DNA of 64,000 nucleotides from Dactylonectria macrodidyma (lineage: Eukaryota; Ascomycota; Sordariomycetes; Hypocreales; Nectriaceae): the NCBI GenBank assembly GCA_020744425.1, contig JAGMUV010000004.1, positions 1,302,001-1,366,000 on the forward strand. The letters are read 5' to 3'. Below are positions 1 to 64,000 of the stretch, in pieces. Both the position numbers and the translations under genes were made by a program. Position 1 is the stretch's first letter. Each line of letters opens with the position of its first letter. The notes beneath the pieces were generated by a model, which saw only the letters and a list, made by a program, of their open reading frames with translations, did no database searches and was not told where the DNA came from.

Positions 1-1616
1 TGCTACTGATTCATGGGTTGCTCTGTTCTCATTAATTCCGTGACCTTATCATAGGTCTCGTATCTCAAGGCGCTCGAGTCGTTGATCCAGTTATCTGACT
101 CTTGGACTCGGAATAATTACGAAAGACCATGGCTCGGCGTTGTCGGCACTATTACCGTGAAAAGTTTCTTGTAAGGCGTGTAACTTGACAAGTTCGCAAA
201 TTATAGCTCTGAATACGGTGTAAATTGCGCCGGTTGGCATGCGTCTGGTCCTGAAGAGATAACAGTCGAGTTGCTGCTATTGTCAATCAGAATGGCAATT
301 CATGACTTCACAGTTCTGTTCCCAATTTTTTATAGAACTATCGCAAGGCTATGATGTATGGAAGTGTACCCCTTGTTCCACGGACGATTTTTGAGGGCCT
401 ACAGTTCTCATTCATAAACAACATACCTTTGCTCTGATCGGGTACAGATGCGCGGTTGTTTCGGAGGCTGTGATGTTTGAACAGATTGTAGCAAAGGAGA
501 GAATGGACGATGAACAGAAAAGAACAAAGCGCATGAAAATGGGACAAAAGTGGGAAACGCGTAAGGAAATGGAAACTCGAGCCTCACGCGGTCTAAAATC
601 CTCGTTTTCCCTATTATGTGATTAGTTTGGGGCACAGTCAGGAGCTTGTGCGCTTGGCAGAGGATTCACGCGACTCAACTAATCGCGTATGGCTAGATGA
701 GGCAACCCCCAGGTCCAACCACCTTGTGTTGTGCTATTTTCATCGTCGAGGTTCTAGTGCGCTGGACTGTTCAGTTGCGGCTAATCTAAACATAGCCTGC
801 ATGTATGGCAGTTGATCGTATCATTGTGATCATAACCGAGCGAAGCTATACGAAGTACGAAGCGGCGAGGAAGTCTCGGTGCAGCCGGTATCATGGGTGG
901 AAGAATGAGGCGATGGTGAAGGCAAAAGTCGCGTGTGCTGTCTGCTGCATCTTACACTATGATGATCCAAGAGCTGATTAATGACGGTTTTGTGCGAGTA
1001 TGAGACTGAATATGGACGACTTAACAAGCACCCCTGATGCTTCATAATCGCCTTACGAACAAAACATTGGGCGAGTTCGCAACATTTTTGAACTCAATCT
1101 GCATTGATCGTGTAGACTGGCGCTAAGACACAGAGTCTAAACCAATTCCGGGGTAGGCGGAGGGTTATTATTAGGGGACTCGTAATCATGCTTCAATATA
1201 CCCGTAATTAATACCGGAATCCTTCTAAACTTGCCCCGATGCTCACTAACTGAGTTAACCGAGCACATCCCCGTGGCATTCCCTGCAACGCTCGTGGCAT
1301 GTTCTACTAGCAGTGGACCAACAGGAAGCAGTCTTCCAGTGACAGATGGCTCAAAGAAGCTTGGCATAAGTTGTGGCACTCGGCGTGGCGGCGACGCTCT
1401 TCCTGATGTGGTGTTGCAGACCAGGGCTCGCGTGTTGGTCAGCCGGAATGGTGCCCATATTGAGACAGACTGTGGGCCAACACGCGTATGACTGGTTGAA
1501 ACCCGAGGCTATCGAGTTTTGCCCCGGACAGAATACGGATGCAACCTGCCTGTTGGGCCCTGTATCTGCAAGGGCCGTGACTCTGTTGCTCGTCTGTAAT
1601 CAGGGATTAATTCACT
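1..1616. other. Intergenic DNA, no supported gene
   Basis: I see no coding region here. Short open frames exist on both strands, but none has a recognisable domain, a convincing intron structure or homology I can name. The last part is the upstream region of the GH16 gene. Confidence 0.5.
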
Positions 1617-1654
1617 GGTAATCAAGGGTAATCAAGGGTAATCAAGGGTAATCA
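1617..1654. repeat. Decanucleotide tandem repeat GGTAATCAAG
   Basis: Three full copies and one 8-base partial copy of a 10-bp unit lie head to tail about 200 bp upstream of the GH16 start codon. It is a minisatellite-like array and could vary in length between strains. A role in the GH16 promoter is possible but not shown. Confidence 0.9.
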
Positions 1655-1852
1655 TGGGAGTCAGTCTCTTGGCTCTCTTGGCCGGTGGACCCGATAATGC
1701 ACCCGAGAAGGGGGGACGGGGAAGAAGTCCATCACAGTACAAGAGGAGACGTCTGTCCGGTTTGAGTCGAAAGTGTCCCTCCTTTGTTGGCCAGCACTTT
1801 GTTGTTCACAGTCTCTCGTTTCTCGAATTCTATACACTCGCTTACCGTGACG

Positions 1853-2767
1853 ATGTTTTACCGCAACGTCTTGACCGTTTTCCTTTCTTTCGTGGCCATT
1901 GCCCTGGCCACGACGCCGGCAACCTATCCCGGCTTCACCAGGGTTTGGAGCAACAACTTTGCAGGAAGCGCCGACACGCTGCCGAGCACGTCGACATGGA
2001 ACATCATCGCCGGCGATACCAACGGCAACGCGGAGTGGCAGCGATACACCAAGACCACCAAGAACGTCCGCATCACCGGCAAGGGCTCCCTGCAGCTGAT
2101 CCCCCGCGCCGACAAGACAGCCCCCAACGGCTGGACCTCCGGACGCATCGAATCGAAGTACACGTTTACGCCCACGGCCGGCAAGATCACCCGAATCCAG
2201 GCCAGACTGCGCCTCGGCGGCAACGCCAAGATCAACAAGCAGGGCATCTGGCCTGCATTCTGGCTCCTCGGCCAGTCATACCGAACGGGAACTAAGTGGC
2301 CCGCGAGTGGAGAGGTCGACATCATGGAGAACATCAACGGCCAGAAGATCGGCTACGGCGGCGTCCACTGCGACGTTGCCCAGGGCGGCCGTTGCAACGA
2401 GCCCAACGGCGTTGTCAACACTGTCAGCATCCCCGACTCCTCCTACCACAACTGGCGAGTCGACTTCAACCGCAAGGACAGCAACTGGAAGAACCAGTCC
2501 ATCACCTGGTCCAGGGATGGCACCGTCTACCACAAGGTCACCGGTGCCGATATTGGCAGCGCCGCTGTGTGGAAGACCCTCTGCCAGAGCCCGCTCTACA
2601 TTATCTTCAACGTCGCTATTGGAGGATTCTGGGTACGTTGCGACCGTGAATTTTTCCAGAACTGAATGCTAACAACCTCACAGCCCGGAAATCCCAACTC
2701 TAAGACCTGGGGTGGAAACGGCAGCTTGATGGAGATCGCTTATGTCGCCCAGTACGTCTCGACTTAG
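1853..2767 (+). CDS. Secreted GH16-family beta-glucanase
   Basis: Predicted endo-beta-1,3(4)-glucanase-like glycoside hydrolase of family GH16, acting on cell-wall beta-glucans outside the cell. Two exons, 1853-2632 and 2684-2767, give 286 residues. The 51-nt intron starts GTACG, has a TGCTAAC branch site and ends CAG. The start at 1853 gives an N-terminal hydrophobic signal peptide of about 19 residues (MFYRNVL...ALA). An upstream in-frame start would bury it. The GH16 catalytic signature ExDxxE is seen as GEVDIMEN, with E154 and E159 as the expected nucleophile and acid/base and D156 between them. The C-terminal motifs GGFW and PGNP cross the splice junction, which supports the intron. The length is normal for a single-domain fungal GH16. 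I see no C-terminal GPI signal. Substrate preference cannot be told from sequence. Confidence 0.88.
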
Positions 2768-3573
2768 AACGATGGCCATCTGGGGCCTTGGTTACGTAAT
2801 GTTTAATTGTTGAACATAAAGCTTCGGTATATGTTCAATGTTGGCTTGCAATGGTAAGAGATAGAAGTGGCGGCAGAATTAGACTCATTCCGGTCATGCT
2901 CGTGCACAACAACCTAGTATTACCATTAACCTTAGCAATACCTATCCCAAGAGAAAGCTGCTCCGTACATGTGCTGCCAGTCAGGTGAAGAAAGCTAAAG
3001 TTTGTGAATATCTCAACTTCTCTCAGACTCAAAAGTGATGTTAGGCCCTTCGCTGACTCAAAGCTGCCAATGCTAGCCTGGGGGAATAATCCTGTAGTTT
3101 CCAGATCGTCGCAGTTTTTCAAATTATACAAGACTACAAGGAACTTGAGTTTAGGGAGTTTTTTTGAGCCATTCGTTCAATTGACAGCGCATCCTTGTTG
3201 TCCCTTCTGATGCTGGGTGACCCTGGTGCAATGGCAATGATGTGATACATCGAGGTGCCTGGAGGATACGAGAACTTTATCGTTGTCAGATGTGATTGAG
3301 ATCTCCCCCTGGCCTTAATTGGGTGATCCATTGATCGCCACCTTCTGAAATACTCGTGCATCATACTCTCATTATCGTGACCTTGAGTAAGACTAGTCGT
3401 CTAAGCGGTTGATCTTAGGAACTGGTCTGTTCATCAAAAGAGTTTGCCACTAATTTAGTTGGCGATCTGCCGCTCTCCCTGCAACGCCCCGCACTGCACT
3501 GACAATTGCGTTATTCTGCTCGAATACGAGTCACTGTAACAAACTCTAACCTTTGCAACCACACCAAAATACA
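2768..3573. other. Intergenic DNA between GH16 and GNAT genes
   Basis: No supported gene. A 98-codon open frame on the minus strand (2835-3131) has no recognisable domain and low-complexity composition, so I treat it as chance. Confidence 0.5.
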
Positions 3574-4263
3574 ATGTCCCTCCACCTGCGCGACGCAACC
3601 CAAGAGGATATCCCTGCTATCGCTCGGATATGTGCTGCCGCATTCCATCCAGATACAGATGCCATCACGCGAAGACTATTTCCGCCTCATTTAAAGCCGG
3701 AAAATATTTCGGATGGCGAAGTCGCGTATTCATGGCGGGCAGCCCGAAAGGCCCACAGTATGGAATCGGATCGAAACATCATGATGGTGGCCGTGGATGT
3801 CGACTTGGATGAGGTTGTGGGATTCGCCCTTTGGGAATCCCCAATTGGCTCTGAAGATACCGTTGAAGCTATGCGCGCCTATCCCGAACCTCCCGCAACT
3901 CTTGACCTGGCCGCATTTGCAGAGTTGCGCTCTCTGGCTTCTGCAGACGTGACAGAGACATTCGGGGACCGAGGCACGAAAGATGTCTGGCGTGGGTGCC
4001 TTTGGCGATCCCTAGATTGGATTTTGTGCTAACAGAACATAGACCTCGACTACCTTGGCGTTGATCCAAAACATCAACGAAGGGGGATTGGAAAAATGCT
4101 GGTGGATTGGGGCGTGAAGCGCGCGGCGATTGAGCACCGAGATTGCTATCTTATAGCGACACCTGCTGGTCGTCCACTCTATTTGGCATTTCAGTTCGAG
4201 GATATCAGAATCATCAAGTTTTTCGGTGTTCCGCATCATTCAATGATTCTTAGACATAGCTGA
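3574..4263 (+). CDS. GNAT-family N-acetyltransferase
   Basis: Acetyl-CoA-dependent N-acetyltransferase of the GNAT fold; the acceptor is unknown. Two exons, 3574-3991 and 4043-4263, give 212 residues. The 51-nt intron has donor GTGGGT, branch GTGCTAAC and acceptor ATAG. Splicing joins VW to HLDYLGVDP, which restores the typical fungal GNAT motif. The acetyl-CoA-binding motif A is QRRGIGKML (about residues 151-159), preceded by the usual beta-strand LDYLGV. The start at 3574 (MSLHLRDATQEDI) fits the family, which begins with a beta-strand and a [ED]D helix cap. A second GNAT gene lies about 1.4 kb downstream on the same strand. The two differ clearly in sequence, so they are not a recent duplicate. 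Confidence 0.85.
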
Positions 4264-5688
4264 AAAAGACCCTTGGTTAAATCAAGAAGGATGATTTCGA
4301 CCCCATCAATCCGATTATCGTGACATTACTCCCCACATAATTGCTAGGTGCAGGATAATCTCAACGAGATGGTTGATCTGCCTCTCAGTCTCTATTCCTC
4401 AATGCCACCTTGAGAATACATTCAAACACGGCGGGCGATAATACGACTTTGATTCAAAGAATACGTGTTACAACAGGACTCTCCCGAGAAATTCACGCAA
4501 TGACAATGATGTCACGTCCTGTGGGTCAGTCATTTCGCGCCCTTCAAGTCAATATACGCCCTGCGAGGTTAGTGATGTCCTTGAGTGCAATTGGACATTT
4601 TAGTGGTGTCAGAGTCGTCATGGACCCCACTATTGCTAATCCCCAAGCAGAAGGAGACTATTTCAGTGCGAGGTCACTAGTGAATCAAGGTGTACTAAGG
4701 ACGAGCCCCAAGTGTGTTGTAACGTAGGTGGAGGTAGACTGACCATGATTGCGTGGCCCATGACTTGTGTTACTTATTCACAGCACAAACAGCTAAGTCT
4801 CATAATATAGTAGACGGATACTGTCTGACGAGGCCTAGAAAGTTGCTCAAATTTTCCAATATCAGCAAGGCTTACAAAAACAATGTTAAGAAGTTTCGTT
4901 GATTACGCCACGATACAGATTGGCTATTACGTGAGCAGCCTGGTTGAGTTCAAGGATCTGAATTGATGCATGCCCTGGAACTGCTTGTCATCGACGTAAT
5001 GGCCAATAGAAGCGAAGGACCGGACTCTGGAGTTATCATGATGTATTTAGCCAGTATCATGAACGAGGTGCGTGGTGCCACTTGATTGGTATAATGGAAA
5101 GACATTAAGTTGCATCTCATATCTAGAGATGTAGGTATCTTCAACTTGATCAGGCGCTCAAGAGTTTTTGGATCTAAGCTTACGGAATTGCAAGCTTCTT
5201 TCAACTATTGAACTGGAATTGGTATTATATCCAAATAGTTTACTCACACCTGAGATAGTAGAGGGTCTCAGCTCCTATTAAATCTGGTAAGTAGCTTTTA
5301 TTACACTGCTCTAGAAATAAGCAGTTGTGCTGCCATGATTTGCACCCAGCATTTGATAATCACAAATCCATATTTGCTCATCAAAGCGGTAGTATCGTGG
5401 AATTTGCTTGACTTTTAACGCCATTTGAACACGGCAAACAGCGTGTCACAACATGAAGAAGCTCCTCAACAACGCTCCGGCAATAAAACTGAGACTGAGT
5501 CTCAAACAAACACAACCAGTGGACTTTGATTCAGGACTCGTGGCACCTCATGTGCGCACAAGAAGTTACATTCACATTCAATCCCCGCTGGTATATCTAC
5601 TGACTTATCTCTCCTCTTCTTTCCCATAGAAGTTCTCATCCAGCAATCCACCTCGAAACCACCCCTTCACAAAACTATTTAACTAATT
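4264..5688. other. Intergenic DNA between the two GNAT genes
   Basis: No gene can be supported. A 105-codon frame at 4410-4727 (+) and a short frame ending near 5085 (+) lack recognisable domains. Composition is intermediate and not visibly RIP-mutated. Confidence 0.45.
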
Positions 5689-6579
5689 ATGGCTCCAAAG
5701 CCTAAGAACCCTTCCGTATATCCTGAGGCCCCCTCCCTTGGGCCTCTTAGGATTGCATCGGCAGAGGACATCATGCGCATGGGTGTCGTGTACGCAGCTG
5801 GATTTTGCGACGCGGAGAAGAACTCCTGGGAGCGCCGTTTCCATCAGAAATATCCGCAAAGCACTATCCTCGCTCACCGTCATGACGTAAGGGACCACCT
5901 GCTAAGAGCTGAGAAGGTGGTGCTTGTTGCGACGGACAAGTACGATCCTGACGAATCGTCCAAGACCTGGGCGAATATCCCGGAAAATAACGGCTGGACG
6001 CCTCCCAAGGCCGGGGACGATGTTATCGTAGGAGCTGTGGCTTGGACTCTTGCAGAGTCTTCCAACCGACTTGGGCAGTTCCAGAAGCATGGTCGTACGT
6101 ATCCCCATGACCTTTCTCGTAGCATAACGTGCTTACCGTTTGCTACAGACGCGTTTCCTATTCTTCCAAACTACAACAATGAAGACCTCGACAAAGATCG
6201 TGCTTTCAAAGTCAACTCCATTCTTGATAAGGAGGAGGAAAAGTAAGCGCCAATTTCCCTCATCTCACCTCAAACGGAACTTGGCGCGATGTTAACTTCG
6301 AGAAGATACTTAAAAGGAGATCTAATGTTGCTGGAAAGAATCGTAGTCCATCCGGCATACCGGAAGCGTGGCCACGGCGAGAGGCTGGCGCGATGGGGAC
6401 TCGCCTTGGCGGCCAAGGATAAAGTTGAAATTGGAGTTGTAGCTACGTACCAAGGGGCTGCGCTTTGCAAGCGGGTTGGATTTGATCTATTGCACAATGT
6501 TGAGATTAAGGACGACGATGACAAAGCTACAGGGCATCGGTTTTCGTTGCTTCGATACAAGACTGTCGGGTCTGCGTGA
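5689..6579 (+). CDS. GNAT-family N-acetyltransferase, three exons
   Basis: Second acetyl-CoA-dependent GNAT protein; substrate unknown. Proposed exons are 5689-6094, 6149-6242 and 6303-6579, giving 258 residues. Intron 1 (54 nt) has donor GTACGT, branch GCTTAC and acceptor ACAG. Intron 2 (60 nt) has donor GTAAGC, branch TGTTAAC and acceptor GAG at 6302; an AAG at 6305 would drop one residue. Motif A is HPAYRKRGHGERL (about 183-195), following the strand LLERIVV. The N-terminal half holds the usual AGF...W cap helix region. Intron 1 is a multiple of three and has no stop, so an unspliced reading also stays open. The C-terminal part covers the last GNAT strands. The 3' exon boundaries are inferred from motif continuity. 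Confidence 0.8.
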
Positions 6580-6599
6580 GCTCCTACGTCACCCAGCAC

Positions 6600-6822
6600 T
6601 ATTGAGCTTAAGAGGAGTCAATTCCAACCCATTTGCTGTTCTATCCGGCGACCCAGGCGGCCAGGCCATAGCTTCTGTGAAAGCCGGAACCTACCACCGA
6701 TTTGAGAATGCCAGCGACACCCGAGACCTGGTTGTTGACATTCACCTTACGCCTGAGTTGTATGAGAATGAGTAGCGGCTTTTCAGAAACTTCTTCGGGT
6801 ACTTATCATTTCAAGGTCTTTG
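6600..6822 (+). pseudogene. Decayed C-terminal fragment of a cupin-domain protein
   Basis: In one plus-strand frame the sequence reads AGTYHRFENAS, then DLVVDIHL, then ELYENE, a TAG stop at 6772-6774, and RLFRNFFGYL directly after it. This order is what I know from the end of fungal cupin-domain proteins: the cupin barrel strand HxFEN, then an FFRNFFGYL helix. The in-frame TAG sits where a CAG codon would be expected, so a single C-to-T change explains it. No 5' half, metal-binding histidine cluster or start codon is seen upstream, because the GNAT gene ends at 6579. It is therefore a truncated relic. Family assignment is by motif memory and should be searched. Confidence 0.5.
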
Positions 6823-6955
6823 AGATGAAACGAAAAAATACAATAGGATCATATTGTGTGAAGCATCTGACAGAGTATGAGCTCATCTATGTATCTTTCA
6901 TGGTTATGGTCTTGACAAAGTGAAAATCCCCTCATAGGTCGTACTTGAGCTAAAT

Positions 6956-8041
6956 CTAAGCTGAATTACTGGGAGTTGTGCCCTTGTAGTAGCTTTCTAG
7001 AGCATCTCGAACATTGAGGGGCTTGATGTCAGGAAACAAGTCATTCAAGCGCGGATCATACCGGTTGCTGTCCGCAAGACCGGCTCCCATGAAGTATTGA
7101 ATGGCTGATGGAAGTCTCTCTACCATTCTCTTGGGCCAGTACTTGTACAAAACCTCCCAGTCATCCAGTTGCTTAAAGCGGGTGATGTCCCCAGACTTCA
7201 AGTCTTCAAGGTCATTGTACTGTCGCTCGAATTTGAAGCCTATGATGCGTTAGCTTGATTAGAGCATTCTATGGAACTTTTGAAGACGGGCTCACCAGGG
7301 GCATTTTCTGCAATATCAATGAACTCGTTCCAGGTGAGGTAATCCCCGGACACGTAAAGGCGGCCGGGCCACAGCGGAAGCGACAGACTGGCGACCACAG
7401 ATCGGGCAACATCCAGTGTATGCGTGAATGACACGGGAACATTGCCTTCACCTGGAATGATGGCTTTCTTTGAGTCCAAATCCGCGATGTTCTTGCCGGG
7501 GGTCAAGAAGGTTTTCATCTTCGATGAGAAATAGTAGTCGAGGAAGAAGCTATTGTGAAATCTCGTCCACTCGAGAGTCTTGGTCATCATGAGGACCTTT
7601 TCGATGTCTAGCTTGTATCCACCTGTGTATAGGGTAGGAGCCATTCTGGAGCACAAATGAGCAAGGACTTTGGTAAGTATAAGAAAAATGGGCTTACTCC
7701 TCGTCGTAAGGTACGTCAAATGCGCTCGGAACAAACCTCTTAGTCACAGTAGAGGCTTCAGCGGCATGAATCAGATTATGCTGAGATGGCGTAACTCCAT
7801 CCGAGATGAAGACGTTGGAGATCAATGTGTGGACATCCTCGGCTTCCAGGATCTGGGCGATGTTCTGGATGTCCAGATAATCCACAGTGATGATCTTGAC
7901 GCCGAGCTCGCGGACTTGGTCTGCATTGAAATTTCGGCTGAGAATTTTGATCGTATAAAGGTCAGGAAATTTCTTCAGCTCATGGACGATGGCCAGCCCC
8001 ATGCCCCTCGTACCTCCGGCAACCGCGACGATGGTGGACAT
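6956..8041 (-). CDS. NmrA-like / isoflavone-reductase-like NAD(P)-binding protein
   Basis: Atypical short-chain dehydrogenase of the NmrA/isoflavone reductase group. Such proteins either reduce small aromatic substrates or sense NAD(P) redox state; which applies here is unknown. Three exons on the minus strand, 8041-7698, 7645-7296 and 7239-6956, give 325 residues. Intron 1 (52 nt) runs GTAAGC to CCAG and intron 2 (56 nt) GTGAGC to ATAG. The Rossmann nucleotide-binding loop is VAVAGGTRGMG (residues 5-15). Exon 1 ends in FVPSAFDVPYDEE, matching the family's RF(I/V)PSEFG motif. Exon 2 carries the substrate-domain strands, and splicing of exon 3 gives FKFERQYNDLEDL. The length matches the family. 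It points toward the GNAT gene and shares no promoter with it. Confidence 0.85.
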
Positions 8042-9330
8042 TTTTTGATCTGTTTGTTTTTAGTCACGCGTCTCTCCTAGTCCTAGAAAAGCAAGTTGAC
8101 TTACGCGGAAACTGAAAAAGAGGAAACTAGGTGATCTGTGGCTTGTTTTGCGGAATTTTACCGGATGTTGTTGAAGAATGGTGTGTTTAGAAGCGACTTG
8201 AGCGTCTTTGTAGGTCAAACAAGCACCTAGCTCGCTCTTTCGTCATTGAGTCATACCTTGGATGTCTCGGAAGGACTGGACTTCTTGCAAAATTCCGAAT
8301 CCACTGCATAAGATTTTCTTGGGGTCGTGGTGCGTCGTGATGTTGTACGGCTTTCGCAGTTCGTTCGTGGAGCTTGGTCAGGTGCCAAGGAGGGAAATTA
8401 GGCCGCTGACGATCGGTGAAGTGGACAACAAGTTAACTATAGAGTGACTCGGGGTTTTCGGGGTAAAAATTCCTATATTAAATGGCTTCCTATCGTAGGG
8501 TGGGCTTAATTCACACCCGGTGACACTGTTGCCTCCTATTCGGGTGGATCAAATTCCGGGGACATCCCCGCCAAGCACCCATATTATGCTCTTGCAGCCA
8601 AGTCTGCACAAGTCCGTCTGGATCGATCGATACCATGAAGCTGACTCAAAGCTCTATCAATTGGCTCGTTCGCATCATCTTCCAACCACAATACTTCGGT
8701 TACCCTTCTAAACGCTAGGTTCTTCCGGAATGAATCACGGCTTCGTAATCGGCGTCAACGCAGTTGACATAGAGAGGACCCTCTCCCTGTGGAATCTCTT
8801 TGTATGGAAGTTTGCTGCCGCAAGACTTCTTGAACTACCTGTCAACCCCTGGTAAGGATATCCTCGTCCGCTACAAGGGAAACACTTCAAATGCGCGCAT
8901 GGGCTCACCGCCCGTGTGATCCTTGCGAATAGCCTGTCCTTGTTTGCTCAACTCGACAGTGCGGCATCTGACCGCGCATCCAAACGGAACAGACTTCCAG
9001 CTTCAGTATAACTAGTGTCAGGGTACGCTGAAGTAGATTCGGTATACTCAAGAAAGTGCACAATTGTTGTACAATACTATGACTGGCAGAATAAGGCTGA
9101 CCCATCGCGATGACGTAGTAGCAGGTGTCACCAACAACAGATTCTATTGAGGAGTTTGTAGAGCATTTTACGCCTGTATCTTGACTTAGCGGCTGTTAAA
9201 TTGGATTTGCATACTACTCGCAGATGTGAGCAATTATGATTTTCTTAAATACGTACAAACACGAAGCTTTACATGCAGTTACTGTAACGAACCTCCCTTC
9301 ATAACGATACACACACATATTTTATCAAGC
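8042..9330. other. Intergenic DNA upstream of the NmrA-like gene
   Basis: No complete gene is supported. A minus-strand stretch at about 8850-8715 reads like coding sequence for some 30 codons (contains LPYKEIPQGEGPLYVNCVDA) and then meets a stop. I cannot name its family, and it may be another decayed fragment. Confidence 0.4.
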
Positions 9331-9874
9331 CTAAGCGACTTTCTCTAAGTTGATCCGGGCCTTCTTAATCCAGTCATTGTATAGTGTAGCCAATTGTTGC
9401 TTCACTGGCTCCTCTGCTCCCGGGACGACGCTATCCGCATATCCTTTCCAGGTGATCTGAGTTTGGTTCTGTCCCAGCTCTCGCAGCTGAACCAACCCAA
9501 GGGCGCCAGTGGCTGGAAAGCAAGGTGAGTCGGCGATGGAGTACGCGATTGAATGGATCGTAGGGTCAATGTGCTGCAACGTCTCCCGGATCTTGTTGCC
9601 ATGAATATTGAGAATGCGAATAGATCCAACGCCAGAGCCTTGCTGCTCCACTGCATTGCATCCAGCGATGTAAAGGTGAGCAGCACCGAAGGATGACCAG
9701 AGTACCCAGATGCGGGCAATCGGGCTCCTGTAGGTGCTTGTTGCTTGCCCCAGGAGAATCTTGGACGTGATTAAACCTGAGTAGTGCAAAGTATGAGTCA
9801 ACACATCATTTTACGTGGAAGCTCAAAGCCGCAGAGGAGCAAGTTCGCGGTAGGCTCTTACCTTTCATCGTCAT
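9331..9874 (-). CDS. Small SRPBCC (Bet v 1/START-like) protein
   Basis: Predicted ligand-binding protein of the SRPBCC superfamily (polyketide cyclase, START and Bet v 1 folds), 152 residues. Function in this organism is unknown; relatives bind hydrophobic small molecules. Two exons on the minus strand: a 13-nt first exon 9874-9862 (MTMK plus one base), an 85-nt intron (GTAAGA to CTCAG), and exon 2 9776-9331. Features of the fold are the strand ARIWVLWSSFG with the N-terminal helix pair, a GSGVGSIRIL strand turn, and the long C-terminal helix VKQQLATLYNDWIKKARINL that closes the cavity. The tiny first exon is the least certain part; without it no start codon fits the conserved N-terminus. I see no signal peptide. 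Confidence 0.75.
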
Positions 9875-9926
9875 AGTTGTAGATTACCGGCCAATTTGGG
9901 TTTACCAATATCTTAAGGGGAGACAT

Positions 9927-10118
9927 GCTCGGTGCCAATTCAGAGCATTTATTGCACCAGGCGACGAACGTCGAGGCTACACCAATTTGGGGATCAAGGG
10001 AAGCGCACAGCAAAAGTACTGGGGAAACAATCTTCAAAGGCTGGAGAGAATCAAGACTGCGGTTGATCCAAAGGACATTTTCTCTACGCCTCAGAGCGTC
10101 AAGCCAAGCAGTCGCTGA
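9927..10118 (+). pseudogene. C-terminal relic of a berberine-bridge-type FAD-linked oxidase
   Basis: A 63-codon open stretch ends in a natural stop (TGA, 10116-10118). It reads CQFRAFIAPGDE, then QQKYWGNNLQRLERIKTAVD, then PKDIFSTPQSVKP. This is the characteristic C-terminal BBE domain end of FAD-linked oxidoreductases (YWG-N-L-RL-IK-VDP-D-F-NPQSV). The FAD-binding domain with its covalent His/Cys sites is absent. Upstream DNA belongs to the divergent SRPBCC gene, so only the tail survives. It lies close to the edge of the RIP-mutated block. Family call is from motif order; that it is a relic and not a last exon is inferred from the lack of any upstream oxidase sequence. Confidence 0.6.
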
Positions 10119-12526
10119 AGATTGCCCTTGCCCCTGCCATGAGCTGACATAGTTATGCTACTACGTCGGATGTCCTCGACTTGATTCTAATGTTGCATCT
10201 CTTATCGTTCCATAGAAAGTGCCCATAGATCTCTTCTCCAAAACTCCACTTAAATCATAAATTTAATCTTTTTAACTTGCCTTAATGTCGTAGAATGCTT
10301 GATATTGCATACTGCATTCGTAATAAATGCTGTAGTGCTGATGTTTGTCTTATGATTACCATCGTTGCTTGTGTTTGGTCTCGGGCCACAGAAAAGACTG
10401 GCTTATCTAGACTAGAAGCGTGGTTCACAGCAGGCTCCCAATACGATAATCATGAGAAGACTTGCGACCAGCAGTCGGAAAGGAGCTCCAACTTCCCTCC
10501 TACATCTAACTTCCTTAGCTGCTAATATTAAGGATTTGGCTGTCCATACACCCAATCTATTAATACCTACCCGATCTACTAACCTTTGCGATGGCCTCTG
10601 TGCTAATCGCCCCCATCCCCTTTGATCTGGGGCTTCGAACCCCTCTGCACTTCCCTTAGATTGCGAGGGCTACGCTTATCTAGGGTAGTGAATATAATAT
10701 CTCCGAGGGTCCGATCTAAGGAGAGGCTATTAGCACTCTAATGCCTGCGCTAGGTCCGGTTCTCTTAGGAGAAGAGACATACATTGAAATCAGTATATAG
10801 GATACCTTTAAACTAGTAGCCTTCTTAGAAGACCCTCTTGTAAACCTTCTTGTAGACCTTCTAGCTTAACCTAGCCCTTAGCCTGCTCCTTAAATCAGCC
10901 TATAGCCCGGCCTTTAAAGCCCTCTTAGTAGTAATGTCTTTAAATATCGCAAGGCTTTAGAGCCTACTATTACTATTAACCTCTTTATAGCTATAGCTAG
11001 AGTTATAGCTAAAAGCTAGGCTATTTTAAATAAAAAAATAAAGGTCTTTTAGACTTTTTATACAGTCTTTAATAAGATAGTAAAGCAGTTTTTAATAGAG
11101 TGTATATTTTGCTTTACTTAAGAGATATTTTAAAGCTTCTTTAGTTATTAAGTAAGTGCTCTAACTAGTAATAGCTAACTATAACCATAACCTTAACTAT
11201 AACTACTAGCAGTTTTATTACTCCTTTGGTTATATGCTTTTATAATTATAACTAACCTCTTAATATGCCTTATTATATAGTATGACGAATTTTAAACAGC
11301 CTGAGCCTAGGGGGATAGCTTTAACCTTTAATAATAACCCCTTAAGCTTTACTAAGCTTAGTAACCTTAGGAATAATAATAATAAGGAAAACTTATTATA
11401 GCTTATAATAATACTAAGGTCTTTATATAACTATATAAAAAATCCCCTACTTAAGAAAAGTAACCTTTTATTATATAAACTTACTTAATAAATAAGCTAA
11501 GTATTAAGCTTAATACTATTCTATAAGCATTTAGGACTAAGACTAACTAGGCTATTTACTTAGTAAACCTTAATATTTATAATAAGATTATTAATAAAGA
11601 AGCTTATTAAGCTCTAGCTCTAAATACTAAGGCTATTAAGCTTATAATAAAATGGATTACTTATATAATTTCTAAATGCTCTTAGTCTTTAATAGACTTA
11701 CTAAGAAAGACTATAGACTATAAAGCTACTCTTAAAGATAAAGTAAAGGCTTAGATAGGCTTATAGACTATTAGCTACTGCCTGTCTTATTATAATAATT
11801 TTAGTTAATTAATAAAGATATTGTTCATTTCCTTCTTTAAGTAATTAAAGCATGCCTTCTGTCTTTTTAAGATAAGTCAGCTAATAAGACTAATCTAGAA
11901 GACTACTAGACTTAATCAGTATAACCTCTACTAGGACTATTACTTATAATATAGCTATAACTGCACTGCCTATTATATAAGCTATAAAAGGACCCTTTAT
12001 AAGGGGATGCTTTATAAATATAAGACTTAATGCCTTAATTACTAAGGCCCTTATGCCTCTAATGATATAAAATACTCTGCCTAACCCTGATAATAAAACG
12101 GCGTTTTAAAGCGATTAATATAGCTAGAAAAGAGAGGGATCTGGGAAATCGGCAAGAGGCTATTCTATCAGCTCTACCCAGAGCTAGCCACAGCCATAGC
12201 CAGGTCGTCTCCGGCCTCTGAGGCCAGGACCCGGCTCTTATCGCCTTATGAGGCCCTGACCCTATGACCTATAGAAGGAACGCTCCCGCCCTCTCTAAAT
12301 AAGTATAGATAATAAGCTCTTAAGACTCTTAAATAATAAGATAACCTTTATAATAGACTATTAATAAAAAACCATTATATATCTTTTAAGCTAATATTAA
12401 TAAGGACTTAGTATTATATAATTATATACTAGCCTTTACTAATAGAAGTGAATATAATATAATAATAATCTAAGAGCCTTAGACTAATATATAGAATAAT
12501 TACTATATAATGAAGAACTATACTAT
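10119..12526. other. Transition into RIP-mutated AT-rich DNA
   Basis: To about 10.5 kb the sequence is ordinary intergenic DNA. Beyond that it becomes TpA-rich with many TAA/TAG triplets on both strands and almost no CpG, typical of RIP. No gene is supported. A less mutated patch at about 12,110-12,300 stands out as GC-richer and may be part of an unidentified repeat. Confidence 0.55.
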
Positions 12527-12928
12527 TGTGTTAGAGCTGAGGGCCCACTAGCTAGAATGGCTTGGACATTTTAATTGGCTGACTAATTTAAGTGCTGGTC
12601 TTAATAAAGCTATTAATAAAGATAATAGGAGTTAGGCTAAGATAAAAGGCAGAGATAACTTAAATACAGATAGTAATTAATAATATTCTTACTTACCTTT
12701 ATTTTTAAGTTATTAAATAGTTTTTAATATCATTATAATAAGATTTATTTAATTAATTAGAATATTTAATTTATTTCTTAGCTAATTACTTAATTATAGC
12801 TCTGGCCTTCTTTTTATCTGTTTTATTTTATAAGTCTTATCTATCCTCGCTCTATTACGCATCCCGCTTACCCTATAGCATCCATTACTTCAGGTAGTAG
12901 TATCCCTCTTATCCCCTTGCCTAATACA
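12527..12928 (+). repeat. RIP-mutated LTR, family A, copy 1 (likely 5' LTR of an old element)
   Basis: About 402 bp, alignable end to end with the copies at 24,502-24,903 (inverted) and 33,473-40,174 (direct). It starts TGTGTTAGAGCTGAGGGCCC and ends CTAATACA, consistent with TG...CA LTR ends. Differences from the well-preserved copy are mostly C-to-T and G-to-A. Directly after it lies TTTTAGAGGTC, which could be a RIP-altered tRNA primer-binding site (TGG to TAG). The left flank is CTAT. Confidence 0.7.
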
Positions 12929-15900
12929 TTTTAGAGGTCATAATAAGGCGATAAGCTATTAGTTTAATTAATTAATTAATTCTATTAATTAGTAGATTAA
13001 TTGAATAAGTAGTGATACTTCTAAGTTATTATAAAGACTTAAGTTAAGTATAGAAAGGAGGTAGTATAAGTAAGTAAGGATATAGGGATTAAGAGGATAT
13101 AGGATATCTAATTAACTTTAAAAAATAATCTTATTTAGTGCTTCTAACTAAGAAGTATATAATATCTTTAGCTAATTAATTAATTTTACTAAAGGCAGAA
13201 CTAAAAACCCTATTTATTTCTATTTTATTATATTAATTTATAATAGATTTACTATTAATACTATAAAGCATTATATTTAATACTAATAAGATACTTATAA
13301 TACTATTTATAATTAAAGTAAATATAAAAGTAAAGTAAAAAGCTATTATAAACTATAAGGTTAAGACTTAGGCTAAGTCTAGACCTTTATAATTAATTAA
13401 TTAAATAGTTATTAGTAATTTCTTTTTAGCTATTTACTTAAGAAGTATTAATAGTAAGAAAGCCTAACTAATTGAATTACCTTTACTAACTAATATTCTG
13501 ACTTAGCTTATAATGCTATTAATTATATAGTTAGTAATAAGGGACTTATTAATTGCCTTAGCTGTTTCTTTTAAATAGATTTATATAAGACTCTCTTAAT
13601 CCTTATGATTATAGTAGAGGATAAAGATAAGTAATCTTAAAAATATCTAATCCTTAGAATATGCTTTTACTTCTTAACTTTCCTATTTACTTAATTAATT
13701 GCTTTTATAACTATACCCTTTACTAAGTTATAAAACTCAGTTTAGAAAGGGCTAAAAAGAGTAATAATAAGCTTAACCTTAGTTATACTTTATAGAAATG
13801 ACTTTTCTTATAACCTTAGTATTTTTAACTAATAAGTTAATAATAATAGCACTCTTAGTGAATATCTTAAAAGTAGAACTTAATTGTATTATTATAACTA
13901 TTCTAGCCTAAATGCGCTTTACTATATAAAGGCTAAGATATAAGTTTAATAGATTAAATATCTTAGCTTATATAGAGGCTTTTAAAATTATAGCTAAAAA
14001 TAATAGATTGCTTAAGGAATAATAGCTATTGTACTTTATCTGCTTTTATATAAATAATAATATAAAGGCCTTAGTCTAATTAGCAGTCTAATGGTTTAAA
14101 TAAGCAATAGTAAAAAAGAACCTTATAAATATATTTAAAGGCTAGGATTTTAACTCTAAAGAAACCCTGGAGATGACCCTTAGTTAGATAAATGCTACTT
14201 AGATCCCTGAATCTACTAATCTGAGCTCTATCTAATAATTAATATACTATTACTCTTTCCTAATAGCTATAGTTAATCTAAAGGATTTTAAGACTTTTTA
14301 CTAGTCTTAGGCCCTTTACTATATCTTACTTATAAGACTTATGTAATTAGTATATATAAAAAGCAATAAAAGTCTAATAGAGCTTAGATAAATAAAATAT
14401 AAGACTCTTTATTAGTATATTATTTTTTGCTTAGATATAGATATTACTATTAGAGAATGATCTAGCCTTAGCTATCTATTTAATTAAATGAAACTATAGT
14501 TAGCTATAACTCTCTTTAAACTAGTAACCTTCTAATACTTGTTACTACTAGCTTATGTCTTACCTTACAGAGTGTAAGTATCTACTAGTATAACTATTCT
14601 ACTGCTTCTAGTAACTACTTATAATAACCCTATTAATAACTTAATAAATAGTTTTAAGTTATTATAGGTTCGCTTAGTCTTAATAAAGAAAACTAATTAA
14701 GACTTAATAATAATAATTTAATATTAATAGGAATACTGAAAAAAGCATAATAAGGCTATAAAGAATATTATAATTAACTAAGTCTTAATAGATCTATTTA
14801 ATTAATCAGATAATAAATCCTTACTTATAGTTAATATTACTTTATTATTTAATAAGACTAAAGGATATTAGTATTATTAAGTCTTAGGTTATTACTTTAA
14901 TTAATATAAATACTTAGTATATAACTTTAAGAAAGGGTATATAAAATATAATTCTAAAGTAGGCTTCTACTAACTAAGAGTAAGTAATAAGTAGTATCTA
15001 TTATTACGCTTAGTAATAGCCTTTTAAAAGGAATTATATATTTAATAACTAGTAGTTATTACTTTAACTTATACTAATAATCTCTTTTATATAACTTAAG
15101 TAATAAATATTAAGAGCTTAATTAAACCCTTATATAATTAAACTCTTTTATAATATAAATAAGAAATATTTAATAAGCTATATTTATATATTATTAGATT
15201 AGTTAATTAAATAAATATAATATTTATTTCTTTTATTATTTTAATAGAACTTATTATAAAGGCTAATCCGATCTTTATTTTAAACTATTTAGAAGAAAAG
15301 AGTGAGTAATTAGAAAAGTACCTCTTAGTCTATTAAGTATAAGTCGCCCTTACTCTTAAAAAGGTCTACTTTAGTCTAGAAGAGGATATTTATAAAATAA
15401 TAGAAGAAAGTGATAATAAATAAGAAATATTAATTAATATTTATAATAATAAAAGATAGAGAGGCAAGATAGAGTAAGTAGAGTTATTATAAACTTCTAT
15501 AAGTCTAATAGAAGAAGAAGATATAATCTTAAAAATAATCCTTAACTATTAGAAATTAGCTAATTAAATGAAATTTAAAAAGCAATTTAGAATAGATAAC
15601 TTATACTTAGCTTAAGATTAATACTATAAGGCTACTATTATTTTACTTAATATAGTTAAAGGGGTTAAGATCTCCTTAGTATATAGTACTATCCTTAAGC
15701 TTATAGATATTAGATTAAGCTAAGCTTATTTAAATAATTATACTATAGTAATAGAATAAGTTAATAAGATAGAGTTTATTAACTTTAAATAGCTAATTAA
15801 GCTATTTATACTTAAGAGAAAAGTGCTTATAGTTATAATAATATTAGAACTAATTAATTAGATAAATAACTATTCTTATTATTAAGTAGCCCTAGTATTA

Positions 15901-16900
15901 TTATATAAGGATAATAAAAATCTATTTAAGGATTATATTAAATTCACTATTACTATAGTTAAGTTATCTAATAAATATTATTCTTTTAATTTAAATAACC
16001 TTACTTTTAAGTACTTCTATTTAGAATATTACTTAGGAGAAGATAATAAAAGAAAAGTCTATTTTATTAATAACTCTTAAGATTATATAAAACTAGAGAA
16101 GAGTTTAATTAATTAATTAATTCTAAGTTTAGTAATTAACTTTATAAGTATATCTAACTTACTTAAGATATTATATTTATAAAACACTCTATAACTAATT
16201 ATCTAGCTAGAAGTTCCTAAGGGTATTATAATAGAGGTATTAGTAAATTTAAGCTTAGAAAAGAACCTTATTTCTTATAAATAGGCTTAATACTATAGCT
16301 TTAATATTAAGCTAGTTAGTGCCTTTATAACTTCCTATTCTAAAGGGAAGATCTTAATAGTAAGAGAAGTGGTTATAACTTTATACTTTAGGAATATATA
16401 TATACCTATCTGGCTATATATAGTACTCTTTTTAATAATTATAATTCTATTTATTCTAAGGATACTATTTATTAGATCTAGTAGACTTATATTTAATTAT
16501 TTAATTAATTAAGAGCGACTTATAATTTACTTTAATTTAAGTAATATTTACTTAATTATACTTACTATAAGAGTAGTTAAATATAATATACTATACTTAG
16601 AAAGGCAAGGTATAGAGTATTAATACTGTTTATAATTAATCCTCTAATAGTTTATAAGCTAGATGACTTCTTATTAAAGGATAATAATATCTTTAAGAAA
16701 AGCTAGATACTTTCTTAAGAAGACTTTACTAAAGTTATTTAAATCCTTACTATTAGTATAGCTAATTAATATACTAATACTATTACTAATATATAAGAAG
16801 AATTAGAATGATTAAAACACCTTATTAAGAAAAAGAGATTAAAGAGAAATCGTCCTCTTAATAAAGATACTTAGTATATTAAAGTAAATACTCTCTTTAA
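12929..16900. other. RIP-degraded repeat DNA, likely gag and 5' pol of an old gypsy element
   Basis: Dense TAA and TAG in all frames, runs of TTAATTAA, and almost no CpG. No open frame survives. Its position before a recognisable reverse-transcriptase relic on the plus strand suggests gag and protease sequence, but I see no surviving motif to prove it. Confidence 0.4.
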
Positions 16901-19900
16901 ATAAAAAGGCATTAAGATCTACTTAATTAATGACTTACTATCTAATGGTTTAATATTAAAGGGCGATTCTTATTAGAAATTGAAGAAGATAGTAAAGATT
17001 GCTTTTTAGATAGAAAAGGGAGGTAAGTATTCTAACTTCTTTATACTTAAATTCTCTACCTTAGAGAAAGGAAGTTAGTTAATAAAAGAATAGCTAGTAG
17101 AAATAGTTAATTAAATAAATAAAACCTTATTTAAAGAAGAATAAGATATATTTATTACTATCTTATATAATAAGGAGGCTATACTAGCTTAGGACTTTAA
17201 AGATTATAAAAGAGTTAACTTAGTAATTATTCTATTATAAATTATTAAGGTTATCCTTTATAAGGCTTAGTAAGTAAATAGTATTCTTATCCTTTTAGGA
17301 CTATACTAAAAGGTTATTAACTTACTTTATTAAAGACTTAGAAGAAGTATCCTAAAGGAAGGCTATAGCTTTTATAAGAACCCCTTTATACTTATAATAA
17401 AAAAGGATAGTAAAATCTAATTAATTAATTTAGCTATTAGGATAAACCGTATTACTATTTATAATAGCTTAAGCCCTCTTAGTACTAAGGAGTTCTTAGT
17501 AGATATAGTAATGTATTAGATATTATCTTTCTTAGACTTCTTCTTAGGATATAACTAAGTCAGTCTAGCTAAAGAAAGTAAGGATTTAATTACTTTTATA
17601 ATACTATTAGGCTTACTAAGAATATGCATATTATTATAAGGAGTGACTAACTTAATAGCCTAATTTATAAAAATTATTACTTATATTTTATTTAACTTAA
17701 TACTAGATATTTATATAGCTTTCTTTAATAATATAATAGTAAAAGGACTTATTATAACCTATAATAATAAAGAAGCTAGCCTAAGAGTTAGACAGTATAT
17801 TAAAGAGCATTTAATTAACCTAGATCAGACTCTATTAAATATTAAACTAGCTAAATATACTATTTCTATACTAAAATTACAGTTTTATAAACAAATTACT
17901 CTAATAGTTAAGTATTTTTATAGTACTTATAGGAGATTGCTAAAAGAGGCTAAAGTTATTAAGATTACTAAGTAGACTTATTATAACTTTAATATAGAAG
18001 TTAGAGCATTCTTAAGAGTTACTAGCTACTATAGGATATAGGTTACTAGATATATAACTATTATAAAGCTATTAATAAGTTTATTAAAGAAAGATGCTAA
18101 ATTTATCTAAAGTGATTTATAAGCTAAGGCTATATAAATGCTAAAGGATAAATTATTATTAGTACTTATCTTAGTTACTCTAAACCTATCTCCTAGTTAT
18201 AGGAAGGTTATTCTTATAGCTAATGCTAGTTTATTAAGTTAGGGTTATATTCTTATATAAGTAGTGAATAGTAAATGCTATTTAGTAAGATTCGAATCTA
18301 GTATATAAACTTAGAGTGAATATAACTATAATATTATAAAAAGAGAATACTAAAGCATTCTACTTTTAATTAAATAGTTATATATATATTTATATAGAAT
18401 TCACTTTATATTAGAAATAGATGCTTAAGTATTAGTCTATTAGCTTAATAAGAAAGGGATAGATATCTTAAGAGCGCTAGTTAATAGATAGATCAGTTAT
18501 TTACTACTCTTTAACTTTATAGTCTGATATATACTTAGGATTAAGAATATAGTAACTAATAGGCTATTTAAAAAACTACTAGGCCTATTTAATTAACTAA
18601 ACTAAGAAGCTAAAGAGGATATTAAAGCCTTTATTAATTAATAATTAAATACTATTATAATTAACCTAGTAAAAACCTAATAAGAATCTTAACTACTATT
18701 AGAATTACTAAAAGATAAATATACTAATAAGTTAAGGGTCTTAAAGAGGTTCCTATAGACTTAGTAATACTCTTAAGATATATTAAATAAAGCATATATA
18801 TATCTTTACTTTAAAGTAAAAAGGTTCTTCTTTTATAAAGGAACCTTATAGTTATAAGTAATTTACTTAAATTATAATCCTAAGCTGGTTATTAAGAGTA
18901 AAGATATATAGAAGCATTTAATTAAATCATATTATAAAGACTATAAGCATTAAGGCTAAAAGAAAACTATAAGACTCTTAAAAGAAAGATATTACTAGCT
19001 AAACCTCTATAAGGATATAAATATAGCCATCCTAGCCTATAAGACTTATTAAATCTATAATATATAATAGGCTAAGGAACTTATAATACTTACTAGACCT
19101 AGCTATTTTATAATAAAGATTTATATAAACACTTAATATCTTAAGGAGTCTTAAAGTAAGAAGTACTTATTAGAAGCTAGATATAACCTTATTAAATAGA
19201 TTAAAGCTAAAGCTCTAAAGTTACTTAAAGCCTCTTATATACGCTCATTCTTAAGAAAGATCTTTTCTTACTATAGGATACTTATTATAGTAGTTATTAA
19301 TAATAGGTCAGAATGTTAATAAGGCCTTATAGATATCCTAAAAGACCTGAGTATATAGACTATATATATCTTTATATATAATGCTAAAGTAAATAGATTA
19401 ATTAAATTAGACTATAGTAGTATTATATTTTATATTAAGAAGATAGATACTCTAAAGACTAGGAATTAGTTAGTTAACCTTTTAGCTATTCTATTTATAG
19501 ATAGAGTATTACTAAGAGCATCCTATAGCTATATTCTTATATACTTACTATATAAGTATAAACTAGGTCTCTTATTAGAAGGGGATGCGCTTATATAGAG
19601 AATAATCCTTTAGAATAATATAAAAATATCTAATTAAATATTTATAATTAGAATCTGCGCTCTTTCTTTCTTAAATAAAGATATAAAGATTATAAGGCAA
19701 AGGGTTACTAAGTTTAGAAAGAGAAAAGCAATAAGAATAGATTAAGGATTTCTTTATATTTTAAAAAAAACCCTACTAAAGGTTAGTAACTTAGTATTAT
19801 AATATAATAACCCTAGAAAAACTGACCTTTTTATAGTAGCTAAGTTTAAGCCTAGATAGCAGGGGCTATATAGGATTAAAATAGCCTTAGATAAAGGCTA

Positions 19901-20200
19901 GTACTATTTAGAAACCCTAAATAGACTACTACTTAGCATTACTTACTATAGTAAATACCTTAAAGTATTTTAATAAGATAAAGATAGTTAGTAGAGCTTA
20001 GATAATAATTCTTTAGCTCCCTCTTACTAAGAGTGCCTTTTTTATAGTAATCCTTAAGCTAGATTAATTAATTAAATAAAATAGGATAAAGAAATAAGCC
20101 TAAGAGAGAAGGATAGATTGAAAATAAGTTTTAAGGTTCCTTTTTAACTAACTATTATTAGTACTAAAGAGGAAAGAAAACTGAAGATCTAACTCCTATA
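16900..20200 (+). pseudogene. RIP-destroyed Ty3/gypsy pol relic (RT, RNase H, integrase)
   Basis: Read through its many TAA/TAG codons, one plus-strand frame follows the gypsy pol order. Around 17,440-17,770 an RT core is seen, with the catalytic aspartates of the xxDD motif now asparagines (AFFNNIIVKG, about 17,715-17,750), as G-to-A mutation would produce. RNase H-like sequence follows near 18,200-18,600, ending in the segment that precedes the tether region. The integrase zinc-binding region and core lie at about 18,950-19,500. Most stops replace CAA, CAG or TGG codons. It cannot be functional. A related but oppositely oriented relic lies at 50.2-52.4 kb. Confidence 0.7.
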
Positions 20201-22400
20201 TAGAGATTAAGCCTAAAGAGACTAGTTTAAATCTCTCTAAGTAAGATAAGGGAGTAGGAAATAATAATAAGTCTAAAGTTTATACTTATTATTATTTTAA
20301 AGAGGGGTATAGTATAAGAAGTAAGAAAAGATAAATAATCACTACTTACTAATATTCTAACTAATTAAAGGCCTTATAAATTTATAATTTAAAAATTAGA
20401 CTTAAGACTAAATTAGTATTAGGATTAATATATAAAATATATAAACTAGTTAATTAAATAACTCTAGAGCTATAAAATAAAAGAAAAGCTATAAAAGCTA
20501 TATTTACTTAGAATAGTAAGTTAGATATAGTACTATAAAAGGATAAGTATACTTTATATAAGAGAAAAGTTAATTATAAAAAAGCTAATTAGTAGGATCC
20601 TATTTATCTTATATTACTATAGTAAGTTAAGTATTAAAGTTATTAAATGAAGGAGTCTAGTATATAGGAGATAAGCTGAATCAGGTTAATTAACTAATCT
20701 AACTCTAAACTACTACTAATAGATTAAAAACTAAAGACTTAAGCTTTAAAAAAGCCTATAGACTCATTTTAAATAGTATGCTTTTTAGCATTTTAAATAG
20801 TTTTATTATAAAGGGATTTATTCTCCTAAGCTAAAGGGAATTTATTAAAAATATAAGAATAGCTTATATAATTAAAAATACTTATTATTTAATTATTAAG
20901 ATTAATAGAATACTTTATATTAGATAAGAAGTTAAGAAAAGTACTAAAACTAGGTTTAGAAGCTAAGTACTTATTAAGAAAAGACTACTTATATTAAGAA
21001 TTAGTATTCTAAATATAATTTATATATTTCCTATTTATAAACTCTAAGATAAATTAATAAGTATAAAATAGCTATATATAATACTCTTTAATTATAAAGT
21101 AATTTAAAGTACTTAATTAAATATAGTATTTATATAATAATAGATTTTAGTATTTAAAGAAAGTAATAATTAAAGCCTTCTTATACTTAGATTAGTAAAG
21201 CAGTTCTTTAATAAAATACTTATAAAAGTAGCCTAAGTTAGTAAGAATATATACTAACTAAAAAGGCTAATTAGAAATATATTTTATTAAGTATTTTAAG
21301 ACTATATTAGCTATCTTATCCTTATAAATCTAGGCTTAGATATACCTCTTAGTAGAATTAATATTAAATAACTCTTTCTTAAAAGCGAACTTAATAAAGA
21401 GAGAGAGACTACTATAATTAAGAGCTATATATAAGTAAATCTAGATAGTAAAGTACTTCTTAAACTATAGAACTATTAGATTAAATAGTCTTAAGCATAG
21501 GGGAATACTTATTAATATAAAGCGAGTCTCCTTTTACTCCTTTTTAATTAATAAAGTCTTATAGTAACTATTTTAAGTTAAACTAGTATAAAGAGAGAAT
21601 TTATCGCTTTCTAACTAACTAGCTATATAAATATATATATTAAAAAGGGCTCTTTAGTAAACCTTAGTAATATTAGAAAGGTAGAAGTTAGAAGAAGCTA
21701 TTATTAAATGAATTAATTAAGTAATATTAATAAAGTATAAAAAGGAAGAAAAAAGAAGAAAAGGAAAGAGAGAAAAAAGAAGTGTTTTAAAGTAAAGGAA
21801 CTATATGTACTAAGATTAATGCGTATAGAGTGAATTATAATTAGTAAGGAAAATAAATAACCTCTTATTACTTAAGACTTTAAAAGCCATTTCTCTCTCT
21901 CTTTTTCTTCTCTTTAGTATAACTTAACCTTTCTTCTTATAATAATTACTATTCTTAGAACTCATTGCCCTTTAATTATAACTATTTAACATATTTACTT
22001 AATTAAATGCTGCTCTTTAACTAGCCTGAATAATACTCTTAGAAACCCCCTTTCTTCTTAGCTAAGCTTTTACTTCTAACCTCTCTCTACCTCCTACTAT
22101 AAGAACCTTATTACTATAACCATCTGCTCCTTAATCTCTTTACTTCTCTAAACCAGTTACCTGCCTTTATTTCTGCCTGCCTTACTAATGCTCGCAAGCC
22201 TGCACTACTTAGTCTTAAAAATCCTATCCTTAAAACCTTATTACTAATTATAATAAAAACCCCCCTCTTTAACTATAACCCTCTATTTCCTTTATCTTAC
22301 TATTATTATAATATTAAGTTATTAAATGACTTTATAATTCATTTAATTAAATAATTTACTACTAAATGACCTCCTTTTAGCTTAGCCTTCCTTTAAATAA
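20200..22400. other. RIP-degraded repeat DNA, unassigned
   Basis: AT-rich and stop-filled. Some plus-strand stretches near 20.2-21.7 kb look like decayed coding sequence, but I recognise no motif. No gene is supported. Confidence 0.35.
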
Positions 22401-24400
22401 ATCCTCTACTCTTCCTCTTATTAAGCGCCTTTACTATAAGCAGCCCTATTAATAATAAATAAACCTACTTCCTACTAAAGGCTTATTTTACTTAAAGTAA
22501 GGAAATTACTATTATTAACTATAAAAAGGGATTATTTTACTATACTTTAGAAGCATCCTTAGTTAAATAGCTAAAGGAGATTATAATTAATTAACTAGCC
22601 TTATTATACCTTTATATAAAATAGCCTAAGTTTAGTAAAGAAAGGATAATTAATATATATAGTGACTATAAAGACTTTAAGTTTATAAAAGCTATATTAA
22701 TATAACCTTTATATAAGGATAATATAATGCTTTTTAGAGTGTTTTAGAAGGAGTATACTCTTTGCCTTTAAGACTTTTATAAGAAGCTATAAGATAATGC
22801 TTAAGCTAGTAAAGAAAGACTTAGGGACTTTCTAATTATAATTATATATAGATTAGAGGATATTATTATAGTATTTCTAACTCTACTTTTAGATAGTGTT
22901 CTTATAGTTATAATAAATCTATTTAAAAAGATAATAGATTTAGTTAATTAAATATATAAGTGCTTACTCCCTAAGGACCTTATTACTAAATGTATATTAA
23001 ACTCTTACTATAATTCTAGTTATTATATTATTAAGTAAGATATTTTTAATTAGTATTTTATAGTTAGCCTAATTAATTATAAAGACTTTTACTAAGTATT
23101 ATATATCTTTAACTAATACTTTAGCTAAGTCTTTTACTATAATACTCTTAGAGGCTATACTTTACTTAACTACTAGAAAGCATTTACTTATACTTAATGC
23201 CTTATTTTAACTAAAATAGGTTATCCTTATAACTTTAATATTTTCTACACTCTTATAGCTAATTAACTAAGTGGTTTTAAATGCGAATACTTAGCTATTT
23301 ACCTTATGTTCTTAAACTTATAAAGTATGATTAGAACTATAAGACTTAGGGTCTATTTATATGCGAATCTATCTTTAGTAACTCTAGGCATTAGGAAGTG
23401 ACTAGTAGAAGGAGAATATGCCTTCTTATAAAGAGATTAGCTTATTAGTCTATTTAATTAATTACTTAAACTGTTTAAAGTCACTCTCTTTATTAGCTAA
23501 GAGTGGGTTAAGACCTAGTTCTTAATGGCTATTTATAATAAACTTAGGTTTAGAAAAGTCACTATTACTAAATATAAGTATAATAAGGCAGTATCTTCTA
23601 TACTTTTCTCTTATTACTCTATTTACAGTTTACTACTTAAAGGACTTACTATTATCCTTACTAAACTAAGTAATTACTAACTAATTAAGTAAACTGACTT
23701 TCTTACTATTAGGAACTAGACTAAGGACTCTTAATTAATAATTATACTTACTAATATTATAACATTTAGAGAGTCTATTACCCTTCTTAAACTAAGCTAA
23801 ATTATTAAGACCCCTAACCTGCTTGAATCCTATATAACCACTTTACACACTCTTTATACTAATTAGGAACTTATTAACTAATTAGTATAAGACCTAGAGC
23901 TAGTAATAACCTTAAAATCCTAATGCTTTAGAACTCTTCTAATTCTACTATTCGCTTTTAAATCTAGTTTAAGTATTATAGATTTATTTAATTAAATAGT
24001 TCTGCTTTATATAACCCTTACTCTAGTAACTAGTAATAATTATAGTAATTTTAATAATTCGAATAAAGGAGCTATTAATAAGAAGTAAAAAAAGATTAAT
24101 AAGGATATTATTATAAAATAAGCATTACTAAAGAAAAAGGCTAATAATTAAATCATTTATACTAATAATTATACTAAGGCTATTCTTAATTAAGTACTTA
24201 TAAATAGAATTAAAAGAGTCTATATTATTAAACTAATAGCTAAAGAAGCTATAAAAACTATAAAAAAGAATAATATTAATACTCCTACTTATATTATAAC
24301 TATATATACTATTAGGTCTCTTTATTTACTCCTAGCCCCTTACTAATAGATATATATAATTAATTAAATAGAAAGCTTTATTACCTTTATTCTAGATAGT
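22400..24400 (+). pseudogene. RIP-degraded coding relic of unknown family
   Basis: One plus-strand register stays largely readable for nearly 2 kb, interrupted mainly by TAA and TAG of the kind RIP makes from Gln and Trp codons. Fragments such as LITKCILNSYYNS, KCEYLAIYLM and FRESITLLKLSQ are seen, with a strongly hydrophobic and lysine-poor feel in places. I do not recognise the family. It could be a gag or another transposon protein, or a captured host gene. Confidence 0.35.
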
Positions 24401-24501
24401 CTGATTTCTTTATCTTAATAGGACGCTATTATAAATACCTTAAGGTTAAGATTAGCTCCTCTTCCTCCTACTAGGCCCTCTTAGGCTAATTGCATTACTA
24501 T

Positions 24502-24903
24502 TGTGTTGGGCAGGGGGACAAGAGGGACACCACCACCCGAAGTGACGGATGCCGTAGGGTAGGCGGGATGCGAAGCAGAGCGGGGATGGACAAGACTCGC
24601 AAAACAAAACAGACAAAAAGAAGGCCTGAGCTGCAATCGAGCAGCCGGCTAAGAAATGAATCAGATATTCCAGTTGATCAAATAAATCTCATCATAATGA
24701 CATCAAAAACAATTCAATAATTCAAAAATAAAGGTGGGCAAGAACATGATTGATTGCTATCTGTGTCCGAGTCGTCTCTGCCTTTTATCTCAGACCAACT
24801 CCCGTTATCCTTATCGATAGCTTTATCAAGACCGGCACTCAAATTGGTCGGCCAATTAAAATGTCCAGGCCATTCTAGCTAGTGGGCCCTCAGCCCCGAC
24901 ACA
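24502..24903 (-). repeat. Solo LTR, family A, copy 2 (little RIP)
   Basis: 402 bp, in inverted orientation to copies 1 and 3. Ends are TGTGTTGGGC and GCCCCGACACA, forming a short inverted repeat. It is flanked on both sides by ACTAT, with the final A of the right copy overlapping the element end, so it looks like a complete insertion with a 4-5 bp target duplication and no internal region. It retains CpG and CpA sites that are mutated in the other copies, so it is the youngest and closest to the ancestral sequence. Confidence 0.75.
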
Positions 24904-25190
24904 CTATATGCAAATTAACTTATACTTTGCTTCTAAGACCTACTTAAGTGTAACGGTCGTGTTCCCAGGCTAACCTGTACGTGGTATAGGGTAGCTCGGA
25001 AAGGGTTCCTAAGGGATAGACCAGGGTCTATGTTAGCAGAACGGTTAGGTCACACTTACTGAGCGGTAGTCGTAGTGTTACGTTAGGTAATAGTCAATGT
25101 ACGATGATGCGTAGCAGTCAGAGTAGATTGAGGTAACCAAGTTGTATTGATAGCTGAGGAGCTGGTGTCCTAGTGACAGCCAGTTCCTCG

Positions 25191-25200
25191 GGTTTATATA
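25191..25200 (-). promoter_or_regulatory. TATA box of the Gypsy-1 LTR
   Basis: TATATAAACC on the minus strand, downstream of the GATC array and about 40 nt before the sequence predicted to start the RNA. The working promoter copy is the same site in the right LTR at 32,868-32,877. Confidence 0.7.
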
Positions 25201-25218
25201 CTATGTAGTATGAGGTTC

Positions 25219-25315
25219 GATCACCTTAGTTACAGGGGTGATCGCAGTGATCACAGAAGTGATCACGGTGATCACGGGAGTGATCGCGGTGATCGCTCCA
25301 CAGTTCGCTGTGATC
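25219..25315. promoter_or_regulatory. Regular GATC-core array in U3 of Gypsy-1
   Basis: Eight GATC cores start at 25,219, 25,240, 25,249, 25,261, 25,270, 25,282, 25,291 and 25,312, giving the spacing 21-9-12-9-12-9-21. Most sit in GTGATCAC or GTGATCGC contexts, several next to CGG triplets. The same array is at 32,896-32,992. Position upstream of the TATA box suggests activator or repressor sites. Confidence 0.75.
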
Positions 25316-25345
25316 GCTCGTAATTGGTGAGAAATTTGTGGGGGC

Positions 25346-25357
25346 CACGTGACGTCA
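25346..25357. promoter_or_regulatory. Overlapping E-box and CRE palindromes in the LTR
   Basis: CACGTG (25,346-25,351) overlaps TGACGTCA (25,350-25,357), consensus sites for bHLH and bZIP/CREB-type factors. The right LTR has the same pair at 33,023-33,034. Binding is not shown. Confidence 0.5.
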
Positions 25358-25384
25358 GGCGTCTACGTTGCACGGGTCGTGACA

Positions 25385-25405
25385 CGATGTCTCCCCTCCG
25401 TTGGT
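25385..25405 (-). other. Gypsy-1 polypurine tract
   Basis: On the minus strand, GGAGGGGAGACATCG leads into the 3' LTR. This is the expected place and composition for the plus-strand primer of reverse transcription, offset a few bases from the LTR edge. Confidence 0.6.
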
Positions 25406-25498
25406 CCTTGTCCCCAAGGCCTACAAGTCGGCCGTCCCAAGTTTCTCCCTGGTTTGTCCAACCTTCCCCTGTAATTATTTTTCCGTAATGCTGACAGC

Positions 25499-26103
25499 AT
25501 GTCGAAGGTGAAATCGCAATCCGCCGCGCGTCGTCATCGTCTCTACGAACTTATTGAAGAAATGGGCTCCGAGGTTATCGAGTGCTCAAATTGCGCTCAA
25601 CGGAAGTTGAAGTGCAAAATGCTCGAGGGCATTTCCCGCTGTTCTGAGTGCGTTCGTCGCGGACGTTCTTGTGACGGCTCGGGGGAGTCGATCTCCGTAT
25701 GTGAGTGTCTGTTCCTGCTTGACAAATTTTGTGTTTTTGTGTTGACCGGGCAGCTTCCCGTCTGACGGCTGAAAAGCGCCGTTTAGAGTCCGAGGAGGAA
25801 CAAGCGGAAGAGGAGTTGATAGAATTGCAACAGCAAATGAATGAGCGTTTGTCTCGTCTGATGCGGCTTCGTCGTCAACGAAAACAGCTTCAAGAGAGAG
25901 GCGTGGAGATGGTGCGTCGGGGGCTTCGTTCCCTGGACGAGTTGGATGAGGCGGAGCGCCAAGAGGCTGATGCGGTCATCGAGGTTCAGGCCCATGGTGG
26001 GGTGGATGCGATCGATTGGTCCACTATGTTTGATTTTGGTGCTGCTTCTTCATCTTCCGGCGTTGCGCATGGAACGTCTTCAGTAGACGTTGCGCGTGGA
26101 TGA
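25499..26103 (+). CDS. Antisense Zn2Cys6 cluster protein carried by Gypsy-1
   Basis: Runs opposite to gag-pol in the 3' end of the element. Two exons, 25499-25700 and 25754-26103, give 183 residues. The 53-nt intron (GTGAGT...CAG) joins the Zn cluster to the helical half in frame; a GTATGT four bases upstream would lead to an early stop. Cysteines 29, 32, 39, 48, 51 and 58 have the spacing C-X2-C-X6-C-X8-C-X2-C-X6-C, a full fungal binuclear cluster with basic residues inside (QRKLK). A charged coiled coil with leucine heptads follows (about 70-120). The tail holds IDWSTMFDFG, an aromatic/acidic patch like short activation domains. Its last 80 bases overlap the end of pol tail to tail. I infer a DNA-binding regulator; targets are unknown. 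The usual middle homology region of host Zn2Cys6 factors is absent. Confidence 0.75.
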
Positions 26104-29100
26104 GGTTTTCCGGTGGTTGCCACGATGTTTCGCTTTCAGGGTAGTCTTTCCACTTTATGAGGTACATTGTTTTACCGTCGATTCTCTTCATGTCGCGGAT
26201 TTCTTCGACGTGGTACTCTTCTGGTGATTCGACTTCCGGTTCGTGGTTGTAGCCGTTGTTGACCATGATGGTTCCTTTCGTAGGTTCCAGTAGTGATACG
26301 TGGAAAACGGGGTGTACCTTGACCTTTGGTGGTAGGTCTAACCTGTAGTTGTTTTTTGAGATTTTCTCCAGAACCTTGTAGGGGCCGATGAATTTGTAGT
26401 CGAGTTTTTTGCTTGGTCTGTCCGTTGTGAGATTTTTTGTTGCTAACAGGACCATGTCCCCTTCCGAGAAGGATGGTCCCTCCAGCCTTTTCTGGTCGTA
26501 ATATTTTTTCATTTGGTTTCGTACAAATTCGAGTTCGGTTTTCATTTCTTCGTGGAGATTCTTCAACTTGTCTGACGTCAGGATTGCTTTCGGGTTGATG
26601 ATTCCGTCGCGTGGCGTGTGGTACGCGTCAGGTGTGAATCCGAAATTGGCGTAGGATGGCGTGAGCTTGGTGCTTTCATGTACCGAAGTATTGTAACTTA
26701 GCTGTGCCGTTGGTAACTTTTCTACCCAATCGTTTTGTTCGTAGTTGATGTAGCATCGAAGATACTGCTCGAGTATCTGATTTGTGCGTTCCGTCTGTCC
26801 ATCGACCTGTGGTCGGAATGCCGTTGTAAGGCGGTGATTCAATCCCATCTGGGCCATCAAGGCTTGCCAGAATTTGGATGCAAACGGGGGTCCTCTGTCG
26901 CTTAGGATCTCCGTTGGTAAGCCGTGTACGCTGACGATGTTCCGTAGGAACAGGTAGGCGAATTGTTCGGCATCCGTTGATTCGTGATAAGGTATAAAAT
27001 AGGAAAATTTCGTGAGTCTGTCCACGATGACAAGAATGCTGTCATAGAAGGTACCATTCGCTGGGTCTTCTGACAGGGGTAACTTCGTAATGAAATCCAT
27101 AGTGATGGAGTCCCATGGTCGCTCAGCGACTGGTAGGGGTTGTAGCTCTCCATATGGTTTGTGGCGTCGTGCCTTTGTTTTATCGCATGGTAAGCATTCC
27201 TTGATGACTTCCGTGACGATTTTCTTCATTCTAGGAAAAGTGTATGTCGTTTTGACTCGTTTAAGGGTTTTGTTGATTCCTTGGTGTCCGTGTAGGAGAT
27301 GTACATGCATATCTCGTACTAGCGGTTTCTGTAATTCCGGGGGAACTCGTAGCCTCCGTGGTTCGAGTTGTGATTCGGGAATTGGGCAGGGTGCTCCTGT
27401 TACTCTGTCCATCTCGTATGTCTGATTGTATTCCCGTATTCGTTCGTGAAGTGTTTCTTGGGACACTGTTGCTGCGACTTGGACTGTTTTGTCGAGTTCG
27501 TCGACCCATTTGAGTTTCTTTCGTACCTTGTTGGGTTCGCAGTTTCGGTGATCGCCTATCTCCCAGCACTCCTTTGCGTGTTGGTCGATGAGATCGTGGG
27601 GGCATCGATTGCATTGTCCCATGTGACTGATGCATGCTGATGTGAGGTCGCCGTGGAAATACTGGCTGAGTTTCTTGGCTAGGGTCCAAGGGTTCCCGTG
27701 GTGGTTGCCCTGATGGAAGTAAGCGATTGCTTGGGATCCTTGTGATCCTGTCAAGACTGCTTTTCCTTCCTGCCACAGTAGTTCTCTCGGGGCTGGTTGA
27801 ATGTCGTGTATCCATTGTTCGAAGCTTTGTTCGGGCGTCTGTAGTCGTTCCAGCAAGTCCTCCGGTAGCCTGGACTCGCTTACTGCCGCAATGTACTTCT
27901 GCTTCAGATGTCCTTCGGGGGTGTAGGTCAATACCTGTTCGTTGACCTTGGGTATGTCTATTTCGAAGTCGGGTCGTCTACTTATCGCGTCGGCTCGTCC
28001 GTTTTCTGAGCCTTTCTTGTGGATGATGACGTAGTCAAATTCTGATAGGTACTCCGCGTAGCGAAGTTGCCTTCCACTGAGCTCTTGGGTGGTAGCGAAG
28101 TGTGAAATGTTCTTGTGGTCCGTGTACACGGTGACCTGGTGTTCGCTTCCTAAGAGGTAGTGTCGGAATTCTTTGAAAGAATTGACTATCGCCAAGAATT
28201 CCTTGTCGTAGATGGGGTAGTTGAGTTCAGCTCCCTTCAGTGTGCATGAGTAGAACGCGATCGGGTGTAGGTTTCCTTCGTCGTCCCGTTGTCCAATCTG
28301 GGCTCCCAGGGCGAAGTTGGAAGCGTCGGTTTCCAATTCGATCGGTCGTTTTGGGTCAAAGGTTGCCAAAACGGGTTCACTGAGGATGGCTTGTTTCAAG
28401 TCGTTGAAGGCTTTCTGGGCCTTTGGGTTCCATCTGAATTCTACTTCTTTCTTCGTGAGTTCTGTCAAGGGTTTCGCGATTTTGCTGAATCCGCGAATGA
28501 ACCTTCGGTAGTAATTGGCGAATCCTAGGAAGCTCTGTACTTCCTTGACACTCTTGTCAGGTCTCGGCCAATCCTTGACAGCTTCGATTTTCTTTTTGTC
28601 CATTCGGATCTCGTTTGGTCGGATGGTATGTCCGAGGAAGTCCACTTCCTGTGCGTGGAACTTACTCTTCTCTGGTTCAACGAGTAGTTTTGCGTCTTGC
28701 AGCTTTTGCAACACCTTGTGGACGTGTTCCGTGTGCTCTTCTTCCGTGTCGGAGAAGATCAGGATGTCGTCTAGATAGCATACGACGAAAATGTCGAGGT
28801 GTTCTCTCAAAACGTTGGTGATCATCCGTTGGAAGGTCGCCGGTGCGTTTGTGAGTCCGAAAGGCATTACCAGGTATTCGAACAATCCAAACTTGGTTCG
28901 AAACGCTGTCTTCCATTCGTCTCCAGGCTTGATGCGGACCAAGTTGTAAGCGCCTTTTAGGTCGAGCGCCGTAAACCACTTCTTACCGTGAAGGCGATCC
29001 CTCAGTTCGGTAATCAGGGGTAACGGTGTTCGGTCTTTGTTCGTGATGGCGTTCAACTGTCGGAAATCCACAACTAGTCGGAGTTTGCCGTTCTTCTTGG

Positions 29101-30214
29101 GAACGAACATGACAGGGTAACCTGCGGAGGATTTTGATATCCTGATGTATCCTTTTCGTAGCATTTCTTCGAGGTATTCCTTTAGCGCTTGAAGCTGAAC
29201 TTCGTTGAGGTTGTAAAGTTTGAAGAACTTGGGTGAAGTTCCGTCTTTCAACACAATGTCGTGGTCCCATTCACTGTGTTCGGGTAGACCTGTTTCCAGT
29301 TCTTCGGCAAACAGTTTCTCATAGATGCGGTAAGCAGGTGGTATGTTTTTCAGCCTGTCGTCTGCTTCCGATTGTTTCTTCATTTCTGCAAGGTCTTTGT
29401 CGAGTTTTGTCAGTTGACTTCGTACAAAGGCGATGGTGCGGCGTGTCTTGCTTCGTCGGGCTTTGCGGTGTTTGTATTTCGTGCCTCGGGGTGGGAAAGT
29501 TTCTGTCGTTTCTTTCGCCGATACTTCGCTGGTGCCGTGGTCAGTCGAAGTTTGAGATCTCGTGTCGTCGTCTGAATCTGATTCCCAAGAGGAGTGATCA
29601 TCGACGTCGTCGAAGTTCACTTGGCCAGTCCTCCAGTTTATCATTGGGTTAACTCGTTTCAACCATGGGTACCCTAGAACCAAAGCGTGGTGCGCAACAG
29701 GTATAACATCGAACGAGATTCCTTCGTTTCGTCCTTCAACGAAAACCTTGAGATGATCAAGCTCTTTGGTTATTCTTCCGCTGTCGTAAGCGAACGGGGA
29801 TCCTTCGAGGTTTTGTACTCTGTACGGATTTGCTTTGTCCTTCCATGGAAGTTTCAATGTATTCACCACTGCGGGGTGGATGTAATTGAATTCTGCGCCG
29901 CTGTCTACCAAGGCGGGCAGCCAGTTTCCCTTGATTCGTACCTGTATTTCTAGGTACCGTTTTGTCGTTTGTGCGCTTTTGGTCGCACATAGAGCTCTTG
30001 TTTCGAGGGGTTCCGCTTCCCCTAGCTCTGTGCCTATCTGTTGCTCTGTTACAGATGGCGTCGGGAGTTTTTTGTATTCTCCGTTGTTCCGTCTCGTGAG
30101 GGTCGAAATGTCGGTCTGCGATTGTGCTCGTGCCACGCATTGACCTTGTCGTATACATGTATCTGGCATTCGGGTCGTTGGCAATCGGTGAATTTGGCAT
30201 CGAGGTGTTGACAC
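26024..30214 (-). CDS. Gypsy-1 Pol: protease, RT, RNase H, integrase, chromodomain
   Basis: Replication polyprotein of the retrotransposon, open for 1,396 codons from 30,214. It is probably entered by -1 frameshift at 30,067-30,073, so the first 48 or so residues need not be made. Domains in order: aspartic protease with DSG at 104-106; RT with YLDD at 480-483; RNase H starting at ETDASNF; integrase zinc region HGHQGI...CLPC; integrase core with MDFITKL, SDRGPPF and a final E in QTERTNQ; then a GPY-like segment. A chromodomain with YLIKWKDYPESETSWQPPEN occupies roughly residues 1,330-1,385. All catalytic residues are present and there is no internal stop, so it looks active. The chromodomain classes it as a chromovirus that may target heterochromatin. 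Its 3' end overlaps the antisense Zn2Cys6 gene. Confidence 0.95.
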   Translation of the reverse strand: MSTPRCQIHRLPTTRMPDTCIRQGQCVARAQSQTDISTLTRRNNGEYKKLPTPSVTEQQIGTELGEAEPLETRALCATKSAQTTKRYLEIQVRIKGNWLPALVDSGAEFNYIHPAVVNTLKLPWKDKANPYRVQNLEGSPFAYDSGRITKELDHLKVFVEGRNEGISFDVIPVAHHALVLGYPWLKRVNPMINWRTGQVNFDDVDDHSSWESDSDDDTRSQTSTDHGTSEVSAKETTETFPPRGTKYKHRKARRSKTRRTIAFVRSQLTKLDKDLAEMKKQSEADDRLKNIPPAYRIYEKLFAEELETGLPEHSEWDHDIVLKDGTSPKFFKLYNLNEVQLQALKEYLEEMLRKGYIRISKSSAGYPVMFVPKKNGKLRLVVDFRQLNAITNKDRTPLPLITELRDRLHGKKWFTALDLKGAYNLVRIKPGDEWKTAFRTKFGLFEYLVMPFGLTNAPATFQRMITNVLREHLDIFVVCYLDDILIFSDTEEEHTEHVHKVLQKLQDAKLLVEPEKSKFHAQEVDFLGHTIRPNEIRMDKKKIEAVKDWPRPDKSVKEVQSFLGFANYYRRFIRGFSKIAKPLTELTKKEVEFRWNPKAQKAFNDLKQAILSEPVLATFDPKRPIELETDASNFALGAQIGQRDDEGNLHPIAFYSCTLKGAELNYPIYDKEFLAIVNSFKEFRHYLLGSEHQVTVYTDHKNISHFATTQELSGRQLRYAEYLSEFDYVIIHKKGSENGRADAISRRPDFEIDIPKVNEQVLTYTPEGHLKQKYIAAVSESRLPEDLLERLQTPEQSFEQWIHDIQPAPRELLWQEGKAVLTGSQGSQAIAYFHQGNHHGNPWTLAKKLSQYFHGDLTSACISHMGQCNRCPHDLIDQHAKECWEIGDHRNCEPNKVRKKLKWVDELDKTVQVAATVSQETLHERIREYNQTYEMDRVTGAPCPIPESQLEPRRLRVPPELQKPLVRDMHVHLLHGHQGINKTLKRVKTTYTFPRMKKIVTEVIKECLPCDKTKARRHKPYGELQPLPVAERPWDSITMDFITKLPLSEDPANGTFYDSILVIVDRLTKFSYFIPYHESTDAEQFAYLFLRNIVSVHGLPTEILSDRGPPFASKFWQALMAQMGLNHRLTTAFRPQVDGQTERTNQILEQYLRCYINYEQNDWVEKLPTAQLSYNTSVHESTKLTPSYANFGFTPDAYHTPRDGIINPKAILTSDKLKNLHEEMKTELEFVRNQMKKYYDQKRLEGPSFSEGDMVLLATKNLTTDRPSKKLDYKFIGPYKVLEKISKNNYRLDLPPKVKVHPVFHVSLLEPTKGTIMVNNGYNHEPEVESPEEYHVEEIRDMKRIDGKTMYLIKWKDYPESETSWQPPENLIHAQRLLKTFHAQRRKMKKQHQNQT

Positions 30215-32565
30215 TTCGTAGGGTAATCCTCATCGTACTCCATGAGTTGTGCGATCCCTAGGTTTTCGTACCATTTCCTTACTCGGTAGTCTTCCATATC
30301 TTCTACCTCGTAGGGTTTCATCACTGGTTGACCATTTACTCGTACCGGGAAACAGTCTTGCTTGAGCTTCTCCGCGAGGTGCGTGGTGCATTGTTGGTAG
30401 ATGCACGAAGCCCATGAGATTTCCTTGTGTTTCCGGTGTTCCCAGTGTACTCGAGGGTCGTCTCCCCTGAGTCGTCGTTCGGTTGGGTTTCGTGGATTTC
30501 GTCCGTCGTTCCGATGTAGAGCTCGGATGTATATGTCCGCTTCTTCCGTAGGGTCCTGTGTTTCCCTGGCGAACTGTTCGATTTGGACGTCTTCCATCAC
30601 GCGTACTAGCGCGTCTTGTTCTTCCGGAGTGATGCTTCGAAGGTCATCATCGGATTCCGGGTATTCGTCTGCTGGTGCGAGGATGTCTTCGTCCTCGATG
30701 TTGTACCCGGCTTCCCTTGCCTGGTGTACGTCTCGTCCTGCGCTAACTTGTCGTGGAAAGTAGCTGCGTGTTGCACCGCTGTCCATCATGGCAGGTCGCA
30801 TTTGTGGCCTGTTCGTGTCGGTCCATTCGTGATCGGGTTGTCGGTCTGGGATCTCGAAGTCGTCGAAATCTTCCATTTGCGTTGGATTCTCCCTGAGTTG
30901 TCGGACCATAGCGATGGTATGACTTTCGTTGTTAGGCCGGGGCGCGATAGGTGGGTATCCTGTGGCTTGTGTGCCTGGGATGGCTGTCCATTGCTTGGCA
31001 GGTTTCTTCCCATTCTTTTGATCCCTTTTCTCCTTATGCTCGTCCTTATGCCTGTGGTAGCTGTCTCGCTTTATTCGCAGGCGGTGCTCTCGTCTGTCAG
31101 GATTCTTTTCCTCCTGTTCTCGTATTTGCTTCCATCCGGTCAGGTTTGAGTTTGTGCCTGGCCTGATCGCTCCTGGTTCCAGAAGTTCCTTTGTTCTGGG
31201 GTTGTCGGTGTATTTCAGGTCTTCCATCCAGTCCCACGGTGGGGCTGCGCCGTTGAAGGTTCCGTCGAAGCCGCTTCGGGTCATGTTGATGGATCGGACT
31301 GGGAGTTCGTCGTCCTTTTGCATCTTGACTGAATTGATGTTGCGGGTAGGCGTGGTGATGGGCTTGAATGGTTTCTTTTCCCTCCTTGGTTTTTTGCAGT
31401 CGCGTGAAAGGTGTCCTGGTTCGTCGCAGTTGTAGCATTTGAACGTCTTCTTTCCCTGCTGGTGACGTTGCTGCACCGCTCCGAGTTCCATTGGTCCTGC
31501 TGCAGTACCGTAAGAAGTGTTGGGGGTTCGTTGTTTCCCCTGGTTGGCATAGTTCTTCTTTCTCCAGCCGCTACTGCTGGCGTTGCCGTTTCGTTTTTCC
31601 ATTCGTCGTTCGAAGAGTCGATTATCGATGGTGACGCACAGTTTGGCGTAAGCGTTGAAGGTGGTGGGTAGTGTCAGGATCTTGGACACTTCGTCTTTGA
31701 CCTCATCCTTCATTCCTCTGTAGAACTCATCGATTGTTGTTTCTTCGTCCCAACTGAGCTTGGCCAAGTGGTATCGAAATTCCGTGAGATATTCCGACAT
31801 TGCTCGCTTTTGATCCAGTTTCCGGATCGCTTTGAGAGCGTCGTGTTTCTCGTCCCATTCGCCGTAAGTGTCGATGAGTTTTTCTTCGTACAGTCTGAAG
31901 TTCCCAAAGAGCTCCTTGGTTTCGACACGGCGACTATCGTAGGGGTTCTCGACGAAGTCTCTCAAGATTGGTTCGAGTCCGCGTAGGGCCTTTCCTTCGA
32001 GCAGGCTCATTGCATGTCTGACCTTCAGTTCTTCGTTCGCGAACATGGTAGGGTAGTACATGAAGTATGATTTGAGCTGCGTGAGGTGCTCGCGAAGGTC
32101 CTTGGGGGTACCGTCGAACTTAGTTGGCATTGGCGGTTTGAGGGTTTCTCCAGCGTCACGAGGTCGTGCCTGCTGGGCTGGTGCGTTAAACCCGGTGAAT
32201 TGTTCCGCCTGGCGCTGCTGTTCGTTCCTAGCAGCGGTTTGAGCTGTAGACAACTCCACGATTCGTGCTTCAAGAGCAGCGATGGTGTTTGCGACGTTCG
32301 GGTCTCGAACAGGGTTCTCCTGTTGAGTTCGAAGAGCCGCGAACTGCGCTTCGTAGTGCTCGTGCGCTTCGTGGTTCAGCTTAGACATGTTGATCATTTC
32401 GTTGCTGAGGCGTTGGTTCTCAGCACGAAGTGCGATGATCTCTTCATCCTCGTCTCCGGACGAGTCCATGTCTCGGTCTCCGTCTGGGTCCTGGGCCCTA
32501 CGCTGAGTAGCGGGTCCCTTGCCCTTGGAGGAGCCAGAGCTGGTAGTGGGAGTTGCGGGTGCCAT
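30049..32565 (-). CDS. Gypsy-1 Gag with CCHC knuckle and long C-terminal extension
   Basis: Structural capsid protein, 838 residues from the first ATG at 32,565 (MAPATPTTSSG), which lies about 60 nt inside the LTR edge. The frame is open further upstream but has no ATG. A low-complexity start is followed by a coiled coil, then a retrotransposon gag domain at about residues 160-320. The zinc knuckle CYNCDEPGHLSRDC is at about 377-390. Some 450 more residues follow, longer than typical gypsy Gag. They include an isolated protease-like motif MDSGATRSYF (D595) and two cysteine-rich patches near the end. The frame stops at 30,049-30,051, 16 nt beyond the frameshift heptamer, so most translation should give Gag alone and a minority Gag-Pol. 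Confidence 0.9.
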   Translation of the reverse strand: MAPATPTTSSGSSKGKGPATQRRAQDPDGDRDMDSSGDEDEEIIALRAENQRLSNEMINMSKLNHEAHEHYEAQFAALRTQQENPVRDPNVANTIAALEARIVELSTAQTAARNEQQRQAEQFTGFNAPAQQARPRDAGETLKPPMPTKFDGTPKDLREHLTQLKSYFMYYPTMFANEELKVRHAMSLLEGKALRGLEPILRDFVENPYDSRRVETKELFGNFRLYEEKLIDTYGEWDEKHDALKAIRKLDQKRAMSEYLTEFRYHLAKLSWDEETTIDEFYRGMKDEVKDEVSKILTLPTTFNAYAKLCVTIDNRLFERRMEKRNGNASSSGWRKKNYANQGKQRTPNTSYGTAAGPMELGAVQQRHQQGKKTFKCYNCDEPGHLSRDCKKPRREKKPFKPITTPTRNINSVKMQKDDELPVRSINMTRSGFDGTFNGAAPPWDWMEDLKYTDNPRTKELLEPGAIRPGTNSNLTGWKQIREQEEKNPDRREHRLRIKRDSYHRHKDEHKEKRDQKNGKKPAKQWTAIPGTQATGYPPIAPRPNNESHTIAMVRQLRENPTQMEDFDDFEIPDRQPDHEWTDTNRPQMRPAMMDSGATRSYFPRQVSAGRDVHQAREAGYNIEDEDILAPADEYPESDDDLRSITPEEQDALVRVMEDVQIEQFARETQDPTEEADIYIRALHRNDGRNPRNPTERRLRGDDPRVHWEHRKHKEISWASCIYQQCTTHLAEKLKQDCFPVRVNGQPVMKPYEVEDMEDYRVRKWYENLGIAQLMEYDEDYPTKCQHLDAKFTDCQRPECQIHVYDKVNAWHEHNRRPTFRPSRDGTTENTKNSRRHL
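30067..30073 (-). promoter_or_regulatory. -1 ribosomal frameshift site A AAA AAC
   Basis: In the Gag frame the codons read ACA AAA AAC, which places the canonical slippery heptamer A_AAA_AAC in the right register. A -1 slip reads AAA AAA CTC in the Pol frame. The Gag stop follows within 20 nt. Frames on both sides match exactly. Confidence 0.8.
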
Positions 32566-32610
32566 AACAGCTTGTCGGTTATTGCTCAGCGTATAAGGTA
32601 ACCGTCTGAA

Positions 32611-32625
32611 CAAGAGCTATCAACG
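32611..32625 (-). promoter_or_regulatory. Gypsy-1 primer-binding site, self-priming type
   Basis: The DNA just inside the 5' LTR does not begin with the TGG needed for a tRNA 3' end. Instead TTGATAGCT (plus-strand positions 32,615-32,623, read on minus) is complementary to AGCTATCAA in the LTR at 32,824-32,832, about 40 nt after the TATA box. This is the arrangement of Tf1-like self-priming, where the RNA 5' end folds back on the primer site. Confidence 0.6.
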
Positions 32626-33061
32626 TGTAACGGTCGTGTTCCCAGGCTAACCTGTACGTGGTATAGGGTAGCTCGGAAAGGGTTCCTAAGGGATAGACCA
32701 GGGTCTATGTTAGCAGAACGGTTAGGTCACACTTACTGAGCGGTAGTCGTAGTGTTACGTTAGGTAATAGTCAATGTACGATGATGCGTAGCAGTCAGAG
32801 TAGATTGAGGTAACCAAGTTGTATTGATAGCTGAGGAGCTGGTGTCCTAGTGACAGCCAGTTCCTCGGGTTTATATACTATGTAGTATGAGGTTCGATCA
32901 CCTTAGTTACAGGGGTGATCGCAGTGATCACAGAAGTGATCACGGTGATCACGGGAGTGATCGCGGTGATCGCTCCACAGTTCGCTGTGATCGCTCGTAA
33001 TTGGTGAGAAATTTGTGGGGGCCACGTGACGTCAGGCGTCTACGTTGCACGGGTCGTGACA
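32626..33061 (-). repeat. Gypsy-1 5' LTR (right copy)
   Basis: Identical to the left LTR. In element orientation it holds, in order, the E-box/CRE pair, the GATC array (32,896-32,992), the TATA box (32,868-32,877) and the predicted RNA start (32,824-32,832). It should drive gag-pol. Confidence 0.95.
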
Positions 33062-33472
33062 TTAAGGATTACTATTACTATCTGTTTTTATGCTTACTAG
33101 ACTTACTAATATATTTTAATTATCTAATTTACTAAGGAATACTACTTAATTAAATACTTCTTAGTCTCTTTATATACTTTATAGTTAATTTTACTAAAGA
33201 GTTCTTATTATAATTACTTTTATGATTTTGCTTACTATTCTTAATATAACCTTAGTACTTAAGTTCCTTTTAGACCCTTTTTTATAAATACTATAATTTT
33301 AAAAGAATAAATATAAGCTAGATTCTAATTAATTAACTATACTTAGATATTAGACTTATATATATTATCTTTCTTTTCTTATTATTTCCTTTATTTATTA
33401 AGGCTCTTCTTCTCTTTATTATTTATAGTCTTTAGGCTTATGGGAATAAAGCGCTAATTATATAAGGAGGAC
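33062..33472. other. RIP-mutated internal remnant of an old LTR element
   Basis: AT-rich, no open frame. It ends in TATAAGGAGGAC directly before LTR family A copy 3, which looks like a polypurine tract. That makes it the 3' internal end of an old plus-strand element. Confidence 0.5.
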
Positions 33473-33873
33473 TGTATTAAGGCTGAGGGCTTACTAACTA
33501 GAATGGCTTAGACATTTTAATTAGCTGACTAATTTAAGTACTAGTCTTAATAAAGCTATTAATAAGGATAATAAGAGTTAGTCTAAAATAAAAAGTAGAA
33601 ATAATTCGGATATAGATAGTAATTAATAATGTTCTTACTTACCTTTATTTTTAAGTTATTAAATGGTTTTTGATATTATTATAATGAGATTTATTTGATT
33701 AATTAGAATATCTGATTCATTTCTTAGCTAGCTACTTAATTGCAGCTCTGGCCTTCTTTTTGTCTGTTTTATTTTATAAGTCTTATCCATCCTCGCTCTA
33801 CTACGCATCCTGCCTACCCTATAGCATCTGTTACTTTAGGTAGTGGTGTCCTTCTTGTCTCCCTGCTTAATAC
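33473..33873 (+). repeat. RIP-mutated LTR, family A, copy 3 (likely 3' LTR), split by Gypsy-2
   Basis: Same family and orientation as the copy at 12,527. Its last bases lie at 40,169-40,174, beyond Gypsy-2, because Gypsy-2 inserted at AATAC near its very end. After the rejoined end (AATACA) comes CTAT, the same four bases that precede copy 1, so copies 1 and 3 may be the LTR pair of one old nested element. Confidence 0.65.
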
Positions 33874-34066
33874 TGTCACGGGCCAGATGAGATCAACTCA
33901 AGAGGTAATGCCACTGTATTGCGAGAATACTACGATGAAGAGGAAAGAGAAAGCGGGCAGGCGCGTGGACGCGTAGACGCGTTGATAGTCCCTGTGGCCT
34001 GCCCCGTGCGTCCTAGTTACGTATCGACCCCACCCTGGGTCCAGCACTCCAGACGCTCCCGTCACA
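33874..34066 (-). repeat. Gypsy-2 3' LTR (left copy)
   Basis: 193 bp, TGTCACGGG...CGTCACA on the plus strand, identical to 39,976-40,168. No TATA box is seen; a long pyrimidine run precedes the predicted RNA start. Confidence 0.95.
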
Positions 34067-34080
34067 TCACCCCCCTCTTC
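34067..34080 (-). other. Gypsy-2 polypurine tract
   Basis: GAAGAGGGGGGTGA on the minus strand abuts the 3' LTR, as expected for the second-strand primer. Confidence 0.8.
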
Positions 34081-34122
34081 AAGGCGCTCAAAACGGCCGC
34101 GTGAGCGCAAGTTATCAAATCC

Positions 34123-37100
34123 TCACGATCGCCAGATGACAAAGACTCTTCGTTTCCGTCGTGCTTTCTTGGGCCCCCGGCCCAGTTTGATCGGTTGATT
34201 ATCGTCAGGGTGCTCCGGTACGTCCGTATCCGCAGCAGCCGCGTCGACCCAGGCCTGTAATCGCTTCGGTGGCCCAGGTGCCTCCGAATATTCCTCATGG
34301 AACTCCTTCAGTCGCATCGGTGCGTTCTTGAAGTTTTCGGCAGGGTACCATTCATCGTCGGGGTCGTGTCCGACCCAGTCTACCCTATACTGGAGCTGTT
34401 TGTCGCGTTTATTGTACCGCGACTCCTTGACCTTGTGAACCTCGTACTCTTTGGCGCCGTTGATGACTTCAGGTGGTGGTGGGTCCTCATCCTGCCCTGG
34501 CATAGGATTGTCGGGATAACGCCGTAACCGATCCGCGTGTAGAGTTGGGTTTATGTGCCACGAGGAGGGTAAGTCCAGGCGGTATGAATGCCCGACTTGT
34601 TCCACAATAGTCCATGGCCCTCTCTTCCTCCAGTCTAACGCCTGGCTGGGTCTTGTACTCGTAAGTCCGCGCATGTCGACCCAGACTTTGTCCCCAACCG
34701 TAAAATCCGGTTCCCGGCGCTTCTTGTTAGCTTGGCGGATCTGCCGTTCCTGCGCCTGGTGGAGATTCTGCCTAGCAACTTTGATGGAGTCCGCAATCCG
34801 CTTGGCATACTGCTGGGCATCCTCTCTCGACAAACGTTCAGCTTTTGTTTTGCAGCCCTCAAGGTCGGTTCTCTTATCCCAGTCGAGTTGGGATCGGGGC
34901 AAGTGGCCGAGTAACAGTCTCACCGGTTCCATACCCAGTGACTCGTGGTAGAGATTCATTTGCGCATAGTCCATCGACGGTAGTAGTTCACTCCAGTCGT
35001 CTTGGTAATGGTTGATAAACGGTCGCAGTCGGTGGTTCAAGTACTGGTTGTAGATCTCAGTGTTCCCGTCTGTCTGGGGGTGCTCTGCTGTGCTCAGTTT
35101 CTGCTTCACCCCGATAAGCTTGCATAGCTCATCCATGAAGGCGGCGATAAACTGTGGTCCTCGGTCTGACGTCACCGTCTCCGGCACCCCAAAAACACGG
35201 TAGACGTGGTGGTAGTACATATACGCGACGTCCTTCGCTGTCACCGTCCGGTAGCAAGGTATAGAAAAAGCGATCTTGCTGAGCCGATCAATAACTACCC
35301 ACACGCAGTCGTATCCGTTCTTGTCCTTAGGCATGTAATGGAAGTCTGTTGTCACATGCTGCCATATCCGGTGTGGGACTTCCAATGGGTGTAGCAATCC
35401 GGGGGTCTTATCTCTATTGGCGTGAGCCCTTCCACACGGCTTACAATTTGCCCGGAACCGATCGACGTCGGCCGATAAGCCCGGCCACCAGAACCTCTCG
35501 GCAACCAATCTGACGGTTTTGTTGCGTCCCGGGTGGGCTACATTGAGCTTGCAGTGGTTCTCCTTGATGACCAGCGTTCGGAGAACACCTTCGTCTGGAA
35601 CAAAAATGCGCTGGTTCCGGCAAACCACACCTTCGTCCATCGTCCAACCATCGGCCTTCTTTTCTGCGTTCTCTCGGTAGGGCTGTGATTGGGGAGAGGC
35701 CTTATTAGCCCGGAGGACGGCGTCAAGCAGCTGCCATCCCTCCGGCGCCCGGATAGCCTCCCTTCCGGAGCTAACCGAGGACTCGACAGCTTCGGCCCCG
35801 ATCAATGCCACCTCTGGTCCTTCCCCGGAATCGGGCTCGGTACAGGGGCCGGCCATGACCTCATAGTCAATAGAACTAATCACCAGGTCCCGACTCAGCA
35901 GTACCCTGTTCCACGCGGCTTCTCGTCGCGCCTTCTGCGTAGCCAGTTCGGACGACTTCCGAGACAGAGCATCCGCTACAACGTTCTCTCGCCCCGGACG
36001 GTAGGTGATCTTGAAGTCATAAGGCGCCAAGTCGTCCGCCCACCGCGCTTGCCTGCCATTAAGGCGTTGTTTCGTCGAGAAGTACTCGAGGGCTTTGTGG
36101 TCAGTAATAACTAGGAATTGCCGTTGGAGCCCCAAGAGCTCGGCGTTCCATTCCTTCAAGGCCAGCACCACTGCGAGCATCTCCTGGTCGTGAATCGGGT
36201 AACGCATCTCCGCGTCGTTCATCGTCTTGGAGAAGAAAGCTACGGGGTGCCAGTCCCCGTCTTCGCTCTTCTGGGTTAGTACTGCAGCCACCACACCTCC
36301 TGACGCGTCGGTCTCGACGATCGTATCACGGAGAGGGTCGTACCAGGCCCGGCACGGGGCCGACGAAATCGCCAACTTCATAGCCTTCATCGCGGTCGTC
36401 TCCTCTTCAGTCCACCTCCATGGGATCCCCTTCTTCGTCAACAGTGTAAGCGGTCGCGCTATCCGACTGTAAAACTCGACGAACTTTCGGTAGAAGTTGC
36501 AAAACCCAAGGAAGGCCTGTACTCCCCGTACGTTTGTTGGTTCTTCCCAGTCTATAATGGCCTTCATCTTCTTCGGGTCCATCCGGATCCCGTTTGTCGT
36601 AATTATAAAGCCCAGGAACTCCGTCTCTGTAACATAGAATTCCGACTTGTCGATGTCTGCCTGCAACCCTGCTGCGACCAGGCGTCCCAAGACTGCATTG
36701 ACGTGCGCTTCGTGGTCCTTGACGTTTTCTGAGTAAATGAGAATGTCGTCGATGTATGCCGTGCAGCAGACGTCTAGGAGATCCATCAGGACGTGGTTGA
36801 TGTAAGCTTGGAAGTGCGAAGGGCCGTTGGTCAGACCAAACGGTACCACCTTATACTTGTAGGTACCATACCGAGTCTTGAAGGCTGTGAGATCCTCGGA
36901 ATCTGGGGACATCCGCATCCGATAGAAGGCCTGTCGGATGTCGAGTTTCGTAAATACTTTTGCCTTTGCCAGCCTCGACTGGGTTTCTTCTATCAGGGGT
37001 GGTGCACAATGTTCCTTCGCCGTCAACTCATTGAGCTTCCTGTAGTCCACACAGAAACGCCATCCGCCGTTCTTCTTTTTTGCAAACAGGACTGGTGATG

Positions 37101-38286
37101 CGTATGGCGCGTCACCTGCCGGTACGATAAATCCTTTCTGCAGGTGCTCCTCGATATAGTTTCTCATCACCTCTAGCTGTTCGAGGCTCAACTTGTACAT
37201 TGGCGGGACCTTCCGACTGTCGGGGATCGGCTCTTTTAATTCCAGCTTCATGTCAACGCCTGGCCGGTGGGGTGGCAAGGCGTCAGACTCAGCCTTGGAG
37301 AAGGCATGTCGCAGGTGTAAGTGCTGTCGAGGCAACTTCGACTCTACCTTCTCCCTCAATTCGGGCGTATCTTTACGAAGGTTCTCCCCTCCGGCTTCTC
37401 TCCGTTCTAGTCGTTCTTCGATAATCTTGTCGATCTCCTGGAGGGTGACTTCACCGATCCATTCGGTGTCCTCCTGCTTGACCACCCTCTCCCGCCACCT
37501 GCTGGCACTAACGATACTGATTTCGATTGTGACTCCCTCAGTATCAATCATTGGTCGCCGTGGCAGGTCGGCTTGGATCATCGCTAGCTCGGTATTGAAG
37601 TCCCTCATCGGGAGAGAGGGCGCCGTATCCCTCAATGCCCTGTCCATCTTAGCCATGTTCTCTTTGGCGTCATCCGACCATTGCCTCCTTGGCGGGCGAT
37701 CTCCCCTCCTAAGGATCCGATCCTCGCGGGCCTTCTTTCGTTCTGCGCTCAGTTGGTTGCGTCGTTCCATGTCGGCCTGGTCCGCTGGCCTTGAACAGCG
37801 AGGGCCCTTCAACGAAGACATCGGTATCACAATATCGCTACTAGGGTAATCCTTCGGCCTGTCGTCAGGCCATCGTAGGCGGCGATGTTTGGCAGAGATT
37901 TCCACGTCGTGCTTCTCGAACCACTTCCTCCCAATGATCAGGTCCTGATGCATCCCGAGTTCCAACATCGGACAATTTGGCTGTCGTCTGCCATCTATAT
38001 CCAGCGTTGCCACCGTGATGTGGGTAATCCGTTGTCGTCCGCCCTTGTATCCCTTGACGGCGAGTCCCCGCCCTGGGATTAGGATTCGACGGCTCTGCAG
38101 TTGTTGGTGCATCCTTAGGGCTAGATCCTTATTTACAAAGACATAACCATCCGCTCCGGTATCACATAGACCTTTAACTTTGATTGCCAACCCTGAACTT
38201 GCTATCGTACAGGGACGGTAGAGCTTCTCCCCGCCGAGTAGTTCATCCATGTTGATCGAGCTCTCGTCAAAGATCAGTGACTGCAA
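34123..38286 (-). CDS. Gypsy-2 Pol: protease, RT, RNase H, integrase, chromodomain
   Basis: Replication polyprotein of about 1,387 residues. The frame has no useful ATG at its start (38,286 is TTG) and stays open upstream to a stop at 38,349, overlapping the end of gag by about 30 nt, so it needs a -1 frameshift. Domains in order: protease with DTGA in GLCDTGADGYVF; RT with LDIRQAF and YIDD at about 511-514; RNase H with ETDASGG; integrase zinc region HPGRNK...CKPC; integrase core with TTDFHYM, TSDRGPQF and QTDGNTEIYN. The C-terminal chromodomain is EYEVHKVKESR...YRVDWVGHDPDDEWYPAEN. Motifs are intact and there is no internal stop. The chromodomain is followed by a basic tail (KKARRKRR) that could act as a nuclear signal. 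Confidence 0.95.
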   Translation of the reverse strand: MQSLIFDESSINMDELLGGEKLYRPCTIASSGLAIKVKGLCDTGADGYVFVNKDLALRMHQQLQSRRILIPGRGLAVKGYKGGRQRITHITVATLDIDGRRQPNCPMLELGMHQDLIIGRKWFEKHDVEISAKHRRLRWPDDRPKDYPSSDIVIPMSSLKGPRCSRPADQADMERRNQLSAERKKAREDRILRRGDRPPRRQWSDDAKENMAKMDRALRDTAPSLPMRDFNTELAMIQADLPRRPMIDTEGVTIEISIVSASRWRERVVKQEDTEWIGEVTLQEIDKIIEERLERREAGGENLRKDTPELREKVESKLPRQHLHLRHAFSKAESDALPPHRPGVDMKLELKEPIPDSRKVPPMYKLSLEQLEVMRNYIEEHLQKGFIVPAGDAPYASPVLFAKKKNGGWRFCVDYRKLNELTAKEHCAPPLIEETQSRLAKAKVFTKLDIRQAFYRMRMSPDSEDLTAFKTRYGTYKYKVVPFGLTNGPSHFQAYINHVLMDLLDVCCTAYIDDILIYSENVKDHEAHVNAVLGRLVAAGLQADIDKSEFYVTETEFLGFIITTNGIRMDPKKMKAIIDWEEPTNVRGVQAFLGFCNFYRKFVEFYSRIARPLTLLTKKGIPWRWTEEETTAMKAMKLAISSAPCRAWYDPLRDTIVETDASGGVVAAVLTQKSEDGDWHPVAFFSKTMNDAEMRYPIHDQEMLAVVLALKEWNAELLGLQRQFLVITDHKALEYFSTKQRLNGRQARWADDLAPYDFKITYRPGRENVVADALSRKSSELATQKARREAAWNRVLLSRDLVISSIDYEVMAGPCTEPDSGEGPEVALIGAEAVESSVSSGREAIRAPEGWQLLDAVLRANKASPQSQPYRENAEKKADGWTMDEGVVCRNQRIFVPDEGVLRTLVIKENHCKLNVAHPGRNKTVRLVAERFWWPGLSADVDRFRANCKPCGRAHANRDKTPGLLHPLEVPHRIWQHVTTDFHYMPKDKNGYDCVWVVIDRLSKIAFSIPCYRTVTAKDVAYMYYHHVYRVFGVPETVTSDRGPQFIAAFMDELCKLIGVKQKLSTAEHPQTDGNTEIYNQYLNHRLRPFINHYQDDWSELLPSMDYAQMNLYHESLGMEPVRLLLGHLPRSQLDWDKRTDLEGCKTKAERLSREDAQQYAKRIADSIKVARQNLHQAQERQIRQANKKRREPDFTVGDKVWVDMRGLTSTRPSQALDWRKRGPWTIVEQVGHSYRLDLPSSWHINPTLHADRLRRYPDNPMPGQDEDPPPPEVINGAKEYEVHKVKESRYNKRDKQLQYRVDWVGHDPDDEWYPAENFKNAPMRLKEFHEEYSEAPGPPKRLQAWVDAAAADTDVPEHPDDNQPIKLGRGPKKARRKRRVFVIWRS

Positions 38287-38312
38287 TTCAGGTCCTAGAG
38301 AGGAGACTTCCC

Positions 38313-39806
38313 CTAGGACTCGTCTTTTTCCGACTCGGAGGACGACTCATCTGATTCATCAGGGATCGCAATAGTAATCGTCCGCCCTGCCTTCTTAGCC
38401 TTGGCACGAATTTCGTTCACTTCGCCCCCCTCCGGACACTCCTGGTGGGTATGGCCGACTTTCTTGCACTTGAAGCACTTCCCTTCTTCGGCTAGCTTGC
38501 GGACCTCTGGGTCCTTAAAAGTCCATTTGCCGTCAATCTTGGTCTTCGAGTACTTGGGTGTTGAAGTTGCCGACTTCTTAGTGTCCTTCTTCCCAGTAGC
38601 AGCACTATCGCTCTTGCTGGTCTGTAACTTGCTGGTCTTCTTGCTGTCCTTCTTCGTTAAGGTCTTCGCATAGGCCTCTTCCACTACCGCGATGTCGCCA
38701 AGCGCTGCCGCAAAGGTGTCGAAGCTTACCTCTTCGGCAAAGCGCTGCGTGGCCACAGTACGTTTCATCTCCACTGGCACTTTATCATAGAGCTCTTCCT
38801 TCCAATCCCTTTTGGGGATCTTAGCGTCGTTCGCTGTAGCCAAGAACTTGACGTAGAAGCTACGCCAGCTACCATTGGTATAGTATCTCAAGGCCTTGAA
38901 CTCCTCTCGCGCCTTGATCTTCTTGTTCTTGTCCCGGAAGAGGGTCGTCAGGGCTTGGAAGACATCTTCAGCGGTCTCGAAGGCGTCTTCCTCAGCGTTC
39001 TCGGGCATGCGGGGGCGTAAATAGGCAGCCGCGATACCCTTGCAACGACCGAAAATATAATATACCTTGTCCTCCTCTTCAGGGTAGTCTCGTGGGCCGT
39101 CGCGTCGCAGCTTGCGTCTGGCCTTGATGAGCCAGTCTTCGAAGTCCGGTTCCTTGCCATCATCGAGCTCGGGTGGGTCACTCTCCCGCTTCCGGCGCAG
39201 CTTGGTCTCGGCCGTTGTCTCGCTCCCGAGAGGCGTGTCTTCGCGGAGAGGGGCAGTATGCTGTGCCGCTTTCAACCGTGCCAGTTCCTTGTTAATCCGT
39301 GCCACCTCGGCGTGGGCCATCGCTTCGGCCTCAACTGCCTCATTGTGCTCGTTAATGAGTCGCTCGGTCGTTTCGACGTGCTTGTTGTGCAGCTCGATAA
39401 GCTCGTCTCGCTGCCCTCTGATTGCCAATTGCTCGGCAAAATTGCGAATTATCGAGGCTCGCACCTCAGGGTATTTCTGGACCATCGATTCGATATTGTC
39501 GGCATCGATCGAGAGGTTCCTGAATCTCCCGTCCTGGTCTTTCACGTAGACTGTGAATCGGCCGTTGTCTGTGATCTCGCAGGTTCGAGCGTTCAAATCT
39601 TCTTCGATAGAATCTGCTGCGAGTCGCACGAAAGGTCTGATAGATATCCCTTCGTCGTCTTCTGTATTGGTAGTCCCTTCGCTGTCCTCGTCTACGGACT
39701 CAGCGAGGTACTGCTGGACCTGCTGATAAAAGGCGCTCTCTTGGCGTGCCTTATCGATGCCCTCTTTGTCAGCGCTCCACGCGCCCAACTCAGAGCTCCT
39801 GGTCAT
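38313..39806 (-). CDS. Gypsy-2 Gag with CCHC knuckle
   Basis: Capsid protein of 497 residues; the start codon at 39,806 is the first ATG after the LTR. The N-terminal part is acidic. It is followed by a coiled coil (about residues 110-190) and a gag-like helical domain with the WRSFYVKFLATAND region. A lysine/serine/threonine-rich linker follows, and the zinc knuckle CFKCKKVGHTHQEC lies near the C-terminus. It ends in an acidic serine run (ESDESSSESEKDES), and the frameshift region lies under these last codons. No internal stop. Confidence 0.9.
   Translation of the reverse strand: MTRSSELGAWSADKEGIDKARQESAFYQQVQQYLAESVDEDSEGTTNTEDDEGISIRPFVRLAADSIEEDLNARTCEITDNGRFTVYVKDQDGRFRNLSIDADNIESMVQKYPEVRASIIRNFAEQLAIRGQRDELIELHNKHVETTERLINEHNEAVEAEAMAHAEVARINKELARLKAAQHTAPLREDTPLGSETTAETKLRRKRESDPPELDDGKEPDFEDWLIKARRKLRRDGPRDYPEEEDKVYYIFGRCKGIAAAYLRPRMPENAEEDAFETAEDVFQALTTLFRDKNKKIKAREEFKALRYYTNGSWRSFYVKFLATANDAKIPKRDWKEELYDKVPVEMKRTVATQRFAEEVSFDTFAAALGDIAVVEEAYAKTLTKKDSKKTSKLQTSKSDSAATGKKDTKKSATSTPKYSKTKIDGKWTFKDPEVRKLAEEGKCFKCKKVGHTHQECPEGGEVNEIRAKAKKAGRTITIAIPDESDESSSESEKDES
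38316..38346 (-). promoter_or_regulatory. Window for gag-pol frameshift of Gypsy-2
   Basis: The Pol frame opens after a TGA at 38,349-38,347 and the Gag frame closes at 38,313-38,315, so the ribosome must shift -1 within this stretch. The only slippery-looking tract is GGAAAAAG at 38,331-38,324 (Gag codons TCG GAA AAA GAC). It is not a canonical XXXYYYZ heptamer. Confidence 0.6.
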
Positions 39807-39963
39807 GTCGACTACTGATTGGTTCCAGTCAACGGTGGTTTGCTGTTCGTACCTGCGTCTCGCTGCAGGTAGGCGGATCTATAGTCGGATCCGACGCGAC
39901 GATTAACCTCGCACTGACGCGCGTCAGAGTTAATCAAGATGTAGATGGAAAGAATAAAAGGCG

Positions 39964-39975
39964 ATCGTAGTATAA
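39964..39975 (-). promoter_or_regulatory. Gypsy-2 primer-binding site, self-priming type
   Basis: No TGG tRNA-type site follows the LTR. ATACTACGAT (minus strand, opposite 39,964-39,973) is complementary to ATCGTAGTAT inside the LTR (opposite 40,029-40,038), a 10-nt match just after a pyrimidine-rich initiator. This predicts RNA fold-back priming as in Tf1. Confidence 0.65.
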
Positions 39976-40168
39976 TGTCACGGGCCAGATGAGATCAACT
40001 CAAGAGGTAATGCCACTGTATTGCGAGAATACTACGATGAAGAGGAAAGAGAAAGCGGGCAGGCGCGTGGACGCGTAGACGCGTTGATAGTCCCTGTGGC
40101 CTGCCCCGTGCGTCCTAGTTACGTATCGACCCCACCCTGGGTCCAGCACTCCAGACGCTCCCGTCACA
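39976..40168 (-). repeat. Gypsy-2 5' LTR (right copy)
   Basis: Identical to the left LTR. Read on minus it has a CT-rich tract (CTTTCTCTTTCCTCTTC) directly before the predicted RNA start ATCGTAGTAT. Confidence 0.95.
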
Positions 40169-40174
40169 AATACA

Positions 40175-40334
40175 CTATATACTAAACCTTCTTTCTTATA
40201 TTAAACTAAAAGGGAACTAGTATATGCCTGAGGGTTATAACCTATATATCCTTTTGTAGTAAGCTAAATACTGACTAGCTTAAGCTTATGCTTTCTTAAG
40301 ATATCCTTTTAATATAAGCTTATAGTATCTCTTT
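40175..40334. other. AT-rich RIP-mutated spacer
   Basis: Short stop-filled AT-rich stretch between the rejoined old LTR and a relic of the Gypsy-2 family. Nothing recognised. Confidence 0.5.
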
Positions 40335-40589
40335 TATAATGGGAGCGTCTGGAGTGCTGGACCTAGGGTGGGGTTAATATATAACTAGGATGCACGGAGT
40401 AGGCTATAGGGACTATTAATATATGTATATATCTACACGCCTGCCCGCTTTCTCTTTCCTCTTTATTATAGTATTTTCATAATATAGTAGTATTACTTTT
40501 TAAGTTAACCTTATTTAGCCTATGATATTATATTATAATCTTTTATTCTTTCTATTTATATCTTAATTAACTCTAATACGTATTAGTAT
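40335..40589 (+). repeat. RIP-mutated relic of a Gypsy-2-family element
   Basis: 40,335-40,527 aligns over all 193 bp with the Gypsy-2 LTR, in the opposite orientation, with C-to-T and G-to-A changes. 40,528-40,589 continues into the primer site and leader of the same family. The relic is then cut by the copia element. It shows that this family was present and RIP-mutated before the pristine Gypsy-2 arrived. Confidence 0.8.
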
Positions 40590-41136
40590 TGTAAAGGCTA
40601 TAGCAGTGGAAGGAGTGGAAGGAGTGGAAGGTTATTAGTGGAACTCGGCGATTGTGAGTCAAGGAATTGACCAATCAGAAAAGGGATTGAAGATTCAGAA
40701 AGAGCAGGAAAAGACGATTAGAAAGGTAGTCGGTTTGATGTGATTGGTTGAGAAATGCATGTATTGATGATGATAATCATTCTGGACTGGCTAGAGAAAA
40801 GCCCCAGCTTTATAGAGAGATTGCTGTCCAGTCACATGTCCAATCTAACAGGGGATTTGGACAATTTGTCATAGTAAAACCGGGTAAGACGTGTCCCGAG
40901 TTTTAGGACTGTTGGACGTATGTCTGATGCTTGAACTCTAACCTTATTAAAGGTTCTTATTATAGATATCCTTTGTAGTTATAGTATAAGGAAGGTAGGC
41001 TTTCTGAGGCATAATATATACCATTATAAAGCTAAAAATCAGGAGATTTTGAATATGTTATTTATAGTCTTATCTGATAAGAGCTAAAGGAGATATTTCC
41101 TTATCAGTTATATATTTTATATATAAGGACTTTACA
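40590..41136 (-). repeat. Copia 3' LTR (left copy)
   Basis: 547 bp, identical to 45,698-46,244. Near its start it holds a triplicated GGAAGGAGT-type direct repeat. Its U3/U5 limits are not clear from sequence. Confidence 0.93.
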
Positions 41137-41145
41137 GCCCCTCTT
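41137..41145 (-). other. Copia polypurine tract
   Basis: AAGAGGGGC on the minus strand directly adjoins the 3' LTR. Confidence 0.75.
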
Positions 41146-41283
41146 AAATATATTTCCTTATAATATATTTACCACTTAAGGACTTATGTATAAAAAACTC
41201 TCTTTTAAGAGAGAAAAAAAATTTCTTATATTTTTCCTTTATTTAGGAATTTAAGAGAAAACCTTATATAGGGTTAAAAACTC

Positions 41284-44200
41284 TCAGTTATTTTTAGCAG
41301 CTTTATAGTTATATAGACTTAGAAATGCTCTTAGTCTTTTAAAGTCTGTAGGGTTTAGACCTTTAGTAAAGAAGTCTGCTATATTATCCTTACTTCTTAT
41401 AAAATATAAGGTTATTTTCTCTTCTTTTATCTCATCTCTTATAAAGTGATAAGATATATCTATATGCTTTGATCTTTTATAATAAGAAGAGTTTTCAGCT
41501 AGTTGTTTAGCTGCCTCATTATCTGTTAAAATAGGAGGTATAGATCTATTATAAGAAAGAGATAAATTCTCATTTATGTATTTATAGAGACTATTAAGAG
41601 ATAGACTCTCTTTAGCTGTTTCTTTTAAAGCCATATATTCAGCTTCACAAGTGCTTAAAGCAACACTTTTCTGCTTAGTTGTATTCCAACTTATGAGGTT
41701 ATTATATAAGAAGAAGCTATATCCACTTATAGACTTTCTATCAGTTATATCAGAGGCCCAATCAGCGTCTGAATAGCCTCTTATTATATTATGTAATGAG
41801 TTAGGTTGTATATTGCAGTTATAGTATAAACCCAAGTCTTTATAGTTATTTAAATACTTCCAGATTAAGTCTAGAGCTTTAAAGTGAGAGTTATCAGGTT
41901 TAGACATAAACCTTGAGACATTATTAACAGCATAAGCTATATCAGGTCTAGTCTTTATAGAGGGATATAAGAGAGAACCAACTTCTCTTTGATATTGTAA
42001 TATATCTTTATTAGAAGGAGTTATAGTTGCTTTTTGCAGCTTGTTTCCAGCTATAGAAGGAACTTCAGAGGTTCCTATGTCTTGTTTATTATATTCTATT
42101 ATTTTAGAATTTATATATTTTATTTGGTTTATATATAGGCCTTTATTCTCTCGGTCTATAGTTATATTCATTCCTAAGAATTCTTTTATCTCTCCTAAAG
42201 ACTGCATTTTAATATCTTCAGATAAGAGATTTATAACTTTATATATATCAGCTTCATTTGGACCAATGAAAATCTGATCGTCCACGTGGCATATTATAGC
42301 TATTTTATAAAGGTTATTTATAAATACCCCTTCATCATAAGGCATAGGTTTAAAGCCTAGCTTATTTAAATGCATAGAGAGAAAGTTATACCAAAGTCTA
42401 GGACTTTGTTTTAAACCATATAGAGCTTTATTTAGTTTCAAAACTAAGTCTCTTTTATTTTCTTTATATTCTTTATATAACTCTTTAGTTATAGTAGTTC
42501 TTAAAGACTCTAGGATATAGTCTTTAAATCCTAGAGGAGGTATAGTATATATATCCTCATCTATTTCAGAGTGAACAAAGGCGTTTTTAACGTCATATTG
42601 TATTATTTTATAGTTATTTGCAACTGCTATTATTAATAATAGCTTTATAGTCTCAGGTCTTGTAGTAGTTGCAAAAGTCTCTGTATAGTCAAGGCCATGT
42701 ATTTGGTTATAACCTTGAACTACCCATCTAGACTTATATTTTATAATAGAGTTATCAGAGTTTGTTTTTATCTTATAAACCCAGCGGCCTTTTATAAGGG
42801 TTCTATTATTAGGAAGGTCTGTTATAGACCAAACCTTCTGAGCTAGTAATTCTTTTACTTCTATCTTCATAGAAGGTATCCACTTATCTTTATCTATACC
42901 TTCTATAGCCTTATTATAGTTAGAAGGTTCTATATAACTTTCAGTTATATTATATATAGAAGGGAATTCCTGAAAGTCTTTATAATATTCTATAGGTTTC
43001 TTAGGAATATTAACAACTAACTTAGTTGTTATATCAAGCTCAGACTCTGTTAAAGAGTTATCTATATTATTCTCTGTTATAGAGTTATTATTTACTTCTT
43101 CTTTATTTATAGTGGAATGATTATTAAAGAAGGTATTTTCATGGATGATAACATCTCTAGAAATTATTATCTTGCGTTTTTTATAGTCCCAGATTTTATA
43201 GCTATTATCTGAGTAGCCTATTATAACGCCTTTATAAGCTTTAGTATCTAGTTTATTACTAGGAAGCTTATTTTTATAGTATATAATAGATCCAAAAGTC
43301 TTTATAGAATCTATTTCTTCTAAAGTAAGAAGTTTATTATCCTTAAGTTCTAAAGGACATAAGAACCCTATAGAAGAATGAGGAGTTCTGTTATATATAT
43401 ATTCTATAGCTTCTAAAGCTTCAGACCAAAGAAACTTAGGTATATTAGAAGTGAAAATTATCACTCTTATATTATTCAGAATAGTCCTATTTATTCTTTC
43501 AGCAGAACCATTAGGTTCTTTAGTATAAGGAGGAGAAAAGTTATAATATATTCCCTTCTTTTTACAGTAAGGGGCTAGGCTATGCCTATATTCCTTAGCA
43601 TTATCAGAAAAAACTTCTTTTATAGTTATCTTTTCCTTATTATTTTCAACTTCAGCTTTGAATTCTTTGAATTTCTCTAAAGCTTCACTTTTATTTCTTA
43701 TAGCATAGGTTTTAAGAAACTTAGTGCCTTTATCAAGGAAAGTTATAATATATCTATGTTTATAATATGATATAGGTGTTATAGGACCACATATATCTGT
43801 AACTACCTTATCTAGGAAGTTATATTGAGTCTTATTTATAACTCTTTTTATCTTATTAGTTGCCTTAGCTCTTATACAGTTTTCACACTGAATTATTTGA
43901 GTTATTTGGTCTTGAGGTATTTGGAACTGAATATTATCTTCAGGGTATTTTCCTTTATATAGCCTTAGAAGATATCTTCTTAAAGTCTTAAGGTTTAAAT
44001 GGGCTAACCTTAGATGCCATTTATATATATCTATAACTATAGTCTTAGCTATAGTTTTATTTTCTCTAGTTAAAGAGATATTATTTAAAGGAAGAGTAGT
44101 ATAATATATTTCCTTATTAGTTATTATCTTTAAAGAAAAGATATATAAACCATTTTTTTTAAGACCTTTAGCTATTAGCTCAGTCTTTTTAAAGAGATAT

Positions 44201-45525
44201 ACATTATTATAGTTAATAAATGTAGATATATCCTTTTGAAAGGATGAATGACTTATTAAGTTGACTCCTAATTCAGGAATATAGTAACAGTTTCTTAATA
44301 TATAGGTTTTATTATTATTTGAAAAGTGGAATTTTATATCACCACAGCCTTTAACAACTAGTGAAGATGCTTGGCCCCAAGAAACAGTTTTATTTATAGT
44401 ATAATAGCTTATAAATAAGCTTCGATTACATACAATATGCTTAGTAGCACCTGTATCATATATAAAGTCAATTATATCTCTTATAAGTTGAAGAGAGGGA
44501 TTTACCTTCTTATATCTTCTTGAAATTTCAAGAATTCGAGGTATCTCTCTTATTATTGGTCCTAAAGATAGGTTATTATAGTTATGTTTATAGTTATTAT
44601 TAGGGTTATTTACCCAATCAACCTTATCTAAAGCTTGAGCAATAGTAGGAGGGATTTCAAGATCCATTAGGTCTTCAGACTCAGAATCAGATTCTGAGAC
44701 TTCTGCAACTTTAGAAATAGCCTTCTTATTGGCTAGAGAGACTAGGAGTTGTTCCTGTTTCTCTTCTCTTTCTTCTCTCTTCTTATTAGGTAAGGTAACC
44801 CTTTTAGAAGTAGACTTAGAGATTCTGAAGTTGGTAAAGCCTTTAGGGGCTTTATTAGGATGTAGAAAGTAACAATCCTTATCTGTATGCCCAGAGAGCT
44901 TACAGTGAGAGCATTTTAAGGCTCTCTTATTCTTCTTCCAAGGTTTCTTAGACTTAGTAAAGCTAATTACCTCTTTAGAAGTCTCAAGTCTTCTAGACTC
45001 ATCCAATAAGGAAGAGGAAAGAGATTCAAGATTATATGCCTTAGAATTGCTTCTTAAGGCTTGGATGATAGAGGTAGTGTAGTTACTATACTCTTCTCCA
45101 AGGTTATGAAGTAGAAAGGCAATAACAAAAGGCTCTGGAAGAGAGATTTCTCTAGCAGCCAACTCATCAGTAAGCTCTTTCAACTTATTGAGATATCCTT
45201 CCATTGGAAGACTCAAATAGCTTCCTTCTAATAACTCTCTTAGTATGAGAAAGTCACTAGTAAAACCAGAAGAGTTATAGAGGTTCTTTAAGGAATCCCA
45301 GGCTTGTTTAGCAGAGGTTACCTGCTTAACTTGCAAGAGAGGTCCATCCTCCAATAGGAGTCGAATTTCTGCTAGTGCATCTGCACTTTTAGCATAGTCT
45401 TCTTCAACTATTCCTTTAACTAGCTTTTGCTTAGTTAAGTATGCCTCTGTTCTAAGAGACCAAACAATGTAGTTTTCACTACCTTTTAGTTTAGGTATAG
45501 AAAAGGATTTTTCCCCAGACCCCAT
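41284..45525 (-). CDS. Copia Gag-Pol polyprotein
   Basis: Single 1,413-residue polyprotein carrying all retrotransposon functions, in the Ty1/copia order with integrase before RT. It starts MGSGEKSFSIPKL with a UBN2/DUF4219-type gag. The zinc knuckle CSHCKLSGHTDKDC is at 205-218. The protease has DTGATKH with D357. A GAG-pre-integrase motif WHLRLAHLN follows, then the integrase core (TDICGP, VFSDNAKEY, NGSAERINR). RT has KGRWVYKIK, YDVKNAFVHSEID, ALYGLKQSPRLW and the catalytic HVDD at 1,080-1,083. RNase H has YSDADWASD and STCEAEYMAL. Every catalytic motif is intact. There is no frameshift between gag and pol, so Gag must be made by processing or another route. Codons are strongly A/T-ending, unlike both gypsy elements. 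Confidence 0.95.
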   Translation of the reverse strand: MGSGEKSFSIPKLKGSENYIVWSLRTEAYLTKQKLVKGIVEEDYAKSADALAEIRLLLEDGPLLQVKQVTSAKQAWDSLKNLYNSSGFTSDFLILRELLEGSYLSLPMEGYLNKLKELTDELAAREISLPEPFVIAFLLHNLGEEYSNYTTSIIQALRSNSKAYNLESLSSSLLDESRRLETSKEVISFTKSKKPWKKNKRALKCSHCKLSGHTDKDCYFLHPNKAPKGFTNFRISKSTSKRVTLPNKKREEREEKQEQLLVSLANKKAISKVAEVSESDSESEDLMDLEIPPTIAQALDKVDWVNNPNNNYKHNYNNLSLGPIIREIPRILEISRRYKKVNPSLQLIRDIIDFIYDTGATKHIVCNRSLFISYYTINKTVSWGQASSLVVKGCGDIKFHFSNNNKTYILRNCYYIPELGVNLISHSSFQKDISTFINYNNVYLFKKTELIAKGLKKNGLYIFSLKIITNKEIYYTTLPLNNISLTRENKTIAKTIVIDIYKWHLRLAHLNLKTLRRYLLRLYKGKYPEDNIQFQIPQDQITQIIQCENCIRAKATNKIKRVINKTQYNFLDKVVTDICGPITPISYYKHRYIITFLDKGTKFLKTYAIRNKSEALEKFKEFKAEVENNKEKITIKEVFSDNAKEYRHSLAPYCKKKGIYYNFSPPYTKEPNGSAERINRTILNNIRVIIFTSNIPKFLWSEALEAIEYIYNRTPHSSIGFLCPLELKDNKLLTLEEIDSIKTFGSIIYYKNKLPSNKLDTKAYKGVIIGYSDNSYKIWDYKKRKIIISRDVIIHENTFFNNHSTINKEEVNNNSITENNIDNSLTESELDITTKLVVNIPKKPIEYYKDFQEFPSIYNITESYIEPSNYNKAIEGIDKDKWIPSMKIEVKELLAQKVWSITDLPNNRTLIKGRWVYKIKTNSDNSIIKYKSRWVVQGYNQIHGLDYTETFATTTRPETIKLLLIIAVANNYKIIQYDVKNAFVHSEIDEDIYTIPPLGFKDYILESLRTTITKELYKEYKENKRDLVLKLNKALYGLKQSPRLWYNFLSMHLNKLGFKPMPYDEGVFINNLYKIAIICHVDDQIFIGPNEADIYKVINLLSEDIKMQSLGEIKEFLGMNITIDRENKGLYINQIKYINSKIIEYNKQDIGTSEVPSIAGNKLQKATITPSNKDILQYQREVGSLLYPSIKTRPDIAYAVNNVSRFMSKPDNSHFKALDLIWKYLNNYKDLGLYYNCNIQPNSLHNIIRGYSDADWASDITDRKSISGYSFFLYNNLISWNTTKQKSVALSTCEAEYMALKETAKESLSLNSLYKYINENLSLSYNRSIPPILTDNEAAKQLAENSSYYKRSKHIDISYHFIRDEIKEEKITLYFIRSKDNIADFFTKGLNPTDFKRLRAFLSLYNYKAAKNN

Positions 45526-45685
45526 TATAAAGTCAGAAACTCATAGAGTCTTTAAGAGAAAGAAGTTCTTAAAGTCTAAAAGACTTAGAAGAGCTTTATA
45601 GACTTAGAAAAGTCAGAACCTATAAAATAGGTTATTTCTGATAGTCAGAATGACCAATCAGAAGATATACCCAGGTGCGAAACCC

Positions 45686-45697
45686 GGGCTCATAACC
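45686..45697 (-). promoter_or_regulatory. Copia primer-binding site for the anticodon arm of tRNA-iMet
   Basis: GGTTATGAGCCC, read on minus directly after the 5' LTR, is the complement of GGGCTCATAACC. That is the anticodon stem-loop (CAT anticodon) of fungal initiator tRNA-Met. Drosophila copia and yeast Ty5 prime with such a half-tRNA. Confidence 0.75.
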
Positions 45698-46244
45698 TGT
45701 AAAGGCTATAGCAGTGGAAGGAGTGGAAGGAGTGGAAGGTTATTAGTGGAACTCGGCGATTGTGAGTCAAGGAATTGACCAATCAGAAAAGGGATTGAAG
45801 ATTCAGAAAGAGCAGGAAAAGACGATTAGAAAGGTAGTCGGTTTGATGTGATTGGTTGAGAAATGCATGTATTGATGATGATAATCATTCTGGACTGGCT
45901 AGAGAAAAGCCCCAGCTTTATAGAGAGATTGCTGTCCAGTCACATGTCCAATCTAACAGGGGATTTGGACAATTTGTCATAGTAAAACCGGGTAAGACGT
46001 GTCCCGAGTTTTAGGACTGTTGGACGTATGTCTGATGCTTGAACTCTAACCTTATTAAAGGTTCTTATTATAGATATCCTTTGTAGTTATAGTATAAGGA
46101 AGGTAGGCTTTCTGAGGCATAATATATACCATTATAAAGCTAAAAATCAGGAGATTTTGAATATGTTATTTATAGTCTTATCTGATAAGAGCTAAAGGAG
46201 ATATTTCCTTATCAGTTATATATTTTATATATAAGGACTTTACA
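45698..46244 (-). repeat. Copia 5' LTR (right copy)
   Basis: Identical to the left LTR. The right flank is TATAC in RIP-mutated DNA. Confidence 0.93.
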
Positions 46245-47187
46245 TATACTAACGCTCTAGTCCTATTCTAGTCATAGCTAAAAGGGTTTATAACCAGATC
46301 CCTAAGACTATTATTAATACTTATAAGTAGTATAGTATAGTTATTATAAATAGCTATTTATAATAAACTCTCCCTAACTCTTCTATAAGTAGTATAGTAA
46401 GGACTCCTTCTTATATATAGGTACAAGCATTAGCCTTAGAGCTGCTAATAATAGTAAAGCTAAATAGCTAATACCTGCCCGAAATCACAACTGCCAGACT
46501 GAACCAGCTATTTTAATTAGCTTTAAAAGTAAGTAAGAAGAAGCTTACTATTCAATCCACTACTAAAAGTAATAATAATAGTATTTTATTACTTCTTATA
46601 TATATACTGTCTATTAGTAACTAATCTATATAAAATATATACTTACTAAAGAGCTATAAATCCGCCTCTTCTAGCTCTTCTTATAAAGGACTATAGCAAG
46701 CCCCTAATACTTATATTCATAAGGCAGAGCTAGTTATAGTATCTAATAAGATGATTATATAAAGTAGGAACTTCTATACTGACCTAAAGATAGAAGAAGG
46801 AGCCTGAAAAATAATAGTTACTATAGATATAATAGAGTTATTACGGATTCCTAACCAAATTATATAATATCTACTAGTCTTAAGTATATATACTAAGTAT
46901 ATTCTTAAGGGATTAGTTATATTAGACTAATAAGAGGCTATTATTAATACTGCTTATAAATAAGTCTTCTAGCTACTATTACTTAAAATAAGTTAGGAAG
47001 AGCGTTATTACTAGTAAGAAGGCAAATGTAAAGAATAAAGGAGTATAAAGTGAGGAAAGTATCTAATTAGACACTTCTAGTTATAGAGGAGGTAGATTAA
47101 AATGCATAAAAGTAAAGTAGAAGGAGTTTATAGCCATAAGCCTAGAGCTGGCTAGGGATGGCAATCATCTCGTAAGGAGAGGTATAA
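46245..47187. other. RIP-mutated DNA, unassigned
   Basis: AT-rich and stop-filled. A few coding-like fragments on the plus strand near 46.7-47.0 kb cannot be identified. No gene. Confidence 0.45.
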
Positions 47188-47748
47188 TGCAATTATAGTA
47201 AGACAGGGGTTAGATAGGGTTATAAAGACTAGAGATTCAACTCTCTAGGTTTTAGGATTTTTCTAAGCATTTTTTTTAAAGAATATTATTATTACTAGCT
47301 TTAATAGCTAGAGAGGCAGGGAAGCCTCTTAGTTATAGAATTTAATAGTACTATTATTTTCTAGATTATATGACTATTAATTTCATTATGGATTTCCTGC
47401 CTTCTATTATACTTCTTTTAATTCTACTAAAATCGCCCTCTTCCTATAAACCCGACTGACTGCATCCGCAGTCTTCTACCTAAGCCAGGATCTACCGCTA
47501 TAACCTTCATCTTTTCAAGCTTTACTACCTTCCGCAACGGCGATCCAACTCGATAGAGTGTCTAATTAGACACTTTTCTAGCTATCTTAAAGAGACCGGC
47601 CTATCACCTTCACCTGCAGTAGTGCTAGAAGCAGCCGCTGCCGACCTCTGCTAGAAGCGGCAGGACAGCGATTGGCCCCAGCGGCCCCGGAAAGATAGCT
47701 AGCCATTTAGGTGTGGTTTCTTCCTCGTCCGCTAAGGTCGTTTCACTA
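47188..47748 (+). repeat. LTR-like repeat, family B, copy 1
   Basis: About 561 bp, starting TGCAATTATAGTAAGAC and ending near GTCGTTTCACTA. It is the inverse of the copies at 59,583-60,157 and 61,033-61,608 and the least RIP-mutated of the three. It keeps a GC-rich core (about 47,560-47,700) bounded by the inverted pair CTAGCTATCTT / AAGATAGCTAG. Sitting beside gag-like sequence in the other copies suggests it is an LTR. Confidence 0.6.
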
Positions 47749-50200
47749 GTCTTAGTATAACCAGTTTTCGCATTACTAGATTATAGCGGCTTAGTTATTA
47801 ATTAAAGTAGCTGTTTTCTAAATAGAGATAATATCTTTAGGGTATAGGAAGCTACTATTATTACCTTCATTTTTAACTAGTCCTTACTAGAGTTTAATAT
47901 CCTTATTTAAGAAGAAGAGACTATTCTCTCTTTTTATAACTATAAGCATTATATTTAGTATTAATCAGTTAGTTATAATAATAGGAAATTAAATATAGTT
48001 ATTAAATAGTATATAATAAGATAATATTATAGAAATTAAGAAGATAGAGCTTATATTATAAGTATAGCTATAAGAAAGCAGTAGCTTAGTAATATTATAA
48101 AGAGTTAAAAAAGAGAGGTTAGTTATATAGTTATAAGGTTATTATTTTAAAGTAAGCTATAGGCCCTGCTTTTATAATTATTATATATTTATTCTAAGTC
48201 TTTTAATATAAATTATACTAAACTCTCTAGTTATAAGAGATACTGTTCTTAGAGCTTTAGTACTTATATAATAAACACTTAGGCTTTTTAAGCCTAACCC
48301 TCTCTTTTTCTTCCTTTTTGTATTTCTTATAGCTTCCTTCTTTTTTTCTTCTTTTATTATTATTATTACTCTTATCTTTCTGTCTTTTCAGACTATTACT
48401 ATAATATTAACTTAGTTAACTTCTTTTTATAGTGCTTTTAATAAGGATAAGCTTACTATTCTTTAGAACATCCTTCTTTAATACCTTTTTAATATATATA
48501 GCCTAGCTAAATATAATATAAATATTAATGCTTTTAATCTATAGTTCATTACCTATTAGTATAATTATAATACTCTCTTTCTCTAAGTGTTTTTTATTTT
48601 TAGGCTTTTAACCTTAGATTAACTTATAAGTATTCTTATTTTCTAGCTTCTTTAGAATCCTTTATTTAATTAAACACTTTCTTAAATAATTACTAACTTC
48701 TGAGTCTAGTTCTATAGCTATCTTACTCTTAACTGCCTTAGTTAACCGCTTTATATTAAGGTTAAACTTACTCTTTTACTTAGAGTTAACTTATATAACT
48801 ATTTAACCTAGCTTTTTATTAAAATTAGATAATTTAAAGATTCAACTATTAAGGCTAGAGTCTAATTACTTTAGACTATATTAGCTTACTTAATATATAT
48901 TCTTACTAAGTAGTCTTATTTTATTAATTACTTTCTTATATTTCTTAATAAGGCTCCTTATTATATTAAAGCCTTACTTATAGCTCTTATTAGAAATATT
49001 AATCTAATTATGTATTATTACTGCCTTTCTAACTATTTTTCTTATATAATATACTTTTAAAACTATATTCTAACCCCTTTTTATACTTATATTTTATATC
49101 CTACTTTTATAAGTAATTAGTATACTAATTGCATTTAATATAACCATTCTAATTATAATTAAAAATAGCTAACTAGCTATATCTTAATTAATTACTATTA
49201 AAGTCCTTATAATTACTCTTTAAGTAATACTATAATTACTAAGTCTTATACCTCTAGCTTCTAGACTGTTAATATACTTAACTCTATATCTTACCTTTAA
49301 ATTATTACTAGCTACTTAGCTAAAGGAGGCTCTATAGTTAATTAAGCTACTATATACTAAATAGCTACTCAATCTGCTTAAGTTTTAAAAAATGGGTTCT
49401 GTCTATTTTAAACGCTATTTATAACGTTTTCTCTATTAGAGTCTCTTTATTTTTAATATTATTTTAGGTCTTTTTAAGAAGGATAGTATAGAAATCTAAT
49501 AGTTCTTTTACTTTATAGTATTTCTATTCGCTTTCTTACTCTTATTTTTATAATCGCTTCTAGACCTTACTATACTGCTTTATTCGCCTCTTTATATAGA
49601 AGCCTAGCTATCCTTAGTATACTTTCTATATCCTTAAGTATTTAATTAGATACTTCTCTAATTAATATACTTATTCTTTTAATCTTAAGGCATTTTAGGG
49701 ATTTATACTTTTATATCTATTTAGGGTCTTTTCTATAATTAAATAAGCTTATTTATCTACTCTTCTTAAGCCTTAGTTTATAAGTTCTATAGTTTCTCCT
49801 TTATTTACTAATAGTTAAATATTTTATTAAACACTTTCTTATTAGTTCTTACTTAAAAACCCTAATTAAATAGCTCTAAAATCTTATTATCTTTATTACT
49901 AGCTTACTATCCCTAGCCATTCTTAATAAACTGCTTAAGTTAATTACTATTATTTATCCTTAGGATTCTTATACTATCTAAAGTCTTAATAATATACATT
50001 TTCTTATTCTTAAAGGTTTTTTTAATCTTAAATAGTCCTAGCTATCTAGGCTTAAGTTTAGCTATAGTAAACATATTATTATAGTTTTAGATATTATATT
50101 ATAAGACTAAGTCTCCTTTCTTTAAGAGTGACTTATAGAGCTTAAAAGCATTCTTTTTAATAGCTTTTTAAGCATTATTATATCTATAAGCTGTAACTTT
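47749..50200. other. RIP-degraded repeat DNA
   Basis: AT-rich and stop-filled. Probably the 3' end of the minus-strand gypsy relic, but no motif survives well enough to place. Confidence 0.4.
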
Positions 50201-52383
50201 CTCTCTAGCTTTTTTTATATCTTTTTATTATCTCTCTAAGATCCGGATCCTAGCTAGAATCACTTCTTCTATCGTTTTAACATTATTCTAGTCAATTAGT
50301 TACTAAGTAGGGACTTTAACTTTTATTAAAAGGATCGGTTCCTATTTATAAAGTAAGAAAAAGGGCGATCTCTTATAAGATCTTCAGACTATAGACCTAT
50401 TTACTAATAGTGCTTTCTTAACTAAATAGACCCATTTACTTAATATCTTAATCTTTTTAAAGTAATTAACTATAAAGATATAGCTAACTTTAATAATATT
50501 ATTAGCTTTTAAATTATAAGCTATAATTTTCACTATAGTAATACTAAGCTTATTTAAATCCTTTAAAATACTCTTCTGAATTTCTCTTTTATTATTAGTA
50601 ATAATTCTTAATAATATACTATAGTAATAAATAATTATTTTTATAAACTTCTTAATATAATAAGCTAATAAATATAGTATTACTATAACCTTAATCTATT
50701 TAATAAAGTTATATCTTACTTTTAATAAGAACTTTATTTTACTATTTAAAAGCAGATACTAGCTATTTATATAAATCTTTATTATTAAATACTAAGAGGC
50801 TATTAGTATTAACTCTTTAGTAGCTTATTATACTATATAAAATTAGTAAGTTAAATAAGTATTTATTATTTTCTTTAGATCCTATTTTATACTTTATTAA
50901 AAATAGTAATATCTAAGCAATTTTTAAGTAATTAATTATCTTTTATAACCTCCTTCTAAGTAATAGGATCTTATTAAACGCTTTTAAACCTTAGGAGAGT
51001 TAATAATAAATACTAGGTCTTCTCCTTCTTTTAGTCCTTTATACTAGATCTGACCTCTTTAAATAAAGTACTAAGTCACTTTCTTAACTAATTATTAATA
51101 GTCTTTAGTAGCTATTCTTTCTAATCTTTATAATATTATAAAGAATTTAGCTAATACTAGCTATTAATTAGTATAATTATCTTCTAAAAGCATCTCTTCT
51201 AGTCTAAATAGGATAGTATTAAAGTAAGTATTAATAAATTCTTTTACATTTCTCTTAGCTTCTTTATTCTATTAATCAGATTCGCTCTCTAGCTTTTTAA
51301 AAAGCCTATTAGCTATACTATTCTTTTTATTAAGAATATACTTAACTATAATATTAAATAATAGAATATAACTAATCCATTTTATTATTATTATAATAAG
51401 AATATTATCTGCTCTATTATTAATCTAATTAACTAAGATATAAGAATCAGTCTTTAAAATAAAAAGAACATTATATAAATACATTTATAAGTATTTAATA
51501 GCATAAAGCACCTCTTTATACTCTAGCTTAGTCGCATTATAGCACTTCTTAGTATTTATCTAAGAGCTAGATTCATAGTGTACTAAATAATACTTCCTCT
51601 TCTAGACTTATATAAGGATAGCACTCTAGTTAAAGATTAATAAGTCAGTTATTAAGATAATCAGCCTACTTTCTGCTAATAGATCTAATAAGATAAGTAT
51701 AAGAGCAGTTATAACTATAGATTTTAAAGAATCTATTGCCTTTTACTATTTCTTACTTTATTCTTAGAGTGTGTCTTTCTTTAGTAGTTAAGTTAGTAGT
51801 GAGGCTATCTACATATAGTGTAGGATCTAAATTCAATAGTAGTTAGAGATTCTTAAGAAGGCTCTGACTTACGTAAAGTCTTTATATAGTTTCTATTCTA
51901 GAATCTTTAAAGTCTTAGCTTTAGTAGGCTTCTGGCTGCTTATACTATAAATAAAGCCTACTATTTTTACAGTTTTCTAATAATAGCTGGACTTTTTTAT
52001 AAAGATTGTATAACTCATAAGCTCTATGTTTAATAAGACCTTATTTAGGTTAATTAGATGCTTAAAGACATAGTATTTAATACTAAGAAGGGATTCTTCT
52101 TTTCTATAATCAGTTTCTAGTCTTTTAATCCTTATATTATTAATAAAGGCTTAAGTAATATCTAGTAATAAGTTAAAGAGGATTCTTATTATTATTTATA
52201 AGAACTGGGCTATAGAGTTAGTAGCTTCTTAAGAGAGTTTATAAAGATAGAGCAGCCCTAAAGGGGTGTTAAAAGTAGTTAAATTATAGCTTTCCTTTAC
52301 TAGGATGATCTAATTATAGTTAGAGAAAAAATCTAATACTAAGAGCATTTAATACATTCTAAATTCTATAGAGAAATTATTAA
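50200..52383 (-). pseudogene. RIP-destroyed Ty3/gypsy pol relic (integrase to RT)
   Basis: Read on the minus strand through its stops, 50,640-50,290 matches a gypsy integrase core in motif order (GPENK-like region, the AYNLKANN segment where AYHPQANG is usual, then NRSIVWRSYKRSPFFLLY). Further upstream 52,380-51,850 is the RT core, with FINNIRIK where the catalytic DD stood. It is related to the plus-strand relic at 16.9-20.2 kb. The reading is cut at 52,383 by the Mutator-like element; its gag side lies beyond 55,258. Non-functional. Confidence 0.65.
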
Positions 52384-52427
52384 GAGTAGTGCTATTCGGG
52401 CTGTATGATATTGCTATCCGGGCTGTA
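52384..52427 (+). repeat. MULE left terminal inverted repeat
   Basis: 44 bp, starting GAGTAGTGCTATTCGGGC; exact inverse of 55,207-55,250. It contains two near-identical 15-mers, GCTATTCGGGCTGTA and GCTATCCGGGCTGTA, 22 bp apart, likely paired transposase contacts. Confidence 0.95.
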
Positions 52428-52628
52428 CCCAAAATACGCTTGCCTAAAGAGGGAAATTTATCACATGACTTCCAAAACGCTAGCCACATTAGGAAAGGCT
52501 TATAGTCACGTGATCACCCTCGCTTACAACACCCCGCGATATCGGATCGCAATTCCTAGGCCAACTTAGACCTTTTACTATCGCGTCGCCCCTCTGCTAT
52601 TCCACACAACCATTTCTCACGAGTCACA

Positions 52629-55006
52629 ATGACTCAATCTCACGCTGAAGACGATGCCGTCAACGGCATCTTTTCCCTAGGTTCTCAAATCCCACCGCCG
52701 CCGCCGTCAGCGCAATTCTCGTCTCTGGATGACCTCGTCAAGTCTCTGCAAGACTTCTATCGCAAGAACGGCGCCGCCTTAGTGAAGAAGTCACCTGGTA
52801 ACTATCGTGAGATTCATGGCGTTAGGCAGCCAACTTATATTCAACTGCGTTGTGACCGCGGTGACGCTCGTGAGTGTGAAGCTGCTGGTGTACGCAAATC
52901 CAGTACGCAAAAGGTCGACTGCCCGTTCAAGATCACAGCGTCAGCAACGCAAAAGCTCAACTATCTCTGGACCTACCGAGTCGCGGTCTCTGATCATAAC
53001 CACGGCCCGTCCCTCGACCCGTCCGCACACGTGATGCATCGCCGCCGCACACCAGAGCAGCTAGAAGTCGAGCGATCTCTTTTCAAGCACAAATCCCTCC
53101 CCGCCCGCGAGATGAGTGATATCATACGTGATGTGACGATCGAGCCGTCTTTCTTTCGACAAAAAGACATCTATAATGACCGTCAGAAGCTGCGGCAGGC
53201 ATCCCTCGGCGGCAAAACAGCGACGCAGGCGTGGATCGGCTCCCTCCAAGATCAGGGTCTCAAGCACCTCGTACGGTATAGTGCTGACCGCAAAGTTGAG
53301 GCTGTTTTCTGGACTTATCCTTGGTGTGAGCTGATGTGGAAGAGGTTTCCAGAGGTTCTTGGTATGGACAATACATACAAGACTAATCGCTTTAAAATGT
53401 ACCTTTTCCAGGTCACTGGCGTCACAGACCAAAAGTCTGTAGCTAACTTTGGCTTTGGCCTCATCAACTCCGAAAAAGAGGAAGGATTTCAGTGGCTTTG
53501 TGACCAAGTAGATGATTTCCGCCGTTTCCTTGGAATCCGAGTGCCTTCTGTTGTCATCACTGACAAGGAAATAGCCCTAAAAAACGCCCTTTATGTGACC
53601 TTTCCAGACACGCAGCAGCAGTTGTGCGTCTTTCACATCAACGCCAACATCAAGGCTAAGATCGCAGCCCGTTGGAAGGACCCAAAAGACGCCGATGCTG
53701 ATGAAGATACTGACGATGATGACGATGATGACGATTGTATGCCAACGCCTAGTCTCAGTGATCGACATCATGAAGCCCTCTATCGCGAGGCCAATGAAGG
53801 AACTTACGGCAATCGAGACTCAGCATCACCAGCACCGCCGCCTAGCACACAAGGTGAATTGACCCGCGAGACGATGTTTTCCGCCTGGCACCGAGTCATC
53901 TATGCCGACCAAGTGAGTGACTTCAAGGCGGCTTGGGCCTCGATGAACGATGCATACAACCCACAGCAAAAGTCAATCCTTCGATACATCTCAAGGGAGT
54001 ATATGCCTTGGCGGGAACAGTGGGCAAAGTGCTACATTTGCCGCTATCGTAACTTCGGCCAGAGGGTTAACAGCCCTGTTGAGACTGCTCACAAGGATGT
54101 GAAGTCATTCCTAGTCACCGGCACCGGTGACCTGCTTCACCTACACAAAGCTATCCAACAGATGTTGAAAAAGAAGCAGCGTGACTATGAGCAACAGGCA
54201 GCTAGAATGATGATGCGTCAGCGACGAGAATACATGGGCCGGGAATGGCTTGGTAAGGTTCCCTTACAAATAACCTACGCTGCTGTCGATTTGCTTGTCA
54301 AGCAGCATCGATTTGCTGAGGCAGCTTTCCTATCACTCACGCAGCCGACCCCCGAGCCGTTGAGACCGTGTTCCGGCAACTTCACACAGCAATACGGTCT
54401 TCCCTGCAGTCACTATATCTACGACTTGCTGGTGACTAAAGAGCCGTTGTTAAAGGAAGTTATCCTGCCCCGCTGGTGGCTCCATAAACCTCTGGTAGGA
54501 ATTACAGCTCTTAGTATGAGAAATCTACTAATTTCTATCTCTAGGACCTCGAAGAGCCACTTCTACTGATCCGCGACCCTGACGTTGTCGCTAACCTCCG
54601 CGGCCGACCTCGAATACCTGTGAATAAGAAGCTCACGATACCCTCATATCTACAAGCCAGTGTGACCTCGAGTCCCCAGCAACAGACCCAAAGCCAACAG
54701 ACCCCCCGGCAGCCTCGCCAAAACCCACAGACGACCCGCCGGCTCAACCCAAGCGTACGGCGCACGCTGTCACAGACCGAGCTTGTGGACACACCAAGCA
54801 GCCAACAGTCCCGAAAACTGTCAACGCCAAGATCACGAGGCCATACAAATACAAGGGGAAGAGGATCTAGAGGAGGACGAGGTAGAGGGAGGGGCGCCGG
54901 GGCCGTGGCCGCGGCTCCGGCCCGGTCACAGTCATCAGCGTCGTCAGCCGTTGAAGATGTCATTATCATTCCTGCTACGCAGCCGGAATATTATTCGGAC
55001 CGATAG
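52629..55006 (+). CDS. MULE transposase (FAR1 and MULE domains, SWIM finger)
   Basis: Catalyses excision and insertion of the element through its inverted repeats. Two exons, 52629-54494 and 54545-55006, give 775 residues. The 50-nt intron has donor GTAGGA, a TACTAAT branch and acceptor CTAG. Splicing joins HKPL to DLEEPLLLIRDP. An N-terminal FAR1-type DNA-binding domain (about 35-135) has its cysteines and the HNH pair. The MULE catalytic domain follows, with probable DDE residues D247 (GMDNTYKTN), D312 (VITDKEIAL) and E485 (SPVETAHKD). An acidic run (DDDDDDDD) is inserted before the last third. A SWIM-like Cys/His motif is seen in YGLPCSHYI. Exon 2 adds a Gln-rich stretch and an RGG-rich tail (RGRGSRGGRGRGRG), uncommon for transposases. 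All catalytic residues are present, so activity is plausible. Confidence 0.92.
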
Positions 55007-55206
55007 AAATACTATTTTTCAGAAGAAACACCGGAAATGCGTTTTTTGAACGATTTGGTTGTAGCCGGGCTCGCGGGCTGTTGTGATGTGTTGACCTTGA
55101 TTGAATTGGCCTGATGTTATTCACGTTCTTTGACTTACACTGTAATTTTGGTGTGGCGGGGAGCATTTGCCGAATGCGGTTGAAAATTACGTGGTCATGT
55201 GATCGA

Positions 55207-55250
55207 TACAGCCCGGATAGCAATATCATACAGCCCGAATAGCACTACTC
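55207..55250 (-). repeat. MULE right terminal inverted repeat
   Basis: Exact inverse of the left 44-bp repeat, followed directly by the target duplication ATTATTAA. Confidence 0.95.
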
Positions 55251-55258
55251 ATTATTAA

Positions 55259-58200
55259 TAGTTAGTCTTATTAAGCTATTTCTAATAGTATAAGTATTAT
55301 ATCTCTTTATAGAGTTAATTAGCTATAGATCCCTATTCTTTTTAGTTATAAGTATTTATAGGTTTTTATAAGTAGTATAACTTTCTTTTAGAATCCCTCT
55401 TTTTATTCTTATTCTTAATAAATTAATAACCTTCTTTTTAGCTCTATAAGGAATTAGTATATTTCCTACTTACTAAGCTATATAAGGGACCACTTTAATT
55501 ACTTATAAAAAGGCCACTCATTAGTCTAGCTCTCCTATCTTCTTAAAAGTCCAGATTAGAGCTACTTCTTAATTAAATAAGATCTACTTAAAGATAGCTT
55601 ATTCTTTTAAAGATAAAGTCTCTATAGTCTATAAGAGGATCTTTTCTAATTATTTAAGCATAAGTCTTAAGCCAGTCTCTAGCTTTAAGAACTTAGGTAT
55701 AATATACTTATTATAAGGAGTATTTACTTCTAACTCACCTTTTACTTTATCTTACCTTTTTTCTTTTTAAAAGGGATTACCTTTTAGAACTGATCTATCT
55801 AAAGGGACGTTATCCTTAAGGTGAATCTTATTAGCTTTATATTTATTTATAGTATTAACTTATATATAGTTTCCTTTTAGATTAAGCGAAGGATTTAGAT
55901 TGCTTATCTAGTTTTCTTTATTGCTTATTAGGATATTATTATTAATCTAATCTTCTAATATAATTAAGAAGATCTTTTAAACTATTTATTTATTAAAGTG
56001 TCTTATTAAATATTTAATATTATTATCTTCTAAACTATAGTTAGTTATTAGTAGTAGTTTAGAAGGTCTTTTATTACTTATAATAGTCTATTTAAAGCCT
56101 TTTAAATAGAGTTTGAGTATTTTTATTATAAGTTACTAATAATAGTGCTTATTAGCCTAATATTCCCTAGTTAGTATACTATGATTATTTTACTTAATAT
56201 AGTATTATAATTAAAAGTGACTTTAGTATTTTTAAAGAATAGCATTCTTAGAATAAAGAGGATTAAAATGGTTTTAACTAGAGCTATATATAGTCTCTAT
56301 TTAATATAAATATTATTAAGGAAAATGCTTATATTAATTACTTCTAATATTACTATATAGTCATTTAAAAAAGATATAGTCTTAGTAAAAGAGGGCTATA
56401 CTAATAGCTTGTATTTACAAGCTATTATATTAAAGATAATATTTCTCTCTGCTCCTAAGTCTAGGATAGCTTCCTAAGTCTAACTATTAGTATTCCTAAT
56501 CCTTATTTATAGTCTTAGTAAGTCCTAATAGAAAGAGAGTTTTTACAGTTTCCTTATAGTTATAAAGTTAATATTTATTTAAAAGAGTATCTTATTAGAT
56601 ACTTCTAAGTTATTTAGAATCATCCTTCTTCTTACTAAGACCTTATTAGTAGAATTACTATTTATAACTAAGTAGTTACTAAGTATAAGCAAGGAGTTTG
56701 TTATAATTAGTCAGTCTTAACCTCCTTCTTTTATAATTACTGAATTAATACTATAACTTATTACAATCTCTTTAAAGTAGTCTTCTAAGAAGCTATTCAA
56801 AGCTTAGGCCTATACTGAGTTAACTTCTATAGCTTTCTTTTACTATTTCTAGTCTAATTTAAGCAGTTCAATCTATTATATAGCTATAACTCTATTAATT
56901 AAGTCCTTTAGGATCTTAGTTATTAATTTACTAAACTTAGGGTTATATTTAATAATTTATAGGATTATAACTTAAACCTTAGCCTCTAAGAACTTCTTAC
57001 TTAAACTAGAATGCATTAAAAACGCATTAATGTTTATCTCTTAGTCCCCCTTTAGGATTAAGTAACTAAAAGCGCAATCCTCTAGATTATTATAATTAAG
57101 GATTTTTAAGATTATAGTTTTACTTTTTTCTTCTATTTATATATTATTATTACTTATTAAGTCTTTTACTTATTAGTATTTACTAATATTAGTATAAAAT
57201 ATATTATTATTAATAAGGACTTTATAAGGGTTTTCTTTTAATTTATTTAAGATTATAATAATATTAGTAAAAGTCGATTTTCTAACTGGCTATTTAGTCT
57301 TCTTACTTATGCCTTAAATAATAAGGTTATTAAAGAGCAGGCATTTATTACGCTTTTAGAAGTTAGAGATAAAGTTATACTCTTCTTATATAAGGTTCTA
57401 ATTCCTTATAATAGAGTTCTCTTTTAGCTTTAGAAGGAATTCTATTATAAAGGAGTTTAAAAAGAAACTGATTTAAGCCATAGCTAGCTTCTTAACTCCC
57501 CCTAGCTAGATAACTCTTTACACGACCTTTAGAAGTAGTATAGTTTCGCATCTCCTAATTCACGCCGCTCCTAACTTAGAATTATAGTCTAAGAACCCAG
57601 TATCTTAATCCCTTTCTAACTTAATATATTAAGTAGAAAAGTAGCTTAGTACTTTATAGTACTAGTATTTTATATTTAAGTTCTTTATATAGCTAGTATT
57701 AATATATATTTTATTATTATTAAAGTAAGTGTTTAAATTATAAAGGTGATTTTACTAGATTATTAGGTTTACTTAAAAGAACCTTAACTTATCTTACTAG
57801 AGTTATAGAGCTTATTTAAGCTTTTTATTTAAGTTATTAGTTTTCTTTATAAAGTTAATACTTATCTTCTAAATTATCTTTATTAGCTCCTTTATAGGAT
57901 CTTATGCTTCTTAGGCTAGTAATAACTATATAGAGGATTGGGTTCTTAGAGTAAGCTTTATAAGGTCCACTCTTTATACAGTCTTTAGAGTAGCCAGTTT
58001 CCTTCTAGCTTTATTTATAAACTTTTAGAAGTTCTTATCTTACTTAAGTATACTTATAATTAGATTAAATAAGCTATTATAATCCATTACTTATATCTCT
58101 TTAATTAGCTTTCTCTTACTTTTATAGACTCTAATAATAAGTTAATAGAGAAGTGTATTAAAGATTATATATATTAACCATTCCTTTAAGTTCTGATTTT

Positions 58201-58709
58201 TAATTAATAAGGAGCTAACTTCCTTATATTTCTTTAGCTATTAGAGTATCTAGCCTTTAGAAGCATTTAATAATAATTGCCTATTCATCTATTTGATTAT
58301 TTAAATAAGCAGGTCGATCTATTCCTTATTTAAGTTTTTAAAGACTTCTTTTAGCTTTATCTTTATTTCAGATTATATTTCCTTTTAAAAGGATCTTTCT
58401 ACTAATAACTAGTAGTTATTATAAATAAAGTTAAGTATATACATCCTCCTTTCTTTTAGCTTACTTAGCTTACTATTAAAATAGTTCTTATATAACTATA
58501 AGAAGCTAGAAATATTCTTACTAGAGAATTTACTATAGAATTTATATAAAGGAACTTCTACCTTTTTATATCTAGCTTTAATATTATTATTAAGCAGTTT
58601 TAAAGTTATTATTCTATTACTTAGCTTAGATCTTAAGTTAATAAGGTCTTTAAAAAGTTTTTATTACTATAGGTTTAATTTAAAAGTCAATTAATTATAA
58701 GATTATTAG
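55259..58709 (-). other. RIP-degraded gypsy relic, protease/gag side
   Basis: Continues the minus-strand gypsy relic interrupted by the MULE. AT-rich, stops in all frames. Its position between the RT relic and the LTR-like repeats indicates protease and gag sequence, but no motif is clear enough to cite. Confidence 0.4.
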
Positions 58710-60157
58710 TTAGTATTCTATATTTTTAGTATTTAATTAGGTAAAAGTATTCTATTAGATGCTTTTTAATTAATAGAGAGTGATTTTAGTTAATAATAGT
58801 AATCTATTATACTCTGAGTCTCTTTAGGGTCTAAGGTTAGTAATATAATAACTTCATTCCCTCCAGTCTTATTAACAGGCTTTAAAAGAGGCATTTAATA
58901 GCTAGCTACTTCTTATAATTATAAGGTTAATATAAAAGTATAGAATGCAATAATCATTCTTAAAGAAATCTCTTTATTCTATACTTATCTAGAAGCGTTA
59001 TTCTAATCCGATACTCTCTTAGCTAATAGTAGCCCTTTCTTTATTTTCTTTTTCTTTAGTTATTTTCTTTTACTTCTTATTACTAAATATAATAGTATTA
59101 CTAAAGCTATACTCCTTATAACTACTTATACTAATAGTAGGACTAATACTATAGTTTACTTAGTTAAGGCCTTATTAATATTCTATTATTTAAGCATTTA
59201 TTAGTTTAGAATATAGTCTTAACTAGGTTTCCTTTTTTTTAATTAGCTTTTCTTATAATAGACTGTCTTATTAAATGCTTTTCTAGCTATTCTAACACTT
59301 TTAAGCTTTAAAGCCCTTCTTATAGATAAGTTAGCCAGGGCCGGCCCTAGCTTTAGTAAAGGTTTAGTATTTACTTTTATTTCCACTTTTCCTAAGACCT
59401 AACCTCCTTTTTCTTAATAAATAACACTATGTTTTTTAAGGTTAGTAAGGTTCTCTAAGTCTTCTATTCTTACTCATTTTATAGTTATTAAGTTATTTAA
59501 TAGCTATAGCTAAAAGGTGTATCTATTAATACTAAGCTTTATACTTAATTAATAATAGACTTACTGCCCTACTATAACCTCTAATAAAACGACCTTAGCA
59601 AATGAGGAAGAAACCATACTTAAATAGCTAGCTATCTTTCTAAAGCCTTAGGGGCTAATTACGACTAATACTGTCTTACTATTACTAGTAAAGGTCAGCA
59701 GCGGCTGCTTCTAGCATTACTATAAGTAAAGATAATAGGCCGGTCTCTTTAAAATAACTAGGAAAGTGTCTTATTAGACACTCTATCGGATTGGATTACT
59801 ACTGTAGAATGTAATAAGGCTTAAAAAGATAAAGGTTATAGCAGCAGATCCGGGCTTGGGTGGAAGACCTTAGATATAGTCAGTTAATTCATAAGAAAAG
59901 GGACTTTTTAGTAGGATTAAAAGAAGTCTAAAGAAAAGTAGGAAATCTGTAATAAATTTAATAGTTATATAGTTTAGAAAAATAATAGTTCTGTTAGCTT
60001 CTATAACTAAGAGGCTTCTTTACCTCCCTAGCTATTAAAGCTGATATCTTTAATAATAATGCTATTCCTCTTAAAAACCTAGAAAAGTTCTAAGACCTAA
60101 AGAGTTAAATCTCTAGTCCTCATAACCCTATCTAACCCCTGTCCTACTATAATTACA
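58710..60157 (-). repeat. Direct duplication unit 1 (gag relic plus family B LTR-like repeat)
   Basis: 1,448 bp that aligns end to end with unit 2 (60,161-61,608), differing mainly by transitions. On the minus strand it holds an LTR-like repeat (60,157-59,583) followed by the start of a gag-like relic (readable as a basic protein around 59,440-59,300). Confidence 0.8.
59583..60157 (-). repeat. LTR-like repeat, family B, copy 2
   Basis: About 575 bp, RIP-mutated; inverse of 47,188-47,748. On minus it starts TGTAATTATAGTAGGAC. Confidence 0.6.
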
Positions 60158-60160
60158 TTA

Positions 60161-61608
60161 TTAGTATTTTATATTTTTAGTATTTAATTAGGTAAAAGTG
60201 TTCTATTAGATGCTTTTTAATTAATAGAGAGTGATTTCAGTTAGTAATAGTAATCTATTATACTCTAAGTCTCCTTAAGGTCTGAAGTTAGTAATATAAT
60301 AACTTTATTCTCTCTAGTCTTATTAACAGATTTTAAAAGAGGCATCTAATAGCTAGCTACTTCTTATAACTATAAAGTTAATATAAAAGTATAGAATATA
60401 ATAATTATTCTTAAAGAAATCTCTTTATTCTATACTTATTTAGAAGTGTTATTCTAATCTAATGCTCTCTTAGCTAATAGTAGCCCTTTCTTTATTTTCT
60501 TTTTCCTTAGTTATCTCCTCTTACTTTTTATTACTAAGTATAATAGTATTATTAAAACTATACTCTTTATAACTACTTATACTAATAATAAGACTAATAT
60601 TATAATCTATTTAATTAAGGCCTTATTAATACTCTATTACCTAAGTATCTATTAGTTTAGAATATAATTCTAATTAAGTTTCCTTTCTTTTAATTAGCTT
60701 TTCTTATAATAGACTGTCTTATTAAACGCTTTCCTAACTATTCTAATACTCTTAAGCTTTAAAGCCTTTCTTATAAATAAGTTAACTAAAGCTAGCCCCA
60801 GCTTTAGTAAAGGTTTAATATCTACTTTTATTTCCACTTTTCCTAAGACCTAACCTCCTTTTTCCTAATAAATAATACTATATTTTTTAAGATTAATAAG
60901 GTTCCTTAAGTCTTCTATTCTTACTTATTCTATAGTTATTAAATTATTTAGTAACTATAGCTAAAAGGTGTATCTATTAATACTAAGCTTTATACTCAAT
61001 TAATAACAGACTTGCCGCCTTACTATAACCTCTAATAAAACGACCTTAGCAGATGAGGAAGAAACTATACCTAAATGGCTAGCTATCTTTCCAAGGCCTT
61101 AGGGGCTAATCATGACTAACGCTGTCTCGCTACTTCTAGCAGAGGTCAGCAGCGGCTGCTTCTAGTATTACTGTAAGTAAAGATAATAGGCTGGTCTCTT
61201 TAAGATAGCTAGGAAAGTGTCTTATTAAATACTCTATTAGATTAGATTACTACTGCGGAATGTAGTAAGGCTCGAAAAGATAAAGGTTATAGTAGTAGAT
61301 CCGGGCTTAAGTAGAAGACCTTAGATACAGTCAGTCAGTTTATAGGAAAAGGGACTTTTTAGCAGGATTGAAAGAGGTCTGAAGAAAAGCAGGAAATCCG
61401 CAATGAATTTAATAGTTATACAGTCTAGAAAAATAATAGTCCTATTAGCTTCTATAACTAAGAGGCTTCTCTACTTCCTTAGCTATTAAAGCTAACGTCC
61501 TTAATAATAATGCTATTCCTCTTAAAAACCTAGAAAAGTTCTAAGACCTAAAGAGTTAAATCTCTAGTCCTTATAACCCTATCTAACCCCTATTCTACTA
61601 TAATCGCA
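60161..61608 (-). repeat. Direct duplication unit 2
   Basis: Second 1,448-bp unit, head to tail with unit 1. Its gag-like part stops exactly where the LTR-like repeat of unit 1 begins, which fits either a nested insertion or unequal exchange between LTRs. Confidence 0.8.
61033..61608 (-). repeat. LTR-like repeat, family B, copy 3
   Basis: About 576 bp, RIP-mutated to a different extent from copy 2; same orientation as copy 2. Confidence 0.6.
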
Positions 61609-63253
61609 TTAATACTCTATTAAATATAAGAATTAAAAATAAAACTAATTAAAAAGCTTTATAAAATTCTTTATTATTCTATACTCTTTTTATACTTCTT
61701 TTAAATTTAGTTTACTTTTATTAATTAATTACTAGTATTATAATAGTTATAATTACTATAGCTTTATAAGAGTGAATAGTGCTTTAATTTATTAATTTAT
61801 ATAAGCTACTCTTACTAACTAAAAACTATTAATAAGAACTTCTATAATAAGATATAATATAACTCTTTAAATATAATAGTAAAGTGAAAAATAAGTAGAT
61901 TAATATAATTATATAACTAAAGTTAGTATACTTACTAGTTTTTAGATTCTTTTTATACTTTATAACTAAAGAACTACTAATTGCTAATTATCTATATTTT
62001 AATTACTAGCTATCCTATGGCTTATTAGTGCATTTTGATTTTATACTAAGACTTAATTATTAATTATTAAATAGCGATTTATATAGACTTAGAATAAACT
62101 AAATAATAATCTGCTCTTTTAGATTAAACAGTTTATACAATTTAAGAATCCAATTATATCTAAATTGAATCCCCTTTTACTAGTACTATAACAGTATATA
62201 GCTAACTTTATAGATCTCTATAGTGCATTAAAGCTTTAATTTTAAATCATTTTAAAAAGCTTAAAGTATAAAAAGGATTCTACTTTTAATATTAAGATTA
62301 GATATATTTTATAATTAAGAATTAATTAATTAAATAAAGAAGATATAAGTTAAGGGATTTTTATTATATAAGCTTGTTTATTATATAAGCTTATTATATA
62401 CATTAAGTATAATATTATAAATTATATAGAGAATTATAACTCTTACTAATTACTAAGTAATTATAGAACTTTATTATAATAGATTTTATTATAAAACTAC
62501 CTTTATTAAAAGACTTTATAAATAGTACTTTTTATAATAGTATTCTTATTATTATAAATAGATTTATAAAAATTTTCTATTTATATTATATTAAGAGTTA
62601 ATAAATATTAAATAGTTTATTTACTTATTTTTATAGAATATTATTAATATATATAGCTTATTAATAAAGATTCTAAATAATAGAGAATTACTATTTATAT
62701 TTAAGTTTTAATAAGCTTTAATAGCTTAATTAAAATTAAATTATTAATTTATAATAGTATTCTAACTTTAAGTTAATAAATAAATCGAATATATAAATTA
62801 AGTATTTAAATAGTACTTATAATACTATATTAACTATAAGTAAAATAATTAAATAGAAAAATTACTTATAGTATAATTAAGTTATAATACTATAATTAAT
62901 AAAAGTACTAAGCCTATACTATATTATACTAATTTCAGATTTATATTAAATATATACTAATAATAATATAATAGGATTATTAATTTAAAAGTAATTCTAA
63001 TATTAAATTAATTAAAGAATCTTTATAAAAAAATGAAAAATAAACTTAAATTTATATAAAAAAAAATACTATAATTAGAAAAGGCTAAAAGAACTATTCT
63101 TTTTAAAAAGAAACATAGTCTTATTAATAATAAAAAACCTATTAATAAATAGACTTAGTAAAAAACTTAATTATAAATTTATTAGACTTTATAAAGTCTT
63201 AAAAGAAATCTTAGAAAATAATTATAAACTAAACTTAAAAATATAATATTACT
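61609..63253. other. Extremely AT-rich DNA
   Basis: Nearly all A and T with long TTAATTAA-like runs. No open frame, no recognisable repeat. Probably RIP-saturated transposon DNA. Confidence 0.45.
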
Positions 63254-63695
63254 TAATATATATAATAAGCGAGTGCAATAAACAAGCAAGTATAATACTT
63301 AAAATTTCCTAGTATTTACATAATAAGTAAAAATAATATTTTAAAAATTAAAAAAAAAGTAAGCTAGTTAAAAATATTAAGTAATATTAATTATTAAATA
63401 AAAATTCATTAAATAGTTTTTCTAGATTTTTTAAAAAATTCTTTATAAAGTTATTAAAAAAAGCCTTATTTATGCTGTTTTTATTAAGTTTTTTATTTTT
63501 AAAAATTATAAAGATTTTTTAAAAATCTAAAGAAAATAATAACTTATGACTTTTTTAGTTAAATACTTAAATTGCACTTTTTAAGTCTTAATTAGTTATA
63601 TAGCTAGTTTTAGAGAATTTAAAGTTTAGCCTTATAAGTGTATAGTATAGGTATTACACTCACTTGTTTATTGCACTCACTTATTACATATATTA
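63254..63695. repeat. Inverted repeat with paired AAGTGAGTG motifs (DNA-transposon ends?)
   Basis: 45-bp arms at 63,254-63,298 and 63,651-63,695 match at 40 of 45 positions; all five differences are transitions. Each arm carries two 9-mers of the AAGTGAGTG type 17 bp apart. A third such pair lies at 63,806-63,831. The layout resembles transposase-binding sites at transposon ends. No transposase frame is visible. Confidence 0.55.
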
Positions 63696-64000
63696 ATAGA
63701 GTTATTTCTATAATATTAACTATTTTACTCTTAATTTTAATTTTAGAGAATATTTTAAAAATATTTTAATTTAAAGTATAAATACTAGGAAATTTTAAAG
63801 TGTCCCACTCACTTATCTAGCCCACTCACTTATTAAGTATGTTACTTTAATATTATTATATTAATATAGTAAAACTTTTAAAAAGAAAGAGAAAATAAAA
63901 AAAGCATAAAGCTTTAATAATATAATCCTATATCTCTTATAAATCTATTCTTACTCTAAAATAGAGAGGGATAAATCTGTCAGTTCTAGCGAAATAGCAA
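63696..64000. other. AT-rich DNA with a further motif pair
   Basis: Contains CACTCACTT at 63,806 and 63,823 and an inverted copy (63,779-63,798) of the segment beside the left arm (63,299-63,318). Otherwise nothing recognised to the window end. Confidence 0.4.

Follow-up and report, generated by a model that had tools for sequence, protein, structure and literature searches.

HTLV-1 carries at its 3′ LTR a spliced antisense gene, HBZ, which encodes a bZIP transcription regulator. Among LTR retrotransposons, antisense additional ORFs located between pol and the 3′ LTR are on record from plants and from Boty (PMC7264820, in excerpt). The excerpts of that paper also mention the antisense promoter of HTLV and treat what antisense additional ORFs do, in plants and fungi alike, as an open question. 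In Boty-like Ty3 retrotransposons of Botrytis and Sclerotinia, the antisense additional gene is brtn (Zhao et al. 2011, as cited in portions of PMC7264820, PMC8365987, PMC4227169 and PMC5987419). The portions in question present brtn as an additional ORF of BcGypsy1 (PMC8365987), a Boty-like gag-pol accompanied by brtn (PMC4227169), and a Monilinia transcript resembling truncated Pol and BRTN (PMC5987419). A figure legend in PMC2864245, part of which we used, assigns to fungal elements an additional ORF of unknown function. No zinc cluster is attributed to such an ORF in any of these excerpts.

A spliced gene opposite to gag-pol

The gene considered here lies in a stretch of 64,000 nt (the window, meaning the whole stretch of DNA that was analyzed). 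The preliminary description had proposed a spliced gene of 183 residues, with perfect six-cysteine spacing, on the strand opposite to a gypsy element, and this was borne out by the ATG, the 53-nt intron and the stop codon (Table 1). Other GT/AG pairs likewise keep the frame open; the 53-nt choice has a GTGAGT donor. The intact frame and intron had also been said to sit in an element with identical LTRs, and indeed the LTRs are identical over 436 bp and TTAAG is found on both sides. The position at the 3′ end requires one amendment: the gene is antisense to gag-pol and adjoins the 3′ LTR, which is the placement of the aORF-3R genes, but its last 80 nt also overlap the end of pol.

The host is a Ty3/Gypsy chromovirus, with gag, the RT–RNase H–integrase order, a chromodomain, LTRs and a 5-bp target duplication all present. 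The gag and pol frames are both open, and the offset between them leaves a remainder of 2, which we read as pol being in the −1 frame relative to gag; the protease matches in pol were below the Pfam cut-offs. In Tf1-type elements, reverse transcription is self-primed. Here, TTGATAGCT, next to the inner edge of the 5′ LTR, has its complement in AGCTATCAA, found at LTR position 230, 45 bases beyond the start of the TATA motif, and the pairing of the two is a candidate for self-priming of reverse transcription. A search for the LTR within the 64,000-nt window returned two copies only, namely those of this element.

Also on the minus strand of the window are a second Ty3/Gypsy element (33870–40168; LTRs at 33870–34066 and 39972–40168, 99.5% alike over 197 bp), with a pol-type ORF at 34123–38346, and a Copia element (40590–46244) with identical 547-bp LTRs and an open frame of 1418 residues. 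A 400-bp repeat occurs in three copies (12527–12927, 24510–24895 and 33473–33873; 80–88% alike, one inverted), two of which lie close to the host element, on either side of it. A 669-residue frame at 52560–54569 has a MULE transposase domain, and a 299-residue frame at 1766–2665 gives a glycosyl hydrolase family 16 match. In 2-kb steps, the G+C content is 0.16–0.26 at 12000–24000, 48000–52000 and 56000–64000, and 0.42–0.56 at 24000–40000. The low G+C tracts are what repeat-induced point mutation would be expected to leave; the host element is not affected.

Table 1. Features of the host element and of the antisense accessory gene (window coordinates)
Feature	Position	Strand	Basis
Ty3/Gypsy element with chromodomain	24949–33061	−	LTRs, TTAAG duplication, gag and pol frames
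TTAAG target-site duplication, low-coordinate copy	24944–24948		sequence
TTAAG target-site duplication, high-coordinate copy	33062–33066		sequence
3′ LTR, 436 bp, TGTCAC...GTTACA on element strand	24949–25384	−	100% identical to 32626–33061
5′ LTR, 436 bp	32626–33061	−	100% identical to 24949–25384
gag frame, stop-to-stop, capsid-like plus CCHC knuckle	30049–32616	−	Pfam Retrotrans_gag, zf-CCHC
pol frame, stop-to-stop: protease-like, RT, RNase H, integrase, chromodomain	26024–30229	−	Pfam
Chromodomain, pol end	26066–26215	−	PF00385, residues 1339–1388, 45 bits
Candidate self-priming site TTGATAGCT, just inside 5′ LTR	32615–32623	−	complementary to AGCTATCAA
Seven GTGATCRC sites, U3 of 3′ LTR, upstream of accessory gene	25238–25317		motif count
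Seven GTGATCRC sites, U3 of 5′ LTR, upstream of gag-pol TATA	32915–32994		motif count
TATATAA, candidate gag-pol TATA box, 5′ LTR	32871–32877	−	LTR position 185, element strand
Accessory gene, whole, 183 aa, opposite to gag-pol	25499–26103	+	ORF and splice
Exon 1, ATG at 25499	25499–25700	+	family profile matches frame, E 4e-25 (profile includes window sequence)
Intron, 53 nt, phase 1	25701–25753	+	GTGAGT...GGGCAG; acceptor place common to nine relatives with insert
Exon 2: coiled coil, acidic/aromatic tail, stop 26101–26103	25754–26103	+	family profile match, E 2.5e-25 (profile includes window sequence)
Six-cysteine cluster, residues C29–C58	25583–25672	+	C-x2-C-x6-C-x8-C-x2-C-x6-C
DWSTMFDF motif, acidic tail	26014–26037	+	W156 and D155 conservation
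Tail-to-tail overlap, pol (−) and accessory gene (+), 80 nt	26024–26103		frames; also inferred in three relatives

A protein family with a Zn2Cys6-like cluster

A protein search with the single sequence gave 35 matches at E ≤ 0.01, and a chance ORF is ruled out by these homologues, whose E values go down to 3e-61. The window protein together with 18 of these homologues served to build a family profile, which found 175 protein clusters at E ≤ 0.01 among 7995 candidates scored; the best 120 of the 175 matches all had E ≤ 4e-31, and 98 were new over the single-sequence search. The matches that carry an organism name come from Verticillium, Apiospora, Corynascus, Staphylotrichum, Parathielavia, Fusarium, Thyridium, Thermothelomyces, Canariomyces, Pyricularia, Xylariaceae, Pseudogymnoascus, Stromatinia, Lachnellula and, among the weakest matches, Thermoascus, all of them presumably ascomycetes, mainly Sordariomycetes and Leotiomycetes. 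When the DNA of relatives was sought by tblastn (with the accessory protein and once with pol) in viral and prokaryotic contig records, nothing was found at E ≤ 1e-3, a negative of little weight given the make-up of those collections. Run across the window, the second Ty3/Gypsy element included, the family profile found no accessory-gene member beyond 25499–26103.

The main alignment comprised 86 of the 134 family sequences, hand-chosen, with the window protein included and incomplete sequences omitted. Cysteines 32, 39, 48, 51 and 58 are invariant in all 86 and cysteine 29 in 85 of them; the nearly invariant columns fall within the region of the cluster and coiled coil. The family layout consists of the cluster, a linker, a coiled coil ending in RRGL.(S/T)LDEL and an acidic tail with DW or FW. 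In an alignment of 12 sequences, W156 is found without exception and D155 almost always, a pattern that the wider set does not share.

Zn2Cys6 (Gal4-type) clusters have the spacing range C-x2-C-x6-C-x5-12-C-x2-C-x6-9-C; in their fold a pair of short helices encloses two zinc ions, and the proteins bind DNA. The window protein fits this six-cysteine spacing, and the strict pattern was found in 118 of 133 fetched relatives. However, the PF00172 profile scored 18.7 bits on the window protein (E = 0.0019), missing the curated cut-off of 21, a score that is a calling rule and not a definition of Zn2Cys6 proteins. We therefore name the cluster Zn2Cys6-like and do not assign the protein as a PF00172 member. 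Within the family, 25 of the 86 aligned members matched PF00172 at E ≤ 0.01. The zinc-cluster-like designation is based on cysteine spacing and predicted topology. A Foldseek search against the PDB gave a single, meaningless match (thymidylate synthase, E = 8.6), and hhalign against a hand-typed Gal4 N-terminus gave a probability of 12%, that is, no support. In a profile search of the PDB, the Beclin-1 coiled coil ranked best (E = 0.2), which we take as a composition match of the helix, and PUT3 came behind it (E = 0.51). The minimal Gal4-type regulator that had been suggested before is in line with the spacing, the coiled coil, the acidic/aromatic tail and the lack of any Pfam match to a middle homology region; the cluster itself stays below the PF00172 cut-off.

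Nine relatives, predicted without splicing, show an insert of 18–20 residues at the site of the window's intron. All nine can accommodate a GT donor in phase 1 together with a YAG acceptor, and all nine can have the acceptor at the identical residue, for which the background is 0.18. With a loose tolerance this splice-compatibility test is weak (background 0.40), only the exact acceptor place is telling, and the anchors were hand-set. In P0002, by our reading, the window's exon 1 and intron borders appear to be read in another frame. Some relatives lack the insert (17 in one alignment, for example) and appear intronless at this site; therefore, the intron is not universal. It presumably survives retrotransposition because it is antisense to the genomic RNA and so would be unspliced there.

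Antisense placement in related elements

Relatives of pol were searched for with its last 152 residues, and the best 120 of the 167 matches were used. Three accessory/pol pairs agreed in both longest-contig size and source: P0002/P0134 (7734), P0015/P0140 (10391) and P0103/P0155 (4632). In a pairing control with 600 shifted offsets the mean was 0.26 pairs, and one offset reached 3.

A tail-to-tail overlap requires that one DNA encode both C-termini on opposite strands, and a dynamic-programming test was applied to this requirement. All three pairs showed antisense codon compatibility without violation, over overlaps of 80 nt (52 codons), 80 nt (52) and 158 nt (104), respectively, whereas six mismatched pairings still violated 15–24% of codons in their best fits. 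When 134 accessory proteins were compared all-against-all with 121 pol proteins (overlaps of 20–299 nt, each tested over 24 codons or more), compatibility was confined to six combinations: the three pairs, the window's own two proteins, and the two cross-combinations of the window with P0002/P0134. One set of shuffled tails yielded none. Given the matching contigs and the perfect antisense compatibility, we conclude that these three relatives lie antisense at the pol end, and the tail-to-tail arrangement, judged in this way from the sequences, is conserved in them.

Relative to the window, pol identity is 91, 62 and about 48% for P0002/P0134, P0015/P0140 and P0103/P0155, and accessory identity for P0002, P0015 and P0103 is 97, 65 and 44%, over 116, 88 and 105 aligned residues. 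P0002/P0134 is accordingly a close copy of the window element and the other two pairs are distinct. The predictions for P0002 and P0015 cover exon 2 alone, so that the cluster falls outside them; P0103 carries it. Over the aligned parts the accessory gene diverges at about the pace of pol, and conservation like that of other element proteins, by which aORF-3R genes are also recognized, was found for the three relatives from partial accessory sequences. Both the expectation that relatives would be placed antisense at the 3′ ends of such gypsy elements (by pairing and codon compatibility, for three) and the claim that the gene is kept by the element (by the three relatives, the pol-like divergence and the common acceptor residue) are supported by these data.

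The longest contig was 6–7 kb for 17 of 130 accessory proteins, against one in each neighboring 1-kb bin, a peak that would be expected if multi-copy elements assemble as units and that lends the placement further, if indirect, support. For 72 of the 130, the contigs were below 2 kb, too short to judge context.

Candidate function and comparison with known systems

Strand-wise matches to GTGATCRC number 23 in the window versus 0.85 expected, and 20 of them fall within the two LTRs. The seven sites in each LTR span 80 bp; three of them are palindromes, part of the array repeats every 21 nt, and three CGG triplets lie between the sites. The 5′ LTR copy of the array is 38–117 bp upstream of TATATAA, and the 3′ LTR copy is 182–261 bp upstream of the ATG at 25499, which makes U3 a candidate shared control region.

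Near the array, U3 also contains CACGTGACGTCA (25346–25357), which we take to hold E-box-like and CRE-like motifs.

The gene is a conserved antisense accessory gene of an ascomycete chromodomain Ty3/Gypsy lineage. Its product is probably a DNA-binding regulator, and we lean, with slightly better than even confidence, toward its being a conserved factor that regulates transcription of the element encoding it. Such a product would be small and nuclear and would dimerize through the coiled coil; the Zn2Cys6-like cluster would bind DNA and the acidic/aromatic tail would act as the effector part. Its likeliest target would be the element's own U3 with the seven GTGATCRC sites, and we infer that the protein may bind this array. 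One protein could then set the level of gag-pol mRNA, from the 5′ LTR, and of its own mRNA, from the 3′ LTR. More tentatively, and at somewhat less than even confidence, we envisage a long-carried, promoter-specific regulator, antisense and with an intron, that reads a dedicated U3 operator array, giving the element its own switch rather than reliance on host factors alone, a fungal counterpart of the HBZ layout reached independently.

Our second choice after a regulator of the element's own LTR, although an unlikely one that we would give about one chance in four, is a conserved brake, in which the protein, or the antisense mRNA via dsRNA/siRNA, limits copy number rather than activating. At least 80 nt at the end of the gag-pol RNA would be open to pairing with the antisense mRNA, and such a dual role has been proposed for antisense additional ORFs (PMC7264820, in excerpt). 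A brake acting through RNA only would not preserve a protein in which five cysteines are invariant and the sixth is kept in 85 of 86 sequences, an argument that leaves a protein repressor unaffected.

Less probable still is a DNA-binding protein serving nuclear entry, chromatin tethering or integration-site choice together with the chromodomain integrase. In three relatives the gene does keep its place beside the chromodomain end of pol, nuclear import could be mediated by basic residues flanking the cluster, and the product of the plant Grande antisense ORF is nuclear according to the part of PMC7264820 that we used. Yet an N-terminal cluster, a coiled coil and an acidic/aromatic tail form the layout of a transcription regulator, and no link to integrase was seen.

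Host-gene transduction is known in LTR elements (PMC7264820, in excerpt), and one annotated relative, P0012, has an odd 5′ end and misses the first cysteines. Nevertheless, a host gene fragment captured by chance, and now decaying or neutral, is very improbable, given the many diverse relatives of equal architecture, the divergence about like that of pol and the antisense overlap shared with elements of only 48–62% pol identity; a dead captured host gene was rejected on conservation. That the frame is open merely through lying antisense to a constrained pol is scarcely credible, because the overlap accounts for the last 80 nt, or the last 26 residues, where the GT..SQGS tail that recurs at the C-terminus is probably a mirror image of the chromodomain end, whereas the cysteine cluster, the coiled coil and the DW motif lie outside pol (25499–26023), the near-invariant columns are in the cluster and coiled coil, and D155 and W156, just upstream of the overlap, are therefore not forced by pol; this explanation is refuted for all but the tail.

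If the preferred reading, a regulator of the element's own transcription, is correct, a lineage of retrotransposons directs its own transcription, and host promoters close to solo LTRs could come under the influence of the protein as well. With a regulator-type domain that can be recognized, a family of conserved relatives and, in the same element, a candidate operator array, the role of an antisense ORF becomes directly testable. In the literature we consulted, part of it in excerpt, we came across no LTR retrotransposon said to contain a Zn2Cys6 gene; antisense ORFs themselves are known, and what looks new is the regulator-type domain in such an ORF along with the evidence for long conservation.

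A member of the accessory family, P0119, comes from Stromatinia cepivora, which we take to belong to Sclerotiniaceae, and this makes it plausible that BRTN is a family member as well. The comparison with Boty brtn is by description only, and the excerpts available credit brtn with neither a zinc cluster nor a regulator domain. The Gal4-type Zn2Cys6 regulators Put3, Leu3 and Pho7 share with the window protein the six-cysteine spacing, the short linker and the coiled coil; unlike them, the window protein has no middle-homology match, is only 183 aa long, has a divergent cluster and is encoded by a retrotransposon. The plant aORF-3R genes (Grande gene23, RIRE2, Retand and PvRetro13) are, like the window gene, antisense, located between pol and the 3′ LTR and conserved like element proteins; as far as the excerpts of PMC7264820 go, they have no clear similarity to database proteins, an SMC domain being noted in PvRetro13, whereas in the window gene a Zn2Cys6-like cluster is recognizable. 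HBZ of HTLV-1 differs in being a bZIP and not a zinc-cluster protein and in belonging to an animal retrovirus, and we claim no sequence relation; in common with the window gene, it is spliced, antisense, located at the 3′ LTR and has a regulator-type product.
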